From assembly GCA_003154375.1 (NCBI GenBank), contig PMDG01000028.1, positions 55,313 to 109,306 of the forward strand: a stretch of 53,994 nucleotides of DNA, read 5' to 3'. The notes under the pieces are model-generated. The model was given only the letters and a program-made list of their open reading frames with translations, made no database searches and was not told where the DNA came from. This stretch comes from Candidatus Peregrinibacteria bacterium. Its GTDB lineage: Bacteria > Patescibacteriota > Gracilibacteria > UM-FILTER-43-11. A program made the position numbers and the translations under genes. Positions 1-53,994 of this stretch are shown piece after piece (the first letter of the stretch is position 1; each line of letters starts with the position of its first letter).

Positions 1-664
<664 letters not shown>

Positions 665-665
<1 letters not shown>

Positions 666-727
666 TAATTATGAATTGAGAATTAAAAATTAAGAATTGG
701 AGGTATCCAAGATTCTTAATTGATAAT
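665..727. repeat. heptad-period AT-rich repeat, inverted, between convergent genes
   Basis: From 665 the sequence falls into 7-base units (ATAATTA, TGAATTG, AGAATTA, AAAATTA, AGAATTG). After an 8-base centre the complementary type follows (ATTCTTA, ATTGATA, ATTCATA). The two halves can fold into an imperfect hairpin. It fills the whole space between the enolase and HEAT-like stops and may serve as a weak bidirectional terminator; that role is inference. Confidence 0.75.
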
Positions 728-1375
728 TCATAATTTTGAATTCATATTTTTTTGGATCCGATCCGCCTTGCGGGCGGGGTTCAGAACCATATCATCAGGG
801 CTCTGCAACGCTTCGTCGATAAGTGGTTTTGCCAAATCCGGGTATCCGGCCGCAAGGGCCTCCAAGGCTTGGGCGCCTTGAATCTGGACGCTGGTTTCGG
901 GGTTGGCCAAGGCCTCTTCGATGAGTGGAAGAGCGACCAGCGGGTCGGTTTCGGCCAAGGTCGGAAGGCTTAGGGCCGAATCGGTGTTCGAAAAATTGTC
1001 GGTGATTCGGAGTGCGTTTTGAAGAATGGGCGCTGCGGTCTTGGGGGAAAGCTCCGCGAGACGTCTCAGCTCGGTGACCTTCTCCATGCTTTTGGGGTCT
1101 CCGATCTCGCCTCGAAAGAGGGAAATGAATAAGGCATTCCCATCATCGGGCAGGGCCAAAGTGAGAGGAACGAGCGAACGGCACGCCGCTCGGCAGATCA
1201 GTTTGTCCTGCGTCCCGAGAGCCATTCGAATGAGGGGCGCGGCTAAAACAGGATCGAGCACGGCCAAGGGGGTTAGATCATCCGCTGCTGACAACTGTTC
1301 TTGGTAGTCGTGGCTGCTGAGTCCGATTTTGGTTTGGATGGCCAAAGTTTGGGCTGAGGGTTTGTTTTGAGCCAT
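728..1375 (-). CDS. HEAT-repeat-like helical protein
   Basis: A 215-residue soluble protein built of repeated helical pairs with the pattern 'DPxxAxPLIxxAL' (DPVLAAPLIRMAL, DPLVALPLIEEAL, YPDLAKPLIDEAL, TAAPILQNAL). This spacing, with Ala/Leu-rich helices each carrying a Pro-Leu-Ile turn, is typical of HEAT/Armadillo-type scaffolds that bind other proteins. There is no signal peptide, membrane segment or catalytic motif. The ATG start at 1375 sits about 20 nt from the predicted transcription start of a consensus promoter, with no visible Shine-Dalgarno. The specific partner or process is unknown. It stands alone on this strand and converges on eno. Confidence 0.7.
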   Translation of the reverse strand: MAQNKPSAQTLAIQTKIGLSSHDYQEQLSAADDLTPLAVLDPVLAAPLIRMALGTQDKLICRAACRSLVPLTLALPDDGNALFISLFRGEIGDPKSMEKVTELRRLAELSPKTAAPILQNALRITDNFSNTDSALSLPTLAETDPLVALPLIEEALANPETSVQIQGAQALEALAAGYPDLAKPLIDEALQSPDDMVLNPARKADRIQKNMNSKL

Positions 1376-1401
1376 GTTTTTATTTTGGATTTAATAGTTA
1401 T

Positions 1402-1430
1402 ATTATACACTAATACTAATAGTTTGTCAA
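1402..1430 (-). promoter_or_regulatory. sigma70-type promoter of the HEAT-like gene
   Basis: On the minus strand TTGACA (1425-1430) and TATAAT (1402-1407) are both perfect consensus and separated by 17 bases. The predicted transcription start is near 1395, leaving a leader of about 20 nt before the ATG at 1375. Confidence 0.8.
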
Positions 1431-1587
1431 AATTATGGGTTTACGGTTAGGCTGTGAATGGTAAGCTTGTCCCTCTAATTAAAAAACAATCCTACATGCG
1501 CGCAATGCGGTTTTGGGGGACTCGATTGTCGGCCTTGGGTCACAGTGATAAAATTTCGGCGCGAATTTTATTTATAAATAAATTTCC

Positions 1588-2664
1588 ATGAAAATCAAAA
1601 GTCGCCTATTTGCAATTGGCTTTCTGGGTTTGGTTGCGGTTTTTGCGCTGACCTCCTGCGGTGGAGGCGCCAACATGGCGCCCAAGGATGTGATCCAAAA
1701 GTTCAAAGAGACGGTGCGGGGGATCCAGGCGGCAGATTTGCAGGTGGACGCGGTCATGAAGAGCGCGGATGCCAAGGACAATTTGAGCCTGAATGTCGGG
1801 GTCGGGGCGAAGTTCGACCACCGGGATGGCGTGGATCGCAAAGGCGATCTTCGGTTAAAACTGGATGGGAGCCTGCTTGCGGGAGGCAAGACCTTGGACG
1901 GCAACTTGGATCTGGACATCCGAACCTTGGGGGATGCGTTCTATTTCAATATCGCCAAGTTGGAATCCAGCGATCCTGCCATGGAAAAGTACAAAGAGGT
2001 CATCGACGGTTACAAGGGGAAATGGCTCCATTTGGCCAGCGATTTTGTCCCTGAAAGCCTGAAACAGTTCCAGAATCGGGACGAAAAGACCCTTGCCAAG
2101 GAAAAGCAGGTCAAGGATATATTCGTTTCCACGAATCTGTTCGAGGTCAACAAGGAGTTCGGAGTCGAAAGCTTGAATGGGACCAAGGTCTACCATTACG
2201 GGGTGAAGCTGAACGAGGACGGCTTGAAGGATTATGTCCGTCAAACCGCCCAGGTTGATGGCCGAGAGATGTCGGATGCCGAGGTGGCCCAAGCCTCGGA
2301 TTTCGTCAAAACGGTCAACAATATCGAACTTTGGATCGGCGTGAATGATTTTTACCTGTACAAGGGTGTCGCTTCCTTGACCGGCACAAGCTTGGAAAAC
2401 GGGATGAAGACCGATCTCAACATCAACTATGTCGGGAACAATTACAACACGGATCCGAAAATCCAAACTTTGGAAAGCCCCGAGGAGTTCAATCCGGTCA
2501 CTCTCATGATGCAACTTCAGCTATTGAATCCGCCCGAGGCTCAGCCCGTGGCTGGCGCTGAGGCGACGACCCCTGCCACGACCACAGCTCCGACCGAAAA
2601 GTCTCCTGTCACCAAAGTGGTTCCCGAGGCGAAAAAGATTCCTCCCGCGACCACCAAGAAATAG
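1588..2664 (+). CDS. secreted lipoprotein, LppX/LprG-like fold possible
   Basis: A 358-residue protein with a lipoprotein signal peptide: positive start MKIKSR, a hydrophobic stretch, then the lipobox LTSC with the acceptor Cys near residue 24. The mature part (about 30-310) has alternating strands and helices with no cysteines, and the tail (about 315-358) is a Pro/Thr/Ala/Lys linker ending in TTKK. The pattern 'KDVIQKF...VDAVMKS' followed by long amphipathic strands resembles lipoproteins that bind hydrophobic ligands (LppX/LprG or DUF6612-like), but this is fold-level similarity only. The ATG follows an AT-rich leader without a Shine-Dalgarno. A strong terminator follows directly, so it is probably monocistronic. 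Confidence 0.7.
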   Translation: MKIKSRLFAIGFLGLVAVFALTSCGGGANMAPKDVIQKFKETVRGIQAADLQVDAVMKSADAKDNLSLNVGVGAKFDHRDGVDRKGDLRLKLDGSLLAGGKTLDGNLDLDIRTLGDAFYFNIAKLESSDPAMEKYKEVIDGYKGKWLHLASDFVPESLKQFQNRDEKTLAKEKQVKDIFVSTNLFEVNKEFGVESLNGTKVYHYGVKLNEDGLKDYVRQTAQVDGREMSDAEVAQASDFVKTVNNIELWIGVNDFYLYKGVASLTGTSLENGMKTDLNINYVGNNYNTDPKIQTLESPEEFNPVTLMMQLQLLNPPEAQPVAGAEATTPATTTAPTEKSPVTKVVPEAKKIPPATTKK

Positions 2665-2681
2665 TGATGTGAAATTCCAAA

Positions 2682-2712
2682 AGCCCTTTGGATCTTCCAG
2701 AGGGCTTTTTTT
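2682..2712 (+). terminator. intrinsic terminator after the lipoprotein gene
   Basis: An 11-bp stem with one wobble (AGCCCTTTGGA / TCCAGAGGGCT) and a 3-nt loop is followed by a run of seven T. Confidence 0.9.
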
Positions 2713-3336
2713 AGAATGTTTGTTTTTGCCCTCGTCGGGCGGGCGGGCACCTTTTGGGCGGGCAAAAGATGCCCGGGAAAACCCGCCGGGGCTGCGAGGA
2801 CTCAAATTCAGCGTGGCACCCTCCATCAATCCTAATGCATGCCACTTCGCCCCGGACCCCGTCTTTTCCGGCCATCGGACATTTCGCATCCAAGGGCTTA
2901 TGCCTTCTCGTCACGAGTCCGACCCACCCAAGATGATTTTGGTTGAATTCCAACTTAAAACCCAAGATTACTCGGCACATGGGGGACCGGGGGGTTTATG
3001 CTGAACTGCGTTGATGGGGCAGGGCGATACGATGGGTGGTGAATCATAAACCCCCGATGAGTTGCGGGCGAGCCGTTCCGAGTGGGGCGCAGGCCGAAAG
3101 GCCAAGCGGAACGAGGATGCCTTCGGCACAATTCATGCTGTGAATTTGACGAGGGCAAAGCTTGCCCAATTGGGCGGATTTTTCGATCCGCTTTTTGGCC
3201 GGTCAAAAAGCGGATGCCGCGCGGCGAGCAGCGTCGGAGATAAATTTTGGCGATGGCGATAGGCTGGGGGAAGGCACATCCAACATTTGAGCCCAACCTT
3301 TGAGCACAGACTTGTTTTGATAGCCGATTGAGGCGC
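2713..3336. repeat. gene-free region with REP-like stem-loops
   Basis: No believable gene is seen here. It holds two stem-loops with the same core, CTTTTG-GGCGGG-CAAAAG at 2745-2774 and CTTTTTG-GCCGGT-CAAAAAG at 3186-3215 (12-bp perfect stem). The flanking stem bases differ between copies but remain paired, apart from one mismatch in the first. Between them is a perfect 11-bp inverted repeat, GGGGGTTTATG at 2990-3000 and CATAAACCCCC at 3045-3055. A third stem-loop of the family is at 46599-46624. Short open frames in this stretch follow the repeats and are not supported as genes. Confidence 0.7.
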
Positions 3337-3365
3337 TTGTCTGGACCGCGAAAATGGGATAATCT
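3337..3365 (+). promoter_or_regulatory. likely promoter of the flavodoxin gene
   Basis: TTGTCT (3337-3342), a 17-base spacer and TAATCT (3360-3365) precede the ATG at 3387. Confidence 0.55.
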
Positions 3366-3386
3366 GAATTCAAATAAAATTCACCC

Positions 3387-3836
3387 ATGAAAACGATCTT
3401 GTTTGTGTATGGCAGCGTCGGCGGAAACACGCAGATGACGGTGGAAGCGGTTGCTGGCCTTTTGGACGCGAAAAATTGGTCGGTTACCCTGCGACGAGCC
3501 GAGCTATGCGACCCAGCAGAGCTATTGAAGGCCGATGTCTGTGTTCTGGCTAGCCCGACTTACGGCCATGGCTTGTTGGAATCCGCCATGGGAAAGTTTG
3601 TCGAAAAGATGAAAGGAATGAGCCTGAAAGGGAAGCCCTGCGCCGTCATTGGCCTGGGCGATCCCCGATACGAGGCCCAATACCATCTGGAATCCGCCGT
3701 GCTATTGGAGAAGGCGATCACGGAGGCGGGCGGCAAGCTGATTGTCCCGGCGCTCCGAATCAGCCGAACTCCAGTGATGCATCTTAAGGGCTTAATCCCT
3801 GCTTGGGCCAAACAATTGTCTGACGCCATTAAATAA
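3387..3836 (+). CDS. flavodoxin
   Basis: A 149-residue short-chain flavodoxin, a soluble FMN-binding one-electron carrier. The phosphate-binding loop is YGSVGGNTQ near residue 8, the '60s' loop is ASPTYGHGLLE near residue 55, and the '90s' FMN loop is GLGDPRYEAQYH near residue 91. There are no signal peptide or extra domains. It lies just upstream of, and on the same strand as, the KorAB oxidoreductase genes, which suggests it may accept electrons from that enzyme when ferredoxin is limiting; this is inference from context. The ATG is preceded by an AT-rich leader and no Shine-Dalgarno. Confidence 0.9.
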   Translation: MKTILFVYGSVGGNTQMTVEAVAGLLDAKNWSVTLRRAELCDPAELLKADVCVLASPTYGHGLLESAMGKFVEKMKGMSLKGKPCAVIGLGDPRYEAQYHLESAVLLEKAITEAGGKLIVPALRISRTPVMHLKGLIPAWAKQLSDAIK

Positions 3837-3837
3837 T

Positions 3838-3905
3838 TCGAAAATTAAGAATTATGAATTTTTGGAGCCTCAATTCTTAATTTTTTAATTCTTAATTCAT
3901 AATTA
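3838..3905. repeat. heptad-period AT-rich inverted repeat between flavodoxin and korA
   Basis: Units such as AAAATTA, AGAATTA and TGAATTT on the left face ATTCTTA, AATTCTTA and ATTCATA on the right around a GGAGCC centre. It is the same sequence family as at 665-727 and 25837-25900, and it ends 13 bases before the korA ATG. Confidence 0.7.
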
Positions 3906-3918
3906 ATAACGTAGTCGT

Positions 3919-5661
3919 ATGGATCGAACTGTTCTGAAAATCGCCGGTGAAAGCGGAATGGGTCTCCTGAGTGTTGGCAAGGTGGTGGCCAAGATCCTCA
4001 AGGATATGGGCTTCTATGTCCATACCGACCGTGAGTTCCCTTCGCTCATCAAGGGCGGCTATTCCAACATGCAGATCGATTTCGGCCTTAAGCCGATTCG
4101 CAGCCTTTCCTTGCATGCCAACCTGGTCATCGCCTTGGATCGTGAGGGGTTGGTGCAATATGTGGATACGGTGGCGGAAGGGGGCGTGATCGTGCATGGC
4201 TATGAACGTCACGAAAAGATCGCCGGACTTCAGGAGAAGGCAAAGCAACGAAAAGTGACATTGCTTTATCTGCCCGCTCACTCCATCGCCCATTCGTTGG
4301 GAGGCGGTGATCTGATGGTCAACATGGTGCTATTGGGCCTGCTGTGGCGGGTGATGGGATTCCCGCTGAAGCCGCTCGAGGATGCCGTCCGCGAGCAGTT
4401 CGCCAAGAAGCCTGCGTTACTCGAGATTGATTTGAAATGCGTGCGCGCGGGGAATGAGGCGAAAGGGCTGGGGAAGATCCCCGAGTACAAAATTCAGTTA
4501 CCAAAATCAAAACCCAAGGAAATCCTGATCGATGGCAACATGGGCATCGCCTTGGGGGCGATCAAGGCAGGCGTGCGGGCCTATTACGCTTATCCGATGA
4601 GTCCCGCCAGTTCCATTTTGACCCATCTCGCCAATTTTTCTCATGACACAGGGATGCTCATCAAGCAGGCCGAGGATGAGATCACCGCGGCCCAGATGGC
4701 GCTTGGTTCCATGTTCATGGGAACCCGTTCGTTCACCGCCACCTCTGGGGGCGGGTTCGACTTGATGACCGAGACGGTGTCGGTCGCGGGGATTATGGAA
4801 AACCCGCTGGTTATTGTGCTCGCCCAGCGCCCGGGGCCTGGCACGGGTTTGCCCACGTGGACCGCGCAGGGGGATTTGAAGATGGCCATCCACAGCTCGC
4901 ACGGCGAATTCACAAAGATCGTGCTTGCGGCCAGCGATCCGCTCTCGGCCTACGAGCTGATCCAGCATGCCTTCAATCTTGCCGAGCAGTTCCAGACCCC
5001 CGTCATTCTCCTCACCGAGAAGGCGGTTGGCGAGGCCCAGATGATGGTGGATTTGGACAAGGCGAAAAAAATTCCGATCGAACGTGGGCTAGTCACCTCC
5101 AAAAAGGAGTTGGCCGCATTGAAATCCTCAGACCGTTTCAAAATCACGGAAAACGGAATTTCCAAGCGATGGCTCCCAGGCTCCTCGGCCACAGGCTACT
5201 ATGGCAACGGCGACGAGCATCGGGAGGACGGCACGCTCACCGAGGAGGGGCCGGAAATCGCGGCAATCATGGCCAAGCGGTGGCGCAAGCTGAAAACCAT
5301 CCAAAAGGCCTTGCCGGATCCCGTCGTCTACGGGCCAAAGAAGGCGGACATCTCCTTTGTGGGATGGGGCAGTTCCAAGAACGCGGTGCTGGATGCCATG
5401 GAGGTGTTGGCCGATCGGAAGGTCAAGGTGAATTACCTCCACTATGAAGTCCTATGGCCCCTCCGGGACGAGGCCTTCAAAAAGTTCGCCAAGGAGAATC
5501 CAAACTTCCATATCATCGAGGGGAACCTGCAGGGCCAGCTCGCGGATATTCTGGAGGGGCGCACAGGGCTCAAATTCAAGGGCCGCCTGCTCAAATTCGA
5601 CGGCCGTCCGTTTTTCAGGCGAGACGTGACCGATTACATTGGTAAAATTTTAAATTTTTAA
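3919..5661 (+). CDS. korA: 2-oxoacid:ferredoxin oxidoreductase, fused gamma-alpha subunit
   Basis: With KorB this subunit oxidatively decarboxylates a 2-oxoacid (2-oxoglutarate or pyruvate class) to the acyl-CoA and passes electrons to ferredoxin or flavodoxin. Residues 1-185 form the gamma domain (KIAGESGMGLLSVGKVVAKI, then DREFPSLIKGGYSNMQI). From about 195 comes the alpha part, with GNMGIALGAIKAGVRAYYAYP, the contact segment SGGGFDLMTETVSVAGIMEN and the C-terminal domain with VGWGSSKNAVLDAME. At 580 residues it matches the usual fused form. The substrate cannot be fixed from sequence. korB follows after 81 bases on the same strand, so co-transcription is likely. Confidence 0.93.
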   Translation: MDRTVLKIAGESGMGLLSVGKVVAKILKDMGFYVHTDREFPSLIKGGYSNMQIDFGLKPIRSLSLHANLVIALDREGLVQYVDTVAEGGVIVHGYERHEKIAGLQEKAKQRKVTLLYLPAHSIAHSLGGGDLMVNMVLLGLLWRVMGFPLKPLEDAVREQFAKKPALLEIDLKCVRAGNEAKGLGKIPEYKIQLPKSKPKEILIDGNMGIALGAIKAGVRAYYAYPMSPASSILTHLANFSHDTGMLIKQAEDEITAAQMALGSMFMGTRSFTATSGGGFDLMTETVSVAGIMENPLVIVLAQRPGPGTGLPTWTAQGDLKMAIHSSHGEFTKIVLAASDPLSAYELIQHAFNLAEQFQTPVILLTEKAVGEAQMMVDLDKAKKIPIERGLVTSKKELAALKSSDRFKITENGISKRWLPGSSATGYYGNGDEHREDGTLTEEGPEIAAIMAKRWRKLKTIQKALPDPVVYGPKKADISFVGWGSSKNAVLDAMEVLADRKVKVNYLHYEVLWPLRDEAFKKFAKENPNFHIIEGNLQGQLADILEGRTGLKFKGRLLKFDGRPFFRRDVTDYIGKILNF

Positions 5662-5712
5662 TTATAAATTTTAAACCAAGCGTTTGGCATTTGAGTGTTG
5701 AAATTTAATTTA

Positions 5713-5739
5713 AAACTTAAAACTTAAAATTTAAAATTG
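5713..5739. repeat. heptad repeat abutting korB
   Basis: AAACTTA, AAACTTA, AAATTTA and AAATTG follow in a strict 7-base period and end 3 bases before the korB ATG. A partly complementary AT tract lies at about 5648-5690. Confidence 0.75.
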
Positions 5740-5742
5740 CCC

Positions 5743-6654
5743 ATGGGATCATTAAAGTCAAAAAACGACATCAAGCTCCTCGCCGACCGAAAGGACGAGT
5801 ATCTCAGGTTTGAGGGCAATGAGCGCCTCACGTGGTGCTCGGGTTGCGGAAATTTTGGGATCCAAAAAGCCTTGGAGCGCGCCTTGGTGCTGGAAGGGTT
5901 CAAGACCCCGGACGTGTTGCTTTGTTTCGACATCGGTTGCAATGGCAATGGTTCCGACAAAATCGCCGGAACTGGCGGAATCACCTTTCACGGCCTCCAT
6001 GGCCGTGTCATCAGCGCGGCCGCGGGCGCGGCCCTGGCCAATCCCCGCATCAAGGTTGTTGCGTCGGCGGGAGACGGCGCCACGTTTAGCGAGGGGCCAG
6101 GCCATTTGCTCCATGCGGTGCGCAGCAATTACCCGATGCTCTTCATCCTTCACAACAACGAGAATTTCGCGCTCACCACAGGCCAGGCCTCGGCCACCAC
6201 ACGCAAGGGTTTCCCCATGAATGGTTCGCCCGATGGCGTGGTCCTCGACCCCATCAACGCCTGCGATTTTGTGTTGGGCCTCAAGCCCAGTTTCGTGGCT
6301 CGATCGTTTTCTGGAGATGTGAACCACATGACCGACATTCTCCGCTCCGCGCTCCGCCACAACGGGTTTGCCTTTGTCGAAATGCTCCAGCTGTGCCCCA
6401 CGTACAACCGCGCCACCTCTTACGAATGGTTGAGCCAGAGGGTCCAATATCTAAAGACAACCCCCAAAACGATCGAGGCCGCCCGCAAGGCCGCCGCGGA
6501 CATGGAGGAAAAGATCAATGTGGGCATTCTTTACCAAAATGTTGAAAGCCCCAATTTCCTTGAGCGCCTTCCAAATCGGAAAGGCGTGAAGACCGCCTTG
6601 GTGGACGAGGTGAAGGCGTACGACATCAAAAAGCTGACCAGCCAATTTGAATAA
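5743..6654 (+). CDS. korB: 2-oxoacid:ferredoxin oxidoreductase, beta subunit
   Basis: The thiamine-diphosphate-binding subunit, working with KorA. ATG at 5743 is preferred over a TTG two codons upstream, giving 303 residues. The hallmark WCSGCGNFG lies near residue 28, FDIGCNGNGSDKI near 68, and the ThDP/Mg motif runs from AGDGATFSEG to NNENFALTTGQ near 110-145. As in most KorB proteins there is no separate ferredoxin domain with eight cysteines, so any further Fe-S cluster protein must be encoded elsewhere. The final 100 residues are helical and lineage-variable. It forms the promoter-distal gene of a flavodoxin-korA-korB group. Confidence 0.93.
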   Translation: MGSLKSKNDIKLLADRKDEYLRFEGNERLTWCSGCGNFGIQKALERALVLEGFKTPDVLLCFDIGCNGNGSDKIAGTGGITFHGLHGRVISAAAGAALANPRIKVVASAGDGATFSEGPGHLLHAVRSNYPMLFILHNNENFALTTGQASATTRKGFPMNGSPDGVVLDPINACDFVLGLKPSFVARSFSGDVNHMTDILRSALRHNGFAFVEMLQLCPTYNRATSYEWLSQRVQYLKTTPKTIEAARKAAADMEEKINVGILYQNVESPNFLERLPNRKGVKTALVDEVKAYDIKKLTSQFE

Positions 6655-6704
6655 TTTTTAGACAGCGATGTCGGGTATTGGTTTTTGTTAGGATATGAAA
6701 AGAA

Positions 6705-6733
6705 TTGACAAAAGAATAAAAGTAATATAATAT
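6705..6733 (+). promoter_or_regulatory. strong promoter of the coiled-coil block
   Basis: TTGACA (6705-6710) is followed by overlapping TATAAT/TAATAT at 6726-6733, with spacing 15 or 17. Its spacer is AT-only apart from one G. The predicted leader is about 22 nt with no Shine-Dalgarno. Confidence 0.8.
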
Positions 6734-6759
6734 ATACAAAATTTTTGTAACTTATTCAT

Positions 6760-7296
6760 ATGTCAGAAAAATCCTTAGAGCAAAAGGCTCCGCTGGGAGT
6801 TAGGCTGAGAGACTATCTTGATAGGTTATTTAAGTTAAAACCCGAACCCGAAGAGGAGTTGGGGCGTGTGGAAGAGCTGTTTGAGTCGGTGAAACACGAC
6901 ATTAATGACCTCGAGCAGGGGCATAGGGAAGCTGTCGCTATGCATAGCGCAATGATAAAAGTGCATGATAGGCACGTTGGTGAATTAGATAATGGGGAAA
7001 AGGCTGCCTTTGAAGTGCGGCTCGCTGAAGTCAAGCTGATGGTTGAGCAGAGAGGCGAGGCATTGAGGCTTAGGCTGGAAGAGCTTGAAAGTCTTAAGGC
7101 TATGCATCTAAGGATTTTGAAAATTATTAAAGCCAGGAAACGTAATGAAATACATGATGTAATGCTTGGGTCGCTAGTGCAAACGATAGGGGGAAAGGCT
7201 TATCCGAAAATTCGTACGGAAGGCATCCTTAGTCGTGTGGAAAAACTTGAGAAAGAAAATGGGATGCAGGAAGTCGACGAATCGAAAAAGGGATAA
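6760..7296 (+). CDS. coiled-coil family protein, copy 1
   Basis: A 178-residue, very charged, helical protein without signal peptide or membrane segment. It shares with the proteins at 7332 and 9999 the N-terminal signature 'MSE...LG(V/A)RLR-YLDRL' and, in the C-terminal half, 'LK(A/S)M..RIL' followed by 'GIL..VEKLEKENG'. Heptad-like Leu/Glu/Lys patterns between residues 25 and 120 predict a coiled coil. Its start context TTCATATGTCAGAAAA is almost identical to that of the next gene, which suggests tandem duplication including the leader. Function is unknown; it lies upstream of a membrane protein and a kinase in the same block. I do not recognise a named family. Confidence 0.7.
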   Translation: MSEKSLEQKAPLGVRLRDYLDRLFKLKPEPEEELGRVEELFESVKHDINDLEQGHREAVAMHSAMIKVHDRHVGELDNGEKAAFEVRLAEVKLMVEQRGEALRLRLEELESLKAMHLRILKIIKARKRNEIHDVMLGSLVQTIGGKAYPKIRTEGILSRVEKLEKENGMQEVDESKKG

Positions 7297-7331
7297 TTTT
7301 AATAATATATAAAATCATTACATATTTTCAT

Positions 7332-7886
7332 ATGTCAGAAAAACTCGAAGCATCAAAGATTCTTTTGAAAGATAGGTTAAAGTACTATCTTGATCGGTTT
7401 CGAATGCCCAGGCTCAATGCGGAATTGGCACTCGTGGAACGCCGACTTTATGAGGTGAGAAATGCAATCAGGGAAATCACTTCTCAACATCAATCTAAAA
7501 ATATCAATAATTTGAGGAGCCAATTGAATAGTTTGAGAATTGAAATTCTCGGCGAGGATGTTAAGGATATCGAGGCCGACGATAAGCGAATTGATAAGAG
7601 ATATTCTGAGCACATAGAGGCACGGTTAGGGGCCTTGGTAATAGAGGAAGATAGCCTCAAGTCTATGCGTCAAAGGATTTTGGGGATTCTTGATGCTCAA
7701 GAGGCGAAAAAAGATGAAGAAGAAAAGACGGGGGCAAGGGCTCGTTCAAATGCTTGTGCGGATGGCGTCCTTCGCCATGTGGAACAGCTTGAACAAGAAA
7801 ATGGTTTGAAAAAGGCCAAAATTGCTGGAAATGAAAACGAACCGGTCATTAATATTGTGGGACAGAAGAAGGAATTGTTAAATTGA
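7332..7886 (+). CDS. coiled-coil family protein, copy 2
   Basis: A 184-residue paralog of the preceding gene, starting 35 bases after its stop. The N-terminus carries LKDRLKYYLDRFRMPRLNAE, whose second half (RMPRLNAELA) is shared with the third copy at 9999. The C-terminus has LKSMRQRILGILDAQ and GVLRHVEQLEQENGLKKA, closely matching copy 1. The middle is a predicted coiled coil rich in Glu, Lys and Arg. No catalytic motif, signal peptide or cysteine pair is present (one Cys only). It is probably co-transcribed with copy 1, while the next gene has its own promoter. Role unknown; cytosolic partner of the neighbouring membrane protein is a guess from the repeated gene order. Confidence 0.7.
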   Translation: MSEKLEASKILLKDRLKYYLDRFRMPRLNAELALVERRLYEVRNAIREITSQHQSKNINNLRSQLNSLRIEILGEDVKDIEADDKRIDKRYSEHIEARLGALVIEEDSLKSMRQRILGILDAQEAKKDEEEKTGARARSNACADGVLRHVEQLEQENGLKKAKIAGNENEPVINIVGQKKELLN

Positions 7887-7902
7887 GTCAGGATGCGATA
7901 GA

Positions 7903-7930
7903 TTGACAGATGATAAATATTATATATAAT
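7903..7930 (+). promoter_or_regulatory. strong promoter of the first membrane protein gene
   Basis: TTGACA (7903-7908), a 16-base AT-rich spacer and a perfect TATAAT (7925-7930). The ATG at 7959 is about 22 nt after the predicted transcription start, with no Shine-Dalgarno. Confidence 0.8.
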
Positions 7931-7958
7931 ATAATCTTTATCTCTTTTCGTAGTATCT

Positions 7959-8966
7959 ATGGAAAAACAGACCGTGCAATCAAACGAGAAGTCGGGCCGA
8001 TTCGGATCGCGAGGCGCGCTGATCGTTTTGCTGGCCGGTTTGGCCGGAGGTTTTGGCGCCGGTTATGGGGTGGGGAAAACGGGTGAAAAAGAGGGGCAAG
8101 GGGTCTCAGGCAAGATGGAACAGACTCAGGCTCCAAAGGTTATCGATTGCCCCAGGACAATTTCTCAGGTGGAAATCCAAAAAGTGGCGGATGCCGAGCA
8201 ATGCCGCGCACTGTTCGCGGAAATGACAAGGGATCCGAATTGGAAACCCATGCTTTCGGACGACGAGGTCAGGAAAAAATACAATGACATCGAGCAAAAG
8301 AGGCTCAGCGTCGTGGCAGACGGGATCATCTCTAAGCTTTGCATCACAAACCCAGATGACGAAAAGGCGATCAGGGAAATGACCTCGAAAGGGCTCGATT
8401 CAGGATTGAGAGTCCAGGTCGATAAAAAGGGGGGAGGGGCAACGGTGTCAATGACCAAAACAGCTGTAACCACGGATTACACAGATATGACTGTGGGTCT
8501 GGTCGAGGTGCCACATTGCGAATTGAGGCGCGACCCAAAAGAGGTTGAACATGATCAATTGTTTGAGGATATAATGGCCCGAAGGTACGACAAGATTTTA
8601 AATGGGGCTGTCAAAGCGGACGAGATTGAAAAGAACGCTGTCGACGATGGGTTGATTTCAGAAAGTTCGGTGCGAGACTTTATTTCGCTGGCTCGGGAAT
8701 CCGAAAGGGCTTTGACGGATCCTGCCACCATGAAGGAGCAATCATGCAAAATGATCACCCGGCTTACAGAGATTTTTTCTAGATGGCAATCCCTTGGCGC
8801 GGAACGAACCAGGGAAGTTGCCAGTAGTAGGGTGATTTTGAATTTCAATATGTTTTGGAGTGTCGCCTCGGATGCCTATGTTTCAAAAGGGGGGAAGGTG
8901 ACGGAATGCATGCCGGAATCATTGGGGGTCAAGCTGTTCCTTGGCAGGCCTACGCTACTACACTAG
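7959..8966 (+). CDS. glycine-rich single-pass membrane protein, module copy 1
   Basis: A 335-residue protein with a short cytosolic head, one membrane segment near residues 23-44 that is a Gly-zipper (GLAGGFGAGYGVG), and a large outer domain. The outer domain has five cysteines in contexts shared with the paralog at 10395: QCRALF, LCITNPDD, HCELRR, SCKMI and ECMPES. They may form disulfides or hold a cofactor. The outer domain is mostly helical and charged, with no motif I recognise. It is preceded by the coiled-coil genes and followed, after an inserted GC-rich gene, by a second coiled-coil plus membrane protein pair. Function unknown; topology N-in is inferred from the charge distribution. 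Confidence 0.7.
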   Translation: MEKQTVQSNEKSGRFGSRGALIVLLAGLAGGFGAGYGVGKTGEKEGQGVSGKMEQTQAPKVIDCPRTISQVEIQKVADAEQCRALFAEMTRDPNWKPMLSDDEVRKKYNDIEQKRLSVVADGIISKLCITNPDDEKAIREMTSKGLDSGLRVQVDKKGGGATVSMTKTAVTTDYTDMTVGLVEVPHCELRRDPKEVEHDQLFEDIMARRYDKILNGAVKADEIEKNAVDDGLISESSVRDFISLARESERALTDPATMKEQSCKMITRLTEIFSRWQSLGAERTREVASSRVILNFNMFWSVASDAYVSKGGKVTECMPESLGVKLFLGRPTLLH

Positions 8967-9093
8967 GCTGAGGGTCGGGCCGAACCAAGAAGCTTGTTTC
9001 GTTAATCCGACATTGAATGACCGAAGGGCACATGACAGGCAAGATCCCAAGCGGAATATCATGAATTCAGATCAGTTTTCGTCTAGGATTTTA

Positions 9094-9258
9094 TTGACGA
9101 AAAATTTTTAATATTTTAAAGTATCTTTCTAAAAAAATTTCCAAAGGAAATGCTCTCTAAAATCATCGGTTTGAATGTTGAAAGGGTAGGGTTTTTTCAT
9201 TCGGCATGTCCAAAGCCAACATGGGGTTGCGCTAAGGCCTGCCTTTGATTGAGTAGAG
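9094..9258 (+). promoter_or_regulatory. promoter and long leader of the GC-rich secreted gene
   Basis: TTGACG (9094-9099), a 17-base spacer and TAAAGT (9117-9122) give a leader of about 135 nt, far longer than for the neighbours. It ends with CCTGCCTTTG-NN-TTGAGTAGA (9238-9258), a motif that recurs at 38060-38079 just before another GC-rich secreted gene. No Shine-Dalgarno is seen. The rest of the gene-free stretch from 8967 shows nothing recognisable. Confidence 0.55.
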
Positions 9259-9264
9259 GCGCTA

Positions 9265-9882
9265 ATGTTGCTTCGATTCGTGTTATTTCTCATGGCTTCG
9301 ATGTTGACTTCGACCGTGATCGCGGCCGAGCCGCCAGCCGGCAAGGGCTCGTCGATGGTCCAGGCCAAGGACGTCCAGGCCGCCGCCGGCGACAGGACCC
9401 TGTTGTACTTGGCCCCAGGCGAGAAGCCGGTCGACAAGGCCCCGTTTCCGATCATCCAGATCAGGGAGTTCCTCCCTACGGTCTGCGATGCGAAGATCCT
9501 GGGGGTCGATTATACCGTGATCGAAAATGCTCCTAGTTTCGGTCACCCAGATGACATGGAAGGGGCCATCATCCTAGATACTTGTAATGGCCAGCTGAAG
9601 AACGATCCAAAGCTCACGAAATTGTGCAAGGAGCTCCCGTCGGATCCCAAGTTCCAGGCATTTATCGCCAGACACTTCGAGGTCTGCACTTCGCAGGCCG
9701 CGATCGAGGCGGCCAATGCCTGGATGGCCAGCGAAGGCGGGAAGGTCAAGGTACTCTCTGTCCAGGCGGTGAAGCGGAAGGTGGCGAACAAGCGCCGCAA
9801 CGACCGCGAAGTGGAAGCCATCCTCGTCACCTACGAGGCTCCAGCCTCTCCGCCCTCCGTGGCGGAACCGAACAAGAAGTAG
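9265..9882 (+). CDS. GC-rich secreted protein of unknown function
   Basis: A 205-residue exported protein. Residues 1-20 are a signal peptide (MLLRFVLFLMASMLTSTVIA, then AEPP, a good signal-peptidase I site). The mature part has four cysteines (VCDAKIL, DTCNGQL, LCKELPS, EVCTSQ) that could form two disulfides, a Lys/Arg-rich segment near 170-182 and a Pro-rich tail. Codons end mostly in G or C, unlike the AT-leaning genes on either side, so it looks like an insertion that separates the two membrane-protein modules. It shares the 5' motif CCTGCCTTTG...TTGAGTAGA with the gene at 38083 but not its protein sequence. No family recognised. Confidence 0.65.
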   Translation: MLLRFVLFLMASMLTSTVIAAEPPAGKGSSMVQAKDVQAAAGDRTLLYLAPGEKPVDKAPFPIIQIREFLPTVCDAKILGVDYTVIENAPSFGHPDDMEGAIILDTCNGQLKNDPKLTKLCKELPSDPKFQAFIARHFEVCTSQAAIEAANAWMASEGGKVKVLSVQAVKRKVANKRRNDREVEAILVTYEAPASPPSVAEPNKK

Positions 9883-9904
9883 CGAGTAAGCGCGCTCAGT
9901 GGCT

Positions 9905-9928
9905 CCGCCGAGGTTTTTATCTCGGCGG
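9905..9928 (+). terminator. stem-loop after the GC-rich secreted gene
   Basis: A perfect 8-bp stem CCGCCGAG / CTCGGCGG with a GTTTTTAT-type loop lies 22 bases after the stop. No T run follows, so it may stabilise the transcript end rather than terminate. Confidence 0.5.
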
Positions 9929-9998
9929 GGCACACCATAAACCCTATCTATCCCTTTCAGCGTTCAAAACCGATTGATGTCTAAATCTGTAAATTTTC

Positions 9999-10394
9999 AT
10001 GTCCGAAAGACCTAAGGAACCAAAGGTCCCATTGGGAGCGAGGCTGAGGTACTATCTCGACCGATTGCGCATGCCTAGGCTCAACGCGGAGCTTGCGAAT
10101 GCGGATCGTTTGATCTCTTTGATGCGTAAAAAAATAACGGACCTCACGATCGAGTGGAAATGGGGTGCCGCCATGCAAAGCGGCCAGACAACGGCTCAAA
10201 TCAAAGGCCAACTGGAGGCTCTTTCGGATGAGCATGAAAGGCTCAAGTCAAGGCGTCAGGAGATTTTGGATATTCTCGAAGGGCGGTCGGAAGGAAATGA
10301 GAAGGCCGTCGTTCTCGCCTCAGGATGTGGGATGCCGAAGGGTGGAACGGGGTCGGATCAAAAGAAGACGGATGAGAAAACCTATTTGAATTAA
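9999..10394 (+). CDS. coiled-coil family protein, copy 3 (short)
   Basis: A 131-residue paralog of the proteins at 6760 and 7332. The N-terminus has VPLGARLRYYLDRLRMPRLN, nearly the signature of copy 2, and LKSRRQEILDILEG matches the 'LKSM.QRIL' block. The C-terminal 'GIL..VE.LE.ENG' block of the longer copies is missing and replaced by a Gly/Ser/Lys tail. Its TAA stop abuts the ATG of the next gene (TAAATG), so the two are translationally coupled. This strengthens the idea that the coiled-coil protein and the membrane protein form a functional pair. Function unknown. Confidence 0.7.
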   Translation: MSERPKEPKVPLGARLRYYLDRLRMPRLNAELANADRLISLMRKKITDLTIEWKWGAAMQSGQTTAQIKGQLEALSDEHERLKSRRQEILDILEGRSEGNEKAVVLASGCGMPKGGTGSDQKKTDEKTYLN

Positions 10395-11492
10395 ATGAAA
10401 AAATCTCGCCTTGAAATCTCGCTGGAGCCACCCAAACCCCCTAAGCGCATCGGATTGCGTGGGGCTTTGTTTTTGGCTTTGGCCTGCCTTTCCGGTGGAG
10501 CAGTCGCGGGTTACGAATCGGGCAAGAATCAGGCCGAGAAAGGGTCTGCCACGGTTTCAGCAATACTACCTGATGAAAATAGCGAGGAGGGTGATGGGGG
10601 GCGAAAGATCCGACGCAAAAGGAGTTTGATTTCTTCGGAAGAGTTCGACAAAGATCCGCTCGCCTATGTGGATGTGAGCCGATGCCGGGAATTGGTGCTG
10701 AGGTGGGACGGTCAGGTGATCAGTGAGGACGAAATCGTGGGCAAGGCAAGGGAGATTGAGATCTTGAGGGAGGAGGCCGAAAGGGAAGGCAGGGAAAGGG
10801 AGAAAGCCGCCAATGCCGATAAAATAATCGCGGATTTATGTTTAAAAAATCCAGCGGACATCGAGAAGGTCCGTAGAGCGGTTGATTCGGCAAGGGCAAG
10901 ATTGACTGAGATCATTTACAAAAAGGGCAAATGGTCTGTTAGGGTTCAGGATCCTAATATCGCGGAGATCGATGGATCCTCAATGGACTGGGGGCGCACC
11001 GATCTTGCCGAGGAACCCCCCTGCAAACCCAATGGCGTCCCTTTTAAATTCGATCAGGCCAAGGAGGAGGAAAGAAAAAGGATGCTGGATCTGATTGGTG
11101 AAAAGAACTATGGAAAAGCCATGGGTGGCATTGATTTCGATCGGTTCGGTCAAGAGGCGGCCCGTGAGAAGGTGGAAAAAGAGGTGGCCGAAACGGTAAG
11201 CGCATTCAAACGTTTTTCGGACTATCTGGACAACAGCGGTAACGGTGATCCAGTTGGCCGCAAGCAGGCGTTGTGCAAATTGGCAATCAATTTTTTTATC
11301 GCAGACAAGGCGATTGTGGATGGGGAAAGGTTGGTAACCATTCCAGCGGAGCAGTTACAGAGGATCAAGGGCAATCCAATCTTGTCTGGGGAATTGGATA
11401 AGATGTACGATTTGGTGATGGAAGTCATGGCAAAAGAGGGGGTCAAGGATGTCGAGGAGGAATGCATCATGGCGATGATTAAGGGCAAATAG
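10395..11492 (+). CDS. glycine-rich single-pass membrane protein, module copy 2
   Basis: A 365-residue paralog of the protein at 7959. After a basic, Pro-rich head comes one membrane segment (about residues 22-45) with the same start, LRGALFLALACLSGGAVAGY against SRGALIVLLAGLAGGFGAGY. The outer domain keeps five cysteines in matching order: SRCRELV, DLCLKNPAD, PPCKPNG, ALCKLAI and EECIMAM. A charged helical stretch with EREGREREKAANAD is inserted in the middle. It starts directly at the stop of copy 3 of the coiled-coil family, with no gap. A kinase gene on the same strand follows after 119 bases. Function unknown; a surface-exposed or periplasmic sensor or scaffold would fit. Confidence 0.7.
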   Translation: MKKSRLEISLEPPKPPKRIGLRGALFLALACLSGGAVAGYESGKNQAEKGSATVSAILPDENSEEGDGGRKIRRKRSLISSEEFDKDPLAYVDVSRCRELVLRWDGQVISEDEIVGKAREIEILREEAEREGREREKAANADKIIADLCLKNPADIEKVRRAVDSARARLTEIIYKKGKWSVRVQDPNIAEIDGSSMDWGRTDLAEEPPCKPNGVPFKFDQAKEEERKRMLDLIGEKNYGKAMGGIDFDRFGQEAAREKVEKEVAETVSAFKRFSDYLDNSGNGDPVGRKQALCKLAINFFIADKAIVDGERLVTIPAEQLQRIKGNPILSGELDKMYDLVMEVMAKEGVKDVEEECIMAMIKGK

Positions 11493-11494
11493 GG

Positions 11495-11535
11495 TTTTGC
11501 GCCTTCATGCTATTTTGCCATATTCGTGCGCAAAA
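11495..11535 (+). other. stem-loop between the membrane protein and kinase genes
   Basis: TTTTGCGC (11495-11502) pairs perfectly with GCGCAAAA (11528-11535) across 25 bases. The four A at its end are not a terminator T run. It lies just after the stop and may attenuate read-through into the kinase gene. Confidence 0.4.
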
Positions 11536-11611
11536 GGACGCTATCGGCAAATTAGGGTATTGGCTCTTCCTTTCAGAGTGAAAATAAGGTATAATAATAA
11601 GATTAATTATT

Positions 11612-13018
11612 GTGCCATTTTTGAAACACAAACACAAAAACAGCAGCGGGTTGGAGTTGTCCCTTTTCAAGGGGGTAGAGTCGGAGGAGTCGGATGGGTC
11701 TTGGCCGATTTCGATCGGGTCGGTGCCGACTGCGGACCAGCCAAGGAAAGAGCTTCTAAAAAAGGTTCAATATTTCTTTGGGCCTGCCGCGTTGACCCAG
11801 CTTGCGATGGAATTGGATGTTCCTCCGGAAAAACAGCAGGAGGTCCTCCGGCGCTATGCAAAAAATGCGGTTGTGGGGATTCTGGATCAGGTTAAATGCC
11901 CCGAGAGCACAGGAGTCTTGCTGAATCTCGATTATCCCAAATCGATGGGGGATTTTGTGAATCAAATTATTGAATTGGCGGAGCGCTTGGATTGGAGTTA
12001 TCTCGATTTCAATTTAGGGGAAGTGGAATTCGAGCAATTCCAGAATTTGGCCCAGCGCATACGAAAAGAGCTGGCCCAGTTGGTCGAAAAGGAGTTGGAT
12101 GAGCGTGGGTTGGAACGCAAGGCGGGGGTTTTGGGCCAAAAATATGGTGAAGGTGGTTTTGGAGAGGTGTTTTCCTGCCATGTGGGAAATGAAAATCTGG
12201 TTGCCAAGTTGATAAGGCCGTTCGACCAAGACGTAGATTTCGACCTGCCAAGTTATCACGAATATCCGGAACTGATCGAGGCCACGCGGAATTCGAAGTA
12301 CTTGGTCCATTACCACGGCACGTTGGATCTGGAAAAGGACGACGGGAAGACAGTCCATGTGGATTTTGGAGAGGAACTAAAAGGCTCAAAGACCCTGAAC
12401 GATTACCTTAATGAGGATCTTGGGGGATTCGAGGGAGTCAATCGCTATCGGAACCTGAATTTTTATCTGGAAAGGCTTTATCTGCCAGTCCTTAAGGGGG
12501 TCAGCGATCTGCATGGCAAGCAGTTGGTCCATGGAGACATCAAAGAGGGGAATGTGTTGATATTGCCAAACGAGGGTGATCCCGAGGTCAAGGTAGGGGA
12601 TTACGATTTTGTGCGTCGCTCGGGGTTCGTCCCGAAGGGAAATCGGGTCTTGGGGTCCCCTGGGACCATGAGTCCCGAGCAGGTCATGGCAACAAGGCAG
12701 ACCGAGAAAAGCGACATCTATTCGCTCGGCATGATGCTTTATTATGCCTTTGGGGGGTATATGGAGATTGGGCTGGAGGCGCAGATGAAACGGGCTCTCA
12801 GAGAGATGGACGTTTCGATGTTGGAATGCCCCAGGCAGTTGAAATCGTTGATCTCCCGTTGCCTGAGCCTTTCCCCTGAGGACCGGCCCACGATCGACGA
12901 GGTTATCCGCGAAATCGAGAAATTGATAAAGGATCCCTTGTTCGAGGCGGAGATCATGACGCATTTGCCAGAGGCGCAGGAGGGCGAAGAGTTGCCGGAG
13001 TACCAAGAGGCGGCCTAA
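11612..13018 (+). CDS. atypical Hanks-type Ser/Thr protein kinase
   Basis: A 468-residue protein. Residues 1-170 form a helical N-terminal region of unknown type. The kinase domain (about 175-435) has a Gly-rich loop YGEGGFGEVFSC, the ATP-anchoring Lys in LVAKLIRPF, the catalytic loop VHGDIKEGNVL (HGD in place of HRD, with Asp, Lys and Asn kept), a metal-binding DYD in place of DFG, the P+1/APE region GTMSPEQV, and the helix-F segment KSDIYSLGMMLYY. Catalytic residues are present, so activity is likely, but as a non-RD kinase it may not need activation-loop phosphorylation. There is no membrane segment or PASTA domain. The start is GTG, since no in-frame ATG precedes the conserved part. The upstream TATAAT at about 11591 may drive it. 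Confidence 0.88.
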   Translation: MPFLKHKHKNSSGLELSLFKGVESEESDGSWPISIGSVPTADQPRKELLKKVQYFFGPAALTQLAMELDVPPEKQQEVLRRYAKNAVVGILDQVKCPESTGVLLNLDYPKSMGDFVNQIIELAERLDWSYLDFNLGEVEFEQFQNLAQRIRKELAQLVEKELDERGLERKAGVLGQKYGEGGFGEVFSCHVGNENLVAKLIRPFDQDVDFDLPSYHEYPELIEATRNSKYLVHYHGTLDLEKDDGKTVHVDFGEELKGSKTLNDYLNEDLGGFEGVNRYRNLNFYLERLYLPVLKGVSDLHGKQLVHGDIKEGNVLILPNEGDPEVKVGDYDFVRRSGFVPKGNRVLGSPGTMSPEQVMATRQTEKSDIYSLGMMLYYAFGGYMEIGLEAQMKRALREMDVSMLECPRQLKSLISRCLSLSPEDRPTIDEVIREIEKLIKDPLFEAEIMTHLPEAQEGEELPEYQEAA

Positions 13019-13067
13019 GAAGTCGTATGTGTGTGATCGAAGGCGGATTTGGGTCCTTCTTTTGCCT

Positions 13068-13095
13068 TTGCCCCAGGACACGGCCTCTTTATAAT
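13068..13095 (+). promoter_or_regulatory. likely purL promoter
   Basis: TTGCCC (13068-13073), a 16-base spacer and a perfect TATAAT (13090-13095), 23 bases before the ATG. Confidence 0.6.
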
Positions 13096-13117
13096 AGATC
13101 CGTCTTAAAACAAATCC

Positions 13118-15499
13118 ATGGCCGAGGTTTTGGAATTCTCGAAAATGACAGATGGGGAGGTGGAAAGTGCCCTCAAAAAGGTCCATATCGGCCTCACGGT
13201 TGCCGAAGCCCGGAAAGTCGAGTCGGTTTTGGGGCGCCCGCCAACAGTCACCGAGGCGGTGGTGTGGGGAACCATGTCTTCGGAGCATGTGTCCTACAAG
13301 AGCAGTAAAAATGTTCTGAAACAGCTTCCGACCGAGGCGCCCAATGTCATTCTGGGGCCGGGCGAGGATGCCGGGATCGTCGAGATCGCTCGAGAGGGGA
13401 AGGTCCGATGGGGCTTGGCGGTTTCGCACGAAAGCCACAATCATCCGCTCCCCGTGGTTCCGTTCGAGAACGCGGAGGCGGGTTTGGCAGGTGGGATGCG
13501 CGATGTGCTCTGCATGGGGGCGAAGACAGTGGCGAACTTGGAGTTATTGCGCTTTGGGGATATAAGGAAGAATGAATGCCGAATCATGGCCGAGGAGACG
13601 ATTCGCGGCATCGCGCATGGCGGGGCTTCGCTGGGCATCCCGAATGTGGGGGGCGATCTTGGGTTCGATGATTCATTCAATGGGGGCGGTCTGTTCAACA
13701 TCCTCAGCGCGGGCGTGGTGCGGGAGGATCGGATCATCCACTCGTTTGTTCCGGATAAAGGCGCGGGTTACGATCTGATCCTTGTCGGAAAGCCCACGGG
13801 CTTCAGTGGCATGGGGGGCACGATGTTCGCCAGCGTTGAGCGGGACGAAGGGGAATCCGCCAAAAGTGCCGTGCTCGAGCCTGCCCCGCTTTTGATGCGT
13901 CATTTGATGGCTTCCACCGAAAGTCTGTTCGGGGTTCTTTTAAAGGCCAAAAAAATCGGTCAGATCGCCTTGAAAGACCTGGGCGCTGGCGGAATCATGG
14001 GGACGGTGCTCGAGATGCTCGCCAAGGGGGGTCTTGGGGTCGAGATCGATCTGGACTCGGTTCCGGTTTCGGCAGGGAATTTGCACGCCAGCGTCATTGC
14101 TTGCGCCGAAACGCAGGAGCGGCTTTTGTGGGTGGTCCCCAAGGCCGTGACATCGGTGATTCTGGACCATTACAATCGAGCTTGGGAATTGGGTTCCGTT
14201 GCAGATGGCGCTAAGGCGGCCGTGATCGGAAAAATCGTCAAAGGCGGCAATGCCACGCTTTTTCACAAGGGTCAGAAGGTTTTTGACGCGAGGGTTTCCG
14301 ATATCCTGGCGGTTCCTGATAAAGACTGGCCGATCCAGCTCAAAAAACTCAAAATCGAGGAGCCAAGCCCTTACGAAATCGAGTCGAAACTGCCATCAAA
14401 AGGCGATGGTGGTATGAATAAATTATTTGTTCAACTTTTAAGTTCAATTAATTTGGCTTCGCGTCGATCTGTTTTGAGTCGATTCGACAGCCATGTCCAG
14501 GGAAACACGATACTTTCGATTGGGGAGGCGGATGCCGGGGTGATAGCCCCCTTTCTGGGGGGCAAGGGGGTCGGCCCGAACATTCGAAGCTTGGGGGTAG
14601 CCTTGAAGCTGGACGGGCTTTCCCGCTATTCCAAGATCTCCCCTTATTGGCAGGCGGCGGACTCGGTGGTCGAGGCCATGCGCAACGTGGCGGCAGTGGG
14701 CGCACGACCGGTGGCCATCACCGATTGCCTGAATTTCGGAAATCCTGAAAGGCCGGAAATCATGGCCAAGATCGTGGAATCCGTGTTGGGGATCGCGGAT
14801 GCGTGCAAAGGGATTCCGCTTCGGGGCGATCCAAAAATCCCCACTCCCGTTATCGGCGGGAATGTGAGTTTCCACAATGCGGGGGATTCCATGGCGTCTA
14901 TCGGTTGCGTGGGGGTGATGGCGGATTATTCCAAGGCAATAACACTGCGACTCAAAGAGTCGGGGAATGTTATATATTTATTGGGTGAGCGAAAAAATGA
15001 GTTGGGCGGGAGCACTTTTTACCGCCATTTGGGGATTGTGGGGGCCAATGTCCCCAAGGCCGATTTTGAAGAGGCGAGTCGGCAGATCGGTACCGTGGTC
15101 GAGGCGATCGACCAGGGGCTTCCCCGTTCCGCCCACGACATTTCCGAAGGGGGCCTGCTCACGGCATTGGCAGAGATGGCCATGCCAAGCGAGCGAATGG
15201 GGGGCGGAAATCTGGGGATCAAGGTCGACATCGAAAAGTCCGGCCCGAGATCCCTTCTTCCTTACCAGAAGGCGTTTTCGGAAACAGGGGGATTTTTGGT
15301 CGAGGTCCGCCCTGCAGACGAGCAAAAATTCTTGAGGCTGTGCGGAAAGTTCCGTTTAGATCCGATCATCCTCGGCAAAGTCACACAAGACCCCACCTTC
15401 GAGGTATCGCATGGCAAAGAGCTGTTCGTGGTCCAGTTTTTGGATGAGCTCAAAAGGGCCTGGGGCAGGGGATTGGCCAAAGGCATGGGTTTGGAGTAA
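13118..15499 (+). CDS. purL: phosphoribosylformylglycinamidine synthase subunit PurL
   Basis: PurL makes formylglycinamidine ribonucleotide from FGAR, ATP and ammonia in purine synthesis, as part of a PurLQS complex. The 793-residue length fits the small, separate-subunit type. Visible motifs are the catalytic-His segment SHESHNHPLPVVPFENAEAG, the ATP site region GGMRDVLCMGA, GGASLGIPNVGGD, and the second AIRS-like half with NLASRRSV, DCLNFGNPE, VIGGNVSFHN and SAHDISEGGLL. purS and purQ are not in the window, so the amidotransferase subunits must lie elsewhere. A short AT-rich palindrome sits in the linker between the two halves (14414-14434). The presence of purL suggests fuller purine synthesis than in most CPR genomes. 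Confidence 0.96.
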   Translation: MAEVLEFSKMTDGEVESALKKVHIGLTVAEARKVESVLGRPPTVTEAVVWGTMSSEHVSYKSSKNVLKQLPTEAPNVILGPGEDAGIVEIAREGKVRWGLAVSHESHNHPLPVVPFENAEAGLAGGMRDVLCMGAKTVANLELLRFGDIRKNECRIMAEETIRGIAHGGASLGIPNVGGDLGFDDSFNGGGLFNILSAGVVREDRIIHSFVPDKGAGYDLILVGKPTGFSGMGGTMFASVERDEGESAKSAVLEPAPLLMRHLMASTESLFGVLLKAKKIGQIALKDLGAGGIMGTVLEMLAKGGLGVEIDLDSVPVSAGNLHASVIACAETQERLLWVVPKAVTSVILDHYNRAWELGSVADGAKAAVIGKIVKGGNATLFHKGQKVFDARVSDILAVPDKDWPIQLKKLKIEEPSPYEIESKLPSKGDGGMNKLFVQLLSSINLASRRSVLSRFDSHVQGNTILSIGEADAGVIAPFLGGKGVGPNIRSLGVALKLDGLSRYSKISPYWQAADSVVEAMRNVAAVGARPVAITDCLNFGNPERPEIMAKIVESVLGIADACKGIPLRGDPKIPTPVIGGNVSFHNAGDSMASIGCVGVMADYSKAITLRLKESGNVIYLLGERKNELGGSTFYRHLGIVGANVPKADFEEASRQIGTVVEAIDQGLPRSAHDISEGGLLTALAEMAMPSERMGGGNLGIKVDIEKSGPRSLLPYQKAFSETGGFLVEVRPADEQKFLRLCGKFRLDPIILGKVTQDPTFEVSHGKELFVVQFLDELKRAWGRGLAKGMGLE
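14414..14434. repeat. 8-5-8 palindrome, copy 1 (inside purL)
   Basis: ATGAATAA-ATTAT-TTGTTCAA, read in frame as Met-Asn-Lys-Leu-Phe-Val-Gln in the purL linker. It is a member of the eight-copy family described in the findings. Confidence 0.7.
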
Positions 15500-15542
15500 T
15501 ATCCGAAGCCAGATCAGTCGAATTCATTCATCAAAAAATATT

Positions 15543-15563
15543 ATGTATAAAAAATTTGTACAA
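15543..15563. repeat. 8-5-8 palindrome, copy 2 (S-layer gene start)
   Basis: ATGTATAA-AAAAT-TTGTACAA. Its first three bases are the start codon of the S-layer gene, and it encodes Met-Tyr-Lys-Lys-Phe-Val-Gln. Confidence 0.6.
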
Positions 15564-17690
15564 ATATATCTGATAATAAGCGTTCTGGTTCTGGGTGTTC
15601 AGGCGAGTTTTGCCAACACGTCATCGGTGTCGGGATACAATGCGCCTGTTGTCCGAACCGCATTCGATTTCAAGGCGACTCTTGAGGCGGGGAAGGTCTC
15701 CATGTCTTGGGTGCCCTATGCTCCTACTGGCTTCAACTATTACAAGGTGGTCCGTTCCACGACCAACGCGAATCCTGTTTATCCCGATGACGGCTATATC
15801 TATTTCACCAGCGAGACGAATGTCTCGAGCTATGTGGACGCCGACCCTCCAGCCGGAAAGGTCTATTATCGTGTTTGCTCCATCGCGAGCCCGAATCGTT
15901 ATTGCAGTCCTGTGGTGGCGGTGACGGTTACCGATGCCACGCAAGTCGAGATGACATCTGGGGCCGAGAGCCTTGCCCCTGCGACCCTTTCGCTTTCTGG
16001 AAAATCCGTGGATGGAGCCATCATCCTCAATTGGACCCTCAAGGGTTCCGCGCCTTACGGCTTCAAGGTTTGCAAAAGTACTGTGAACGAAAAGCCGACC
16101 TATCCCGTCATCAAGGGCGATGCGTACCAGCACCTAACCGATCCCGAGGTCCGATATCTCAAGGATTCCATAGTGAAGGCGGGCCTGACCTACTATTATC
16201 GGGTGTGCCAGTATGATGGAAACGGTGCTTGCGTAAGTTACAGCAACTCCGTCTCAGCTTCTGTAGTCACCGACGGCTCTTCAGCTAACGAAGATAAGGT
16301 GGTGACATCCGATGCGATTCTGGCTCCCGCGAACCTCAACCTTTCCGGAACGGTCGGAGAGGCAACACTGGATCTCCGTTGGAGTATTGAAGGTTCCGCG
16401 CCATACGGTTTCAAGATCGCGAAAAGCTCCGTTCATCCCGTACCCACCTACCCCGTGATGGAGGGCGATGAGGTTATTTATGTCAGTGATCCCAAAGCCC
16501 GTTCCTACGCGGATTCATCCGTTGACGGGGGAACCACCTATTATTATCGCCTCTGCCAGTACGATGGCAGCAGTAGGTGTGCGAGCTACAGCGACACGTT
16601 CATCGTGAAAGCCCCGGCAAGCTGGGGCCAAAAATCGAAAAAGGCCGCTCAGGAATACGAGAAATCGGGTGAAATGGAAGATGTGCAGGGCAATCCGTAT
16701 AAAGAGGCCATTCAGTATTTATTGAACAAAAATATTGTTCAAGGATATTCCGACAACACGTTCAGGCCCAATTCCGCTGTGAATCGCGCCGAGTTCGTGA
16801 AGATGATCCTCAATTCCAAATACGGCCCGGACGCGATCGGCACCAGCTCCAATTGCTTCCGCGATGTGAAGGTCGCCTGGTATTCCCCCTACATTTGTCT
16901 GGCCAAGGAGAAGGGAATTGTTTCAGGCTATGGGGATGGCACCTTCAAGCCTTCCCGCACGATTAGTTTTGCCGAGGCGTCAAAGATCATTTCCGAGCTG
17001 TATGGCATTGATGTTCAAACTGGATCAAATTGGTACGCAGGCTACGTGAAGGCGTTGCAGGACAAGCATTACATCCCGCCCACGGTCACGGTTCCTGATA
17101 AAAATCTTACCCGTGGCGAAGTCGCTGAGTTGATGTGGCGCGTTAAGGAGCAGAAGACTGACCAGCCTTCAGCCGAGATTTCGGTTTCGGATAGTGGCGA
17201 AGCCGTGATCATGGCCACTGGCGAATACGCGGGCTGGCAGACGTTCGATAAGAATGGCTACTCGTTTTATTATCCCTCCAGCTGGTATCGCGGCCTCAAG
17301 TCCTACGGCTGGGATATGCTTTCTGAGGAAAAGGATTACATCGACAACCTGAACGTCCAGAACTACATGGCCGTCGACACGTATGTGGCAACCTATGTGG
17401 CGGTCCGCAGTTCCGCTACAAATGCATCCTTGGCCACCAAGGTCGCATTCGGCCATCCGCTGGTCAGTTCCAAGAGTCTGACGGTCAATGGCTTCCCAGC
17501 ACTTCGCCGCTCTTACCGAGCCCCCGCGGGCACGGTGGTGAACGGTCGTACCACGGGCGAGAACGAGATTATCATCGCCTATACCTACCTCAAAGATGGA
17601 AAGATCATTATGATCCAATACTTTAACGCCTCAGGAAACGAATCGTACGGCGTGGATCAATTTGATAAGATAGCGATGAGCTTCCGCTAA
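15543..17690 (+). CDS. S-layer-type surface protein: Fn3-like repeats, SLH domains, C-terminal domain
   Basis: A 715-residue exported protein; the ATG at 15543 gives a clean signal peptide ending FANTS. Residues about 35-360 hold three repeats of a fibronectin-III-like unit, each with 'APxGFxxxKSTxxxxPTYP' and ending 'YYYR(V/L)CxxxxxxxC', where the Cys pair is conserved. Residues about 375-540 hold S-layer homology units (VQGYSDNTFRPNSAVNRAEF, VSGYGDGTFKPSRTISFAEA, and a degenerate one with NLTRGEVAELMWRV) that normally anchor to cell-wall polymer. The last 140 residues are a separate globular domain (FDKNGYSFYYPSSWYRGL) resembling PsbP/Mog1-like folds. The same Cys-paired repeat occurs in the FecR protein at 24627. 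Confidence 0.88.
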   Translation: MYKKFVQIYLIISVLVLGVQASFANTSSVSGYNAPVVRTAFDFKATLEAGKVSMSWVPYAPTGFNYYKVVRSTTNANPVYPDDGYIYFTSETNVSSYVDADPPAGKVYYRVCSIASPNRYCSPVVAVTVTDATQVEMTSGAESLAPATLSLSGKSVDGAIILNWTLKGSAPYGFKVCKSTVNEKPTYPVIKGDAYQHLTDPEVRYLKDSIVKAGLTYYYRVCQYDGNGACVSYSNSVSASVVTDGSSANEDKVVTSDAILAPANLNLSGTVGEATLDLRWSIEGSAPYGFKIAKSSVHPVPTYPVMEGDEVIYVSDPKARSYADSSVDGGTTYYYRLCQYDGSSRCASYSDTFIVKAPASWGQKSKKAAQEYEKSGEMEDVQGNPYKEAIQYLLNKNIVQGYSDNTFRPNSAVNRAEFVKMILNSKYGPDAIGTSSNCFRDVKVAWYSPYICLAKEKGIVSGYGDGTFKPSRTISFAEASKIISELYGIDVQTGSNWYAGYVKALQDKHYIPPTVTVPDKNLTRGEVAELMWRVKEQKTDQPSAEISVSDSGEAVIMATGEYAGWQTFDKNGYSFYYPSSWYRGLKSYGWDMLSEEKDYIDNLNVQNYMAVDTYVATYVAVRSSATNASLATKVAFGHPLVSSKSLTVNGFPALRRSYRAPAGTVVNGRTTGENEIIIAYTYLKDGKIIMIQYFNASGNESYGVDQFDKIAMSFR
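16722..16742. repeat. 8-5-8 palindrome, copy 3 (inside the S-layer gene)
   Basis: TTGAACAA-AAATA-TTGTTCAA, a perfect palindrome in both arms, in frame as Leu-Asn-Lys-Asn-Ile-Val-Gln within the first SLH unit. Confidence 0.75.
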
Positions 17691-17710
17691 ATTAATCCAA
17701 ATTGTATGCC

Positions 17711-17787
17711 GAATAGTGGGCCGAATTGTTGTCTTTTCACATCCACTATGCGGTCCACAATTCGGTCCACGACTTGGCCCACTATTC
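17711..17787. repeat. 12-bp-period inverted repeat before holA
   Basis: The left arm has GAATAGTGGGCC and GAATTGTTGTCT. The right arm has three 12-base units, GGTCCACAATTC, GGTCCACGACTT and GGCCCACTATTC. The arms are complementary and can form a hairpin. The right end, CCACTATTCGAAA-N-CTATGG, runs into the holA start codon and is shared base for base with the right arm at 34764-34787 next to the DUF6941-like gene. Confidence 0.8.
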
Positions 17788-17794
17788 GAAATCT

Positions 17795-18856
17795 ATGGGA
17801 AATCTCTATTTATTCACCGGCGAAGAAACCTTCCTGCTCAGCCAGCAGATCCGTGCGTGGAAGGAGGGATTCCGAAAGCGTTTTGAGGGCGATTTGAATC
17901 TGGCGGTGCTGGATGGCTCCCAGGAGGATGAGGCCAGTCTCATTTCCCAAATGGAGACGATGCCTTTTTTAGCGGACAAGCGATTGATCTTTATCGAAAA
18001 TTTGCCCGAGGCGGCAAAGGCTTCTGCCAAGGATGCGGACGACAAGGATGAGGACGAAGAGAAAAAGGCGGATGCAAACCAAAAACTGATCGATTATCTT
18101 GAAAAGATCCCCGAAACCAGCGTGGTGATTTTTGTTCAGCCAAAGCCCGACAAACGGAAAAGATTGTACAAAAAAATTGTTCATCTCTCGACTGTCGCTC
18201 GAGATGACAAGGGTGGCATGGTCGCAGAGGTGAAAGAGTTTAATCCGCTAAAGCCGGCTGCGCTCAGCCAATGGATCCAACAGCAAGCGGCGGCTTACAA
18301 GGCGGTCATCGATCCAAGATCTTCAGAGCATTTGGCGGGCTTGGTGGGCGAGAGCCTGTGGCGTCTGGACCAGGAGCTCCACAAGTTGGCCGCCTACACG
18401 GAAGGTAAACCTATCACTCCTGATGATATCGATAAATTGGTGATCCCTTCGCTGGAGGCCAATGTGTTTCACCTGACCGATGCCCTGGGCGCCAAGGATG
18501 CCCGAAAGGCGATCCAATGTTTGCACCAGTCCGTGGCCGCAGGAGAGAACCTGCGCCAAGTGTTTTACATGGTCGTCCGTCAGTTTCGCTTGCTTCTTTT
18601 GGTTTGCGCCTATCTTTCCAATTATCCGAACGCCACGGCGCAGAGTTTGGCGACCTCGCTCAAGATGCATCCCTTTGTGGCCCGCAACACCATGGGCCAA
18701 GCCAAGCGCTTCAAGATGGCTGAGCTCAAGGAGGCTTATCGGAAATTGTTGGATCTCGATCTTGCCATGAAGACCAGCAAGATCCAGACGACCACGGATA
18801 ACCAGGACGAGCTGGCCATGGCCATCGAGCAATTCATTTTGGAATTCTGCCGATAA
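17795..18856 (+). CDS. holA: DNA polymerase III delta subunit (clamp loader)
   Basis: HolA opens the sliding clamp as part of the clamp-loader complex. The ATG at 17795 gives 353 residues beginning MGNLYLFTGEETFLLSQQI, the normal delta start in which a degenerate P-loop is followed by a helix; upstream in-frame codons lie in repeat DNA. Supporting blocks are VLDGSQEDEASLISQMETMP, KRLIFIENLP, an acidic insert near residues 70-90, FNPLKPAALSQWI, and the C-terminal collar helices with QVFYMVVRQFRLLLLVCAYL. The length fits the family (about 330-350). It is preceded by a 12-bp-period repeat that reaches its start codon. Confidence 0.92.
   Translation: MGNLYLFTGEETFLLSQQIRAWKEGFRKRFEGDLNLAVLDGSQEDEASLISQMETMPFLADKRLIFIENLPEAAKASAKDADDKDEDEEKKADANQKLIDYLEKIPETSVVIFVQPKPDKRKRLYKKIVHLSTVARDDKGGMVAEVKEFNPLKPAALSQWIQQQAAAYKAVIDPRSSEHLAGLVGESLWRLDQELHKLAAYTEGKPITPDDIDKLVIPSLEANVFHLTDALGAKDARKAIQCLHQSVAAGENLRQVFYMVVRQFRLLLLVCAYLSNYPNATAQSLATSLKMHPFVARNTMGQAKRFKMAELKEAYRKLLDLDLAMKTSKIQTTTDNQDELAMAIEQFILEFCR
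18164..18184. repeat. 8-5-8 palindrome, copy 4 (inside holA)
   Basis: TTGTACAA-AAAAA-TTGTTCAT, in frame as Leu-Tyr-Lys-Lys-Ile-Val-His. Confidence 0.6.
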
Positions 18857-18961
18857 ATTATGTTTGGTGTACGATAAACTTTAAGCGGCAAGCGTTTTTT
18901 TATAGACTTTATTTATTGTGAGTGATTAAATAACACCCAATAATAAAATTTTTTCAAATTT

Positions 18962-19750
18962 ATGAAAAAAACAGATGCCCCTGAGATCCCTGTCCCTGAG
19001 ATGGCGGACGAGGCTTTGGTCGCGGAATTCCAGCGGAGGGCCCCTAATTTGCCAGAGGAGCTGAAGGAAAAGGCATCAGCCGCTTTGGCCTCTCAAACCC
19101 GCTTGAGGGCAAAGGGCGCTGTCGGTGGCGAGGGCAAGTCTGCGGAGGTTGGTGTCGAGGCCCAAGGATTGTCCTATTACGAATCCCAACACAAACGCCT
19201 TCTCGGCGTTATCAAAAGGGATCACCCGTGGGAAACGGTCTGTTCAAGGCTTTTGGCCAACGATGGCGAAAAACTCAAGAAGGCCAAGGCAATGCAGGGC
19301 GGGGGCGAGCTTGTCGGTATCGATGCGGATGGGAAAATATTGTTCAAGGACAAGGGGGTGGAACCGGTGATGTACGGCTATGACAAGGAAGGCAAGTTGC
19401 TGCAGATCTATGACCGTGAATCGGAGCAAATGGCCAAAGTGGTAAAATGGGCTAACTATCTACAGATCCGCGGAAAGGTCCGTTCGGACGGCTACGAATT
19501 GTTTGGAGACGACGGAAATGGCGGTTTGGGGGATGAGATGAGGCAGGTCGGAACACACACCAAAGAGCCGCTTGTCGCAAGCAAAGACGGAAAAGGATGG
19601 AGGGTCTCCTGGCTGGAATCTGGTGATGTGCCCAACCACGCCAAGAATTTGATGTTCAATCCGAAAGATGGCGGGTTAGTGTTCGTGGGCGCCAACGAGT
19701 CCCTTAGCAGCGGCGAGCTCCAAGGGGCGGTAAGGCTGTTGAGGGTCTAA
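18962..19750 (+). CDS. DUF4256-like protein, divergent paralog A
   Basis: A 262-residue cytosolic protein. From residue 75 it follows a pattern shared with the protein at 21327: 'W..V.SRLLANDG..L..A.AM..GGEL', then GVEPVMYGYDKEG, GYELFGDDG, SWLESGDVPN and a closing AVRLLRV. This layout (conserved Trp, 'AN', 'GGE', 'SWL.(S/T)..', then a strand ending in L-R-V) resembles DUF4256, and the clearer DUF4256 protein at 36753 supports that. The N-terminal 70 residues are charged and Ala-rich. Function unknown. The upstream region is AT-rich (18900-18960), with no clean promoter seen. It converges on the DedA-UppP gene. Confidence 0.6.
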   Translation: MKKTDAPEIPVPEMADEALVAEFQRRAPNLPEELKEKASAALASQTRLRAKGAVGGEGKSAEVGVEAQGLSYYESQHKRLLGVIKRDHPWETVCSRLLANDGEKLKKAKAMQGGGELVGIDADGKILFKDKGVEPVMYGYDKEGKLLQIYDRESEQMAKVVKWANYLQIRGKVRSDGYELFGDDGNGGLGDEMRQVGTHTKEPLVASKDGKGWRVSWLESGDVPNHAKNLMFNPKDGGLVFVGANESLSSGELQGAVRLLRV

Positions 19751-19763
19751 TAAAAGGACAAAG

Positions 19764-19801
19764 GATTCAGGATTCAGGAAACAGCTGAATTCTGAATCCT
19801 G
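19764..19801. repeat. heptad inverted repeat between convergent genes
   Basis: GATTCAG twice in tandem (19764-19777), then after a short loop CTGAATT, CTGAATC, CT (19785-19800). The arms pair over at least 9 bp (AGGATTCAG / CTGAATCCT). It lies between the DUF4256-like and DedA-UppP stops. Confidence 0.75.
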
Positions 19802-19805
19802 GGTT

Positions 19806-21089
19806 TTAGAGGAAAGCCATTATCAAAGTCCCTAGCAGAATCACATAAGCCGCGAAAGGTCGCAGGGTGTGTTTTTTGAGGAACTTGAGCAAATAGTGGA
19901 TCGTTCCAATGCTGACCACGAAGGCGGTGATGAAACCGATCAAAGAAAAGCGGGGGTCAGGCCATGCCACGATCCCATGCCGAAGGTCATAGAGGGCGTA
20001 GGTGGTTGCGGCTAGCACTGCCACTCCACCCAAAAGAAATGAAAATTTGGCCGCCGCATCCCTCCGAATGCCCGTCAGAAGTCCAGCGCCTATGGTCATG
20101 CCCGAGCGGGAAAGGGAAGGCAAGATGGCCACTGCCTGTGCAAAGCCGATAATCAGCGATTTTTTGAGGTCTACGTGTTCCCCTTCGCTTTGGCCACTTT
20201 TCCACTCTGCAAAAAGGTAAAAGAAACCTCCGACGATAAAGAAAAGTCCGATGGCGAAGAAGCCTCGGCTCCAGTCGCCATCTAATGAGTCCTTCAGGAA
20301 TAACCCAGCCGCGATGGCGGGTAAGGTGCCTATAGCGAGCTTGAGGAAAAGCGTGTTTTTCCATCCTCCGTGTCGAATGGCATGGAATATTTCCGTGAAC
20401 ATCCCAATCCAGTCTCGCCAGAAATAGAGAAGGACGGCGAGGAGCGATCCTGTGTGCAGGAAAATGTCGAATGTCTGAAGGCTGTCGGCCGTGATGTGGG
20501 CAGGCATCTTCACAAAGTGTTCCACGAGCACAAGGTGTCCCGAGCTGGAGATCGGCAGGAATTCAGTGAGGCCTTGGACGACCCCAAGTAGGATGGCACT
20601 CATGTCTGTGGTGGCGTAGAAATGGCTCTTGAGAATCCAGCTGGCGAGCGAGCCAACCAAAAGGTAGCGGGGAAGACGTCCGCACATTACGGCGGTGATG
20701 AATTTTTTGTAAGGCATTTCGAAAATACCCGCGGACCACGTGATCAGCTTAAACGGAAACGGGGTGTAACCGATGAGCAAAACGCCCCAGAACCCCCATT
20801 TTTTGATGATGTGTTCCGCGCGTTCGAGTCGTTTTTGGCCGAAGAGCCATAGGAACACTGGGTGGCCGAGCCATTTGCCAAGGTAAAAGCCGATGGTCGC
20901 ACCCACGAATGTGGCAATGCCAACGGCGATGAAAATAAGATGTAGGGGCAGTCCGGCCGCCGAGCCCATGGTCATGTAGACCTCGGAGGGGATGGGCAAA
21001 ATGAACTGCTCAAAGGCGGTCAAAATGAAGATGCCAAGGACCCCGTGGGCTTGGATGATCTGCCTGGCGAATTCCATGAGGGCATGCAT
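19806..21089 (-). CDS. uppP: DedA-family protein fused to undecaprenyl-diphosphatase (UppP)
   Basis: A single uninterrupted frame of 427 residues (ATG at 21089; a TTG ten codons upstream is less likely). Residues 1-170 are a DedA/SNARE-associated domain: FILPIPSEVYMTMGSAAG, GATIGFYLGKWLG, then the amphipathic GRLPRYLLVG. From about residue 165 a complete UppP begins (MSAILLGVVQGLTEFLPISS, then SGHLVL) with the second signature SLSRSGMTIGAG. UppP removes a phosphate from undecaprenyl diphosphate outside the membrane; some DedA proteins (UptA) are reported to return undecaprenyl phosphate across it. The fusion therefore joins two successive steps of lipid-carrier recycling. Multiple membrane segments run throughout. 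A frameshift or assembly join is unlikely, because both domains are intact and in one frame. Confidence 0.92.
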   Translation of the reverse strand: MHALMEFARQIIQAHGVLGIFILTAFEQFILPIPSEVYMTMGSAAGLPLHLIFIAVGIATFVGATIGFYLGKWLGHPVFLWLFGQKRLERAEHIIKKWGFWGVLLIGYTPFPFKLITWSAGIFEMPYKKFITAVMCGRLPRYLLVGSLASWILKSHFYATTDMSAILLGVVQGLTEFLPISSSGHLVLVEHFVKMPAHITADSLQTFDIFLHTGSLLAVLLYFWRDWIGMFTEIFHAIRHGGWKNTLFLKLAIGTLPAIAAGLFLKDSLDGDWSRGFFAIGLFFIVGGFFYLFAEWKSGQSEGEHVDLKKSLIIGFAQAVAILPSLSRSGMTIGAGLLTGIRRDAAAKFSFLLGGVAVLAATTYALYDLRHGIVAWPDPRFSLIGFITAFVVSIGTIHYLLKFLKKHTLRPFAAYVILLGTLIMAFL

Positions 21090-21174
21090 GGGGGATTGGT
21101 TACTAGGATAGGGTAGCAAATTTGGGTACGATTGTCATTTTAGTTATCTTTTGTCATTTCCTCCTTTAACTGTC

Positions 21175-21194
21175 ATTCCCGCATAGGCGGGAAT
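21175..21194. repeat. REP-like hairpin ATTCCCGC/GCGGGAAT, copy 1
   Basis: ATTCCCGC-ATAG-GCGGGAAT preceded by GTC. It is a solitary copy of the palindrome that frames the GIY-YIG gene; a decayed reverse partner (GATTCCC...GGGGGATGGCATGA) follows at about 21228-21256. Confidence 0.8.
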
Positions 21195-21268
21195 CTACTG
21201 ATCGACCATCATGTTTTGGCAAGAGGAAGATTCCCTTCTGCAGGGGGATGGCATGAAAGTCGATTATA

Positions 21269-21296
21269 TTGACAAATATTAATAAAATTGTATAAA
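21269..21296 (+). promoter_or_regulatory. strong promoter of DUF4256-like paralog B
   Basis: TTGACA (21269-21274), a 16-base spacer and TATAAA (21291-21296). The first part, TTGACAAATATTAA, is identical to the promoter at 51989. The leader is about 24 nt. Confidence 0.8.
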
Positions 21297-21326
21297 ATAA
21301 AAAATGATAATCCTAAATAACTATTT

Positions 21327-22031
21327 ATGCGAAGCAATCCAAAATCGAACGGCCTCTTGCCACCATCTAGGCCGCGAAGGCCTCGGGCAGACCCAGACCA
21401 ACTTAAGGAGGGCGTTGCTGTTTTTGACAGTGTCCGCTCGGACGTGACGGAAGCCCTGTCCGCCGAGGCCGTACCCGAAGTCGCAGGCCTCGCCCGCTTC
21501 AAGGCACAGTATGAGGGGCTGGAACCCGAATACAGGTTCGGCTGCGCATGGTCAGAAGTGGAAACTCGCCTCCTTGCCAACGACGGTCATTACCTAAGGC
21601 TTGCGGAGGCCATGGAAAAAGGCGGTGTACTTTTTAAGGTCGATAAGGTCGGAAATCCTCTTATTGCCGATGGCGGCGTGGAGCCGATTATGACCGGCAT
21701 GAATTACGCGGATACCCGCAAGGCCGTGATGTTCGCGGAAAAGGAAGGAAGACAGGTGCCTACAGGATACGAACTGTTTCCCAATTCCGGGGGGTACGAA
21801 AAAGATTCTGAGATACTCGTCTTTAAAAGGGCTACAAATGAGCATTTTATACGGTCAGGGAACAAAAAAGAGTTTCGTGGTTCCTGGCTGGAATCCGGGG
21901 AAAATCCAGACAGGCCGTGGTGCGCTTTTTTCGATCCGGATTACGGTTATGTCCGCGTGGACTACGGTAATCCGAGGATATCAGGATCGACGCTCGGGGT
22001 GCGTCGTCTGCTAAGGGTAAAAAAAGTATAA
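21327..22031 (+). CDS. DUF4256-like protein, divergent paralog B
   Basis: A 234-residue soluble protein and a close paralog of the one at 18962. Shared blocks are WSEVETRLLANDGHYLRLAE, AMEKGGVLFKVDKVGNPL, GGVEPIMTG, PTGYELFPNSGGYE, GSWLESGENPDRPW and GVRRLLRV. The first 60 residues are basic and Pro/Arg-rich, then acidic, and are not shared, so the N-terminus may act as a localising tail. No signal peptide or membrane segment. The gene has its own consensus promoter and converges on the GIY-YIG gene. Function unknown. Confidence 0.6.
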   Translation: MRSNPKSNGLLPPSRPRRPRADPDQLKEGVAVFDSVRSDVTEALSAEAVPEVAGLARFKAQYEGLEPEYRFGCAWSEVETRLLANDGHYLRLAEAMEKGGVLFKVDKVGNPLIADGGVEPIMTGMNYADTRKAVMFAEKEGRQVPTGYELFPNSGGYEKDSEILVFKRATNEHFIRSGNKKEFRGSWLESGENPDRPWCAFFDPDYGYVRVDYGNPRISGSTLGVRRLLRVKKV

Positions 22032-22107
22032 ATGGATCAGGTCGGAGTCCGCACGCGTACGGCACCTCTTCGGCATGCCTCTTTTGTCATTCCCGCCCCC
22101 CACCCTG

Positions 22108-22443
22108 TCATTCCCGCGCAGGCGGGAATCTCTGAATAGGTTGATCATTACCACCGTTCAACCATTCCCTGCTCAGATCCTTCCATTCGGGATTCATTTC
22201 ATTGATCAACCTTTCTTTCCATGCGCGATTCCATTTCTTGAGTTTCTTTTCGCGGTAAATGGCTTCACGTATGTCATCGCCTTCCTCAAAATAGACCAAG
22301 TATTTCACGTTGTAACGCTTGGTGAAACCCTCGATTTTGCCAGACCTGTGTTCTTCCATCCGTATCATCAGGTCGTTGGTGACGCCGATGTAAAGGGTGG
22401 AGCGCGTGAGGTTGGTCAGGATGTATACAAAATATTGTCTCAT
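22108..22443 (-). CDS. GIY-YIG family nuclease framed by REP-like palindromes
   Basis: A 111-residue single-domain GIY-YIG endonuclease of the small UvrC-like type. The start MRQYFVYILTNLTRSTLYIG holds the 'VYIL...LYIG' core; Arg in NDLMIRMEEHRSG and Glu in EAIYREKKLKKWNRAWKERL are the other expected active-site residues. The ATG at 22443 is chosen because upstream codons belong to a repeat. The last residues (RFPPARE) and the TGA stop are encoded by the arm of the hairpin at 22110-22129, so gene and repeat are physically fused. A second hairpin lies at 22494-22513 beyond the start. This arrangement resembles RAYT-REP systems with a different nuclease. Confidence 0.9.
   Translation of the reverse strand: MRQYFVYILTNLTRSTLYIGVTNDLMIRMEEHRSGKIEGFTKRYNVKYLVYFEEGDDIREAIYREKKLKKWNRAWKERLINEMNPEWKDLSREWLNGGNDQPIQRFPPARE
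22110..22129. repeat. REP-like hairpin, copy 2 (3' side of the GIY-YIG gene)
   Basis: ATTCCCGC-GCAG-GCGGGAAT. It overlaps the 3' end of the GIY-YIG coding sequence. A truncated GTCATTCCCGCC precedes it at 22086. Confidence 0.85.
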
Positions 22444-22493
22444 AATCAAAAAAGTTATTAGTTTAAATTCAATAAAGAAAATCATGGTAGCAG

Positions 22494-22513
22494 ATTCCCG
22501 TCTGCACGGGAAT
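22494..22513. repeat. REP-like hairpin, copy 3 (5' side of the GIY-YIG gene)
   Basis: ATTCCCGT-CTGC-ACGGGAAT followed by GAC. The innermost pair is T-A instead of C-G, so the stem is kept by a compensatory change. It is inverted relative to copy 2. Confidence 0.85.
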
Positions 22514-22588
22514 GACAATGGGGAGTGGGAATGGCGTATAGCGGCAGAAGTGAAAGATGGGGCAGGTGTAGCAGCCTCGTAATAGGGA

Positions 22589-22613
22589 ATTGGTCATTGG
22601 CTCATTGGTCATT
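22589..22613. repeat. heptad repeat upstream of argS
   Basis: ATTGGTC, ATTGGCT, (C), ATTGGTC, ATTG: period 7 with one extra base. It lies about 33 bases before the argS ATG. Confidence 0.6.
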
Positions 22614-22645
22614 GATAAGTTATAATCCCCCCGTAATCCAACCCC

Positions 22646-24403
22646 ATGAGAAACAACAACCTGTCGTACGTCAAAGAGGTCATGATCAAGGCCATCAAGG
22701 AAGCGGGTTTCCAAGTGGATCTAGCCGATTTGAAATTGGAACGCACCAAACAATTGGCCCACGGCCATTTCGCCACTAACGTGGCCATGATGATCGCGGG
22801 CCTGGCCTCCGTAGCTTCAGCGAAGGAGGGGAAGGCGAAACAGAACCCCCGTGCCGTGGCCGAGGCCATCCTGAAAAAACTGGATCCGAAACTGTTCACC
22901 AAAATGGAAGTCGCCGGCCCGGGTTTCATCAATGTCTGGATTGAACAAAATTTTTATTCAAAAGTCGCGGTTTCGATTGTGGAATCGATCGACAAAATGG
23001 TTCAGGAAGTTCTTCCGGTCGGCTTCGCCAAAGGCACCATGGTTATCGATTATTCGCACCCCAACATCGCCAAGCCCATGGGCGTGCATCATCTGCTTTC
23101 CACCATTCTCGGCGACTCGATCAAGAAGACTTATCGCAAGGTCGGCTGGACCGTGGTGGCCGACAATTTCATCGGCGACATGGGCACCCAATTCGGTAAG
23201 CTCATCCACGCCATCAAGAAGTGGGGGAATATGGCCGAGATCGAAAAGGATCCCATCCCGAATTTGCTCAAGCTTTACGTGCAATTCCACTTTGAGGCCG
23301 ACAAGGATGTGGAGCTGGATGACGAGGCCCGCGCCGAGTACAAAAAGTTCGAGGACGGCGACTCGGAAAGCCGCCGCATGTGGGAAAAGATCGTGGAATG
23401 GAGCAAGCTTGAGATCCAGCCTATTTACGATCGGCTGGGCGTGGAATTCGACCAGATGAACGGCGAGAGTTTTTACGAGGACAAGATGAGGCCGATCCTC
23501 GACGAGGGGCGAAAGTCCGGCGTGATCGTGGACGGCAAGGATGGGGCCTGGATCGTCCCCTCCGATAATCCAGACGAGCCCCCGGCGGTCATGCGCAAGG
23601 CCGATGGCGCCACATTGTATGTCACCCGCGATCTGGCCCGCATCAAATACTGGGAAAAGATGTGGAAGCCCGACCTTATGGTGAATGTGGTCGATGTGGC
23701 GCAGGAATTCCACTTCAAGAAACTGTTCGAGGTGGCGGAAAAGATGAAAATGACCAAAGCCAAGAATGTGCATGTGCCCTTCGGCCGAATGCAATTCAAG
23801 GATGGTTCCATGAGCACCCGAAAGGGGAACATCATCATGCTGAGCCAGCTCTTGGACGAGGCCGAGGTGCGCGCCCGCAAATTGATCGAGGATAAGAATG
23901 TGGAATTGGACGAGGCTGGAAAGGCTGAACTCTCGCGGGTGATGGGTATCGGGAGCGTCAAATACAGTGTCCTGCACCAGAACCGGACCTCGAATATCAC
24001 CTTCGACTGGGACAAGATGCTCAGTTTCGAGGGCAATTCAGCGCCTTATCTTATGTATACTTTGGCGCGCGCAAAATCGATTTTCCGCAAGGCCGCCCTT
24101 AAGCCCGATGAATGTGCCGACTTCGATCTCGTTTTGTCGGACGACAAGGAGACAAAGCTGATGCTGGATCTCATGGCCTATCCCGAATCATTGGAACGTG
24201 CGGCCCGGGATTTCAAGCCGAGCCATTTGGCGAACTATCTTTACGAGTTGGCCCAGGATTTCAACGCGTTCTACAACGACCTGCCCATCTTGCAGGCTGA
24301 AAGGGAGCTTCGTGATAGCCGCCTGCTCCTCACCTCCGCCACAGTCAAAGTGATGGAAGAGGTGTTCGGGCTCTTGGGATTGGAAGTGCCTGAAAAGATG
24401 TGA
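22646..24403 (+). CDS. argS: arginyl-tRNA synthetase
   Basis: ArgS charges tRNA-Arg. The 585-residue class I synthetase has an N-terminal tRNA-binding domain (residues 1-110, with HGHFATNVAMMIAGLA), the HIGH-equivalent SHPNIAKPMGVHHLLSTIL, the segment DNFIGDMGTQFGKLI, the KMSKS-equivalent GSMSTRKGNIIML, and a C-terminal anticodon-binding DALR domain from about 460 (MYTLARAKSIFRKA). It starts at ATG 22646 with no visible Shine-Dalgarno. The end of the gene meets the divergent first copy of the structured repeat (24438-24622). An 8-5-8 palindrome lies inside near residue 100. Confidence 0.96.
   Translation: MRNNNLSYVKEVMIKAIKEAGFQVDLADLKLERTKQLAHGHFATNVAMMIAGLASVASAKEGKAKQNPRAVAEAILKKLDPKLFTKMEVAGPGFINVWIEQNFYSKVAVSIVESIDKMVQEVLPVGFAKGTMVIDYSHPNIAKPMGVHHLLSTILGDSIKKTYRKVGWTVVADNFIGDMGTQFGKLIHAIKKWGNMAEIEKDPIPNLLKLYVQFHFEADKDVELDDEARAEYKKFEDGDSESRRMWEKIVEWSKLEIQPIYDRLGVEFDQMNGESFYEDKMRPILDEGRKSGVIVDGKDGAWIVPSDNPDEPPAVMRKADGATLYVTRDLARIKYWEKMWKPDLMVNVVDVAQEFHFKKLFEVAEKMKMTKAKNVHVPFGRMQFKDGSMSTRKGNIIMLSQLLDEAEVRARKLIEDKNVELDEAGKAELSRVMGIGSVKYSVLHQNRTSNITFDWDKMLSFEGNSAPYLMYTLARAKSIFRKAALKPDECADFDLVLSDDKETKLMLDLMAYPESLERAARDFKPSHLANYLYELAQDFNAFYNDLPILQAERELRDSRLLLTSATVKVMEEVFGLLGLEVPEKM
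22941..22961. repeat. 8-5-8 palindrome, copy 5 (inside argS)
   Basis: TTGAACAA-AATTT-TTATTCAA, here in a different reading frame (Ile-Glu-Gln-Asn-Phe-Tyr-Ser-Lys) from the other coding copies. Confidence 0.65.
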
Positions 24404-24437
24404 CCTCCAAAAGCCTCAAATTTTAGTCTAGAGGGAA

Positions 24438-24622
24438 GTGAGCTAAGCGTAGCGAGGAGTTGAGTGGGTCGTGGAACCTTTCAACCGGTAGCTAACGAGC
24501 CAGAAGCCCTTGAGCGTGCGTAGCGAAGGCCCGAGTGCCCACGACGGGAAGTCGCGAAGCCTAGCGAAAGGGTGAAGGCGAGACCTTGAACGGGAAAGGC
24601 CGGGGAAACCGAAGCGGTTTCC
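24438..24622. repeat. convergent-end structured element, copy A (divergent)
   Basis: Shares CTAAGCGTAGCGAGGAGT at its left end, GCGAGACCTTGA in the middle and the terminal hairpin GGAAACC-GAAGC-GGTTTCC (24604-24622). The first long stem is replaced by a different pair, GTCGTGG / CCACGAC. It sits between argS and the FecR-protein gene, ending 5 bases from the latter's stop. Confidence 0.75.
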
Positions 24623-24626
24623 ACGC

Positions 24627-25763
24627 TTAGTTGCTCATCTTTGCCACATTCCCGCATCCGACTTTGTTCAGCCGTTCCACCACGCATACTCGGTAGTAAT
24701 ACGTCTGGCCAATGGCGATGTTTTTGTCCCAATAGGCACCGAAGAAACTATTCGAGGACGTGACAAGCGCCGGATTGCTGGGATAGGAAGGGGAGGAATT
24801 CGTGGTGGATCGAACCACCTTGTAGAATTGGAAATCGTCGTTTTTGCAGGTGGTCCAATTCAGCTGGATGCCCACGCCACCGAGGCCCCTCTTTAGGCTG
24901 AGCGAAGGTTTGCAGCTGCTCGTGCCTGTGGCGGGGACGGTGGAGGTTTTAGGGGCGGTAGAGGTGGTTTTGGGAGTCGTGGGTTTGGTCGAGGTCCCTG
25001 TGGGCTGCGTGCTCCCCACTGCTGCATTATCGGAAGGGGTTGGGGCCGCGGTCTCGGCAGAGCTTCCGAATCTCAGTTCATAACCGAGCTTCAAGTCTTC
25101 CGTTTTGTTCCAAAGGAACCAATCGGAATTGGCGTAATCGGCGCTGATGTCCACGGGGCTTGGGGCTACTGTGCTTTTGGCGTCCACGGTGATCTCGCGG
25201 CCTTTACTTACAGAGGTTTGGGTCGTTCCATCGGCAAGGGTCACATTCACTTCTCCCTCGAACACTTTCACATTGATGCGCTGGTCAACAGGGTTCACGG
25301 AAAGGTCGAAGGCGGTTCCAGTCGCCTTGATGGTATTTCCCAACGCATTGATCTGATAGAGGTTGCTGCCCATGTTTTTCAGGCGATGGAATGTCTTTCC
25401 GGAATTTTGGGTGAGGAGGATGCCAGTCGCAACGACCGAATTGACCTTGAGTTCGGTGTTCTCGCTCAAACGGATAAAACTTCCATCAGGGCATTGAATC
25501 ATGGCCTTAGCTTTGTCTCCGGTTTTGATCGTGGCTCCGTAATTGAGTGTGGTGCCCACATCCGCGAATTCCCAGATCGCGCCATTCTCGGTGAAAAGCA
25601 CCTCGCCTTCCTTTTGCGCTAGTTTCAGGGAAGGGGGTGTGACGGGTTTGCTCTGGGAGGATCCCCAAACCGCGGCAACGATAATCACCAACACCGCTAA
25701 TGCGGCCAAGGGTTTCCAGTACGTGATCCAGAAGCCCACTTCTTTGGTATCTGCTTTGGTCAT
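24627..25763 (-). CDS. membrane-anchored FecR-domain protein with Fn3-like tail
   Basis: A 378-residue protein. Residues 13-34 are one membrane segment (LAALAVLVIIVAAVWG). Residues about 50-200 are a FecR domain (VLFTENGAIWEFADVG, AMIQCPDGSFIRLSENTELK, GNTIKATGTAFDLSVNP, VFEGEVNVTLADGT). A Pro/Thr/Ser linker (about 240-280) leads to a C-terminal Cys-paired Fn3-like unit (FYKVVRSTTNSSPSYPSNP, then YYYRVC) almost identical in motif to the repeats of the S-layer protein at 15543. FecR domains usually pass signals from surface receptors to sigma factors, but no sigma-factor gene is adjacent, so a structural or wall-associated role is equally possible. It lies downstream of rlmN on the same strand. 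Confidence 0.85.
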   Translation of the reverse strand: MTKADTKEVGFWITYWKPLAALAVLVIIVAAVWGSSQSKPVTPPSLKLAQKEGEVLFTENGAIWEFADVGTTLNYGATIKTGDKAKAMIQCPDGSFIRLSENTELKVNSVVATGILLTQNSGKTFHRLKNMGSNLYQINALGNTIKATGTAFDLSVNPVDQRINVKVFEGEVNVTLADGTTQTSVSKGREITVDAKSTVAPSPVDISADYANSDWFLWNKTEDLKLGYELRFGSSAETAAPTPSDNAAVGSTQPTGTSTKPTTPKTTSTAPKTSTVPATGTSSCKPSLSLKRGLGGVGIQLNWTTCKNDDFQFYKVVRSTTNSSPSYPSNPALVTSSNSFFGAYWDKNIAIGQTYYYRVCVVERLNKVGCGNVAKMSN

Positions 25764-25836
25764 AGGATTTGGGGTTAAATTAAGAGATAATCATATCGCT
25801 TTTGACGGTTTTCGGCAAACCCGATAAACAAATTTA

Positions 25837-25900
25837 GAATTATGAATTGATAATTAAGAATATTCCTTGACTCATAATTCATAATTTTTAATTCTTAATT
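25837..25900. repeat. heptad-period AT-rich repeat between rlmN and the FecR gene
   Basis: GAATTAT, GAATTGA, TAATTAA, GAAT on the left; TCATAAT, TCATAAT, TTTTAAT, TCTTAAT on the right. The period is exactly 7 and the arms are complementary. It touches the rlmN stop codon. Confidence 0.8.
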
Positions 25901-26915
25901 ATGAGTTCTTGGTCTTCAGTTGCCCACAGGCCGCCTGGATGTCGTCGCCCTTGGTATGTCGGAGCGTGACCGCTATGCCAGCCTTTTCCATGATCTCCAG
26001 AAAACGGTGCATCCGGTTTTTGCTAGGCCGTTTCAGGGCCGAGTTTGGCACAGGGTTCAAGGGGATTAGGTTCACCTTGGCGTTTCTCCCTTTTAGCAGC
26101 TTGGCCAAGGCTTCCGCGTCCTCGATGCGGTCGTTCACTTCCTCGATCAAAATGTATTCGTACAGGATTTCGACGCCTTCCTTTTCCCATTTCCGCAAAT
26201 GGGCCATGAGGCCAGCCAGAGGATAGGCGGTGTTGGCCGGCATCAGTTTCGAGCGAAGTTCGTCCGTGGGCGCATGGAGCGAAAGCGCAAGCCCTATCCC
26301 CAGTTTTTCGGCACGCAGTTTTTCAAGGCCAGGCAAAATGCCGCTGGTAGAGACGGTGACGCGGGAGGGGGAGAGGCCATGTCGTTTCGGGTCGATGAGA
26401 ACCTTTATGGCGGGAATGACGCTTTCCAGATTAAGAAGGGGTTCGCCCATGCCCATGAAAACCACATTCAGATTTCCCGTGATTCCACGGCTTTTGGCTT
26501 CGCGTTTGGCGATCAGGAACTGGTCCAAGATTTCATCCGAAGTCAGATTGCGGGTAAGGCCCATCTGCCCAGTGGCGCAAAAGGCGCATCGCATAGGGCA
26601 ACCCACCTGGGAGCTCACGCAAACGGTGCCCCAAGCCTTTTTGTCGCCAGAATGGATCAGGAGGACGGTCTCGATCAGGTGACCGTCCTGTGCCTTGAGC
26701 AGCCATTTTATGGCAGCGCCCTCTTCGGAAGTCTGAGAGACCACAATCGAAAGCGAGTCGAATGGGACTTGTTCCGAAAGAAATTCCCGTTCGGTTTTCG
26801 GCAGGTTTGTCAGTTCGCTCCAAGAGGTTTTGAGCTCATTCTCGCGGGCATGCCAAACCTGCTTCAGCCGAAACGGTTTCCACCCCAGTGTTTTTGCGGC
26901 CTTTTCAAGATTCAC
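25899..26915 (-). CDS. rlmN: 23S rRNA (adenine-C2)-methyltransferase RlmN
   Basis: A radical-SAM enzyme that methylates A2503 of 23S rRNA and A37 of some tRNAs. The 338-residue protein has the cluster motif VGCPMRCAFCATGQMG (CxxxCxxC), FMGMGEPLLNLE, SRVTVSTSGI, LALSLHAPTDELRSKLMPAN and the second catalytic Cys in GDDIQAACGQL near the C-terminus. All key residues are present. Translation begins at a GTG (26915). The heptad repeat downstream overlaps its stop. It is the upstream gene of an rlmN-fecR pair on this strand, and a TCAATTG heptad repeat lies upstream of its start. Confidence 0.95.
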   Translation of the reverse strand: MNLEKAAKTLGWKPFRLKQVWHARENELKTSWSELTNLPKTEREFLSEQVPFDSLSIVVSQTSEEGAAIKWLLKAQDGHLIETVLLIHSGDKKAWGTVCVSSQVGCPMRCAFCATGQMGLTRNLTSDEILDQFLIAKREAKSRGITGNLNVVFMGMGEPLLNLESVIPAIKVLIDPKRHGLSPSRVTVSTSGILPGLEKLRAEKLGIGLALSLHAPTDELRSKLMPANTAYPLAGLMAHLRKWEKEGVEILYEYILIEEVNDRIEDAEALAKLLKGRNAKVNLIPLNPVPNSALKRPSKNRMHRFLEIMEKAGIAVTLRHTKGDDIQAACGQLKTKNS

Positions 26916-26942
26916 GGATTTGAATTGGATTCGTATTTGATT

Positions 26943-26994
26943 TTAAGTCTTAAATCTGTAATCTCACAAGTCAATTGTCAATTGTCAATTGTCA
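26943..26994. repeat. heptad repeats in the divergent rlmN spacer
   Basis: TTAAGTC, TTAAATC, TGTAATC, then TCAATTG three times exactly (26971-26991) followed by TCAA. The spacer separates the rlmN start from the gene at 27050. Confidence 0.8.
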
Positions 26995-27049
26995 AACGAT
27001 GGTTGAGGGGAGTAAATTTAAAAAAGTTAAAAAATTAACCCCATTAACC

Positions 27050-28246
27050 ATGAAAAGTACACTTTCTTCAAAAGTGGGCGTGGCGATCGCGTTGGTTGCC
27101 TTTTTCGGCTTGCCGCTCTTTGCCCAAGCCCAATACGGCCCTCCTCCAGGATTTGATATGTCATCGATCCCTGCAGGCATGAATATTCCAAGCGGAATGC
27201 CATCGGGTGATCAAATGGGGCCTCCAGCGGATGTTCAGGAGAAAATGAAAGCGGGTCTGACCCGACTCCAAAAGAGCGCGGATTCTATGGAGCGCGCCAT
27301 TAAGACTATGGACAAGGCGATCGCAGGTGCGGTTGCAGTCGGCTATGTGGTCCCTTCGGATATCTCAGTCCCCCTTGAGAAGGCGAGGACTGCCATCGCA
27401 ACCATCAGGGCTGCGACCGCGTTCGATGATTCCGTGAATCAGGCGATCGACGATTTCGACAACTTTACTCCAGTGTTGGATGCAAATATTGAGAATTTGA
27501 TGATGATGCCGAAATTCCCCAAGGTCCTCAAGGCCGCGGAGACCCAGTACAACAAACTGACCAAGTTTTTCGACACCACCAAGGCTCGCTTAGTGGGTTT
27601 GGAAGTCGACACGACTGCGGCGATTGCCGATGTGCAAACGAAGGTGGATTTGCAGAAATCCTATTTCGACCAAGCCAAGGCTTTGTCGATCCAGGGCAAG
27701 ATACAAGAAGCCTTCGACATGTTGACGGATAATTTCTTTCCGGGTCTTGAGACCACATCTCAGTCTATCGGCGTTCTGAATGCTTTGAAAGCCATCAGCA
27801 AGTCGGCAACGGGTGTGGCTCGAGGCATCGCCACAGCACAGAAGATCATCAATAGGCTCGATCAGGCGGGCCTCGAAGTGGCTGATCTGAATAAAATTGT
27901 TTCGGATTCCAATGCGAAATTGGCAGAGCTTAAGGCTTTGCTCAAGACTCCTGGCTATGATCTAGAGGCGGCCATGACAATGCTTGAGGATCTCGACAAG
28001 CTTCGTGAGGATTTTGACACCAAGGTTGATGAGCTAGTGGCGAGCGCTGGCAAAGATCTGGGCACACTGCCTACGGTCAAGATGTTCACTGGTGCCGTGA
28101 TTTCAACTCCAATCGATATCCGTGGAGGATTCGATAAGTACAAGGATAAGAATGGAGGATTCTCAGGGAAAGGTTCCCCCTCCGACTCAATGGGGATCGA
28201 TATGAGCGGCTACGGGGCACCGACGGATATTCCCGCGGGCTTCTAG
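27050..28246 (+). CDS. secreted alpha-helical protein
   Basis: A 398-residue exported protein; ATG 27050 gives a signal peptide ending FAQAQYG. A Pro/Gly/Met-rich segment (residues 28-62) is followed by about 300 residues of long helices with regular Leu, Ala and Lys spacing (for example QKSADSMERAIKTMDKAI, ATGVARGIATAQKIINRL), predicting a helical bundle or coiled coil, and a Gly/Ser/Met-rich tail. There are no cysteines in the mature part and no enzyme motif. Function unknown; a periplasmic or surface spacer protein would fit. A strong intrinsic terminator follows. Confidence 0.75.
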   Translation: MKSTLSSKVGVAIALVAFFGLPLFAQAQYGPPPGFDMSSIPAGMNIPSGMPSGDQMGPPADVQEKMKAGLTRLQKSADSMERAIKTMDKAIAGAVAVGYVVPSDISVPLEKARTAIATIRAATAFDDSVNQAIDDFDNFTPVLDANIENLMMMPKFPKVLKAAETQYNKLTKFFDTTKARLVGLEVDTTAAIADVQTKVDLQKSYFDQAKALSIQGKIQEAFDMLTDNFFPGLETTSQSIGVLNALKAISKSATGVARGIATAQKIINRLDQAGLEVADLNKIVSDSNAKLAELKALLKTPGYDLEAAMTMLEDLDKLREDFDTKVDELVASAGKDLGTLPTVKMFTGAVISTPIDIRGGFDKYKDKNGGFSGKGSPSDSMGIDMSGYGAPTDIPAGF

Positions 28247-28268
28247 TCCAAAACTCAATTCAATCAAA

Positions 28269-28306
28269 AACGGCCCGGTCGCCATCAAGGCCCGGGCCGT
28301 TTTTTT
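28269..28306 (+). terminator. intrinsic terminator
   Basis: A perfect 10-bp stem AACGGCCCGG / CCGGGCCGTT followed by seven T. Confidence 0.95.
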
Positions 28307-28486
28307 GTTTGTGGCTATGCGACTAGAAAAATTATATCAATAGTTAGAATCGAGGGGGATGAGCGAGCGTAGCAAAACCCCGAGCGGGTCTCGCCATGAA
28401 TTAAAAATAGACTTGAGGAGGTTGAGCAAGAGAAGCGAAGCCCAATTGAAACTCACTAGCGCCGCTTAACCGAGCCCGCGGGATAC

Positions 28487-28612
28487 GAGCTAGGCGTAGC
28501 GAGGAGTCGAGATGGGTCTCGTGGGCCCCATGAGAAGCTCGCGAAGCAGTGCGAGTGTTCCGAGGGCGAGACCTTGAGCGGGAAAGACCGTGAAAACCGA
28601 AGCGGTTTTCAC
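28487..28612. repeat. convergent-end structured element, copy B (clearest)
   Basis: The left block CGTAGCGAGGAGTCGA is followed by a long stem GGTCTCG (28515-28521) / CGAGACC (28567-28573). An internal hairpin CTCGC (28538-28542) / GCGAG (28551-28555) is enclosed, and the terminal hairpin is GTGAAAACC / GGTTTTCAC (28590-28612). It ends 4 bases before the stop of the DUF2207 gene. The stretch 28355-28486 upstream holds looser versions of the same vocabulary. Confidence 0.85.
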
Positions 28613-28615
28613 GCA

Positions 28616-30532
28616 TTACCATGACCCGCCACCGCCTCCGCCGAAGCCACCGCCCGAAAATCCTCCCGAGAATCCGCTCGAATGGAATCCTCCGCTGCTG
28701 TGCCCTTGGGGCATGGAGGTCATGGCAGTGCCCATGTGATTCGAGAATTTTCCAAGGTCGCCGACGAAAATCATCGGCCTGAAGGGGCCAGTGCCACCCA
28801 CGTACCAATCCGGAGGCTGGGCAAAAGTGTCTTTGAACGCCTTGCTCCATTTGTCTGCGATACTCAGAGTCATCGCGTAGGGCAAAAGGGTGTAGAAGAT
28901 GTTTTCCTTCTCCTGGAATTTCAAACGATCCTTTTCCGCGATCGTGATATACATCTTGAGACCGAGGATATGCTCGTAGGCCTCGGTGCCCTTGGCTGTT
29001 TTCCGGGGCATAAAGAAAGCGAAAGCAGCGGTCAGAATGGCATTGATGAGAAGGGCGAACGCCATCAACCTGATTGAGCTCTCGGGGGGAAGGGCATTGC
29101 TGAGATAGGAGCTGAGAATGACAAAGAAAATGAAGACCATGACTGCTTTCCCAAAATACGCAGCGCGCACGTTGGTCGGCGAAGAGACGAAGTAGCCAGA
29201 CTTGGTGAGCGAGTCGTAAAGGGATTTTTTGAGGTCGGGAAGTTTTTCGTAGAACTTGTATTTGAGCTCCGAGATTTTTTTGTGGGTTCCCGAGCCGAAC
29301 AGGGAGTCCATGTATTTCTTTTCGAATTCCGAAAGCCCCGGATCGCCCGGTTTCGGCTTATCCAGACGGATCAGCTCGTAGTCGTCCTCTTTGAAAACGA
29401 GTCCGAGAGCCTTGGGCAGGACTTTGATTTGGAGATACCCCCGAACCGCCAGATCCACAATGGTGGCGGAAAGGTCCCTAAGGTCGGCTCGCTCATCGTA
29501 AAGGGTTCCCATCTCGGCAGGTCGCATCTTGTCCGGCGCATCGTATTGGGGGACGATCACGCCAGTGCCCTTGGCATCTCGGCCCTTTTTCCAATAGGTG
29601 ATGATCGGTTCGAGGGCAATGAGGCCGGCGAGGATCCAAAGGGCCCAGAGCCCGAAGGCATACCACCAGGCGACCTGCAGCTCAAAGTTTTCGGTGGCGG
29701 CTTGGTTGGATTGTAGGGTGAGGGTTCTGGGTTTTGGGGAGCCATAACCGTATTTTTTCACCGCGACAGAGTAGGTTCCAGGATCCAGGGGGTTGATCGT
29801 GCAATCGGTTTTGCAGGCCAACTTTCCATTCAAAAGCACGGATGCGCCTTTGACGTTGCTGGTTACGGACAATTGCGTCGGTCGGGTCACGGTGTTCGGG
29901 GGGAGTCCGATCACAACTGTTAGGCCGCTATACGGGTCGAGCGCCCCATCGGTATCAAAGGTCGCCTGGGTTCCGGTTTTGTTGATCTGATATTTGCATA
30001 GCTCATCCGTGCTTCCTTCGGGGCCTGTGTAGCATTTCAGCCGAATGGGTTTGTTTTTCGCGGAATCCGGGAAGGTCGCGGTGGTTTCGGCCGCTTCGAT
30101 AGGAACGGCCCACTCGTTTCCCGTGGCGTTCCAATAAAGTTCATCGTGATCGTCGAAAAAGGTCATTGCCCCTTTGACCGTGTAGGTGATCACGTAGGTT
30201 TGCGCTCCAGTCACAGTGACATTCGCATCGCCGATCCGGATCCTCGGTCCATAGGCCCAGGATTCTTGGCTATAGGGTCGCGGAGCGCCCTTTTCGTCAG
30301 TGACACTGAGAATATTAAGATTCAAATCGGTGGCTTTGATGTCTCGGTAGATTCCATGACGGGGCTCTGAAAAAGTGACGGCAATTGTTTCGGTCACGGT
30401 GACCGAAGAGTCGGCTTGGATCGCCAGATCCGTCTGGAAACGGTTAATTGTGTAGGCTTCCTGAGCGTGGGCGGCCAACGGAAAAATCGCGACTGTAAGT
30501 AGAGTTAGGAGGAAGGTGCGGATTCGGTTCAT
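28616..30532 (-). CDS. DUF2207 membrane protein with PEGA-like insert
   Basis: A 638-residue protein. Signal peptide residues 1-23 (ending AAHAQEA) lead to an extracellular DUF2207 domain ([47 protein letters not shown]). Near residues 225-285 comes a PEGA-like carbohydrate-binding-type segment ([33 protein letters not shown]). One membrane helix follows ([20 protein letters not shown]), then a cytosolic helical part with [19 protein letters not shown], two more membrane helices, and the typical tail [12 protein letters not shown]. The family is common in Gram-positives and CPR; function is unknown. It is the distal gene of an operon with the PH-domain protein, 10 bases apart. Confidence 0.88.
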
Positions 30533-30542
30533 GGTTTTTGGA

Positions 30543-31040
30543 TTATGTTTTTTGGAGCTGTTGTCCTTCGAGGAGGCGGATGAAATGCTCGGGGTCAGGG
30601 ATACCGGAAATCTGGAATTTTTCGTTTTGGTTTTGCTGGTTCAGGACAATCGTGCCGTATTGGAACATTTTACCAAAAAAGGTCTGGGAATACGTCACGG
30701 ATTTCACATTGGAAAGCTTGAAGCGTTTCTCGGCCACCAACAACAGGCCTTTCCGATGGATAAGGTTCCCTTCTTGGGCGAAAAAAGTCTCGCGGTACCA
30801 CGTGACCATGAGGTAAAAGGCGATCCCGATCTGCAACAGGATCAGCAGGATAAAGGTGAGGGTGTCGTAGGCGACCATATTCCAAGCTAAGCCCTTGTTG
30901 AAAGATTCTACGGAATCGCTGATGAAGGATACGGATAGGAGTGCGATGTCGAACAATACGGAAACGATTGTTAGCTTTAATATGAGCAGAATAGGAGTTT
31001 GCCGTGTCGCAATAGAAGGGGCACCAGTTTGGGTTTGCAT
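30543..31040 (-). CDS. bacterial PH-domain membrane protein (YdbS-like)
   Basis: A 165-residue protein with two membrane helices ([20 protein letters not shown] and [17 protein letters not shown]) followed by a bPH_2-type domain: [64 protein letters not shown]. This matches the YdbS/YdbT family of membrane-bound PH-like proteins, whose role is poorly known. It precedes the DUF2207 gene by 10 bases on the same strand, so the two are probably one operon. The start is ATG at 31040, without an evident Shine-Dalgarno. Confidence 0.85.
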
Positions 31041-31130
31041 GAGAAAAGGTAAAAGATGTGCTAAGTATAGTGGTCGAGGCGAAGAAGGGCAAACGGCCCA
31101 AGGCTTTGCTGATTGGGGGGTGAAATTTGC

Positions 31131-31185
31131 TTGATCCTCACAAAGGAGAATGATAAAGTTGCATACAATTTAAAATTATTGTATG
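31131..31185 (+). promoter_or_regulatory. promoter with palindrome over the start codon
   Basis: TTGATC (31131-31136), a 17-base spacer and TAAAGT (31154-31159). A perfect 8-bp palindrome CATACAAT / ATTGTATG spans 31162-31185, covering the predicted transcription start and the ATG at 31183. That is a plausible operator or translational hairpin. The leader is about 17 nt. Confidence 0.65.
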
Positions 31186-31833
31186 AACAAATTTGAGCAA
31201 TGGTTTTCGAACCACAAGGAAAAGAGTCAGATGAAAGTGGTTCAAGCCGAGAAGCCGCTCGTGGGGCCATGGCTTGTCGAAGGTGAAAGCCCTATCCCAG
31301 TGCGCAGGTCTGATGGCCGGTTTTTCAGGCTGACCAATGTCGATGTCACCACAAATACGCGTGAAGTCGCTCAATGGAGCCAGCCCATGCTTGAGGAGAG
31401 TGAATCCTCCACGGTTTCAGGAATCTCAAAGTCTCTGACTGGATTCGTGGCGTTATTCCGGGGATTGATGAAGGAGGGGTCTCTTTATTTGGTCCAGGCA
31501 AAGGCGGAGCCTGGGAGCGATTCGGAAGGCAGGGTGCTGTTGGCACCCACGCTACAGGCAAGCGTCAGCAACATGTCAAAGCATGGCTCCAAGATTCCCT
31601 TCATTGCCGACTTTAAGCCCGAAAAGGCGAAGATGGCTGTACAAAGCAAGGATGGAGGTCGTTTTTACAATAAGAATAATTTGCTCGCCCTTCAGGATTT
31701 CACTGAGGAAGAAGCGGGGAAATTGGTGGCCCCGGAGAATTTTATCTGGGCCACGCGTGAGGAGATCCGAGGTTTGCAGATGAAGGGTTTGGCGAATGAG
31801 CATCTGAATGAGGTGTTGGGGGTGTTTTTGTAG
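31183..31833 (+). CDS. single-domain NDP-hexose 2,3-dehydratase homolog
   Basis: A 216-residue protein matching one half of NDP-4-keto-6-deoxyhexose 2,3-dehydratases (EvaA/TylX3 family): RRSDGRFFRLTNVDV, REVAQWSQPMLEE, YLVQAKAEPGSDSEG, LLAPTLQASVSNMS, SKDGGRFYNKNNLLAL, ENFIWATREEIRGLQ and a closing LNEVLGVFL. In known enzymes two such domains are fused (about 450-480 residues) and act in deoxysugar synthesis. Here only one is encoded, so it would have to dimerise or has another role. No other deoxysugar gene is near. The frame is intact and has its own promoter, which argues against a remnant. Confidence 0.8.
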   Translation: MNKFEQWFSNHKEKSQMKVVQAEKPLVGPWLVEGESPIPVRRSDGRFFRLTNVDVTTNTREVAQWSQPMLEESESSTVSGISKSLTGFVALFRGLMKEGSLYLVQAKAEPGSDSEGRVLLAPTLQASVSNMSKHGSKIPFIADFKPEKAKMAVQSKDGGRFYNKNNLLALQDFTEEEAGKLVAPENFIWATREEIRGLQMKGLANEHLNEVLGVFL

Positions 31834-31946
31834 AGAGATTCGGGAAGGTCACAAAAAAACCTCATTTGTACGAATCGTCGAAGGGGGATTTTGGTTGTAA
31901 AAGTGGTGGCTCGGAGGGTGCGGAGGTGTACGAGCACGAGGGGCAC

Positions 31947-32073
31947 GAGCTAGACGTAGCGAGGAGTCGACGCGGGTCTCGAGGGCGCCCGCGAGAAGCT
32001 CGCGAAGCAGGGCGAGTGTTCCGAGGGGGAGACCGCTAGCGGGAAAAGGCGGGAAAACCCAAGCGGTTTTCCC
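31947..32073. repeat. convergent-end structured element, copy C (after tRNA-Phe)
   Basis: ACGTAGCGAGGAGTCGA, a stem GGTCTC(G) / GGAGACC, the hairpin CTCGC / GCGAG and the terminal hairpin GGGAAAACC-CAAGC-GGTTTTCCC (32051-32073). The terminal stem differs from copy B at two positions on each side and stays paired. It begins 11 bases beyond the tRNA 3' end on the minus strand. Confidence 0.85.
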
Positions 32074-32083
32074 GTTATAAAAG

Positions 32084-32158
32084 TGGTGGCTCGGGGCGGG
32101 ATTGAACCACCGACGCAAGGATTTTCAGTCCTTCGCTCTACCACTGAGCTACCGAGCC
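32084..32158 (-). tRNA. tRNA-Phe (GAA), CCA encoded
   Basis: The minus strand folds as a cloverleaf: acceptor GGCTCGG / CCGAGCC, D-arm GCTC...GAGC, anticodon stem AAGGA / TCCTT with loop CTGAAAA (anticodon GAA), T-arm GGTGG-TTCAATC-CCGCC, discriminator A and CCA at 32084-32086. It is 72 nt plus CCA. Structured repeat copy C follows directly downstream. Confidence 0.97.
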
Positions 32159-32279
32159 ACTTTTTCAACTCACCGATATTAAAGCAGGGTTGGTGGTGAA
32201 AGCAAATCATTTTTAGGTTTCGGGGGTTGGATTGGACGCTATGGTAAAATTGGTTTCAAAAGAGGTTACCTGAAAAATT

Positions 32280-32828
32280 ATGAAAAAATGGAAAAAGATC
32301 CGAACCAAGGAAGCCATGGACATTGGCGGACGTTATCGCATTGAGGTGGACGAGGTGGTGTCTCCGGGGGGTAAAACCACAACGTATTCGGTGGTTCGCA
32401 TGCATCCATATTCCGTTATCATTCCGATTGATGCCAAAGGCAAGATGTACATGGTTAGGCAACATCGCTACACAACGGACACGGTGATGTTGGAATTCCC
32501 AATGGGGAGCACCGATGGCGAGGATCCCTTGGCGGCGGCGAAACGGGAATTGGAGGAGGAGTCTGAATTAGAATCGGACGAATGGATCGAACTGGGGCGG
32601 ATCCAAGAACTCAAGGGGATTTCGGACTCGACGGGATACCTGTATTTGGTCAGAAATGTGAAACCGGTATTGAATCCCAAACTCGACCCCGAGGATAAGG
32701 ATCTTATTGAGCGTTTGACGCTAACGGCAGATGAGGTCCGCCAAAAGATCGCGAAAGGGGAAATCAATGACGCAAGCACGATCTGTGCTTTCACAAAGGC
32801 AGAATTCATGGGGCTTTTGAAAAAGTAG
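32280..32828 (+). CDS. Nudix hydrolase, ADP-sugar pyrophosphatase type
   Basis: A 182-residue cytosolic protein with the layout of ADP-ribose pyrophosphatases: an N-terminal strand pair (YRIEVDEVVSPGGKTTTYSV), MVRQHRYTTDTVMLEFPMG, then the Nudix box. The box reads GSTDGEDPLAAAKRELEEES and deviates from GX5EX7REUXEEXGU: one residue is missing between G and E, and the late Gly is Glu. The metal-binding REXXEE core is intact. GRIQELKGISDSTGYLYLV follows, as in the family. Activity is therefore likely, though the substrate is uncertain. ATG at 32280 follows the motif GGTTACCTGAAAAATT, with no clear promoter. Confidence 0.85.
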   Translation: MKKWKKIRTKEAMDIGGRYRIEVDEVVSPGGKTTTYSVVRMHPYSVIIPIDAKGKMYMVRQHRYTTDTVMLEFPMGSTDGEDPLAAAKRELEEESELESDEWIELGRIQELKGISDSTGYLYLVRNVKPVLNPKLDPEDKDLIERLTLTADEVRQKIAKGEINDASTICAFTKAEFMGLLKK

Positions 32829-32904
32829 AGTTTGTGATTTGGAATGCTCGAGCCCATTGTGGCAATTTAATTTGGGTTTCGTTTGGGGTACGATCAAGAA
32901 CAAG

Positions 32905-32939
32905 AATTTCCAATTTCCAATTATCAATTTTCAATTGTT
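32905..32939. repeat. heptad repeat abutting thyX
   Basis: AATTTCC, AATTTCC, AATTATC, AATTTTC, AATTGTT: five consecutive 7-base units ending three bases before the ATG at 32943. Confidence 0.85.
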
Positions 32940-32942
32940 GGT

Positions 32943-34235
32943 ATGCACAAAATTTTCCTTTACGACGAATTCAAGCCTCAGGACATCGCCATGATGCAGG
33001 CGCTTTATTCGCGTAGTCCCTTGAGCGTCGAGGAACACGTCAAAAAGGTGCATCAGACCGGCTCCGGCAATTTCATGGAACGGTTTTATGTGGGCTATGG
33101 CCACGCCAGCATTGCCGATTGCGGGAGCACCACCTTGTTTATCGAAGGCATCAGCATGTTGGCGGACAAGGCCGTCCAAGATTGGCCGATGTATTCGGGT
33201 CAGGAGTGCAGTACTCGCTATATCGACATGTCCAAGCAACCGATCATCGATCCTCTTAAATCGCATGAGTCGAAAAAGATATTGGACGATTGGATGGCGT
33301 TTTATTTGGGGAACATGGAAAAGGTGGTCGGGCACCTGAGGGGGCTTTATCCCCGAAAACTGGAAGAGGATGAAAAAATGTATGAAAAGGCGATTCATGC
33401 TCGCGCCTTCGACATTTTGCGGGGGTTCCTGCCTGCCGGCATGACAACCCAGCTCAGCTGGCACACCAACCTGCGCCAGGCCTATGACAAATTGTCACTC
33501 CTTCGCCACCACCCGCTCGCGGAAACGCGCGAGATCGCCGAGGAGATGCTCAAAAAGCTCAAGGAAAAGTACCCCCAAAGCTTCAGCCACCCCCACATCG
33601 GCGAGCAGGAGGAATACCGATGCTTTGCAGTCCGCAATTACAATTATTTCGAGCCGAAAAAATCCAAGGATTTCGCATTCAAGACAACCGTCAAAAAAGG
33701 AGAGCTCAATAAATACAAGCATCTTTTGGAAAGCCGCCCACCCCGTATCGGATTGCCCCATTTCCTCACCGAGCTGGGCCAGGCCACGTTCGATTTCCGA
33801 CTCGATTTTGGCTCGTTCCGCGATATCCAGCGTCATCGCAACGGCGTGTGCCGAATGCCCTTGCTCACCACGAAACTCGGTTTCGAACGTTGGTATCTGG
33901 AGCAATTGCCTGGAGCTGTCCGTGCTGATGCCGATGAGCTTATTGAAAAGCAGACCAAAGCCATCGCCGCATTGGGTGCCACACCCGAAGTGTCACAATA
34001 TTACATCGCTATGGGCTTCCAAGTGGCTTGCCGTGTCACTTACGGTCTTCCCGCCGCGGTTTACGTGGCCGAGCTTCGCTCAAACAAAACGGTTCATCCC
34101 ACGCTTCGTAAGATCGCGCACCAGATGACCGGAGCCTTCCGCAAGAAATTCCCCATCCTCAAGCTCCACAGCGACCTCAATCCCGACGATTGGGATGTGC
34201 GGCGCGGGCTTGCCGATATTACGGAGAGGAAATAA
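32943..34235 (+). CDS. thyX: two-domain ThyX-like thymidylate synthase
   Basis: ThyX makes dTMP from dUMP using FAD and methylene-tetrahydrofolate. Usual ThyX is about 220-250 residues; this is 430 and contains two ThyX-like halves. The first (residues about 50-105) has YGHASIADCG, then SGQECSTRYIDM, which keeps the 'S..ECSTRY' end but has WPMY where RHR is expected. The second (about 265-320) has FGSFRDIQRHRNGVCRMPLL, which keeps RHR but lost the 'STRY' end. The active site may therefore be completed between halves. ATG 32943 follows a heptad repeat directly. No thyA is in the window. Assignment to the ThyX superfamily is firm; catalytic activity is inference. Confidence 0.82.
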   Translation: MHKIFLYDEFKPQDIAMMQALYSRSPLSVEEHVKKVHQTGSGNFMERFYVGYGHASIADCGSTTLFIEGISMLADKAVQDWPMYSGQECSTRYIDMSKQPIIDPLKSHESKKILDDWMAFYLGNMEKVVGHLRGLYPRKLEEDEKMYEKAIHARAFDILRGFLPAGMTTQLSWHTNLRQAYDKLSLLRHHPLAETREIAEEMLKKLKEKYPQSFSHPHIGEQEEYRCFAVRNYNYFEPKKSKDFAFKTTVKKGELNKYKHLLESRPPRIGLPHFLTELGQATFDFRLDFGSFRDIQRHRNGVCRMPLLTTKLGFERWYLEQLPGAVRADADELIEKQTKAIAALGATPEVSQYYIAMGFQVACRVTYGLPAAVYVAELRSNKTVHPTLRKIAHQMTGAFRKKFPILKLHSDLNPDDWDVRRGLADITERK

Positions 34236-34238
34236 TCC

Positions 34239-34274
34239 GGATTGTGGCTCGAATAGTGGCTCGGATTGTGGTAG
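34239..34274. repeat. 12-bp-period repeat, left arm of the S23 cassette
   Basis: GGATTGTGGCTC, GAATAGTGGCTC, GGATTGTGGTAG: three 12-base units, four bases after the thyX stop. It is inverted relative to the right arm at 34740-34775. Confidence 0.85.
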
Positions 34275-34351
34275 GTGTATGTTGCGCAAAAAAAGAGCAT
34301 GTGGTAAATATGTGACAAATTATTTTGTATTTAAACTATTATTTTGATTCT

Positions 34352-34735
34352 ATGTATGCCAAAAGTGCTAATGAGTTGGTGGTATATAAAATTGCGTTTC
34401 AGTCGGCCAAGGAGATTGACGGTCGGTGTAGGAAGATATCATTTCATTGGACTATCCCAGAGGTGTCTCAGGTCATAAGGTCGTCGAGTTCAGTGGCCGC
34501 GAATATCACGGAAGGGTTTGGTAAACGATTTTATCCAAAATTGTTGATTCACTATTTGAATATTGCCCTTGGATCTAGCGATGAAACCCAAAACCATTTG
34601 CATCTTCTAAATGCAAAAGGCTATATCGATGAGGACGAATTAAGCTATTATTCGGGCAGTTACAAGAATTTGTCGGTGCGAATTTTGAATTGGATTAACT
34701 ATTTGAAGAAAAGGCATAATATTTTACTAGGCTAA
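34352..34735 (+). CDS. four-helix-bundle S23/IVP-type protein
   Basis: A 127-residue helical protein of the TIGR02436 type (first described as proteins encoded in 23S rRNA intervening sequences): VYKIAFQSAKEIDGRCRKIS, SQVIRSSSSVAANITEGFGK, YLNIALGSSDETQNHLHLLN and a final Tyr/Leu-rich helix. The ATG at 34352 matches the family start ('MYAKSANELVVYK'); a frame extension upstream is unlikely. The gene is more AT-rich than thyX and is flanked by inverted 12-bp-period repeats (34239-34274 and 34740-34775), so it looks like cargo of a small mobile element. Members are found widely outside rRNA; their function is unknown. It is distantly similar to Avd of diversity-generating retroelements. Confidence 0.88.
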   Translation: MYAKSANELVVYKIAFQSAKEIDGRCRKISFHWTIPEVSQVIRSSSSVAANITEGFGKRFYPKLLIHYLNIALGSSDETQNHLHLLNAKGYIDEDELSYYSGSYKNLSVRILNWINYLKKRHNILLG

Positions 34736-34739
34736 TTCA

Positions 34740-34775
34740 CCACAACTATTCGAGCCACAATACGAGCCACTATTC
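34740..34775. repeat. 12-bp-period repeat, right arm of the S23 cassette
   Basis: (C)CACAACTATTC, GAGCCACAATAC, GAGCCACTATTC. It is complementary to the left arm and continues as GAAAACTATGG into the next start codon, as in front of holA. Confidence 0.85.
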
Positions 34776-34782
34776 GAAAACT

Positions 34783-35181
34783 ATGGAAAAAATCACCCTC
34801 GACTTCGTCCACCTCTGCGAGTATTCCCTCATTGATATGACGGGGAAGTTAAGCCTTATCGGTCTATTCGAGAACTTTAATTTCTCGGCCTTTCCCTCTA
34901 TATTCCCTAAATTCACCGTGGTGGCCACGCTCCGTTTCGCGACTTCTGGGAAAGCGGATTATCCGGCCCGAGTGGTGATCCTGAATCCCGACGGGACGGA
35001 GTTCGGCAAGGCGGATTACAGCCTTAGGGCCCAGGGTCCTGGCCTCGCGGTGCTGAATGCCAATTTTGTGAATCGTGAATTCCACATGCCTGGCGAGTAC
35101 AGTCTCGAGATCTGGATAGGGGATAAAAGGCTTGGCCGCAAGACGTTCACGGTGACGTTGATTGAACAGGCAAAGCAGTAG
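34783..35181 (+). CDS. DUF6941-like beta-sandwich protein
   Basis: A 132-residue cytosolic protein predicted to be all-beta: FVHLCEYSLIDMTGKLSLIG, LFENFNFSAFPSIFPKFTVV, RVVILNPDGTEF and PGEYSLEIWIGDKRLG, ending in a short basic/acidic tail. The order 'C-D/E-x-TGKLSLIGLFENI...P' fits what I recall of DUF6941; no activity is known. The ATG at 34783 is 7 bases after the 12-bp repeat, so its leader is repeat-derived. It is followed by the 8-5-8 palindrome copy at 35205. Confidence 0.55.
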   Translation: MEKITLDFVHLCEYSLIDMTGKLSLIGLFENFNFSAFPSIFPKFTVVATLRFATSGKADYPARVVILNPDGTEFGKADYSLRAQGPGLAVLNANFVNREFHMPGEYSLEIWIGDKRLGRKTFTVTLIEQAKQ

Positions 35182-35204
35182 TGAGTAAAATTATTGTTCA
35201 ACTT

Positions 35205-35225
35205 TTGTACAAATAATTTATTCAA
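35205..35225. repeat. 8-5-8 palindrome, copy 6 (intergenic)
   Basis: TTGTACAA-ATAAT-TTATTCAA, after the DUF6941-like stop. A half-site TTGTTCAA lies just before it at 35193-35200. Confidence 0.7.
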
Positions 35226-35241
35226 TAATGAGGCTTTATAC

Positions 35242-35270
35242 TTGCAAATTATATAAAAATATTGTAAAAT
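35242..35270 (+). promoter_or_regulatory. promoter of the gene at 35298
   Basis: TTGCAA (35242-35247), a 17-base AT-only spacer apart from one G and TAAAAT (35265-35270); leader about 20 nt. Confidence 0.65.
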
Positions 35271-35297
35271 ATACTAAATATAAGTAATCTGCATCCT

Positions 35298-35813
35298 ATG
35301 TCAGAAATTGAAAAGAGCAAATCTACGAAAGGGGAAATCATCAATGCGAAGGTAAAGGAGGAGATTTGCCCTGACTCTAGGATTGATGCTCCACGAGTTT
35401 TTTCTGAAAAAGAAATTTTAAGTGCCATCCAAGGCACCCTACGCACAAAGCCTGCACTTGCCAGGGAGGCCTTAACCGAAACAGGTCTCTTGGCAAAGAT
35501 TCGCATGTTTTTGAGGGGGATTTTTAGTGAAAAAGCGCCGAAACAAGAAAAGGGTGCGCCAACCCCGCTAAGAATTTCCAAGATTATCAAGGATAAGAGT
35601 GGGAATGTCGTATCGCTTGATGCTGTCGCGCCCAATGCCGGTGGAATGGGAAAAGATATCAAAATATTCTACCTTCTCCAGGGCAAGCATGGTCGAGATT
35701 CTAGTGCGGGGACCACGGTCATGCACGCGGGTTACGATATATCGGGAAAACGGATATCGGGCGAGGTGGTGTCTGAATTTAAGGGTGGAAAATGGGTCCA
35801 AATACCCAAATAG
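35298..35813 (+). CDS. hypothetical soluble protein
   Basis: A 171-residue protein I do not recognise. The first 90 residues are charged and helical (KGEIINAKVKEEICPDSRID, FSEKEILSAIQGTLR). The second half is Gly-rich and beta-like (ISKIIKDKSGNVVSLDAVAP, IKIFYLLQGKHGRDSSAGTT, then GGKWVQIPK). There is no signal peptide, membrane segment or cysteine pair. It starts MSE like the coiled-coil family but is not otherwise similar. It has its own promoter and an AT-leaning composition, so it belongs with the other lineage-specific genes. Confidence 0.65.
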   Translation: MSEIEKSKSTKGEIINAKVKEEICPDSRIDAPRVFSEKEILSAIQGTLRTKPALAREALTETGLLAKIRMFLRGIFSEKAPKQEKGAPTPLRISKIIKDKSGNVVSLDAVAPNAGGMGKDIKIFYLLQGKHGRDSSAGTTVMHAGYDISGKRISGEVVSEFKGGKWVQIPK

Positions 35814-35886
35814 GCGCACATTAAGGCGTGTACCGCAAGTTCCAATGGCTACTCGAAAGGCCTCATTCGGAGTTCGGTGATTTGAC

Positions 35887-35914
35887 TTGACTTAATATTA
35901 ATATGTAATATAAT
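35887..35914 (+). promoter_or_regulatory. promoter of GC-rich cassette 1
   Basis: TTGACT (35887-35892), a 16-base spacer and a perfect TATAAT (35909-35914). The leader to the ATG at 36088 is about 165 nt. Confidence 0.7.
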
Positions 35915-35969
35915 GTAATATGTGTCAATACCTAGGCTAAGCCTATGGGATGAGACAAATGATCATTGA

Positions 35970-36036
35970 AATCACTTGCGAACAATCGGTTTCGGCTTTC
36001 CGCAGGCATTGGATGCCAATGGAAAGCCGAAACCGA
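35970..36036 (+). other. structured leader of cassette 1
   Basis: AATCACTTGCGAAC (35970-35983) is the exact reverse complement of 36547-36560, just past the stop of the gene. It is followed at once by a perfect 16-bp stem, TCGGTTTCGGCTTTCC (35986-36001) with 36021-36036, whose loop holds a further CATTGG/CCAATG pairing. The function is unknown. Confidence 0.75.
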
Positions 36037-36087
36037 ACAGGTTAGCCAAACATTCCGGCATGGGGCCGGGATGGGAAGCGAACCAAA

Positions 36088-36543
36088 ATGGAGTCAACGA
36101 TGACGACGGAAGCGAAGACCTACAAGGCAGTCGTGAAGCCAGTCGCCGAGATGCTCTCGGCTGGGAAGTACGACCTAGCCAGCGAGTCGGTCACGGTCAA
36201 CATGCCAATCACGGACCTCGTGGTCGGCAAGGAGTTCGACGTCACGCTCGTCCCCTTCGGGCACGCGACGCTGAACGCCGAGGTCCTCGCGGAACTCGAT
36301 AAGCTCGGGCTCCGCGCGGCCGACCTGAAGGTGCTGGAGGCGCTCGTCGCCACCAACCCCGACCTCCTCTCCGAGGCGCCGATCGTGGCGCTCGGCACCA
36401 TCATGGTCGACTCCGCCGGCTGCAAGGTCTCTCCCCTGGTCCACAAGACCGCGGGCAAGCGCACCCTCAGCTCGGACTGGAACGACGAAGGCAACGAGTG
36501 GCTCGACACGAGCCTCTTCGCCGCCGTCCCCAAGGGCGACTAG
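36088..36543 (+). CDS. GC-rich 'AAVRK'-family protein, no signal peptide
   Basis: A 151-residue protein related to the C-terminal 130 residues of the secreted protein at 38083. Shared features are 'VTLV / VSLV', LAELDKLGLRAADLKVLEAL (against LVELDRMGLRASTLPELLAL), 'NPDL', 'ALGTIMV', then 'DW' and the ending 'LFAAVPKGD'. I recall proteins with this pattern (LGLRPA...ELLAF...PIVALGS...FLAVRK) as a much-expanded CPR family of unknown function. After the TAG stop the same frame continues His-Val-Arg-Lys-TGA, so the original family ending V-R-K-stop may have been cut off by a new stop. Codons are strongly G/C-ending, unlike the adjacent genes. Confidence 0.6.
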   Translation: MESTMTTEAKTYKAVVKPVAEMLSAGKYDLASESVTVNMPITDLVVGKEFDVTLVPFGHATLNAEVLAELDKLGLRAADLKVLEALVATNPDLLSEAPIVALGTIMVDSAGCKVSPLVHKTAGKRTLSSDWNDEGNEWLDTSLFAAVPKGD

Positions 36544-36546
36544 CAC

Positions 36547-36667
36547 GTTCGCAAGTGATTTTGGCCTATGGCCATGAGATTCAGGCTCCCCAAGAGCCCT
36601 GACCTTCAGGCCAATCGGCCGATCACTCTGAGCCCCTCCTGTCGCAAGATGGGGGAGGGCTCTTTTA
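36547..36667 (+). terminator. structured trailer and terminator of cassette 1
   Basis: The inverted copy GTTCGCAAGTGATT (36547-36560) leads to a stem TTGGCCT...AGGCCAA enclosing GGCTC/GAGCC. The terminator stem (36631-36662) has a GCAA loop and TCTTTT. The same order and the CCTGTCGCAAGA motif occur after the gene at 38083. Confidence 0.8.
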
Positions 36668-36668
36668 A

Positions 36669-36689
36669 ATGAATAAAATTTTTGTTCAA
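36669..36689. repeat. 8-5-8 palindrome, copy 7 (intergenic)
   Basis: ATGAATAA-AATTT-TTGTTCAA, between the cassette 1 terminator and the promoter at 36700. Confidence 0.65.
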
Positions 36690-36699
36690 TAAATAATAT

Positions 36700-36728
36700 T
36701 TGACACTTATATTATTAAGTGGTATTTT
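36700..36728 (+). promoter_or_regulatory. promoter of the DUF4256 gene
   Basis: A perfect TTGACA (36700-36705), 17 bases and TATTTT (36723-36728); leader about 18-20 nt. Confidence 0.75.
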
Positions 36729-36752
36729 AATATACCAATATTTCATCCAACA

Positions 36753-37571
36753 ATGAGCGATCCGAGTCCAATTCAGTCGGCCGGCAATGAGGATCTGGTC
36801 TCCGAGCTTGAGGCGAGGGAGAAAAAGAATCCTCTGGCAGAGGGGCTAAAAGAGCGCCTTGCCAATCTGGCCGGAGCGGTTCGACCCAAAGTCCAGATTG
36901 TGATCCCCCTTGTGACGGTGGTGAAGGAGCCACCGACGGCCATCGATACAGCCAAGGAGGCCCGTGAGCTTTCGCTCGTAGCGCGCGAAGCCCTTTTTGT
37001 GACCCTTCAATCGCGATTCGAAACGTTTCCAGAACGCCACAAGGGGGTAGAATGGAGCAGGGTCAAAGACGCCTTAGGGGCAAACAAAATGGCCCTATGG
37101 AGTATCCAGAAATTGGAGGAGAACGGTGGAGAGCCCGACGTTTTTAGGGCGGATCAGGCGGGGTTTGAAATCGGCGATTGCTCCGCGGAAAGCCCTGCCG
37201 TAAGGCGGAACTGCGTTTATGACAGCAAAGCGGAAGTTTCCGCCCGGAACATCGATCCCAATGGGAAGATCGATGGGAATGCGATTGAGAAGGCTTTCCA
37301 ATGGGGGGTCAAATTGATGAGTAGGGAGCAATACGAATATCTGCAAACCGTGGGTCGTTTTGATTCAGTGATCCAGAGCATGCTTGAAACTTCTGACGAA
37401 ATGATGCGGGATGGCGGTGTGCTTTGCGGTTTCCTTTGTCCCTCTGGCGTCTATATTGGCAGAGGCGATATCCTCGAGCACCGTGAGGATAGGGCGTTTC
37501 GTTGCGCGCTAAAGGTTAAGTGGGTTGAAGATAAGTCAAAACAATCGCTTTCAAAGAAATTGAACAAATAA
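36753..37571 (+). CDS. DUF4256 protein
   Basis: A 272-residue cytosolic protein. Residues about 90-255 fit DUF4256 well: ERHKGVEWSRVKDALGANKM, LEENGGEPDVFRAD, CSAESPAVRRNCVYDSKAEV, NAIEKAFQWGVKLMSREQYE, YLQTVGRFDSVIQSMLETSD and FRCALKVKWV. Standard family members are about 190 residues; here an extra N-terminus of 85 residues is charged and contains a Val/Ile stretch. The family's biochemical role is unknown. Two more diverged homologs lie at 18962 and 21327. The last codons and stop overlap an 8-5-8 palindrome (37560-37580). Confidence 0.82.
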   Translation: MSDPSPIQSAGNEDLVSELEAREKKNPLAEGLKERLANLAGAVRPKVQIVIPLVTVVKEPPTAIDTAKEARELSLVAREALFVTLQSRFETFPERHKGVEWSRVKDALGANKMALWSIQKLEENGGEPDVFRADQAGFEIGDCSAESPAVRRNCVYDSKAEVSARNIDPNGKIDGNAIEKAFQWGVKLMSREQYEYLQTVGRFDSVIQSMLETSDEMMRDGGVLCGFLCPSGVYIGRGDILEHREDRAFRCALKVKWVEDKSKQSLSKKLNK

Positions 37572-37580
37572 TTTATTCAA
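37560..37580. repeat. 8-5-8 palindrome, copy 8 (end of the DUF4256 gene)
   Basis: TTGAACAA-ATAAT-TTATTCAA. It encodes Leu-Asn-Lys-stop. Confidence 0.7.
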
Positions 37581-37601
37581 ATAATTAAGTTGATTATTGA
37601 G

Positions 37602-37630
37602 TTGACTTTTTGAGTATTTAATAATAAAAT
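37602..37630 (+). promoter_or_regulatory. promoter of GC-rich cassette 2
   Basis: TTGACT (37602-37607), a 17-base spacer and TAAAAT (37625-37630). The leader to the first gene is about 180 nt. Confidence 0.65.
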
Positions 37631-37683
37631 ACAATACTGTCAACTATCTCCGCTAGGGGCTGGCTGACCCGTTCTTTTAAAAC

Positions 37684-37756
37684 ACTTGCGAACAAGCTCC
37701 TTTGGCCTAGCTCTCAGGATCCGATAGATTCGGAAATTGAGGGCTGTGGCCAAAGG
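37684..37756 (+). other. structured leader of cassette 2
   Basis: CACTTGCGAACAA, the same motif as in the cassette 1 leader, precedes a three-tier hairpin: CCTTTGGCC / GGCCAAAGG (37699-37707 with 37748-37756), then AGCTCTCA / TGAGGGCT, then TCCGA / TCGGA. The CACTTGCG part is complementary to CGCAAGTG at the end of the gene at 38083. Confidence 0.75.
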
Positions 37757-37816
37757 GTTATAAACATTGAAAAAAGTTCAGCCTAGAAAGGCGAATTCAA
37801 ACCCGTGGAGGAGCGC

Positions 37817-37999
37817 ATGGTCAAAGGCAAGAGCTTCAAAGGTTTCATTCGAGAGGTTGAGCGTGAGGCTCGGAAAGAGGGTCGAGGCGAAGAGCTCGAT
37901 GCATATCGCGCCTACTACAAGAGCCGTGCCCAAGAGGCGCTGGCCAAGACCGTCAGGAAGAAGGCCAAGAAGGCGACCAAGGCGGGTCGTCGCAACTAA
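37817..37999 (+). CDS. small basic protein
   Basis: A 60-residue, very basic protein (MVKGKSFKGFIREVEREARK, ending KKAKKATKAGRRN), probably nucleic-acid-binding or ribosome-associated by charge alone. The ATG at 37817 is chosen because GGAGGAG lies 3-4 bases upstream, a strong Shine-Dalgarno and the only clear one noticed in the window; a GTG at 37805 is the alternative. Codons are G/C-ending as in the neighbouring cassette genes. It is probably co-transcribed with the gene at 38083. Confidence 0.6.
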   Translation: MVKGKSFKGFIREVEREARKEGRGEELDAYRAYYKSRAQEALAKTVRKKAKKATKAGRRN

Positions 38000-38082
38000 G
38001 TAATATAGACCGTGGCCAATGGATGCACGGTTTAAACTCGGCACGTCTGCTTCGGCGGACCTGCCTTTGCGTTGAGTAGACC

Positions 38083-39111
38083 ATGGAGAAACGTTGCATG
38101 TTGTTTGTCGCGGCCCTGCTGTTTGGCTTCGTCGTTCCCGCTTTCGCCGAGCCGCCAACCGAGGCATTGCTCGGCCAGGTGTTCACCTGCTACGCCACTG
38201 GGGGCATGACCCCCGAGGAGGCGGCGAAAGACGCTTTCGCGAAGAGGTCCGGCCTGACCCTCGATCAAGTCGAGGCGGGTTTCGTGCCTGAGATCGTGGA
38301 AGCTCCGGAGGGGTCTCTCGGCAAGATGGTCGCGAAAATGATGAGGAAGGGTGCGGCCGCGCCGACCAAGGCTGATGCCCCCGAGCAGTTCGACCCAGTT
38401 CGTTATATCGCGCCCCAGCAAGCCGGCAAGGCCACTTTTGCCCAGCAGATGGAGTTGGACAGACTCGTCAAAAGCGGCAATATTCTCGCCACTGATCTGG
38501 AGCCCTTCGTCGCGTCCCATAGGCCACCCACCAAAGACCAGCGTGTAGAGCTGAACAAGCTCATCGAGAGCGGCGCCATCAGTGCAGCCGACTTCGAGGC
38601 ATTTCTCGCGATCAGGCGGACGCCCAAGGCCGATGCCCCCGGTACCGTCCCGCTCACGCTCACGGTCGAGACCACCCATGCGGTAACCGTCGACTGCGAC
38701 AGCAACGCAGCCGCCAAGGCCGGGAAGTACGACCGGGTATTTGGTAGAATCATCCCTGAGCTCCTCCCCGAGCGTCTACCCGAGGCCAGCTGCAAGGCGG
38801 GCAGAGCCGAGGTCTCCCTCGTCCGCTGCAGCCGAGATGCCACAACCCTCGAGATCCTCGTCGAGCTTGACCGTATGGGGCTCCGTGCCTCTACATTGCC
38901 AGAACTTCTCGCCCTCGGCGCCGTGTACCCCGACCTCCAGAAGAAGTTCCGGATTGGGGCTCTCGGTTCCGGTTCGCAGATCAGCTTGGCTTGTCGCGTC
39001 GTTAGGCCGCTCCTCAGCGTGCACAATGGCGAGCGCAGGCTCCATCTGGATTGGTGCGACTCCGACAGGCAGTTTGACGCCAGCATTCGCTTCGCCGCCG
39101 TCCGCAAGTGA
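38083..39111 (+). CDS. GC-rich secreted 'AAVRK'-family protein with two internal repeats
   Basis: A 342-residue exported protein. Signal peptide residues 1-22 (MLFVAALLFGFVVPAFA, then EPP). Residues about 115-185 hold two tandem units of about 32 residues (MELDRLVKSGNILATDLEPF and VELNKLIESGAISAADFEAF). The C-terminal 130 residues (LVELDRMGLRASTLPELLAL, FRIGALGSGSQIS, DWCDSDRQF, ending FAAVRK) are shared with the protein at 36088. It has six cysteines after the signal peptide. The last codons CGC-AAG-TGA (Arg-Lys-stop) are complementary to the CACTTGCG motif of the leader. The 5' motif CCTGCCTTTG...TTGAGTAGA (38060-38079) matches that before the gene at 9265. Function unknown. Confidence 0.7.
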   Translation: MEKRCMLFVAALLFGFVVPAFAEPPTEALLGQVFTCYATGGMTPEEAAKDAFAKRSGLTLDQVEAGFVPEIVEAPEGSLGKMVAKMMRKGAAAPTKADAPEQFDPVRYIAPQQAGKATFAQQMELDRLVKSGNILATDLEPFVASHRPPTKDQRVELNKLIESGAISAADFEAFLAIRRTPKADAPGTVPLTLTVETTHAVTVDCDSNAAAKAGKYDRVFGRIIPELLPERLPEASCKAGRAEVSLVRCSRDATTLEILVELDRMGLRASTLPELLALGAVYPDLQKKFRIGALGSGSQISLACRVVRPLLSVHNGERRLHLDWCDSDRQFDASIRFAAVRK

Positions 39112-39187
39112 TTGGCTTCCTGGTTTTTAGCTCTTGGTCCCCGGCACGTTTCGGGGGTTGCAGAGCTAAGCCATGAGGCACCTTATG

Positions 39188-39223
39188 CCCTTTCCTGTCG
39201 CAAGACAGGGAAGGGCTCTTTTT
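39188..39223 (+). terminator. terminator of cassette 2
   Basis: A 12-bp stem CCCTTTCCTGTC / GACAGGGAAGGG with one wobble and a GCAA loop, then CTCTTTTT. It is preceded by a TAGCTCT/AGAGCTA hairpin at about 39127-39170. Confidence 0.9.
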
Positions 39224-39310
39224 AATGTTTGCGAATTTAGGTCTGAAATTCGATTTTGATCGTGCTCGGTTTCGTACTAATATAAAGCCGTTATTTTTAT
39301 CGAAACCAAC

Positions 39311-40480
39311 ATGAACCTCAAAACTCTCAAAGACGCCCCGAAATTGGCGGGCAAAAAAGTCCTCGTCCGCGTGGATTTCAATGTTCCGTTGGACGACAAG
39401 GGCAATGTGAAGAGTGACAAGCGCATCAAGTTTGCTTTGCCCACGATCCAGTATCTGCTCGACCAAAAGGCGAAGCAGATCATTTTGATGAGTCATGTGG
39501 GTCGCCCCAAGGTGAACGAGCCGAACCTGAAAACCGACAAGATCGCCGTCCGATTGTCCGAATTGCTCAAGATGCCAGTGGCCAAGGTGGACGATTGGGG
39601 CGAGAAGGGGATTCCGAGCGATCAGGTCGTCCTTTTGGAGAATCTTCGTTTCAATAAGGGTGAAAAGTCAAAAGTCGAAGCTGAACGAGATACCTTCGGA
39701 AAACAACTCGCCAGTCTGGCAGATGTTTATGTGAACGATGCCTTCAGCAATTCCCATCGTGCCCACGCCAGCATGACCTCGGTGCCGAAATATATTCCGG
39801 GTTTCGCCGGTTTCGGAGTCGAAAAAGAGGTCGCTGCCTTGGCCGCGGCCCTCGAAAAGCCTGAGCATCCTATGGTTGCCGTCATCGGCGGTCTCAAGGC
39901 CGATAAATTGGGAGCCATCGTCAATTTGATGAAGATGGCGGATTCGGTGCTGGTCGCTGGGGCGCTCTCATTTTCACTCCTGAAGTCCAAAGGTCTCGAT
40001 ATGGGTGCCAGCAAGATCGACGATGAAGGCTTGGAGGAAATGAAGGATGTGGTCGCCAAGGTGCTCAAGGCAAAGAATGTCGTGTTGCCAGTCGATGCCG
40101 TGGTCGCCGACAAGTTCGCGGAGGATGCAGAATCCAAAGTGGTATCGGTCGACAAGATTCCCGCCGGCTGGATGGCTCTCGACCTCGGCCCCAAGACGAT
40201 CAAGGATTACGTGGCCCGCATCAAGGAGGCCAAGACCGTGCTCTGGTTCGGCCCCATTGGCGTTTTTGAATTCAAAAAGTTTGCCACAGGCACCGAAACC
40301 ATTGCCAAGGCGATTGCCGCTGGCAAGGGCCTCAAAATTGTCGGGGGAGGGGATAGCGCCTCGGCCGCCGAGAAGCTAGGTGTTGCAAAGGATATGACCC
40401 TTGTTTCCACCGGAGGCGGCGCATCATTGGAAATGATTGAAGGGAAGGAGATGCCCGGCCTTAAGGTGTTGATGAAATAA
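39311..40480 (+). CDS. pgk: phosphoglycerate kinase
   Basis: Pgk transfers phosphate from 1,3-bisphosphoglycerate to ADP in glycolysis. The 389-residue protein has VLVRVDFNVPLDDKG, SHVGRPKVNEP, NLRFNKGEKSK, NDAFSNSHRAHASMTSVPKY, GVEKEVAALAAALE, VIGGLKADKLGAI, WFGPIGVFEF and the nucleotide-binding GGGDSASAAEKLG and STGGGASLEMIEGKEMPGL. All canonical substrate and nucleotide motifs are intact. The length is typical (about 390-400). No gap is present, so unlike in some CPR it is not fused with Tpi or truncated. The downstream gene starts 47 bases later behind a CCCTAGN heptad repeat. Confidence 0.97.
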   Translation: MNLKTLKDAPKLAGKKVLVRVDFNVPLDDKGNVKSDKRIKFALPTIQYLLDQKAKQIILMSHVGRPKVNEPNLKTDKIAVRLSELLKMPVAKVDDWGEKGIPSDQVVLLENLRFNKGEKSKVEAERDTFGKQLASLADVYVNDAFSNSHRAHASMTSVPKYIPGFAGFGVEKEVAALAAALEKPEHPMVAVIGGLKADKLGAIVNLMKMADSVLVAGALSFSLLKSKGLDMGASKIDDEGLEEMKDVVAKVLKAKNVVLPVDAVVADKFAEDAESKVVSVDKIPAGWMALDLGPKTIKDYVARIKEAKTVLWFGPIGVFEFKKFATGTETIAKAIAAGKGLKIVGGGDSASAAEKLGVAKDMTLVSTGGGASLEMIEGKEMPGLKVLMK

Positions 40481-40495
40481 ATTGGAATGTTGCCC

Positions 40496-40526
40496 CCCTA
40501 GACCCTAGCCCCTAGTCCCTAGACCC
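40496..40526. repeat. heptad repeat CCCTAGN x4
   Basis: CCCTAGA, CCCTAGC, CCCTAGT, CCCTAGA, CCC without any indel; the ATG of the next gene is at 40528, one base further. Confidence 0.9.
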
Positions 40527-40527
40527 G

Positions 40528-42252
40528 ATGGAAGAAAAACCGTCCCGCCAAATCATCTATGTCGATGTCGACGAGGAGGTCACCTCTCTGTTCGACCGAA
40601 TCCGAAACCTTCGCAAGAAGGAGATTTTGTTGGTGATCCCGCGGAAGGCGGTGCTTTTTCAGAGCGGTGTGAACCTGAAAATCCTGAAAACCAAGATGGA
40701 GGCGAAAGGGAAGAAGCTCATCCTGGTTACTTCTGACCGCAACGGGATCCATTTGGCCGAGCGGGTCGGCCTAGCAGTCATGAGCAAGATCGAGGTCGAA
40801 GAGTCCCAGGCTCCAGCCGAGGAGAATCCCCAAGTGTTGATCCGTCCGATCCAAGCCCTCCGGAACGAAACCCCGCGTGAGGACATTCCCCAACGCACCA
40901 CGGAACGAAAAATGAGCATCAGGGAGTTGATCCAGGAATTCAGGATGAAGGATCACCGAAAGAAAAAATCCGAGGATTCCGTTTACACTTCATCAATCGG
41001 AAAGCCGAGCCGGAAGGTGCTCACGTTGATTCTCCTCATTAGCATCGGGCTTTTTGGTCTCATCGGCTACATTGCGTTTCCATCGGCCACAATATTAATC
41101 CGCCCCAAATTCGATAACCTGGATTTCACGGTCAACATCACTTTGGCTGACAAGCGCATAAACCAGGTCCTTCTCGAACAGAACAAGCCGCATGTGGTCG
41201 CCAGCGAGACGGTCCAGACCACCACCAAGCAGACCAAGGTGTTCAGCACCACCAGCATGGAATTCAAAGGCCAGAATGCCAAGGGGAAGATCCGAATCCT
41301 CAACACTGAGGATCAGCCTTGGGCTCTGAAGGCGGGCACCCGTTTCATGACTCCGGACGGAATCTATTTCCGCATTCCGAAATCGGTCACTGTTCCGTCT
41401 CGGACCCTTACAGAAGAGGGGGTGGCGGTCCCCGGAACGTTGGCCTCGGTTGTGGAGGCGGATCCTTTTGACCTGTATGGGAAACCTGTGGGGGATCGGG
41501 GGAATGTGCTTCCAGGCAAGTTCACCATTCCTGCGCTGTCCAAATACAACCAACGTTTGATCTGGGGAGAAAGCGACGCTCCGATGATCGGAGGAGTCAC
41601 CCAATATGAGCCTATTGTGAAAAAAGAGGATATCGAGGCGGCGAAAAAGGAGATCCAGGACAATCTGATTCTGATGGCAAAGGAAGATCTCCGAACCTAC
41701 ATCGATGAGATCAATCAGATGAACAAGACCCACATGGTCCTTATGGACGACGACCAGTATCTCAAAACCACGTTGGTTGATCTCCGTTTTCCAGATGGTT
41801 TGGAAGGAAGCCATCGGGATAAGTTTGAGGTGTTCGCCAAGATCGATGCATCGGGGGTGGCATTCGATTTTGATCAGCTTTTCGCCATTTTGAAGGACGA
41901 GATCGGGTCTCGGGCCCATCCGGACATGAAGATCAGGGAAAGCTCCTTGAATCCGGACAATGTGAGCTACGAGGTGATCGAGGAGAATCCTGATTTGGGC
42001 CAAATCAAGGTGACCGCCACGATCAAGGGGATCGAAGAGTATGTGATCGAGCCATCCTCGGAGGCTGGGTTGCGTTTCGGGAGCAAGCTTAAGGAAAAAG
42101 TACTCGGGCTCAGTGTGGCCGACGCGGAAAACCTCATTGGAAACATGCCAGAGGTGGACGCGGTCAAGATTAAGCCGTGGCCCGTCTGGATCCACAACCT
42201 GCCTCGCATTCCCGAGGGGATCGATATCAAATTGATGGAAGAAGCCCCATAA
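40528..42252 (+). CDS. baseplate-J-like membrane-anchored protein
   Basis: A 574-residue protein. Residues 1-165 are cytosolic, with a Rossmann-like fragment (IIYVDVDEEVTSLFDRIRNL, KKLILVTSDRNG). One membrane helix follows near residue 175 (VLTLILLISIGLFGLIGYIA), then a long outer part rich in beta structure with 'GTRF.TPDGI.FR' and 'PGTLASVVEADPFDLYG', a pattern seen in baseplate-J/gp47-like proteins of CPR. The end GLSVADAENLIGNMPEVDAV, then PRIPEGIDIKL, resembles the repeated closing module of such proteins. Its role is unknown; a link to surface appendage or secretion assembly is possible. It is convergent with the TraC-like gene, with structured repeat copy D between. Confidence 0.7.
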   Translation: MEEKPSRQIIYVDVDEEVTSLFDRIRNLRKKEILLVIPRKAVLFQSGVNLKILKTKMEAKGKKLILVTSDRNGIHLAERVGLAVMSKIEVEESQAPAEENPQVLIRPIQALRNETPREDIPQRTTERKMSIRELIQEFRMKDHRKKKSEDSVYTSSIGKPSRKVLTLILLISIGLFGLIGYIAFPSATILIRPKFDNLDFTVNITLADKRINQVLLEQNKPHVVASETVQTTTKQTKVFSTTSMEFKGQNAKGKIRILNTEDQPWALKAGTRFMTPDGIYFRIPKSVTVPSRTLTEEGVAVPGTLASVVEADPFDLYGKPVGDRGNVLPGKFTIPALSKYNQRLIWGESDAPMIGGVTQYEPIVKKEDIEAAKKEIQDNLILMAKEDLRTYIDEINQMNKTHMVLMDDDQYLKTTLVDLRFPDGLEGSHRDKFEVFAKIDASGVAFDFDQLFAILKDEIGSRAHPDMKIRESSLNPDNVSYEVIEENPDLGQIKVTATIKGIEEYVIEPSSEAGLRFGSKLKEKVLGLSVADAENLIGNMPEVDAVKIKPWPVWIHNLPRIPEGIDIKLMEEAP

Positions 42253-42294
42253 GACATGACGAATAGGCCGACCCGCGACCGAGTTTGAGGAGGC

Positions 42295-42536
42295 GAGCTA
42301 GGCGTAGCGAGGAGTCGAAATGGGTCTTGTGGGCCCCATGAGAAGCTCGCGAAGCAAAGCGAGCTTTCGAAAACGAGACCTTCGAAGAAGCGAGGTTTGC
42401 GAACCAAAGCGGAATGAGCCCGCCAAGGGCGAATGGAGCGTTGGGCGTTTCGTGGGAAATTTGGGACAGATTTCTACGCGAAACGAGCAAACCTCTTTTG
42501 AGAGCGGGAAAGGGCGGGGAAACCAAAGCGGTTTCC
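42295..42536. repeat. convergent-end structured element, copy D (with insert)
   Basis: CGTAGCGAGGAGTCGA, a stem GGTCTTG (42323-42329) / CGAGACC (42374-42380) in which T pairs with G, the hairpin CTCGC / GCGAG, and the terminal hairpin GGAAACC-AAAGC-GGTTTCC (42518-42536). Between them lies an extra segment of about 130 bases that can pair GAGGTTTGC with GCAAACCTC. It ends 5 bases before the TraC-like stop. Confidence 0.85.
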
Positions 42537-42541
42537 ACGAT

Positions 42542-43255
42542 TTAAAGTGGCTCCAGATCCGCTTTGCTGATGTCCTCGATTTTCTGGTTGCGGGAAGTTT
42601 CCGGGTTGTAGAGCCGATAGAAGGTCTCGATCAGCTGGGACGTGGTGAGTTGGGCCACGCGAAGGTTGCAGGCCTCAAGCCCGGTCCGGACAGAGTTCAC
42701 ACGCTCGCCCAGATGTTTGTTGAGCTCGTCGAATTCCTTATGGCGACGCTTGATATTGTCGATGCTGTCCGTGGAAGAGATCGATTGCATGAATTTTTCC
42801 AGGGGATTCAGCTTTTGGGCCCTGTAGGGATCGTAAGGGACGACCACATAGAAATCCTTTTCCATGATGTCTGCGTATTCGACCAATTTTTGGATGTATT
42901 CGGCGTACTCCAGGGTCTGTTGCTTGAGAAGGGGATTATCGTGTTTTGCAGAGGCTTCTTTCACGTTCTCGATATACTTATCGATGTCGAGCTTTCGGGA
43001 CTGGATCACAATCTGGATCGGGAAATCCAAGGAATTGAGAAAGCTCTGGTAAGCGTAGATGATGCTATTCTGCTCTTCTTCGGATTTCAGGTTGAAATTC
43101 ACGCTGGAGGTTTGCAGGATCGCCCGAATCCCGCCGTTTTTCAAGACCACGACATTGTCTTTGATCTCCGCGATGTTCAGGAAAAGCTGGGTGCTGGCCG
43201 CGGGAGAGCCTTTCTTTTGTCGGACCGTGCTTTTGGGGGGTGTCGTGTCGGCCAT
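42542..43255 (-). CDS. TraC/VirB4 N-terminal-like protein
   Basis: A 237-residue protein; the ATG at 43255 is preferred to a TTG three codons upstream. STQLFLNIAEIKDNVVVLKN, GGIRAILQTSSVNFNLKSEE, IIYAYQSFLNSLDFPIQIVI, MEKDFYVVVPYDP and the final GLEACNLRVAQLTTSQLIET match the TraC-like domain found in CPR proteins related to the N-terminal part of VirB4/TraC conjugation ATPases. The ATPase (FtsK-like) half is absent and no PrgI or VirB6 gene is adjacent, so this is a stand-alone subunit. It may belong to a type IV secretion or pilus-related system encoded elsewhere. Confidence 0.8.
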   Translation of the reverse strand: MADTTPPKSTVRQKKGSPAASTQLFLNIAEIKDNVVVLKNGGIRAILQTSSVNFNLKSEEEQNSIIYAYQSFLNSLDFPIQIVIQSRKLDIDKYIENVKEASAKHDNPLLKQQTLEYAEYIQKLVEYADIMEKDFYVVVPYDPYRAQKLNPLEKFMQSISSTDSIDNIKRRHKEFDELNKHLGERVNSVRTGLEACNLRVAQLTTSQLIETFYRLYNPETSRNQKIEDISKADLEPL

Positions 43256-43320
43256 ATTTGCCAATTAGGTGTTAGTTTTTTATTTTGCGAATGGTTTTGG
43301 TTTGTCGGGTTCGCATGTCG

Positions 43321-43348
43321 TTGAGACTTGAGACTCGCGCTTGAGACT
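43321..43348. repeat. heptad repeat TTGAGAC
   Basis: TTGAGAC, TTGAGAC, TCGCGCT, TGAGACT; it touches the helicase stop. The same heptamers appear inverted at 50142-50219. Confidence 0.8.
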
Positions 43349-45074
43349 AAAAGAGTTTCATCTGCGCTTTCCTGATCTCTTTGCGGTGGATCGATCGCAC
43401 TGTGGTCTCGGGCAGTTTGCCGAAGATCATGTTTGAGTAGCCGATTTCTTCCAAAAAACGTGATGGGAACGTGGGCTCCGCGAATTTTTGTGTGCAGAAA
43501 AATAAGTGCAGATCGCGGGTGGCGCGGGTCATGCCCACGTAAAGGAGACGGCGTTCCTCGGCCAGAAGCTCTGCATCTTCGCCCATTTTTTTGCCAGGAA
43601 GGTTTCCCTCTTCTAACCCAACAATCATCGTCACGGGAAATTCGAGTCCCTTGGCCGAGTGAAGGGTGAGCAGGTTGATTTTGTCCGACTCAACTAGGTT
43701 GTCGATATCCTGCTCGGTCCGAGCCTCGTCCAAAAAGTCGAACAGGGCGTCTTGAATTGGTTGAGCATCGTAGGCCATGGCATGGGGAACGAGCATGTGC
43801 ATGTGCGTGACCTGCGAATCCGTGAATTTGCCCAAGCTCACATAATGGTCGATCCTTTCGCGCATCCAATCGCTGAATTTTATTCCCTCTGGAAAGGATT
43901 CCAGAAAGCGGAGTTGATCCAAATGCATTAGAATTTCCATGACCTCCTTCCGTTCCCAGAAAACCTCGGGGGCAGACAGTTGATACGGATAGCCGCGCTT
44001 CGCGAGCTCTGCTGCGATCCGTTTTCCTTCGGCCTGGGTGCGATAGAGGATGGCAATGTCTCCGAATTTCAGGAATTCCTCATCGCGTTTGACGTCCAAT
44101 ATATCCGCTGTGTGCATCGCGTCATGACTTCCAAGATAATTTTGGAGAAGATGGAGAATCGTTTCATTCTGTTCGGATTCGGAGACGCTTTTCCAAAGGC
44201 TGATATCGCCTTGTTTCAGCGCCAAGGCCTGCAAGGGTTTCGGCAACCGCTCGGGATTGTGCCCGATCAGCTCTTCCGCACCTTTTAAAATTCGTGGCGG
44301 GTTGCGATAGTTCTCGGTGAGGCTCACCAAGGCACAGTCTGGATAGTTTAGGGGGAAATCGGCGAGCGATTTCGGATCCGACCCGCGCCACGAATAGATA
44401 GTTTGGTCCGGATCACCGACCACACACAGGTTCCGATGTTTGTCTGCCAATTTTTGCACGATTTGGATCTGTGGCCCGTTCACGTCCTGATACTCGTCGA
44501 CCAATATATAACTGAAAAGCGCTTGGCATTTTTCGAGAATGCCTTCATCCTCTTCCCAAAGGTCCAATAATTTGGTGAGGAGGCCTGTGAAATCCAAGGC
44601 GTTCAGTTTTTTGAGGGCCGCACGATAGTCCCGAAGAATGATTTCCATCCGTTCTGGGGCCAGCGACGATTTCGGTTTCCTAAAGTCGATCAATTCCAAA
44701 TCGGACAGAATAATCCGAAGCTCTTTTTTTTCGTTTGGATACAGGATTCCGAATAGGACCTCCTCTTGTTCCTTTTTGCCAAGGATCGCGAAATCGGTTT
44801 TCCAGTAGTGTCGAAGAATCCGTGCTGCCAAGGCGTGGAATGTGCATGCCTCGACGCCAGGGAATTTGAGTTCGGTCAGACGATGGTTGAGTTCGCGCGC
44901 CGCCTTGTTGGTAAAAGTGAGCGCCAAGATCTTATGGGGCTCCACTTTGAGCATCTCGATCAGATAGCCGATCCGCGAGACCAAGGTGTGGGTTTTGCCC
45001 GTGCCGGCGCCCGCCAATATTCGGAGGGGGCCCTCTGTGGTCTCTACTGCCTTTCGTTGGGAAAGATTTAACAT
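43347..45074 (-). CDS. UvrD/Rep-family DNA helicase, short form
   Basis: A superfamily 1A 3'-5' helicase used in repair and replication restart. All motifs are present: I (ILAGAGTGKTHTLV), Ia (ALTFTNKAARELNHRL), II (ILVDEYQDVNGPQ), III (VVGDPDQTIYSWRGSDPK), IV (SLTENYRNPPRIL), V (LLTLHSAKGLEFPVTMIVGL) and VI (EERRLLYVGMTRATRDLHLF). At 575 residues it is shorter than PcrA/UvrD (about 700-730); the missing length falls mainly in the 2B subdomain and the C-terminal tail. The EndoQ-like gene lies upstream on the same strand, 154 bases away across a hairpin, which suggests shared repair function. No RecB-type nuclease domain is fused. Confidence 0.92.
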   Translation of the reverse strand: MLNLSQRKAVETTEGPLRILAGAGTGKTHTLVSRIGYLIEMLKVEPHKILALTFTNKAARELNHRLTELKFPGVEACTFHALAARILRHYWKTDFAILGKKEQEEVLFGILYPNEKKELRIILSDLELIDFRKPKSSLAPERMEIILRDYRAALKKLNALDFTGLLTKLLDLWEEDEGILEKCQALFSYILVDEYQDVNGPQIQIVQKLADKHRNLCVVGDPDQTIYSWRGSDPKSLADFPLNYPDCALVSLTENYRNPPRILKGAEELIGHNPERLPKPLQALALKQGDISLWKSVSESEQNETILHLLQNYLGSHDAMHTADILDVKRDEEFLKFGDIAILYRTQAEGKRIAAELAKRGYPYQLSAPEVFWERKEVMEILMHLDQLRFLESFPEGIKFSDWMRERIDHYVSLGKFTDSQVTHMHMLVPHAMAYDAQPIQDALFDFLDEARTEQDIDNLVESDKINLLTLHSAKGLEFPVTMIVGLEEGNLPGKKMGEDAELLAEERRLLYVGMTRATRDLHLFFCTQKFAEPTFPSRFLEEIGYSNMIFGKLPETTVRSIHRKEIRKAQMKLF

Positions 45075-45117
45075 TAAAACAATTACGAATTACGGTTTTG
45101 GAATTAGCATCTTTATT

Positions 45118-45219
45118 TTTCATCCAGAGTGAGCGAAGCGAAACGTGGGATCTCCCAATATCTATTCATGATAGCCGATGGGAGATTCTTCACTGCGCTC
45201 CGCTGCGTTCTGAATGAAA
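45118..45219. repeat. long REP-like palindrome between the EndoQ-like and helicase genes
   Basis: The left arm TTCATCCAGAGTGAGCGAAG continuing to GGATCTCCCA faces TGGGAGATTCTTCACTGCGC continuing to TCTGAATGAA. The arms are imperfectly complementary over about 40 bases around ATATCTATTCATGATAGCCGA. Similar 'TTCAGAACGCAGCGGAGCG' palindromes occur in many bacterial phyla. It lies just after the EndoQ-like stop and may act in termination. Confidence 0.8.
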
Positions 45220-45228
45220 AGAAGCGCA

Positions 45229-46503
45229 TTATAGCAACTTCATTTGTTTTTTTTCCACCAATTCGTTGGGGCGGAACAATTTTATGATGCCGAATTCGCC
45301 GTCATATCCGGCCTCTTTGATCACGTTACCCTTTCGCATGCGGTCGATCGCCTCCGCCACCATGGGGTGTACTTTTGCGATTTGGGCGATTGGAGCGTCT
45401 TTGAGAATAAAAAATTCGGGGCCGATTCTTTCCAACAATTTGAAATATAGCTCTCCTACCCTTTTGCTGGCTCCGCCTACGTCCAACACTTCACCGATGA
45501 TTTCGGTTAGCGGAATGATGTACCATACTGCACGTGCTGTAGCAGGCTTGAAGCCCATGGGCCGATCAGCAAGGAGGCTGACGCGGTGATCCACGCCCAC
45601 CGTGATCTTTTTGCCCGTTTTGGGCGACTTGTAATTGTTTTTGCGGGTTTCCTCGGGGGTCAACCGCAATTGTTCGTCCCGTAGGCCATCGGCATGGTAT
45701 TTGCCTTCCTCGGGGAAGAATTCAATGGTTCCTGCGACTTTGGAATGGTTGTGGCGCAGGGCGTTCAGGATCGAGGGATAATCGCGCGCGCAATCGAATA
45801 CTGTGGCCTCGCGGCCGAGCTTTCTGGGCGAGTGGGCGTCGGAATTCGAGACCAACACATATTTGTCCAATTGGCTGAGTCGCCAGTTCATGGCAGGATC
45901 AGATGAAAGGCCAGTCTCTAATGCGCAAATGTGGGGGCTTAATTCCTCGAAACATTCCTCGATGGAATCGAAGCCCGAATTGGCGCCGAACACGGAAAAA
46001 TGGGGAGTCCAGATGTGCGCTGGTATCAATTGAATGTCTGGTGAGATATCGAGCAGCAATTTTAAAAGAATTTTGCTGTCCAGACCCAGAATAGGGCGGC
46101 CATCGGATTTGATATTGCCGATCTTGTCCAACGCCAGATTGATCTTGGCGACCGTGGCCAGATTGGGTGCCAGAATCACGAGGTGAACCTTGCGAACGCG
46201 GTCATTCTTTTTATAAATCAGGCTGACTTCGGTGCTGAGGATGAAACGGATGTCCCGATCGCAAGAGGGGAACACAGGAGCGTCACCCTTGTTTTTGAAT
46301 TCCGACCTCAACGCAAAAACACCAGGGTCCCGTTCCTCCAATTGTTCGTGAAGATCTTTAAACCAAGCGGGATAGGTGAAATCACCCGTGCTGATGAGGT
46401 CGATGCCCTTGAGTTTGGCCCACGCCTCCAAATGGGGCAGGTCCAAATCACGGCTGCACGCACGGGAATATTTGCTGTGGATGTGAAGGTCGGCGATGAA
46501 CAT
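45229..46503 (-). CDS. PHP-family EndoQ-like endonuclease homolog
   Basis: A 424-residue protein matching archaeal endonuclease Q, which nicks DNA 5' to deaminated bases. Motifs are ADLHIHSKYSRACSRD (PHP metal site), ISTGDFTYPAWF, STEVSLIYKKNDRVRKVHLV, GRPILGLDSK, IPAHIWTPHFSVFG, GLSSDPAMNWRLSQLD and SNSDAHSPRKLGREA. The C-terminal part runs into TVGVDHRVSLLADRPMG. In EndoQ this region has a four-Cys zinc site, as I recall it; here the equivalent positions read DGLRDEQL and KSPKTGKK, with no cysteine. It may therefore cut differently, or rely on another fold. It lies directly upstream of the UvrD-type gene, as repair context would predict. Confidence 0.85.
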   Translation of the reverse strand: MFIADLHIHSKYSRACSRDLDLPHLEAWAKLKGIDLISTGDFTYPAWFKDLHEQLEERDPGVFALRSEFKNKGDAPVFPSCDRDIRFILSTEVSLIYKKNDRVRKVHLVILAPNLATVAKINLALDKIGNIKSDGRPILGLDSKILLKLLLDISPDIQLIPAHIWTPHFSVFGANSGFDSIEECFEELSPHICALETGLSSDPAMNWRLSQLDKYVLVSNSDAHSPRKLGREATVFDCARDYPSILNALRHNHSKVAGTIEFFPEEGKYHADGLRDEQLRLTPEETRKNNYKSPKTGKKITVGVDHRVSLLADRPMGFKPATARAVWYIIPLTEIIGEVLDVGGASKRVGELYFKLLERIGPEFFILKDAPIAQIAKVHPMVAEAIDRMRKGNVIKEAGYDGEFGIIKLFRPNELVEKKQMKLL

Positions 46504-46821
46504 AGTGCTGAGGTTACTATATCATTTTTGTTTTAATTTGCCCCCAGCATATCGCTAAATTCAATGTTATCTCCTAACGCCGTTCGCCACGGCGGGCGTT
46601 CCTTTTTGGGCGGTCAAAAAGGAACCAAAAAACCGCCTGGGGGTTCATGACGCAATCGCAGCGTTGCACATTACCCCAGCCGCGTTCTGCGCATTCACCC
46701 CCGGGACCCCCCGATGCCGAGAAGCCGACGGTTATCAGTTAAGTTTCCGAATTTATATTTAACACTGTCCACTAGCCCCTAAAAATGGTATAATATAGGG
46801 AAGTCTTTTGATGAAACAAAC
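46504..46821. other. gene-free spacer with REP-like stem-loop
   Basis: This 318-base divergent spacer holds the third stem-loop of the family TTCCTTTTTG-GGCGGT-CAAAAAGGAA (46599-46624, perfect 10-bp stem) and a G/C-rich stretch with GGGGGTTCATG and CATTCACCCCC, similar to the pair at 2990-3055. TATAAT-like bases near 46788-46793 may serve the gene at 46822. No gene is seen. Confidence 0.7.
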
Positions 46822-47340
46822 ATGTCCGATTTAGTCCAACAACTAGAGACAGAATCCGTGGACGAAGCCCCGATCCAAGGGTTTGCTGATTTTGAGTCGG
46901 CCTTGGAATCGCTGCATTCGAATGGCCTGGAGGAATCTTTTGCCGATCTGATCCTCTATTTTTCGGTTTCCGGTCGCGAAATGGAGATCGGATCCCTGTT
47001 CATGGCTTTGGATTTTCATAAACGGATCCGATTCATCGAACTTTTGATGGATGATGTGTTTGAAGGCGCCTCACATCATCACCAGCCTTCCATGATCGTT
47101 TACCGCAAACGCATTTCCGAGGGGCTTCGCGTGACCAAGGGCGAGATCGGCCTTGAGAATGCCATCGCCGAGGCGAGGGTCGGACGTTCCGATGCCGCCA
47201 TTTCCTTTTTTCGTGCCCACCCCTCCCGTATCAAATTATTTCTGGCGGAACTCAATAACCAATTCCCCGATGAGGCGAATGCGGTGGCCTTGAATTTGGT
47301 CGTCCATTTAATGGGCAAACTCCAGGAGTCGTCCAATTAA
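46822..47340 (+). CDS. hypothetical helical protein
   Basis: A 172-residue cytosolic protein I do not recognise. It is mainly helical and acidic: an N-terminal Glu-rich segment, FADFESALESLHSNGLEESF, a His-rich turn (SHHHQP) near residue 90, YRKRISEGLRVTKGEIGLEN and a Leu-rich C-terminus (ALNLVVHLMGKLQE). No cysteines, signal peptide or membrane segment are present. The length and composition agree with a real gene: the frame is clean, and codon use resembles its neighbours. It precedes gyrA on the same strand by about 180 bases. Confidence 0.65.
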   Translation: MSDLVQQLETESVDEAPIQGFADFESALESLHSNGLEESFADLILYFSVSGREMEIGSLFMALDFHKRIRFIELLMDDVFEGASHHHQPSMIVYRKRISEGLRVTKGEIGLENAIAEARVGRSDAAISFFRAHPSRIKLFLAELNNQFPDEANAVALNLVVHLMGKLQESSN

Positions 47341-47523
47341 ACCATTAAAACATTGATCCGCTTGTCGTGTTGCCATTTGCCATTGGATGATTGGCTTTTT
47401 TGGTGTCAAGTCTTCTGCCATCAAAACCCTTTGAAACAAATCGGCATTCTGATAGAATTTGTCCGTTAATTTTTGTCCGATCCACTGCGACGGGCAAACT
47501 CCTATTTTTTTACTTTATTCAAA

Positions 47524-50136
47524 GTGGCAAAAGAAAAAGCTAAGAAACCAATCGAACCCGAGAATGAGGAGAACAAGCCGGAGGAGGAGGTCGAAGAAGG
47601 GGTTCCCCAAACCTCATCTTCAGGCGGCAAACTCGTCGATGACGAGATGCCGGCCTTGGTGGGCGTTGGTAACGTGAGCAATCGCGAGATTGTTACCGAA
47701 ATGCAGGAAAGCTACCTCGATTACGCCATGAGCGTGATCGTTTCGCGCGCTTTGCCTGATGTCCGCGATGGTCTCAAACCCGTGCATCGCCGCATCCTGT
47801 ATTCCATGAACGAGATCGGGCTGCGCCATAGCGCCAAATTCCGCAAATCCGCGGCCGTGGTCGGCGATGTGCTCGCCAAGTACCATCCGCATGGCGACGT
47901 TGCTGTGTACGACACCATGGTCCACATGGCCCAGGATTTCAAGATGCGCTATCCGCTCATTTTCGGACAAGGAAACTTCGGATCCATGGATGGAGACCAT
48001 GCCGCAGCCATGCGTTATACCGAGGCTAAATTGCATCGCATCTCCGATGAGATTCTGGCTGATATTGAAAAGGAAACGGTCGATTTTCGCCCCAACTACG
48101 ATGGCCGTTTGAAGGAACCTTCTGTGCTCCCAAGCCGAATTCCCGCTTTGCTTTTGAACGGCACTGTCGGTATCGCCGTGGGTATGGCCACCAACATCCC
48201 ACCCCACAACCTGACCGAGGTCATGAATGCCGTGAAGCATTTGATCAACCATCCGGAAGCCTCGGTAGACGATTTGCTGCAATTCATCAAAGGTCCCGAT
48301 TTTCCAACCGCTGGTTTGGTGTACGACATCGAAGCCCTCAAAATGGCCTATGCCACTGGCCGAGGTAGCGTGGTGATCCGTGGGCGTGCCGACATCGAGG
48401 AGACCAAAGCGGGAAAGTTTCGTATTATCATCACCGAGGTCCCGTTCCAGATCAACAAGGCCGCCTTGGTTGAAACCATGGCCGACCTGGTGCGCGACAA
48501 GGTGATCACCGGTATTTCCGATATCCGCGATGAATCCAGCCGAAAGGGCGTCCGCGTGGTGGTCGAACTCAAGCGCGATGCGTTCCCCAAAAAGGTGCTC
48601 AACCAGCTTTACAAGCATACTAATCTGCAAACCTCGTTTGGTTACAACATGATTGGCCTGGTGAACGGCCTTCAGCCTCGCCTACTCGATCTCAAGTCCA
48701 TGCTGGAGCAGTTTATCGACCATCGCCGCGAGGTGGTGAAGCGCCGCACCGAGTTTGAACTCAAGGTGGCCAAGGCGCGCGCCCATATATTGGAAGGGTT
48801 GAAGATCGCGCTCGACCACATCGACGAGGTAATCGCCTTGATCAAGAAATCGCCCACGAAAGAAGATGCCAGGGACGGGTTGATGAAGAAATTCAAACTG
48901 AGCGAGCTCCAAGCCAAGGCTATTCTCGAGATGCGCTTACAGACTTTGGCAGGACTCGAGCGCCAAAAGATCGAGGACGAGTTGGCCGAGCGGATGAAAT
49001 TCATCATGGAATGCGAGGCCATTTTGGCTGATGTTAAGAAGATCATGGCCATCGTGGCCAAGGAGAGCGATGAGATTTTGGAGAAATACGGCGACAAGCG
49101 CCTGACCGAGATCGTGCCCCACGCCGTGGGCGAGTTCAATGCCATTTCGCTCATCCCCGATGAGCCCATGGTGGTGACCCTCACCAAGACGGGTTACATC
49201 AAACGCCTCACGCCGACCGTATACCGCACCCAGAACCGCGGTGGCAAGGGCGTGATCGGCATGACCACCAAGGACGAGGACGAGATCAGTCAGATCATCT
49301 ACACGCGCACGCACAACAACCTTCTGTTCTTCACGGACAAGGGCCGTGTGTTCCGATTGCCCGTATACGAGATCCCCGTGGCCAGCCGAACGGCCAAAGG
49401 CCAGGCGGTGGTCAACCTGATCCAGCTCACCGACAATGAGCGCGTCACTGTGCTCTTCGATGATTCTCATCACGATGGCGGCAAATACCTGTTCATGGCC
49501 ACCTCGGCCGGAACGGTGAAGAAGACAGATCTCGAGGATTTCAAGAATGTCCGCAAATCCGGTCTTATCGCCATCAAACTCCGCCCGGGCGATCTGCTCC
49601 GCTGGGTGAAACCAACAAAAGAGAACGATCAGGTGATGCTCGTGACGAAAGAAGGCAAGTGCATCCGCTTCAAGGAAAGCGATGTTCGCTCGATGGGCCG
49701 CGCCAGCATGGGTGTGCGTGGAATCCGCGTGAGGCCAGGCGACACCATGGTTTCGATGGATGTGGTCCGCGACGAGCCCAACAGCCGCCTCTTGGTGGTG
49801 ATGGAAAACGGCTTGGGCAAGACGACCAAAGTGACGGATTATCGTTTCCAGGCTCGTGGAGGCACTGGTGTGAAGACCGCCAATATCACGGCCAAGACTG
49901 GCAAAATCGTGGGTTCCGGAATCTTGGATAATTCCACCATTGGCGATCTGATTTTGATCTCCAAGGAAGGCCAGATGATCCGCATGCCTTTGGTTGACCT
50001 TCCCTCTATCGGCCGTGCCACCCAAGGAGTGTATGTGATGCGTTTGGATGGAAAGGACAAAGTCGCTTCCATGTCGGTGATCCTAGAGGATGCGACTGCA
50101 CCAAAAGCTGAGGAATTGCCACTCCAAAAGGCCTAA
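47524..50136 (+). CDS. gyrA: DNA gyrase subunit A
   Basis: GyrA cuts and rejoins DNA as part of gyrase. The GTG at 47524 (MAKEKAKKP after initiation) gives about 870 residues; an in-frame TTG at 47473 would add a poorly conserved extension. An acidic lineage-specific head of about 40 residues precedes [20 protein letters not shown]. The catalytic Tyr lies in [14 protein letters not shown], and the wrapping-domain GyrA box is [10 protein letters not shown]. The quinolone-determining segment reads GDVAVYDTM, with Val at the position of E. coli Ser83 and Asp kept at 87. The C-terminal beta-pinwheel ends without an acidic tail. gyrB is not nearby. Confidence 0.95.
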
Positions 50137-50141
50137 TGGAC

Positions 50142-50219
50142 AGTCTCAAGCGCGAGTCACAAGTCTCAAGGGTCTAAAATAATTCCGCCCCTTGAGACTC
50201 GCACATGAGACTTGAGACT
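50142..50219. repeat. heptad inverted repeat before the surface-protein gene
   Basis: GTCTCAA, GCGCGAG, TCACAA, GTCTCAA on the left face TTGAGAC, TCGCACA, TGAGACT, TGAGACT on the right; the arms are complementary over about 30 bases. It shares heptamers with 43321-43348. Confidence 0.8.
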
Positions 50220-50234
50220 ATAATTATTTCAATC

Positions 50235-51371
50235 ATGAACCGTTTCACAAAAATCGGATTCCTGGCCCTCGTTTTGGCCGCCTTTTTTGCGACCCCATTC
50301 ACCCATGCCGCGGATTTCCCCAAAGATCTCTCCATTTCCGTCGCGGATGTAAAAGTGCCAGAGGATCTTTTGGTCGGACAAAGCGCCAAGATTTACGTCA
50401 CGGTCCACAACAATTCAAAGTCCGACCTTGAAGGAGTGGTGAAATTTTTTGATGAGAAAACGGGGAAGTTCGTAGGTGCCGACCAGCCGATTTCCGCGAT
50501 CGCTGGCAAAACAGACGACGTATTCGTCGAATGGAGCTCCGATGTCCCAGGGGATCATCCTTTCGCGATCCGAATCGTGCCGTGGGATGAGAAAGGCGAT
50601 AATCCCGACAACAACAAGGTGGTGAAAAATGTTTTCGTGGATATCGACACGGACCACGATGGTATCGGTAATCGATTGGATCCTGATGACGACAACGATG
50701 GAGTACCCGATAGTATCGATGCCTTTCCCTTGGATCCAAAGGAATCGAAGGACACGGACCATGATGGTATTGGCGACAATGCGGATCCCGACGATGACAA
50801 CGATGGCGTTCCCGATATCCAGGATGCATTTCCGACTGATCCTACCGAGGTCAAAGACTCAGACCATGACGGAGTAGGGGATAACAAGGACGCCTTTCCA
50901 TTCGATCCCAAGGAAACCATGGATTCCGACCATGACGGCTTGGGCGACAACGCCGATCCCAATGACCAGAACAAAGGGCCTATCCCCAACATCCAAATCA
51001 CCCAGCCGGAAGCGAAAGTTGGCCAGCCCATGACTTTCAATGCAGTCCGGTCTAGCGACCCCGATGACTATATTAAGAATTACGAGTGGGATTTCGGGGA
51101 TGGCACCAAGGCGAACGGTGTTCTCACGGACCACATCTTCCAAAAACCAGGCAAGTATCTGGTCACATTACGGGTCACCGATTCCCGAAACGAATACAGA
51201 GAGGCCCAGGCTCAGGTGAATGTCAAAAAGAGCTGGATCCTTCCGATTTTGATAGGAGCAACTTCACTGCTACTTCTTTTGGTTCTCGGGATGCTGATCC
51301 CCTCTAGCATGTTCCATTACTCGAAGTTGCTCGGGAAGCCAAAAGCCGAAAAAAAGACATCACGGCGATGA
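50235..51371 (+). CDS. surface protein with TSP3 calcium repeats and PKD domain
   Basis: A 378-residue exported and membrane-anchored protein. The ATG at 50235 gives a signal peptide ending THAADFP. Residues about 30-140 form a CARDB-like beta domain. Residues 145-255 hold four thrombospondin type-3 units (TDHDGIGNRLDPDDDNDGVP, SDHDGVGDNKDAFPFDPKE) whose Asp ladders bind calcium. Residues 260-345 form a PKD domain (YEWDFGDGTKAN, FQKPGKYLVTLRVTDS). One membrane helix (ILPILIGATSLLLLLVLGML) and a basic tail (KAEKKTSRR) follow. It is likely held in the membrane with its ectodomain outside; the ligand is unknown. Confidence 0.88.
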   Translation: MNRFTKIGFLALVLAAFFATPFTHAADFPKDLSISVADVKVPEDLLVGQSAKIYVTVHNNSKSDLEGVVKFFDEKTGKFVGADQPISAIAGKTDDVFVEWSSDVPGDHPFAIRIVPWDEKGDNPDNNKVVKNVFVDIDTDHDGIGNRLDPDDDNDGVPDSIDAFPLDPKESKDTDHDGIGDNADPDDDNDGVPDIQDAFPTDPTEVKDSDHDGVGDNKDAFPFDPKETMDSDHDGLGDNADPNDQNKGPIPNIQITQPEAKVGQPMTFNAVRSSDPDDYIKNYEWDFGDGTKANGVLTDHIFQKPGKYLVTLRVTDSRNEYREAQAQVNVKKSWILPILIGATSLLLLLVLGMLIPSSMFHYSKLLGKPKAEKKTSRR

Positions 51372-51452
51372 AACGACTTGCGCTGATCTTAAGAATGAGT
51401 TAAAATCCACCCGCTCTCCATTGAGAGTCGAATATTTCCCTTATTTGTCCCT

Positions 51453-51896
51453 ATGAAAGCCGAACTCCATCCTAAGTACTACCCCAAGGCAAAGGTTACC
51501 TGCGCTTGTGGCGCGGTCCATACATTCGGAGCCACCTTCGAAGAGCGTTCCGTTGAAATCTGTTCCGCCTGCCATCCTTTTTACACTGGCAAACAGAAGC
51601 TGGTGGACACCGCCGGACGTGTCGATAAGTTCCGCTCACGCATGGAGAAGGCCGAAAAGATGAAAGCCAGCGAGAGCGCCCGTGCCAGCAAGAAGGTTGT
51701 CAACGAATCCGTCGAGGAGAAGATGACCCGCAAAGCCGCCGAGAAGGAGGCTGCCAAGGAAGAGGTGAAGGCCAAGGAAGAGGCCCACAAGAAAGAGACT
51801 GCCAAAAAGGCTGCCAAGAAGGTGGTTACGAAGCCCGCCAAAGAAGAGGAGAAACCAGCCAAGAAGCCGGCCGCAAAGAAAGCCGCCAAGAAATAG
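51453..51896 (+). CDS. rpmE: ribosomal protein bL31 with long Lys/Ala tail
   Basis: The first 70 residues are a standard zinc-type bL31: [40 protein letters not shown] and RVDKFRSR, with both CxC/CxxC-type Cys pairs. Typical bL31 is about 70 residues; here 75 more follow, a repetitive Lys/Ala/Glu tail ([20 protein letters not shown], then ending [10 protein letters not shown]). Such tails occur in some CPR and Actinobacteria and probably contact RNA. The gene is followed by a GCTTTGA heptad repeat and a strong terminator. Confidence 0.93.
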
Positions 51897-51926
51897 CTTT
51901 GGGCTTTGAGCTTGGAGCTTTGAGAA
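51896..51926. repeat. heptad repeat GCTTTGA
   Basis: GCTTTGG, GCTTTGA, GCTTGGA, GCTTTGA in an exact 7-base period, beginning within the bL31 stop codon. Confidence 0.85.
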
Positions 51927-51935
51927 AATATCTGA

Positions 51936-51968
51936 CGCCCCGATCCATCACGGACGGGGCGTTTTTTT
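51936..51968 (+). terminator. intrinsic terminator after bL31
   Basis: CGCCCCG / CGGGGCG stem with a 12-nt loop, followed by seven T. Confidence 0.95.
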
Positions 51969-51988
51969 AATTGTCTTGTGGAAAATGA

Positions 51989-52016
51989 TTGACAAATATT
52001 AAATATATATTATAGT
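51989..52016 (+). promoter_or_regulatory. strong promoter of the gene at 52052
   Basis: TTGACA (51989-51994), a 16-base spacer and TATAGT (52011-52016). It starts TTGACAAATATTAA, as at 21269. Confidence 0.8.
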
Positions 52017-52051
52017 ATTATACTAATTAATATGGTCTATTAATTCAAGCC

Positions 52052-53599
52052 ATGCCCTCAATTAGCAAATCTACCTACCAACCATTGGCAGAAATGGGCG
52101 AATGTTATGATTTTGACATATCTACCGATTTGCCCGAAGACCATTTCGAAGAGTCCGAATGGGGTAGTTTTTGCGGAGTTGCCCAATATGAACTTCAAAG
52201 GCTAGATCGCGAAAGTAGACGTGGCAAAGTTTTTATTTTTAACGAGGCAAGAGCTGAAATCAAAAAAATATTATTCGGGGAATTTGATTGTCGGGATTAT
52301 TATGCTCAGTATTTTTTTGCCCAAAAAGACAATCATCGAGAAGAATGGGGATTCGTCCCTGAAAGAAAACTTGAGATCCGGCTAAGACAAAAAATCAAAG
52401 AGATCATCGATCCTCTGGAACGAAAGAAAGTCTGGCAAAAAATAGGCCAATTGAACCGAAAGGCAAATACCATCGAAGAATCATTGACCGAAATCTGTCC
52501 AGATGACGATCAGATTACCACTCGAGATATTTATGAAGGTCACCTATTTTTAAATTTTTTGGCTTTGATCAAACGATGCCCCTATTTTGATGCAAATGAA
52601 ATATTTAAGCCTATTGCCTTCTTCTCGCTCGAGCCCCCTATCGACCCCCCTGTTTCAATTGCTGTGAAGGGTGGCCATCCCCACAACGCACTTTTGGCGC
52701 AGCATTTTTTGGAAAAACGAATCCAGAAATTCAGGAATCCAAATTACGAATTGGCGCCCCTTAAAAAATACTTTGGAACCGAAGCCCATGCGGTGTCAGA
52801 GTGGGTTAAGAATGAAACTCGGTTTATGGAGGATGGCTTTAACGGAATAAACGATATTTATGACAAATCCCGCGCTCCCCATCCTTTTGATTTTTATAAA
52901 GAAGATATCAATTACGACGAAAAAGATATTTGGGGCTCGGAATACATCTCTCGAATTGAGGGTGCCTTCAAAAATTCCCCCGATTTAAAGACAAGCCTCT
53001 CCAAGAGCGAGTGGACCGCCGTGATCCGATCCGCCAAGAGATTGCTGATAAAATTATTTCTACGTAAGAAGCTTAACCGCAACGACAAGGTAATTGTCAG
53101 ATATTATTCAGACTTGATTTTGAAAATGAAACAAATTAAATATGTTGAGAAAAAAAACGCATATTTAAAAAATTTAGACGAAGCTGCAGGCGATGAGAGT
53201 AATAAAGAACTTTGGCAACGATTTCTTGACCGTCTTTCGGAAACAATGGTTGAAATCAATAAATCTATAGCTGATCCTATAGAAGAAAAAAATCTTGTAA
53301 CGCCATTGATCCTTTTAGACTGTCTACGACTTATCATTTTGAATGGAAAGGGAGAGCTTGCCAAAGATATGCAGAAAATTAAAGATGAGAATTTTGAACC
53401 TGAGTTTAAAATTCCAGGTTCTCCAGGCAATTTGTTTGTCGATATAAGACCTGAGCATTTTTTCTTTAGGGGTTTCAATAAAGATGGGGCGCCCCTATTG
53501 TCGATTATTGATATGTATCATCTGGGATCTGGTGAGCTTGAATACAAGAAGGAAATCCACGGCGATAATGATGGTCCCATGCTTAAAATGGGGCCTTAA
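52052..53599 (+). CDS. large AT-rich hypothetical protein
   Basis: A 515-residue soluble protein with no family I recognise. It is charged and helical throughout, with clusters such as RLRQKIKEIIDPLERKKVWQ and IRSAKRLLIKLFLRKKLNRN, plus a likely folded C-terminal part (FKIPGSPGNLFVDIRPEHFF, SIIDMYHLGSGELEYKK). There is no signal peptide or membrane helix. Codons are clearly more AT-rich than in the housekeeping genes, and the gene has its own consensus promoter with a 29-nt leader, so recent acquisition is possible. It converges on the glycosyltransferase gene with 53 bases between, in which nothing is seen. Confidence 0.65.
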   Translation: MPSISKSTYQPLAEMGECYDFDISTDLPEDHFEESEWGSFCGVAQYELQRLDRESRRGKVFIFNEARAEIKKILFGEFDCRDYYAQYFFAQKDNHREEWGFVPERKLEIRLRQKIKEIIDPLERKKVWQKIGQLNRKANTIEESLTEICPDDDQITTRDIYEGHLFLNFLALIKRCPYFDANEIFKPIAFFSLEPPIDPPVSIAVKGGHPHNALLAQHFLEKRIQKFRNPNYELAPLKKYFGTEAHAVSEWVKNETRFMEDGFNGINDIYDKSRAPHPFDFYKEDINYDEKDIWGSEYISRIEGAFKNSPDLKTSLSKSEWTAVIRSAKRLLIKLFLRKKLNRNDKVIVRYYSDLILKMKQIKYVEKKNAYLKNLDEAAGDESNKELWQRFLDRLSETMVEINKSIADPIEEKNLVTPLILLDCLRLIILNGKGELAKDMQKIKDENFEPEFKIPGSPGNLFVDIRPEHFFFRGFNKDGAPLLSIIDMYHLGSGELEYKKEIHGDNDGPMLKMGP

Positions 53600-53652
53600 C
53601 TCAAAATTGGGATTATTGGATTTAATATCACTTCCATTCAAGGCGATGGTGT

Positions 53653-53994
53653 TCAGCCTATTGCCTTATTAATTAGGGCCACAATTTTTCTTTCAAAAAC
53701 GGTCGTATCAAATTGTTCCGCGATTGATCGGATTGTTTGCCGATTGTAATGATTCTCGTTGGCCATGAGCCGAGCCAACCCATTTTCCAATGATTGAGGA
53801 GTTGGCTCGAAAAAGAATTCGCCGCTGACTCCCGCCTGGACCGATTCGAGGACCCCGCCCTTGCCGTAGGCGAGCACAGGCTTGCCGGCTGCCATAGCCT
53901 CGACGGGGACGATGCCGAAATCCTCCTCCCCGGGGAAGATGAGGGCGCGACAATGTTCCAAATAGTCACGCACTTCGTGGTCGTCCTGTCGGCC
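53653..53994 (-). CDS. family-4 glycosyltransferase, C-terminal end (5' end outside window)
   Basis: The frame is open to the window edge, so only the last 113 residues are seen. LEHCRALIFPGEEDFGIVPV, EAMAAGKPVLAYGKGGVLES and VSGEFFFEPTPQSLENGLA form the sugar-nucleotide-binding end of GT4 enzymes, with the typical E-x7-E pattern (EDFGIVPVE). It would build a surface polysaccharide or glycolipid; donor and acceptor cannot be told. The frame continues to the last base, which confirms truncation rather than a natural start. Confidence 0.93.
   Translation of the reverse strand, partial: GRQDDHEVRDYLEHCRALIFPGEEDFGIVPVEAMAAGKPVLAYGKGGVLESVQAGVSGEFFFEPTPQSLENGLARLMANENHYNRQTIRSIAEQFDTTVFERKIVALINKAIG

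Follow-up and report, generated by a model that had tools for sequence, protein, structure and literature searches.

A membrane-protein locus of conserved position and variable content between korB and purL in a family of Peregrinibacteria

Does a run of coiled-coil, membrane-protein and kinase genes in a Candidatus Peregrinibacteria genome encode one fixed signalling complex, or a locus whose content is free to change? We analysed a window of 53,994 nt (the whole stretch, positions 55,313 to 109,306 of contig PMDG01000028.1, assembly GCA_003154375.1) from a genome of 1.58 Mb that is 97% complete. By its korB gene, the closest named genomes are metagenome-derived ones of Candidatus Peregrinibacteria. 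The original prediction described a duplicated module of a coiled-coil gene and a five-cysteine membrane-protein gene, followed by an atypical kinase, and proposed that the three protein types could form a complex. The module fills the interval from korB (which ends at 6654) to purL (which starts at 13118), and the wider gene order is enolase, a lipoprotein-like gene (LP), flavodoxin, korA (3919-5661, +) and korB (5737-6654, +) for 2-oxoacid:ferredoxin oxidoreductase, the module, purL (13118-15499, +), a gene for an SLH-domain protein (to 17690) and holA (17726-18856). Our results suggest a variable cell-surface locus and not a single fixed signalling complex.

Some features around the module are noted in passing. 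Only the C-terminal half of the enolase lies inside the window, at its left edge (window 1-665; L008 14840-15978), and the gene is broken just upstream by an apparent short run of Ns (a gap or masked stretch). The gene at 19806-21119 (-) encodes a VTT (DedA-like) domain fused to a BacA undecaprenyl-pyrophosphate phosphatase domain, and homologs of this fusion are found near holA in several related loci. Two ORFs further away (52052-53599 and 36088-36543) have an odd composition (GC 0.39; GC3 0.93) and no Pfam match.

Three genes of the module encode coiled-coil (CC) proteins: CC1 (6760-7296, +; 178 aa), CC2 (7332-7886, +; 184 aa) and CC3 (9999-10394, +; 131 aa). Their proposed paralogy is borne out: the local-alignment scores exceed those of 2,000 out of 2,000 shuffles (z = 12-18), and because this holds for shuffles that keep the heptad phase, the likeness is not one of coiled-coil composition. 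The paralogs find each other by phmmer at E = 5e-7 to 3e-13, and an 82-nt DNA repeat shared by CC1 and CC2 (72% identity) agrees with homology. The signature given for all three (LG.RLR.YLDRL) holds strictly in two of the copies, but the copy at 7332 reads LKDRLKYYLDRF. CC1 has neither a membrane helix nor a signal peptide and is presumably cytoplasmic. CC2 is predicted to form a long hairpin of two helices (12-72 and 78-163), in which it resembles PspA/Vipp1 (ESCRT-III-like) proteins, and 6zvr and 8qbs are among the weak fold matches; however, the fold E is about 1, there is no Pfam match to the PspA/Vipp1 family and the N-terminus of the CC proteins shows no clear amphipathic helix for membrane binding (moment 0.08-0.26), and this assignment was dropped. 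CC has no credible profile match in Pfam, NCBIfam, PADLOC or PHROGs, and the phage search gave no CC relative.

The two membrane-protein (MP) genes, MP-A (7959-8966, +; 335 aa, with its helix at about 20-38) and MP-B (10395-11492, +; 365 aa), each encode a single-pass protein. They share 27% identity, with z = 18.5 for the full-length alignment and z = 9.9 for the ectodomain once the membrane helix is left out; their homology thus extends beyond the helix, and the five cysteines said to occur in the same order do align (C82, C128, C187, C263 and C317 of MP-A with C97, C149, C210, C294 and C357 of MP-B). Each protein has one unshared cysteine as well (C64 in MP-A; C31 in MP-B, within the helix). 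Both carry the features of the wider MP family, i.e., a single N-terminal helix, C4/C5-type cysteines and the eno/korAB-purL/SLH/holA position. The MP tree is mostly unresolved and does not separate a local MP-A/MP-B duplication from an earlier one.

All MP family members have one N-terminal hydrophobic helix, which follows a mostly basic tail, and by the positive-inside rule a basic tail faces the inside. From the membrane helix, the basic N-terminus and the cysteine pattern, we infer that the N-terminus lies inside and the remainder of the protein outside the membrane. When the family is aligned, eight members have two cysteines in the middle domain, in columns that shift from member to member (177/255, 195/227, 201/245, 195/255 and 177/254), and two members have none. 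The C4 column is a cysteine in all nine full-length members, and every one of them has one or more partner cysteines further C-terminal. Two intradomain disulfides would leave such a parity, and the extra membrane-near cysteine present in most members could link chains. The window genome encodes VKOR, an enzyme that acts in disulfide formation outside the cytoplasm; across genomes, the presence of VKOR does not follow that of MP genes. An AlphaFold2 model of MP (from four sequences) is of low confidence, with a mean pLDDT of 58 and a pTM of 0.38, fold searches with the MP and CC models gave nothing below E 0.67, and the best E of a PDB sequence search with the MP profile was 0.23. There was no credible match to MP in Pfam, NCBIfam, PHROG or PADLOC, no relative in viral contigs and phages, and no sorting, adhesion or ligand-binding domain was recognised.

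The description as a duplicated module stands for the CC and MP paralogs, but a 205-aa orphan ORF (9265-9882, +) sits between the two modules. It has a signal-peptide-like N-terminus, four cysteines and a GC3 (0.78) that exceeds that of its neighbours, and it gave zero matches in the 352 other genomes of the class and in plasmids and no credible hit to the profiles of Pfam, NCBIfam, PADLOC or PHROGs. A hairpin (CCGCCGAG...CTCGGCGG) lies near 9905-9930, 3' of this ORF. In the second module, the stop codon of CC3 abuts the start codon of MP-B as described (TAA followed directly by ATG, at 10392-10397), and the two genes are probably translated together in the window genome. Only this second pair looks coupled, because MP-A has a perfect promoter of its own.

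That promoter is one of three exact matches to the sigma-70 consensus (TTGACA-N15-18-TATAAT) in the window, where 0.02 were expected by shuffling. They are found at 6705-6731 (+; N15, 29 nt before CC1), at 7903-7930 (+; N16, 29 nt before MP-A) and at 1402-1430 (-), the third preceding a gene at 728-1375 (-). The latter gene encodes a 215-aa HEAT-repeat-like protein, and there is likewise a perfect promoter for its homolog in L078 (3416-4063). Across loci, 12/12 promoters precede 4 out of 10 MP genes as compared to 3 out of 198 others (Fisher p 9e-5), and promoters matching at least 11 of the 12 positions precede 6 out of 10 as compared to 9 out of 198 (p 9e-6); these p-values are optimistic since the pattern was noticed ahead of testing, and when the window genome is left out, the 12/12 test, for which the background count is then approximate, has p 3e-4. 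No such promoter is found before MP-B or the kinase gene. At several genes the -10 element ends 8-15 nt before the start codon (L006 11826-11861, L068 749-784 and window 11591-11612), which suggests leaderless or nearly leaderless transcripts. The last of these is the -10-like element of the kinase gene, which starts after a 120-nt gap from MP-B, so the kinase need not share the MP-B transcript.

The kinase gene (11612-13018, +; GTG start) encodes a Hanks-type Ser/Thr kinase with its domain at about 175-433, which matches Pkinase (PF00069) at E = 1e-23 (84.5 bits, gathering cut-off 31.7). A kinase with HGD and DYD motifs had been described downstream on the same strand, and this is confirmed; the label 'atypical' overstated the case, since the domain has the lysine, the catalytic aspartate, the asparagine and the Mg-binding aspartate (K199, D309, N314 and D330), all conserved with a relative in a second genus (G010) that reads HRD and DYD. 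Like Hanks-type kinases in general (PknB-like ones included), the window kinase has a glycine loop and these catalytic residues, but it has HGD instead of the HRD of the RD subgroup, DYD instead of DFG, and neither a membrane helix nor PASTA domains (59.5 bits against a cut-off of 450 for PknB-type PASTA kinases). It also differs in its N-terminal domain, which matches nothing in the libraries used and is found confidently elsewhere only in G010 (E 7e-11), with three further weak matches that are broken by stops. There was no kinase relative in viral contigs.

We searched 353 genomes of the class, 18 from the same GTDB family and 335 others, a set in which the order is represented by that one family. 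A family-profile search found MP in 8 out of 18 genomes of the family, with no convincing match in the 335 others (one weak match, in G211, covers 63 residues over the membrane helix at E 6e-4 and was treated as chance). MP is therefore dispensable, since 10 out of 18 family genomes have no detected MP. In all eight MP-bearing genomes, to the extent that the contigs cover the region, the gene has eno/LP/korAB upstream of it and purL/SLH/holA downstream. The order is korB, a 492-aa protein, a 388-aa membrane-anchored protein, MP and purL in G013; two MPs and purL in G016; korB, a 298-aa protein that is weakly similar to MP (hhalign E 3.5e-5) and MP in G005; LP, MP, purL and SLH in G017; and LP, MP and SLH in G009, where korAB is missing from this position. 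G011 and G015 have MP and then holA at contig starts.

Other genomes of the family have different contents at this position. No gene of at least 80 aa is found from korB to purL in G002 and G003 or from LP to purL in G004 and G006, proA-like genes adjoin purL in G007 and G012, and in L078, the named genome closest to the window by HolA (79%), the SLH gene directly follows korB, without purL. The gap in G010 contains the kinase relative together with an ORF of 157 aa and an MP-like membrane-anchor fragment of 88 aa; a truncated MP-like ORF of 99 aa is found in G016. The CC profile matches only the three copies of the window genome among the 353, and the kinase type is found confidently in only two (the window genome and G010), in the gap both times. 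Other gap genes are membrane-anchored too, two of them with enzyme-like motifs. The 492-aa protein of G013 (L006 9153-10631, same as L079 11006-12484) is membrane-anchored and has a transglutaminase-like Cys-His arrangement by eye (Pfam E only 0.23); its C-terminal stretch is MP-like, with a profile E of about 4e-3 when the genome was searched and an hhalign E of 0.002. The 388-aa protein (L006 10643-11809, same as L079 12496-13662) has a metallopeptidase-like HEIFGH motif; this protein and a 350-aa Cys-rich gap protein of G008 were considered as MP relatives and failed at the profile level.

The content of the gap changes even between members of one genus. G002 and G013 have flanks that are 88-94% identical (KorB 91%, PurL 94% and HolA 89%), and they share the purL promoter region (TTATTCCTCTATAATAATC), yet the three-gene island of G013 is absent between korB and this promoter in G002. 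The gap contents of G010 and G016, also of one genus, are entirely different (PurL 75%, HolA 73% and SLH 74% identical). Pairs of MPs share 20-37% identity, whereas pairs of flanking proteins mostly share 50-80%; for G009 and G017, for example, the values are 21% for MP, 66% for LP and 65% for SLH. The locus is thus hypervariable, with presence/absence and sequence variation well above those of its flanks.

Could these genes nevertheless encode a transmembrane signalling complex, in which the MP ectodomain would sense an outside cue, CC would bridge to the cytoplasmic kinase and the kinase would phosphorylate a downstream target? The coupling of CC3 to MP-B argues for this, as do the position of the kinase on the same strand with its key catalytic residues intact, the confinement of its type to this gap, and the kinase of the second genus, which has the same N-terminal domain and lies next to an MP-like anchor fragment. 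However, among the sampled relatives most MP-bearing genomes have no kinase match, the kinase-bearing G010 has no full MP, only the truncated gene, and in the window genome the kinase could be transcribed separately. Of the co-occurrence and conserved gene order originally proposed as a check, a single neighbourhood is kept for MP, but the three families do not form a unit; with CC in one genome and the kinase patchy, a fixed complex of CC, MP and kinase is not a conserved system, and we regard this reading as rather unlikely. An anti-phage or conflict locus, with the kinase as a toxic effector like MAD6, PD-T4-6 or Stk2 and MP/CC as sensors or antitoxins, would fit the quick turnover between congeners, and the window kinase does score against the PADLOC models of mad6 (8e-30) and PD-T4-6, with which it has a kinase core in common. 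These matches are limited to residues about 255-459, i.e., the generic kinase core; no partner has a credible PADLOC match, the other parts of either system are absent here, the gap contains no mobility gene, nuclease or phage-like protein, and there are MP-only versions without an effector, all of which make such a role very unlikely.

A serious alternative, if an unlikely one, is that these are lineage-restricted orphan genes under weak constraint and with no important function, in a gap between two transcription units that tolerates insertions. The four genomes with an empty gap (G002, G003, G004 and G006), the truncated MP-like ORFs and the lack of recognised domains would all be consistent with this, and the fast divergence of MP could equally reflect weak constraint. 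On the other hand, full-length MP frames are found in eight genomes (one of them cut by a contig end), and the kept cysteine parity, the conserved N-terminal helix and the strongly enriched consensus promoters argue for selection.

The explanation we favour, with about even chances of being right, is a strongly promoted and fast-diverging cell-surface-protein locus at a conserved position, to which CC and kinase genes are optional additions. Its core would be single-pass MPs with a short basic N-terminus inside, one small-residue-rich helix and about 300 residues outside, held by a disulfide in each of two domains, the middle and the C-terminal one. With near-perfect sigma-70 promoters driving the genes, the proteins are probably abundant; they would most likely lie on the outer face of the membrane, beneath or within the S-layer, and be involved in contacts made with hosts, neighbours or phages, and such contact would drive their divergence and their gain or loss. 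The CC proteins and the kinase would be lineage-specific cytoplasmic accessories, and the kinase may act on the short cytoplasmic tails of MPs or on the CC proteins. A bolder form, which we consider quite improbable, is a previously undescribed recognition system of Peregrinibacteria in which a fixed chromosomal slot holds strongly expressed, disulfide-stabilised surface receptors that diversify at the genus level and that in some lineages are wired through CC adaptors to a dedicated kinase, which would signal that a host or neighbour cell has been contacted.

Hypervariable membrane-protein loci are already known, and the Peregrinibacteria locus is a new lineage-specific variant (cf. VARTIG, PMC8416519). 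VARTIG of Thermococcales are lineage-specific archaeal islands of up to 25 genes around an extremely divergent membrane/secreted family that is found nowhere else and consists of large immunoglobulin-domain proteins (PMC8416519). Shared with them are the lineage-specific divergent membrane/secreted family, the variable small partners and the related fragments (PMC8416519), but here the protein is a single-pass one of 330-365 aa without Ig domains, and it occupies a single fixed gap within one family of Peregrinibacteria.

For new genomes, this gap (korB-purL, or LP to SLH/holA) gives a syntenic address at which to look for such genes. How Patescibacteria outside the cultured groups recognise their hosts or neighbours is little understood, and the fast-diverging MPs, with their strong promoters and paired cysteines, are candidate surface contact proteins in Peregrinibacteria.
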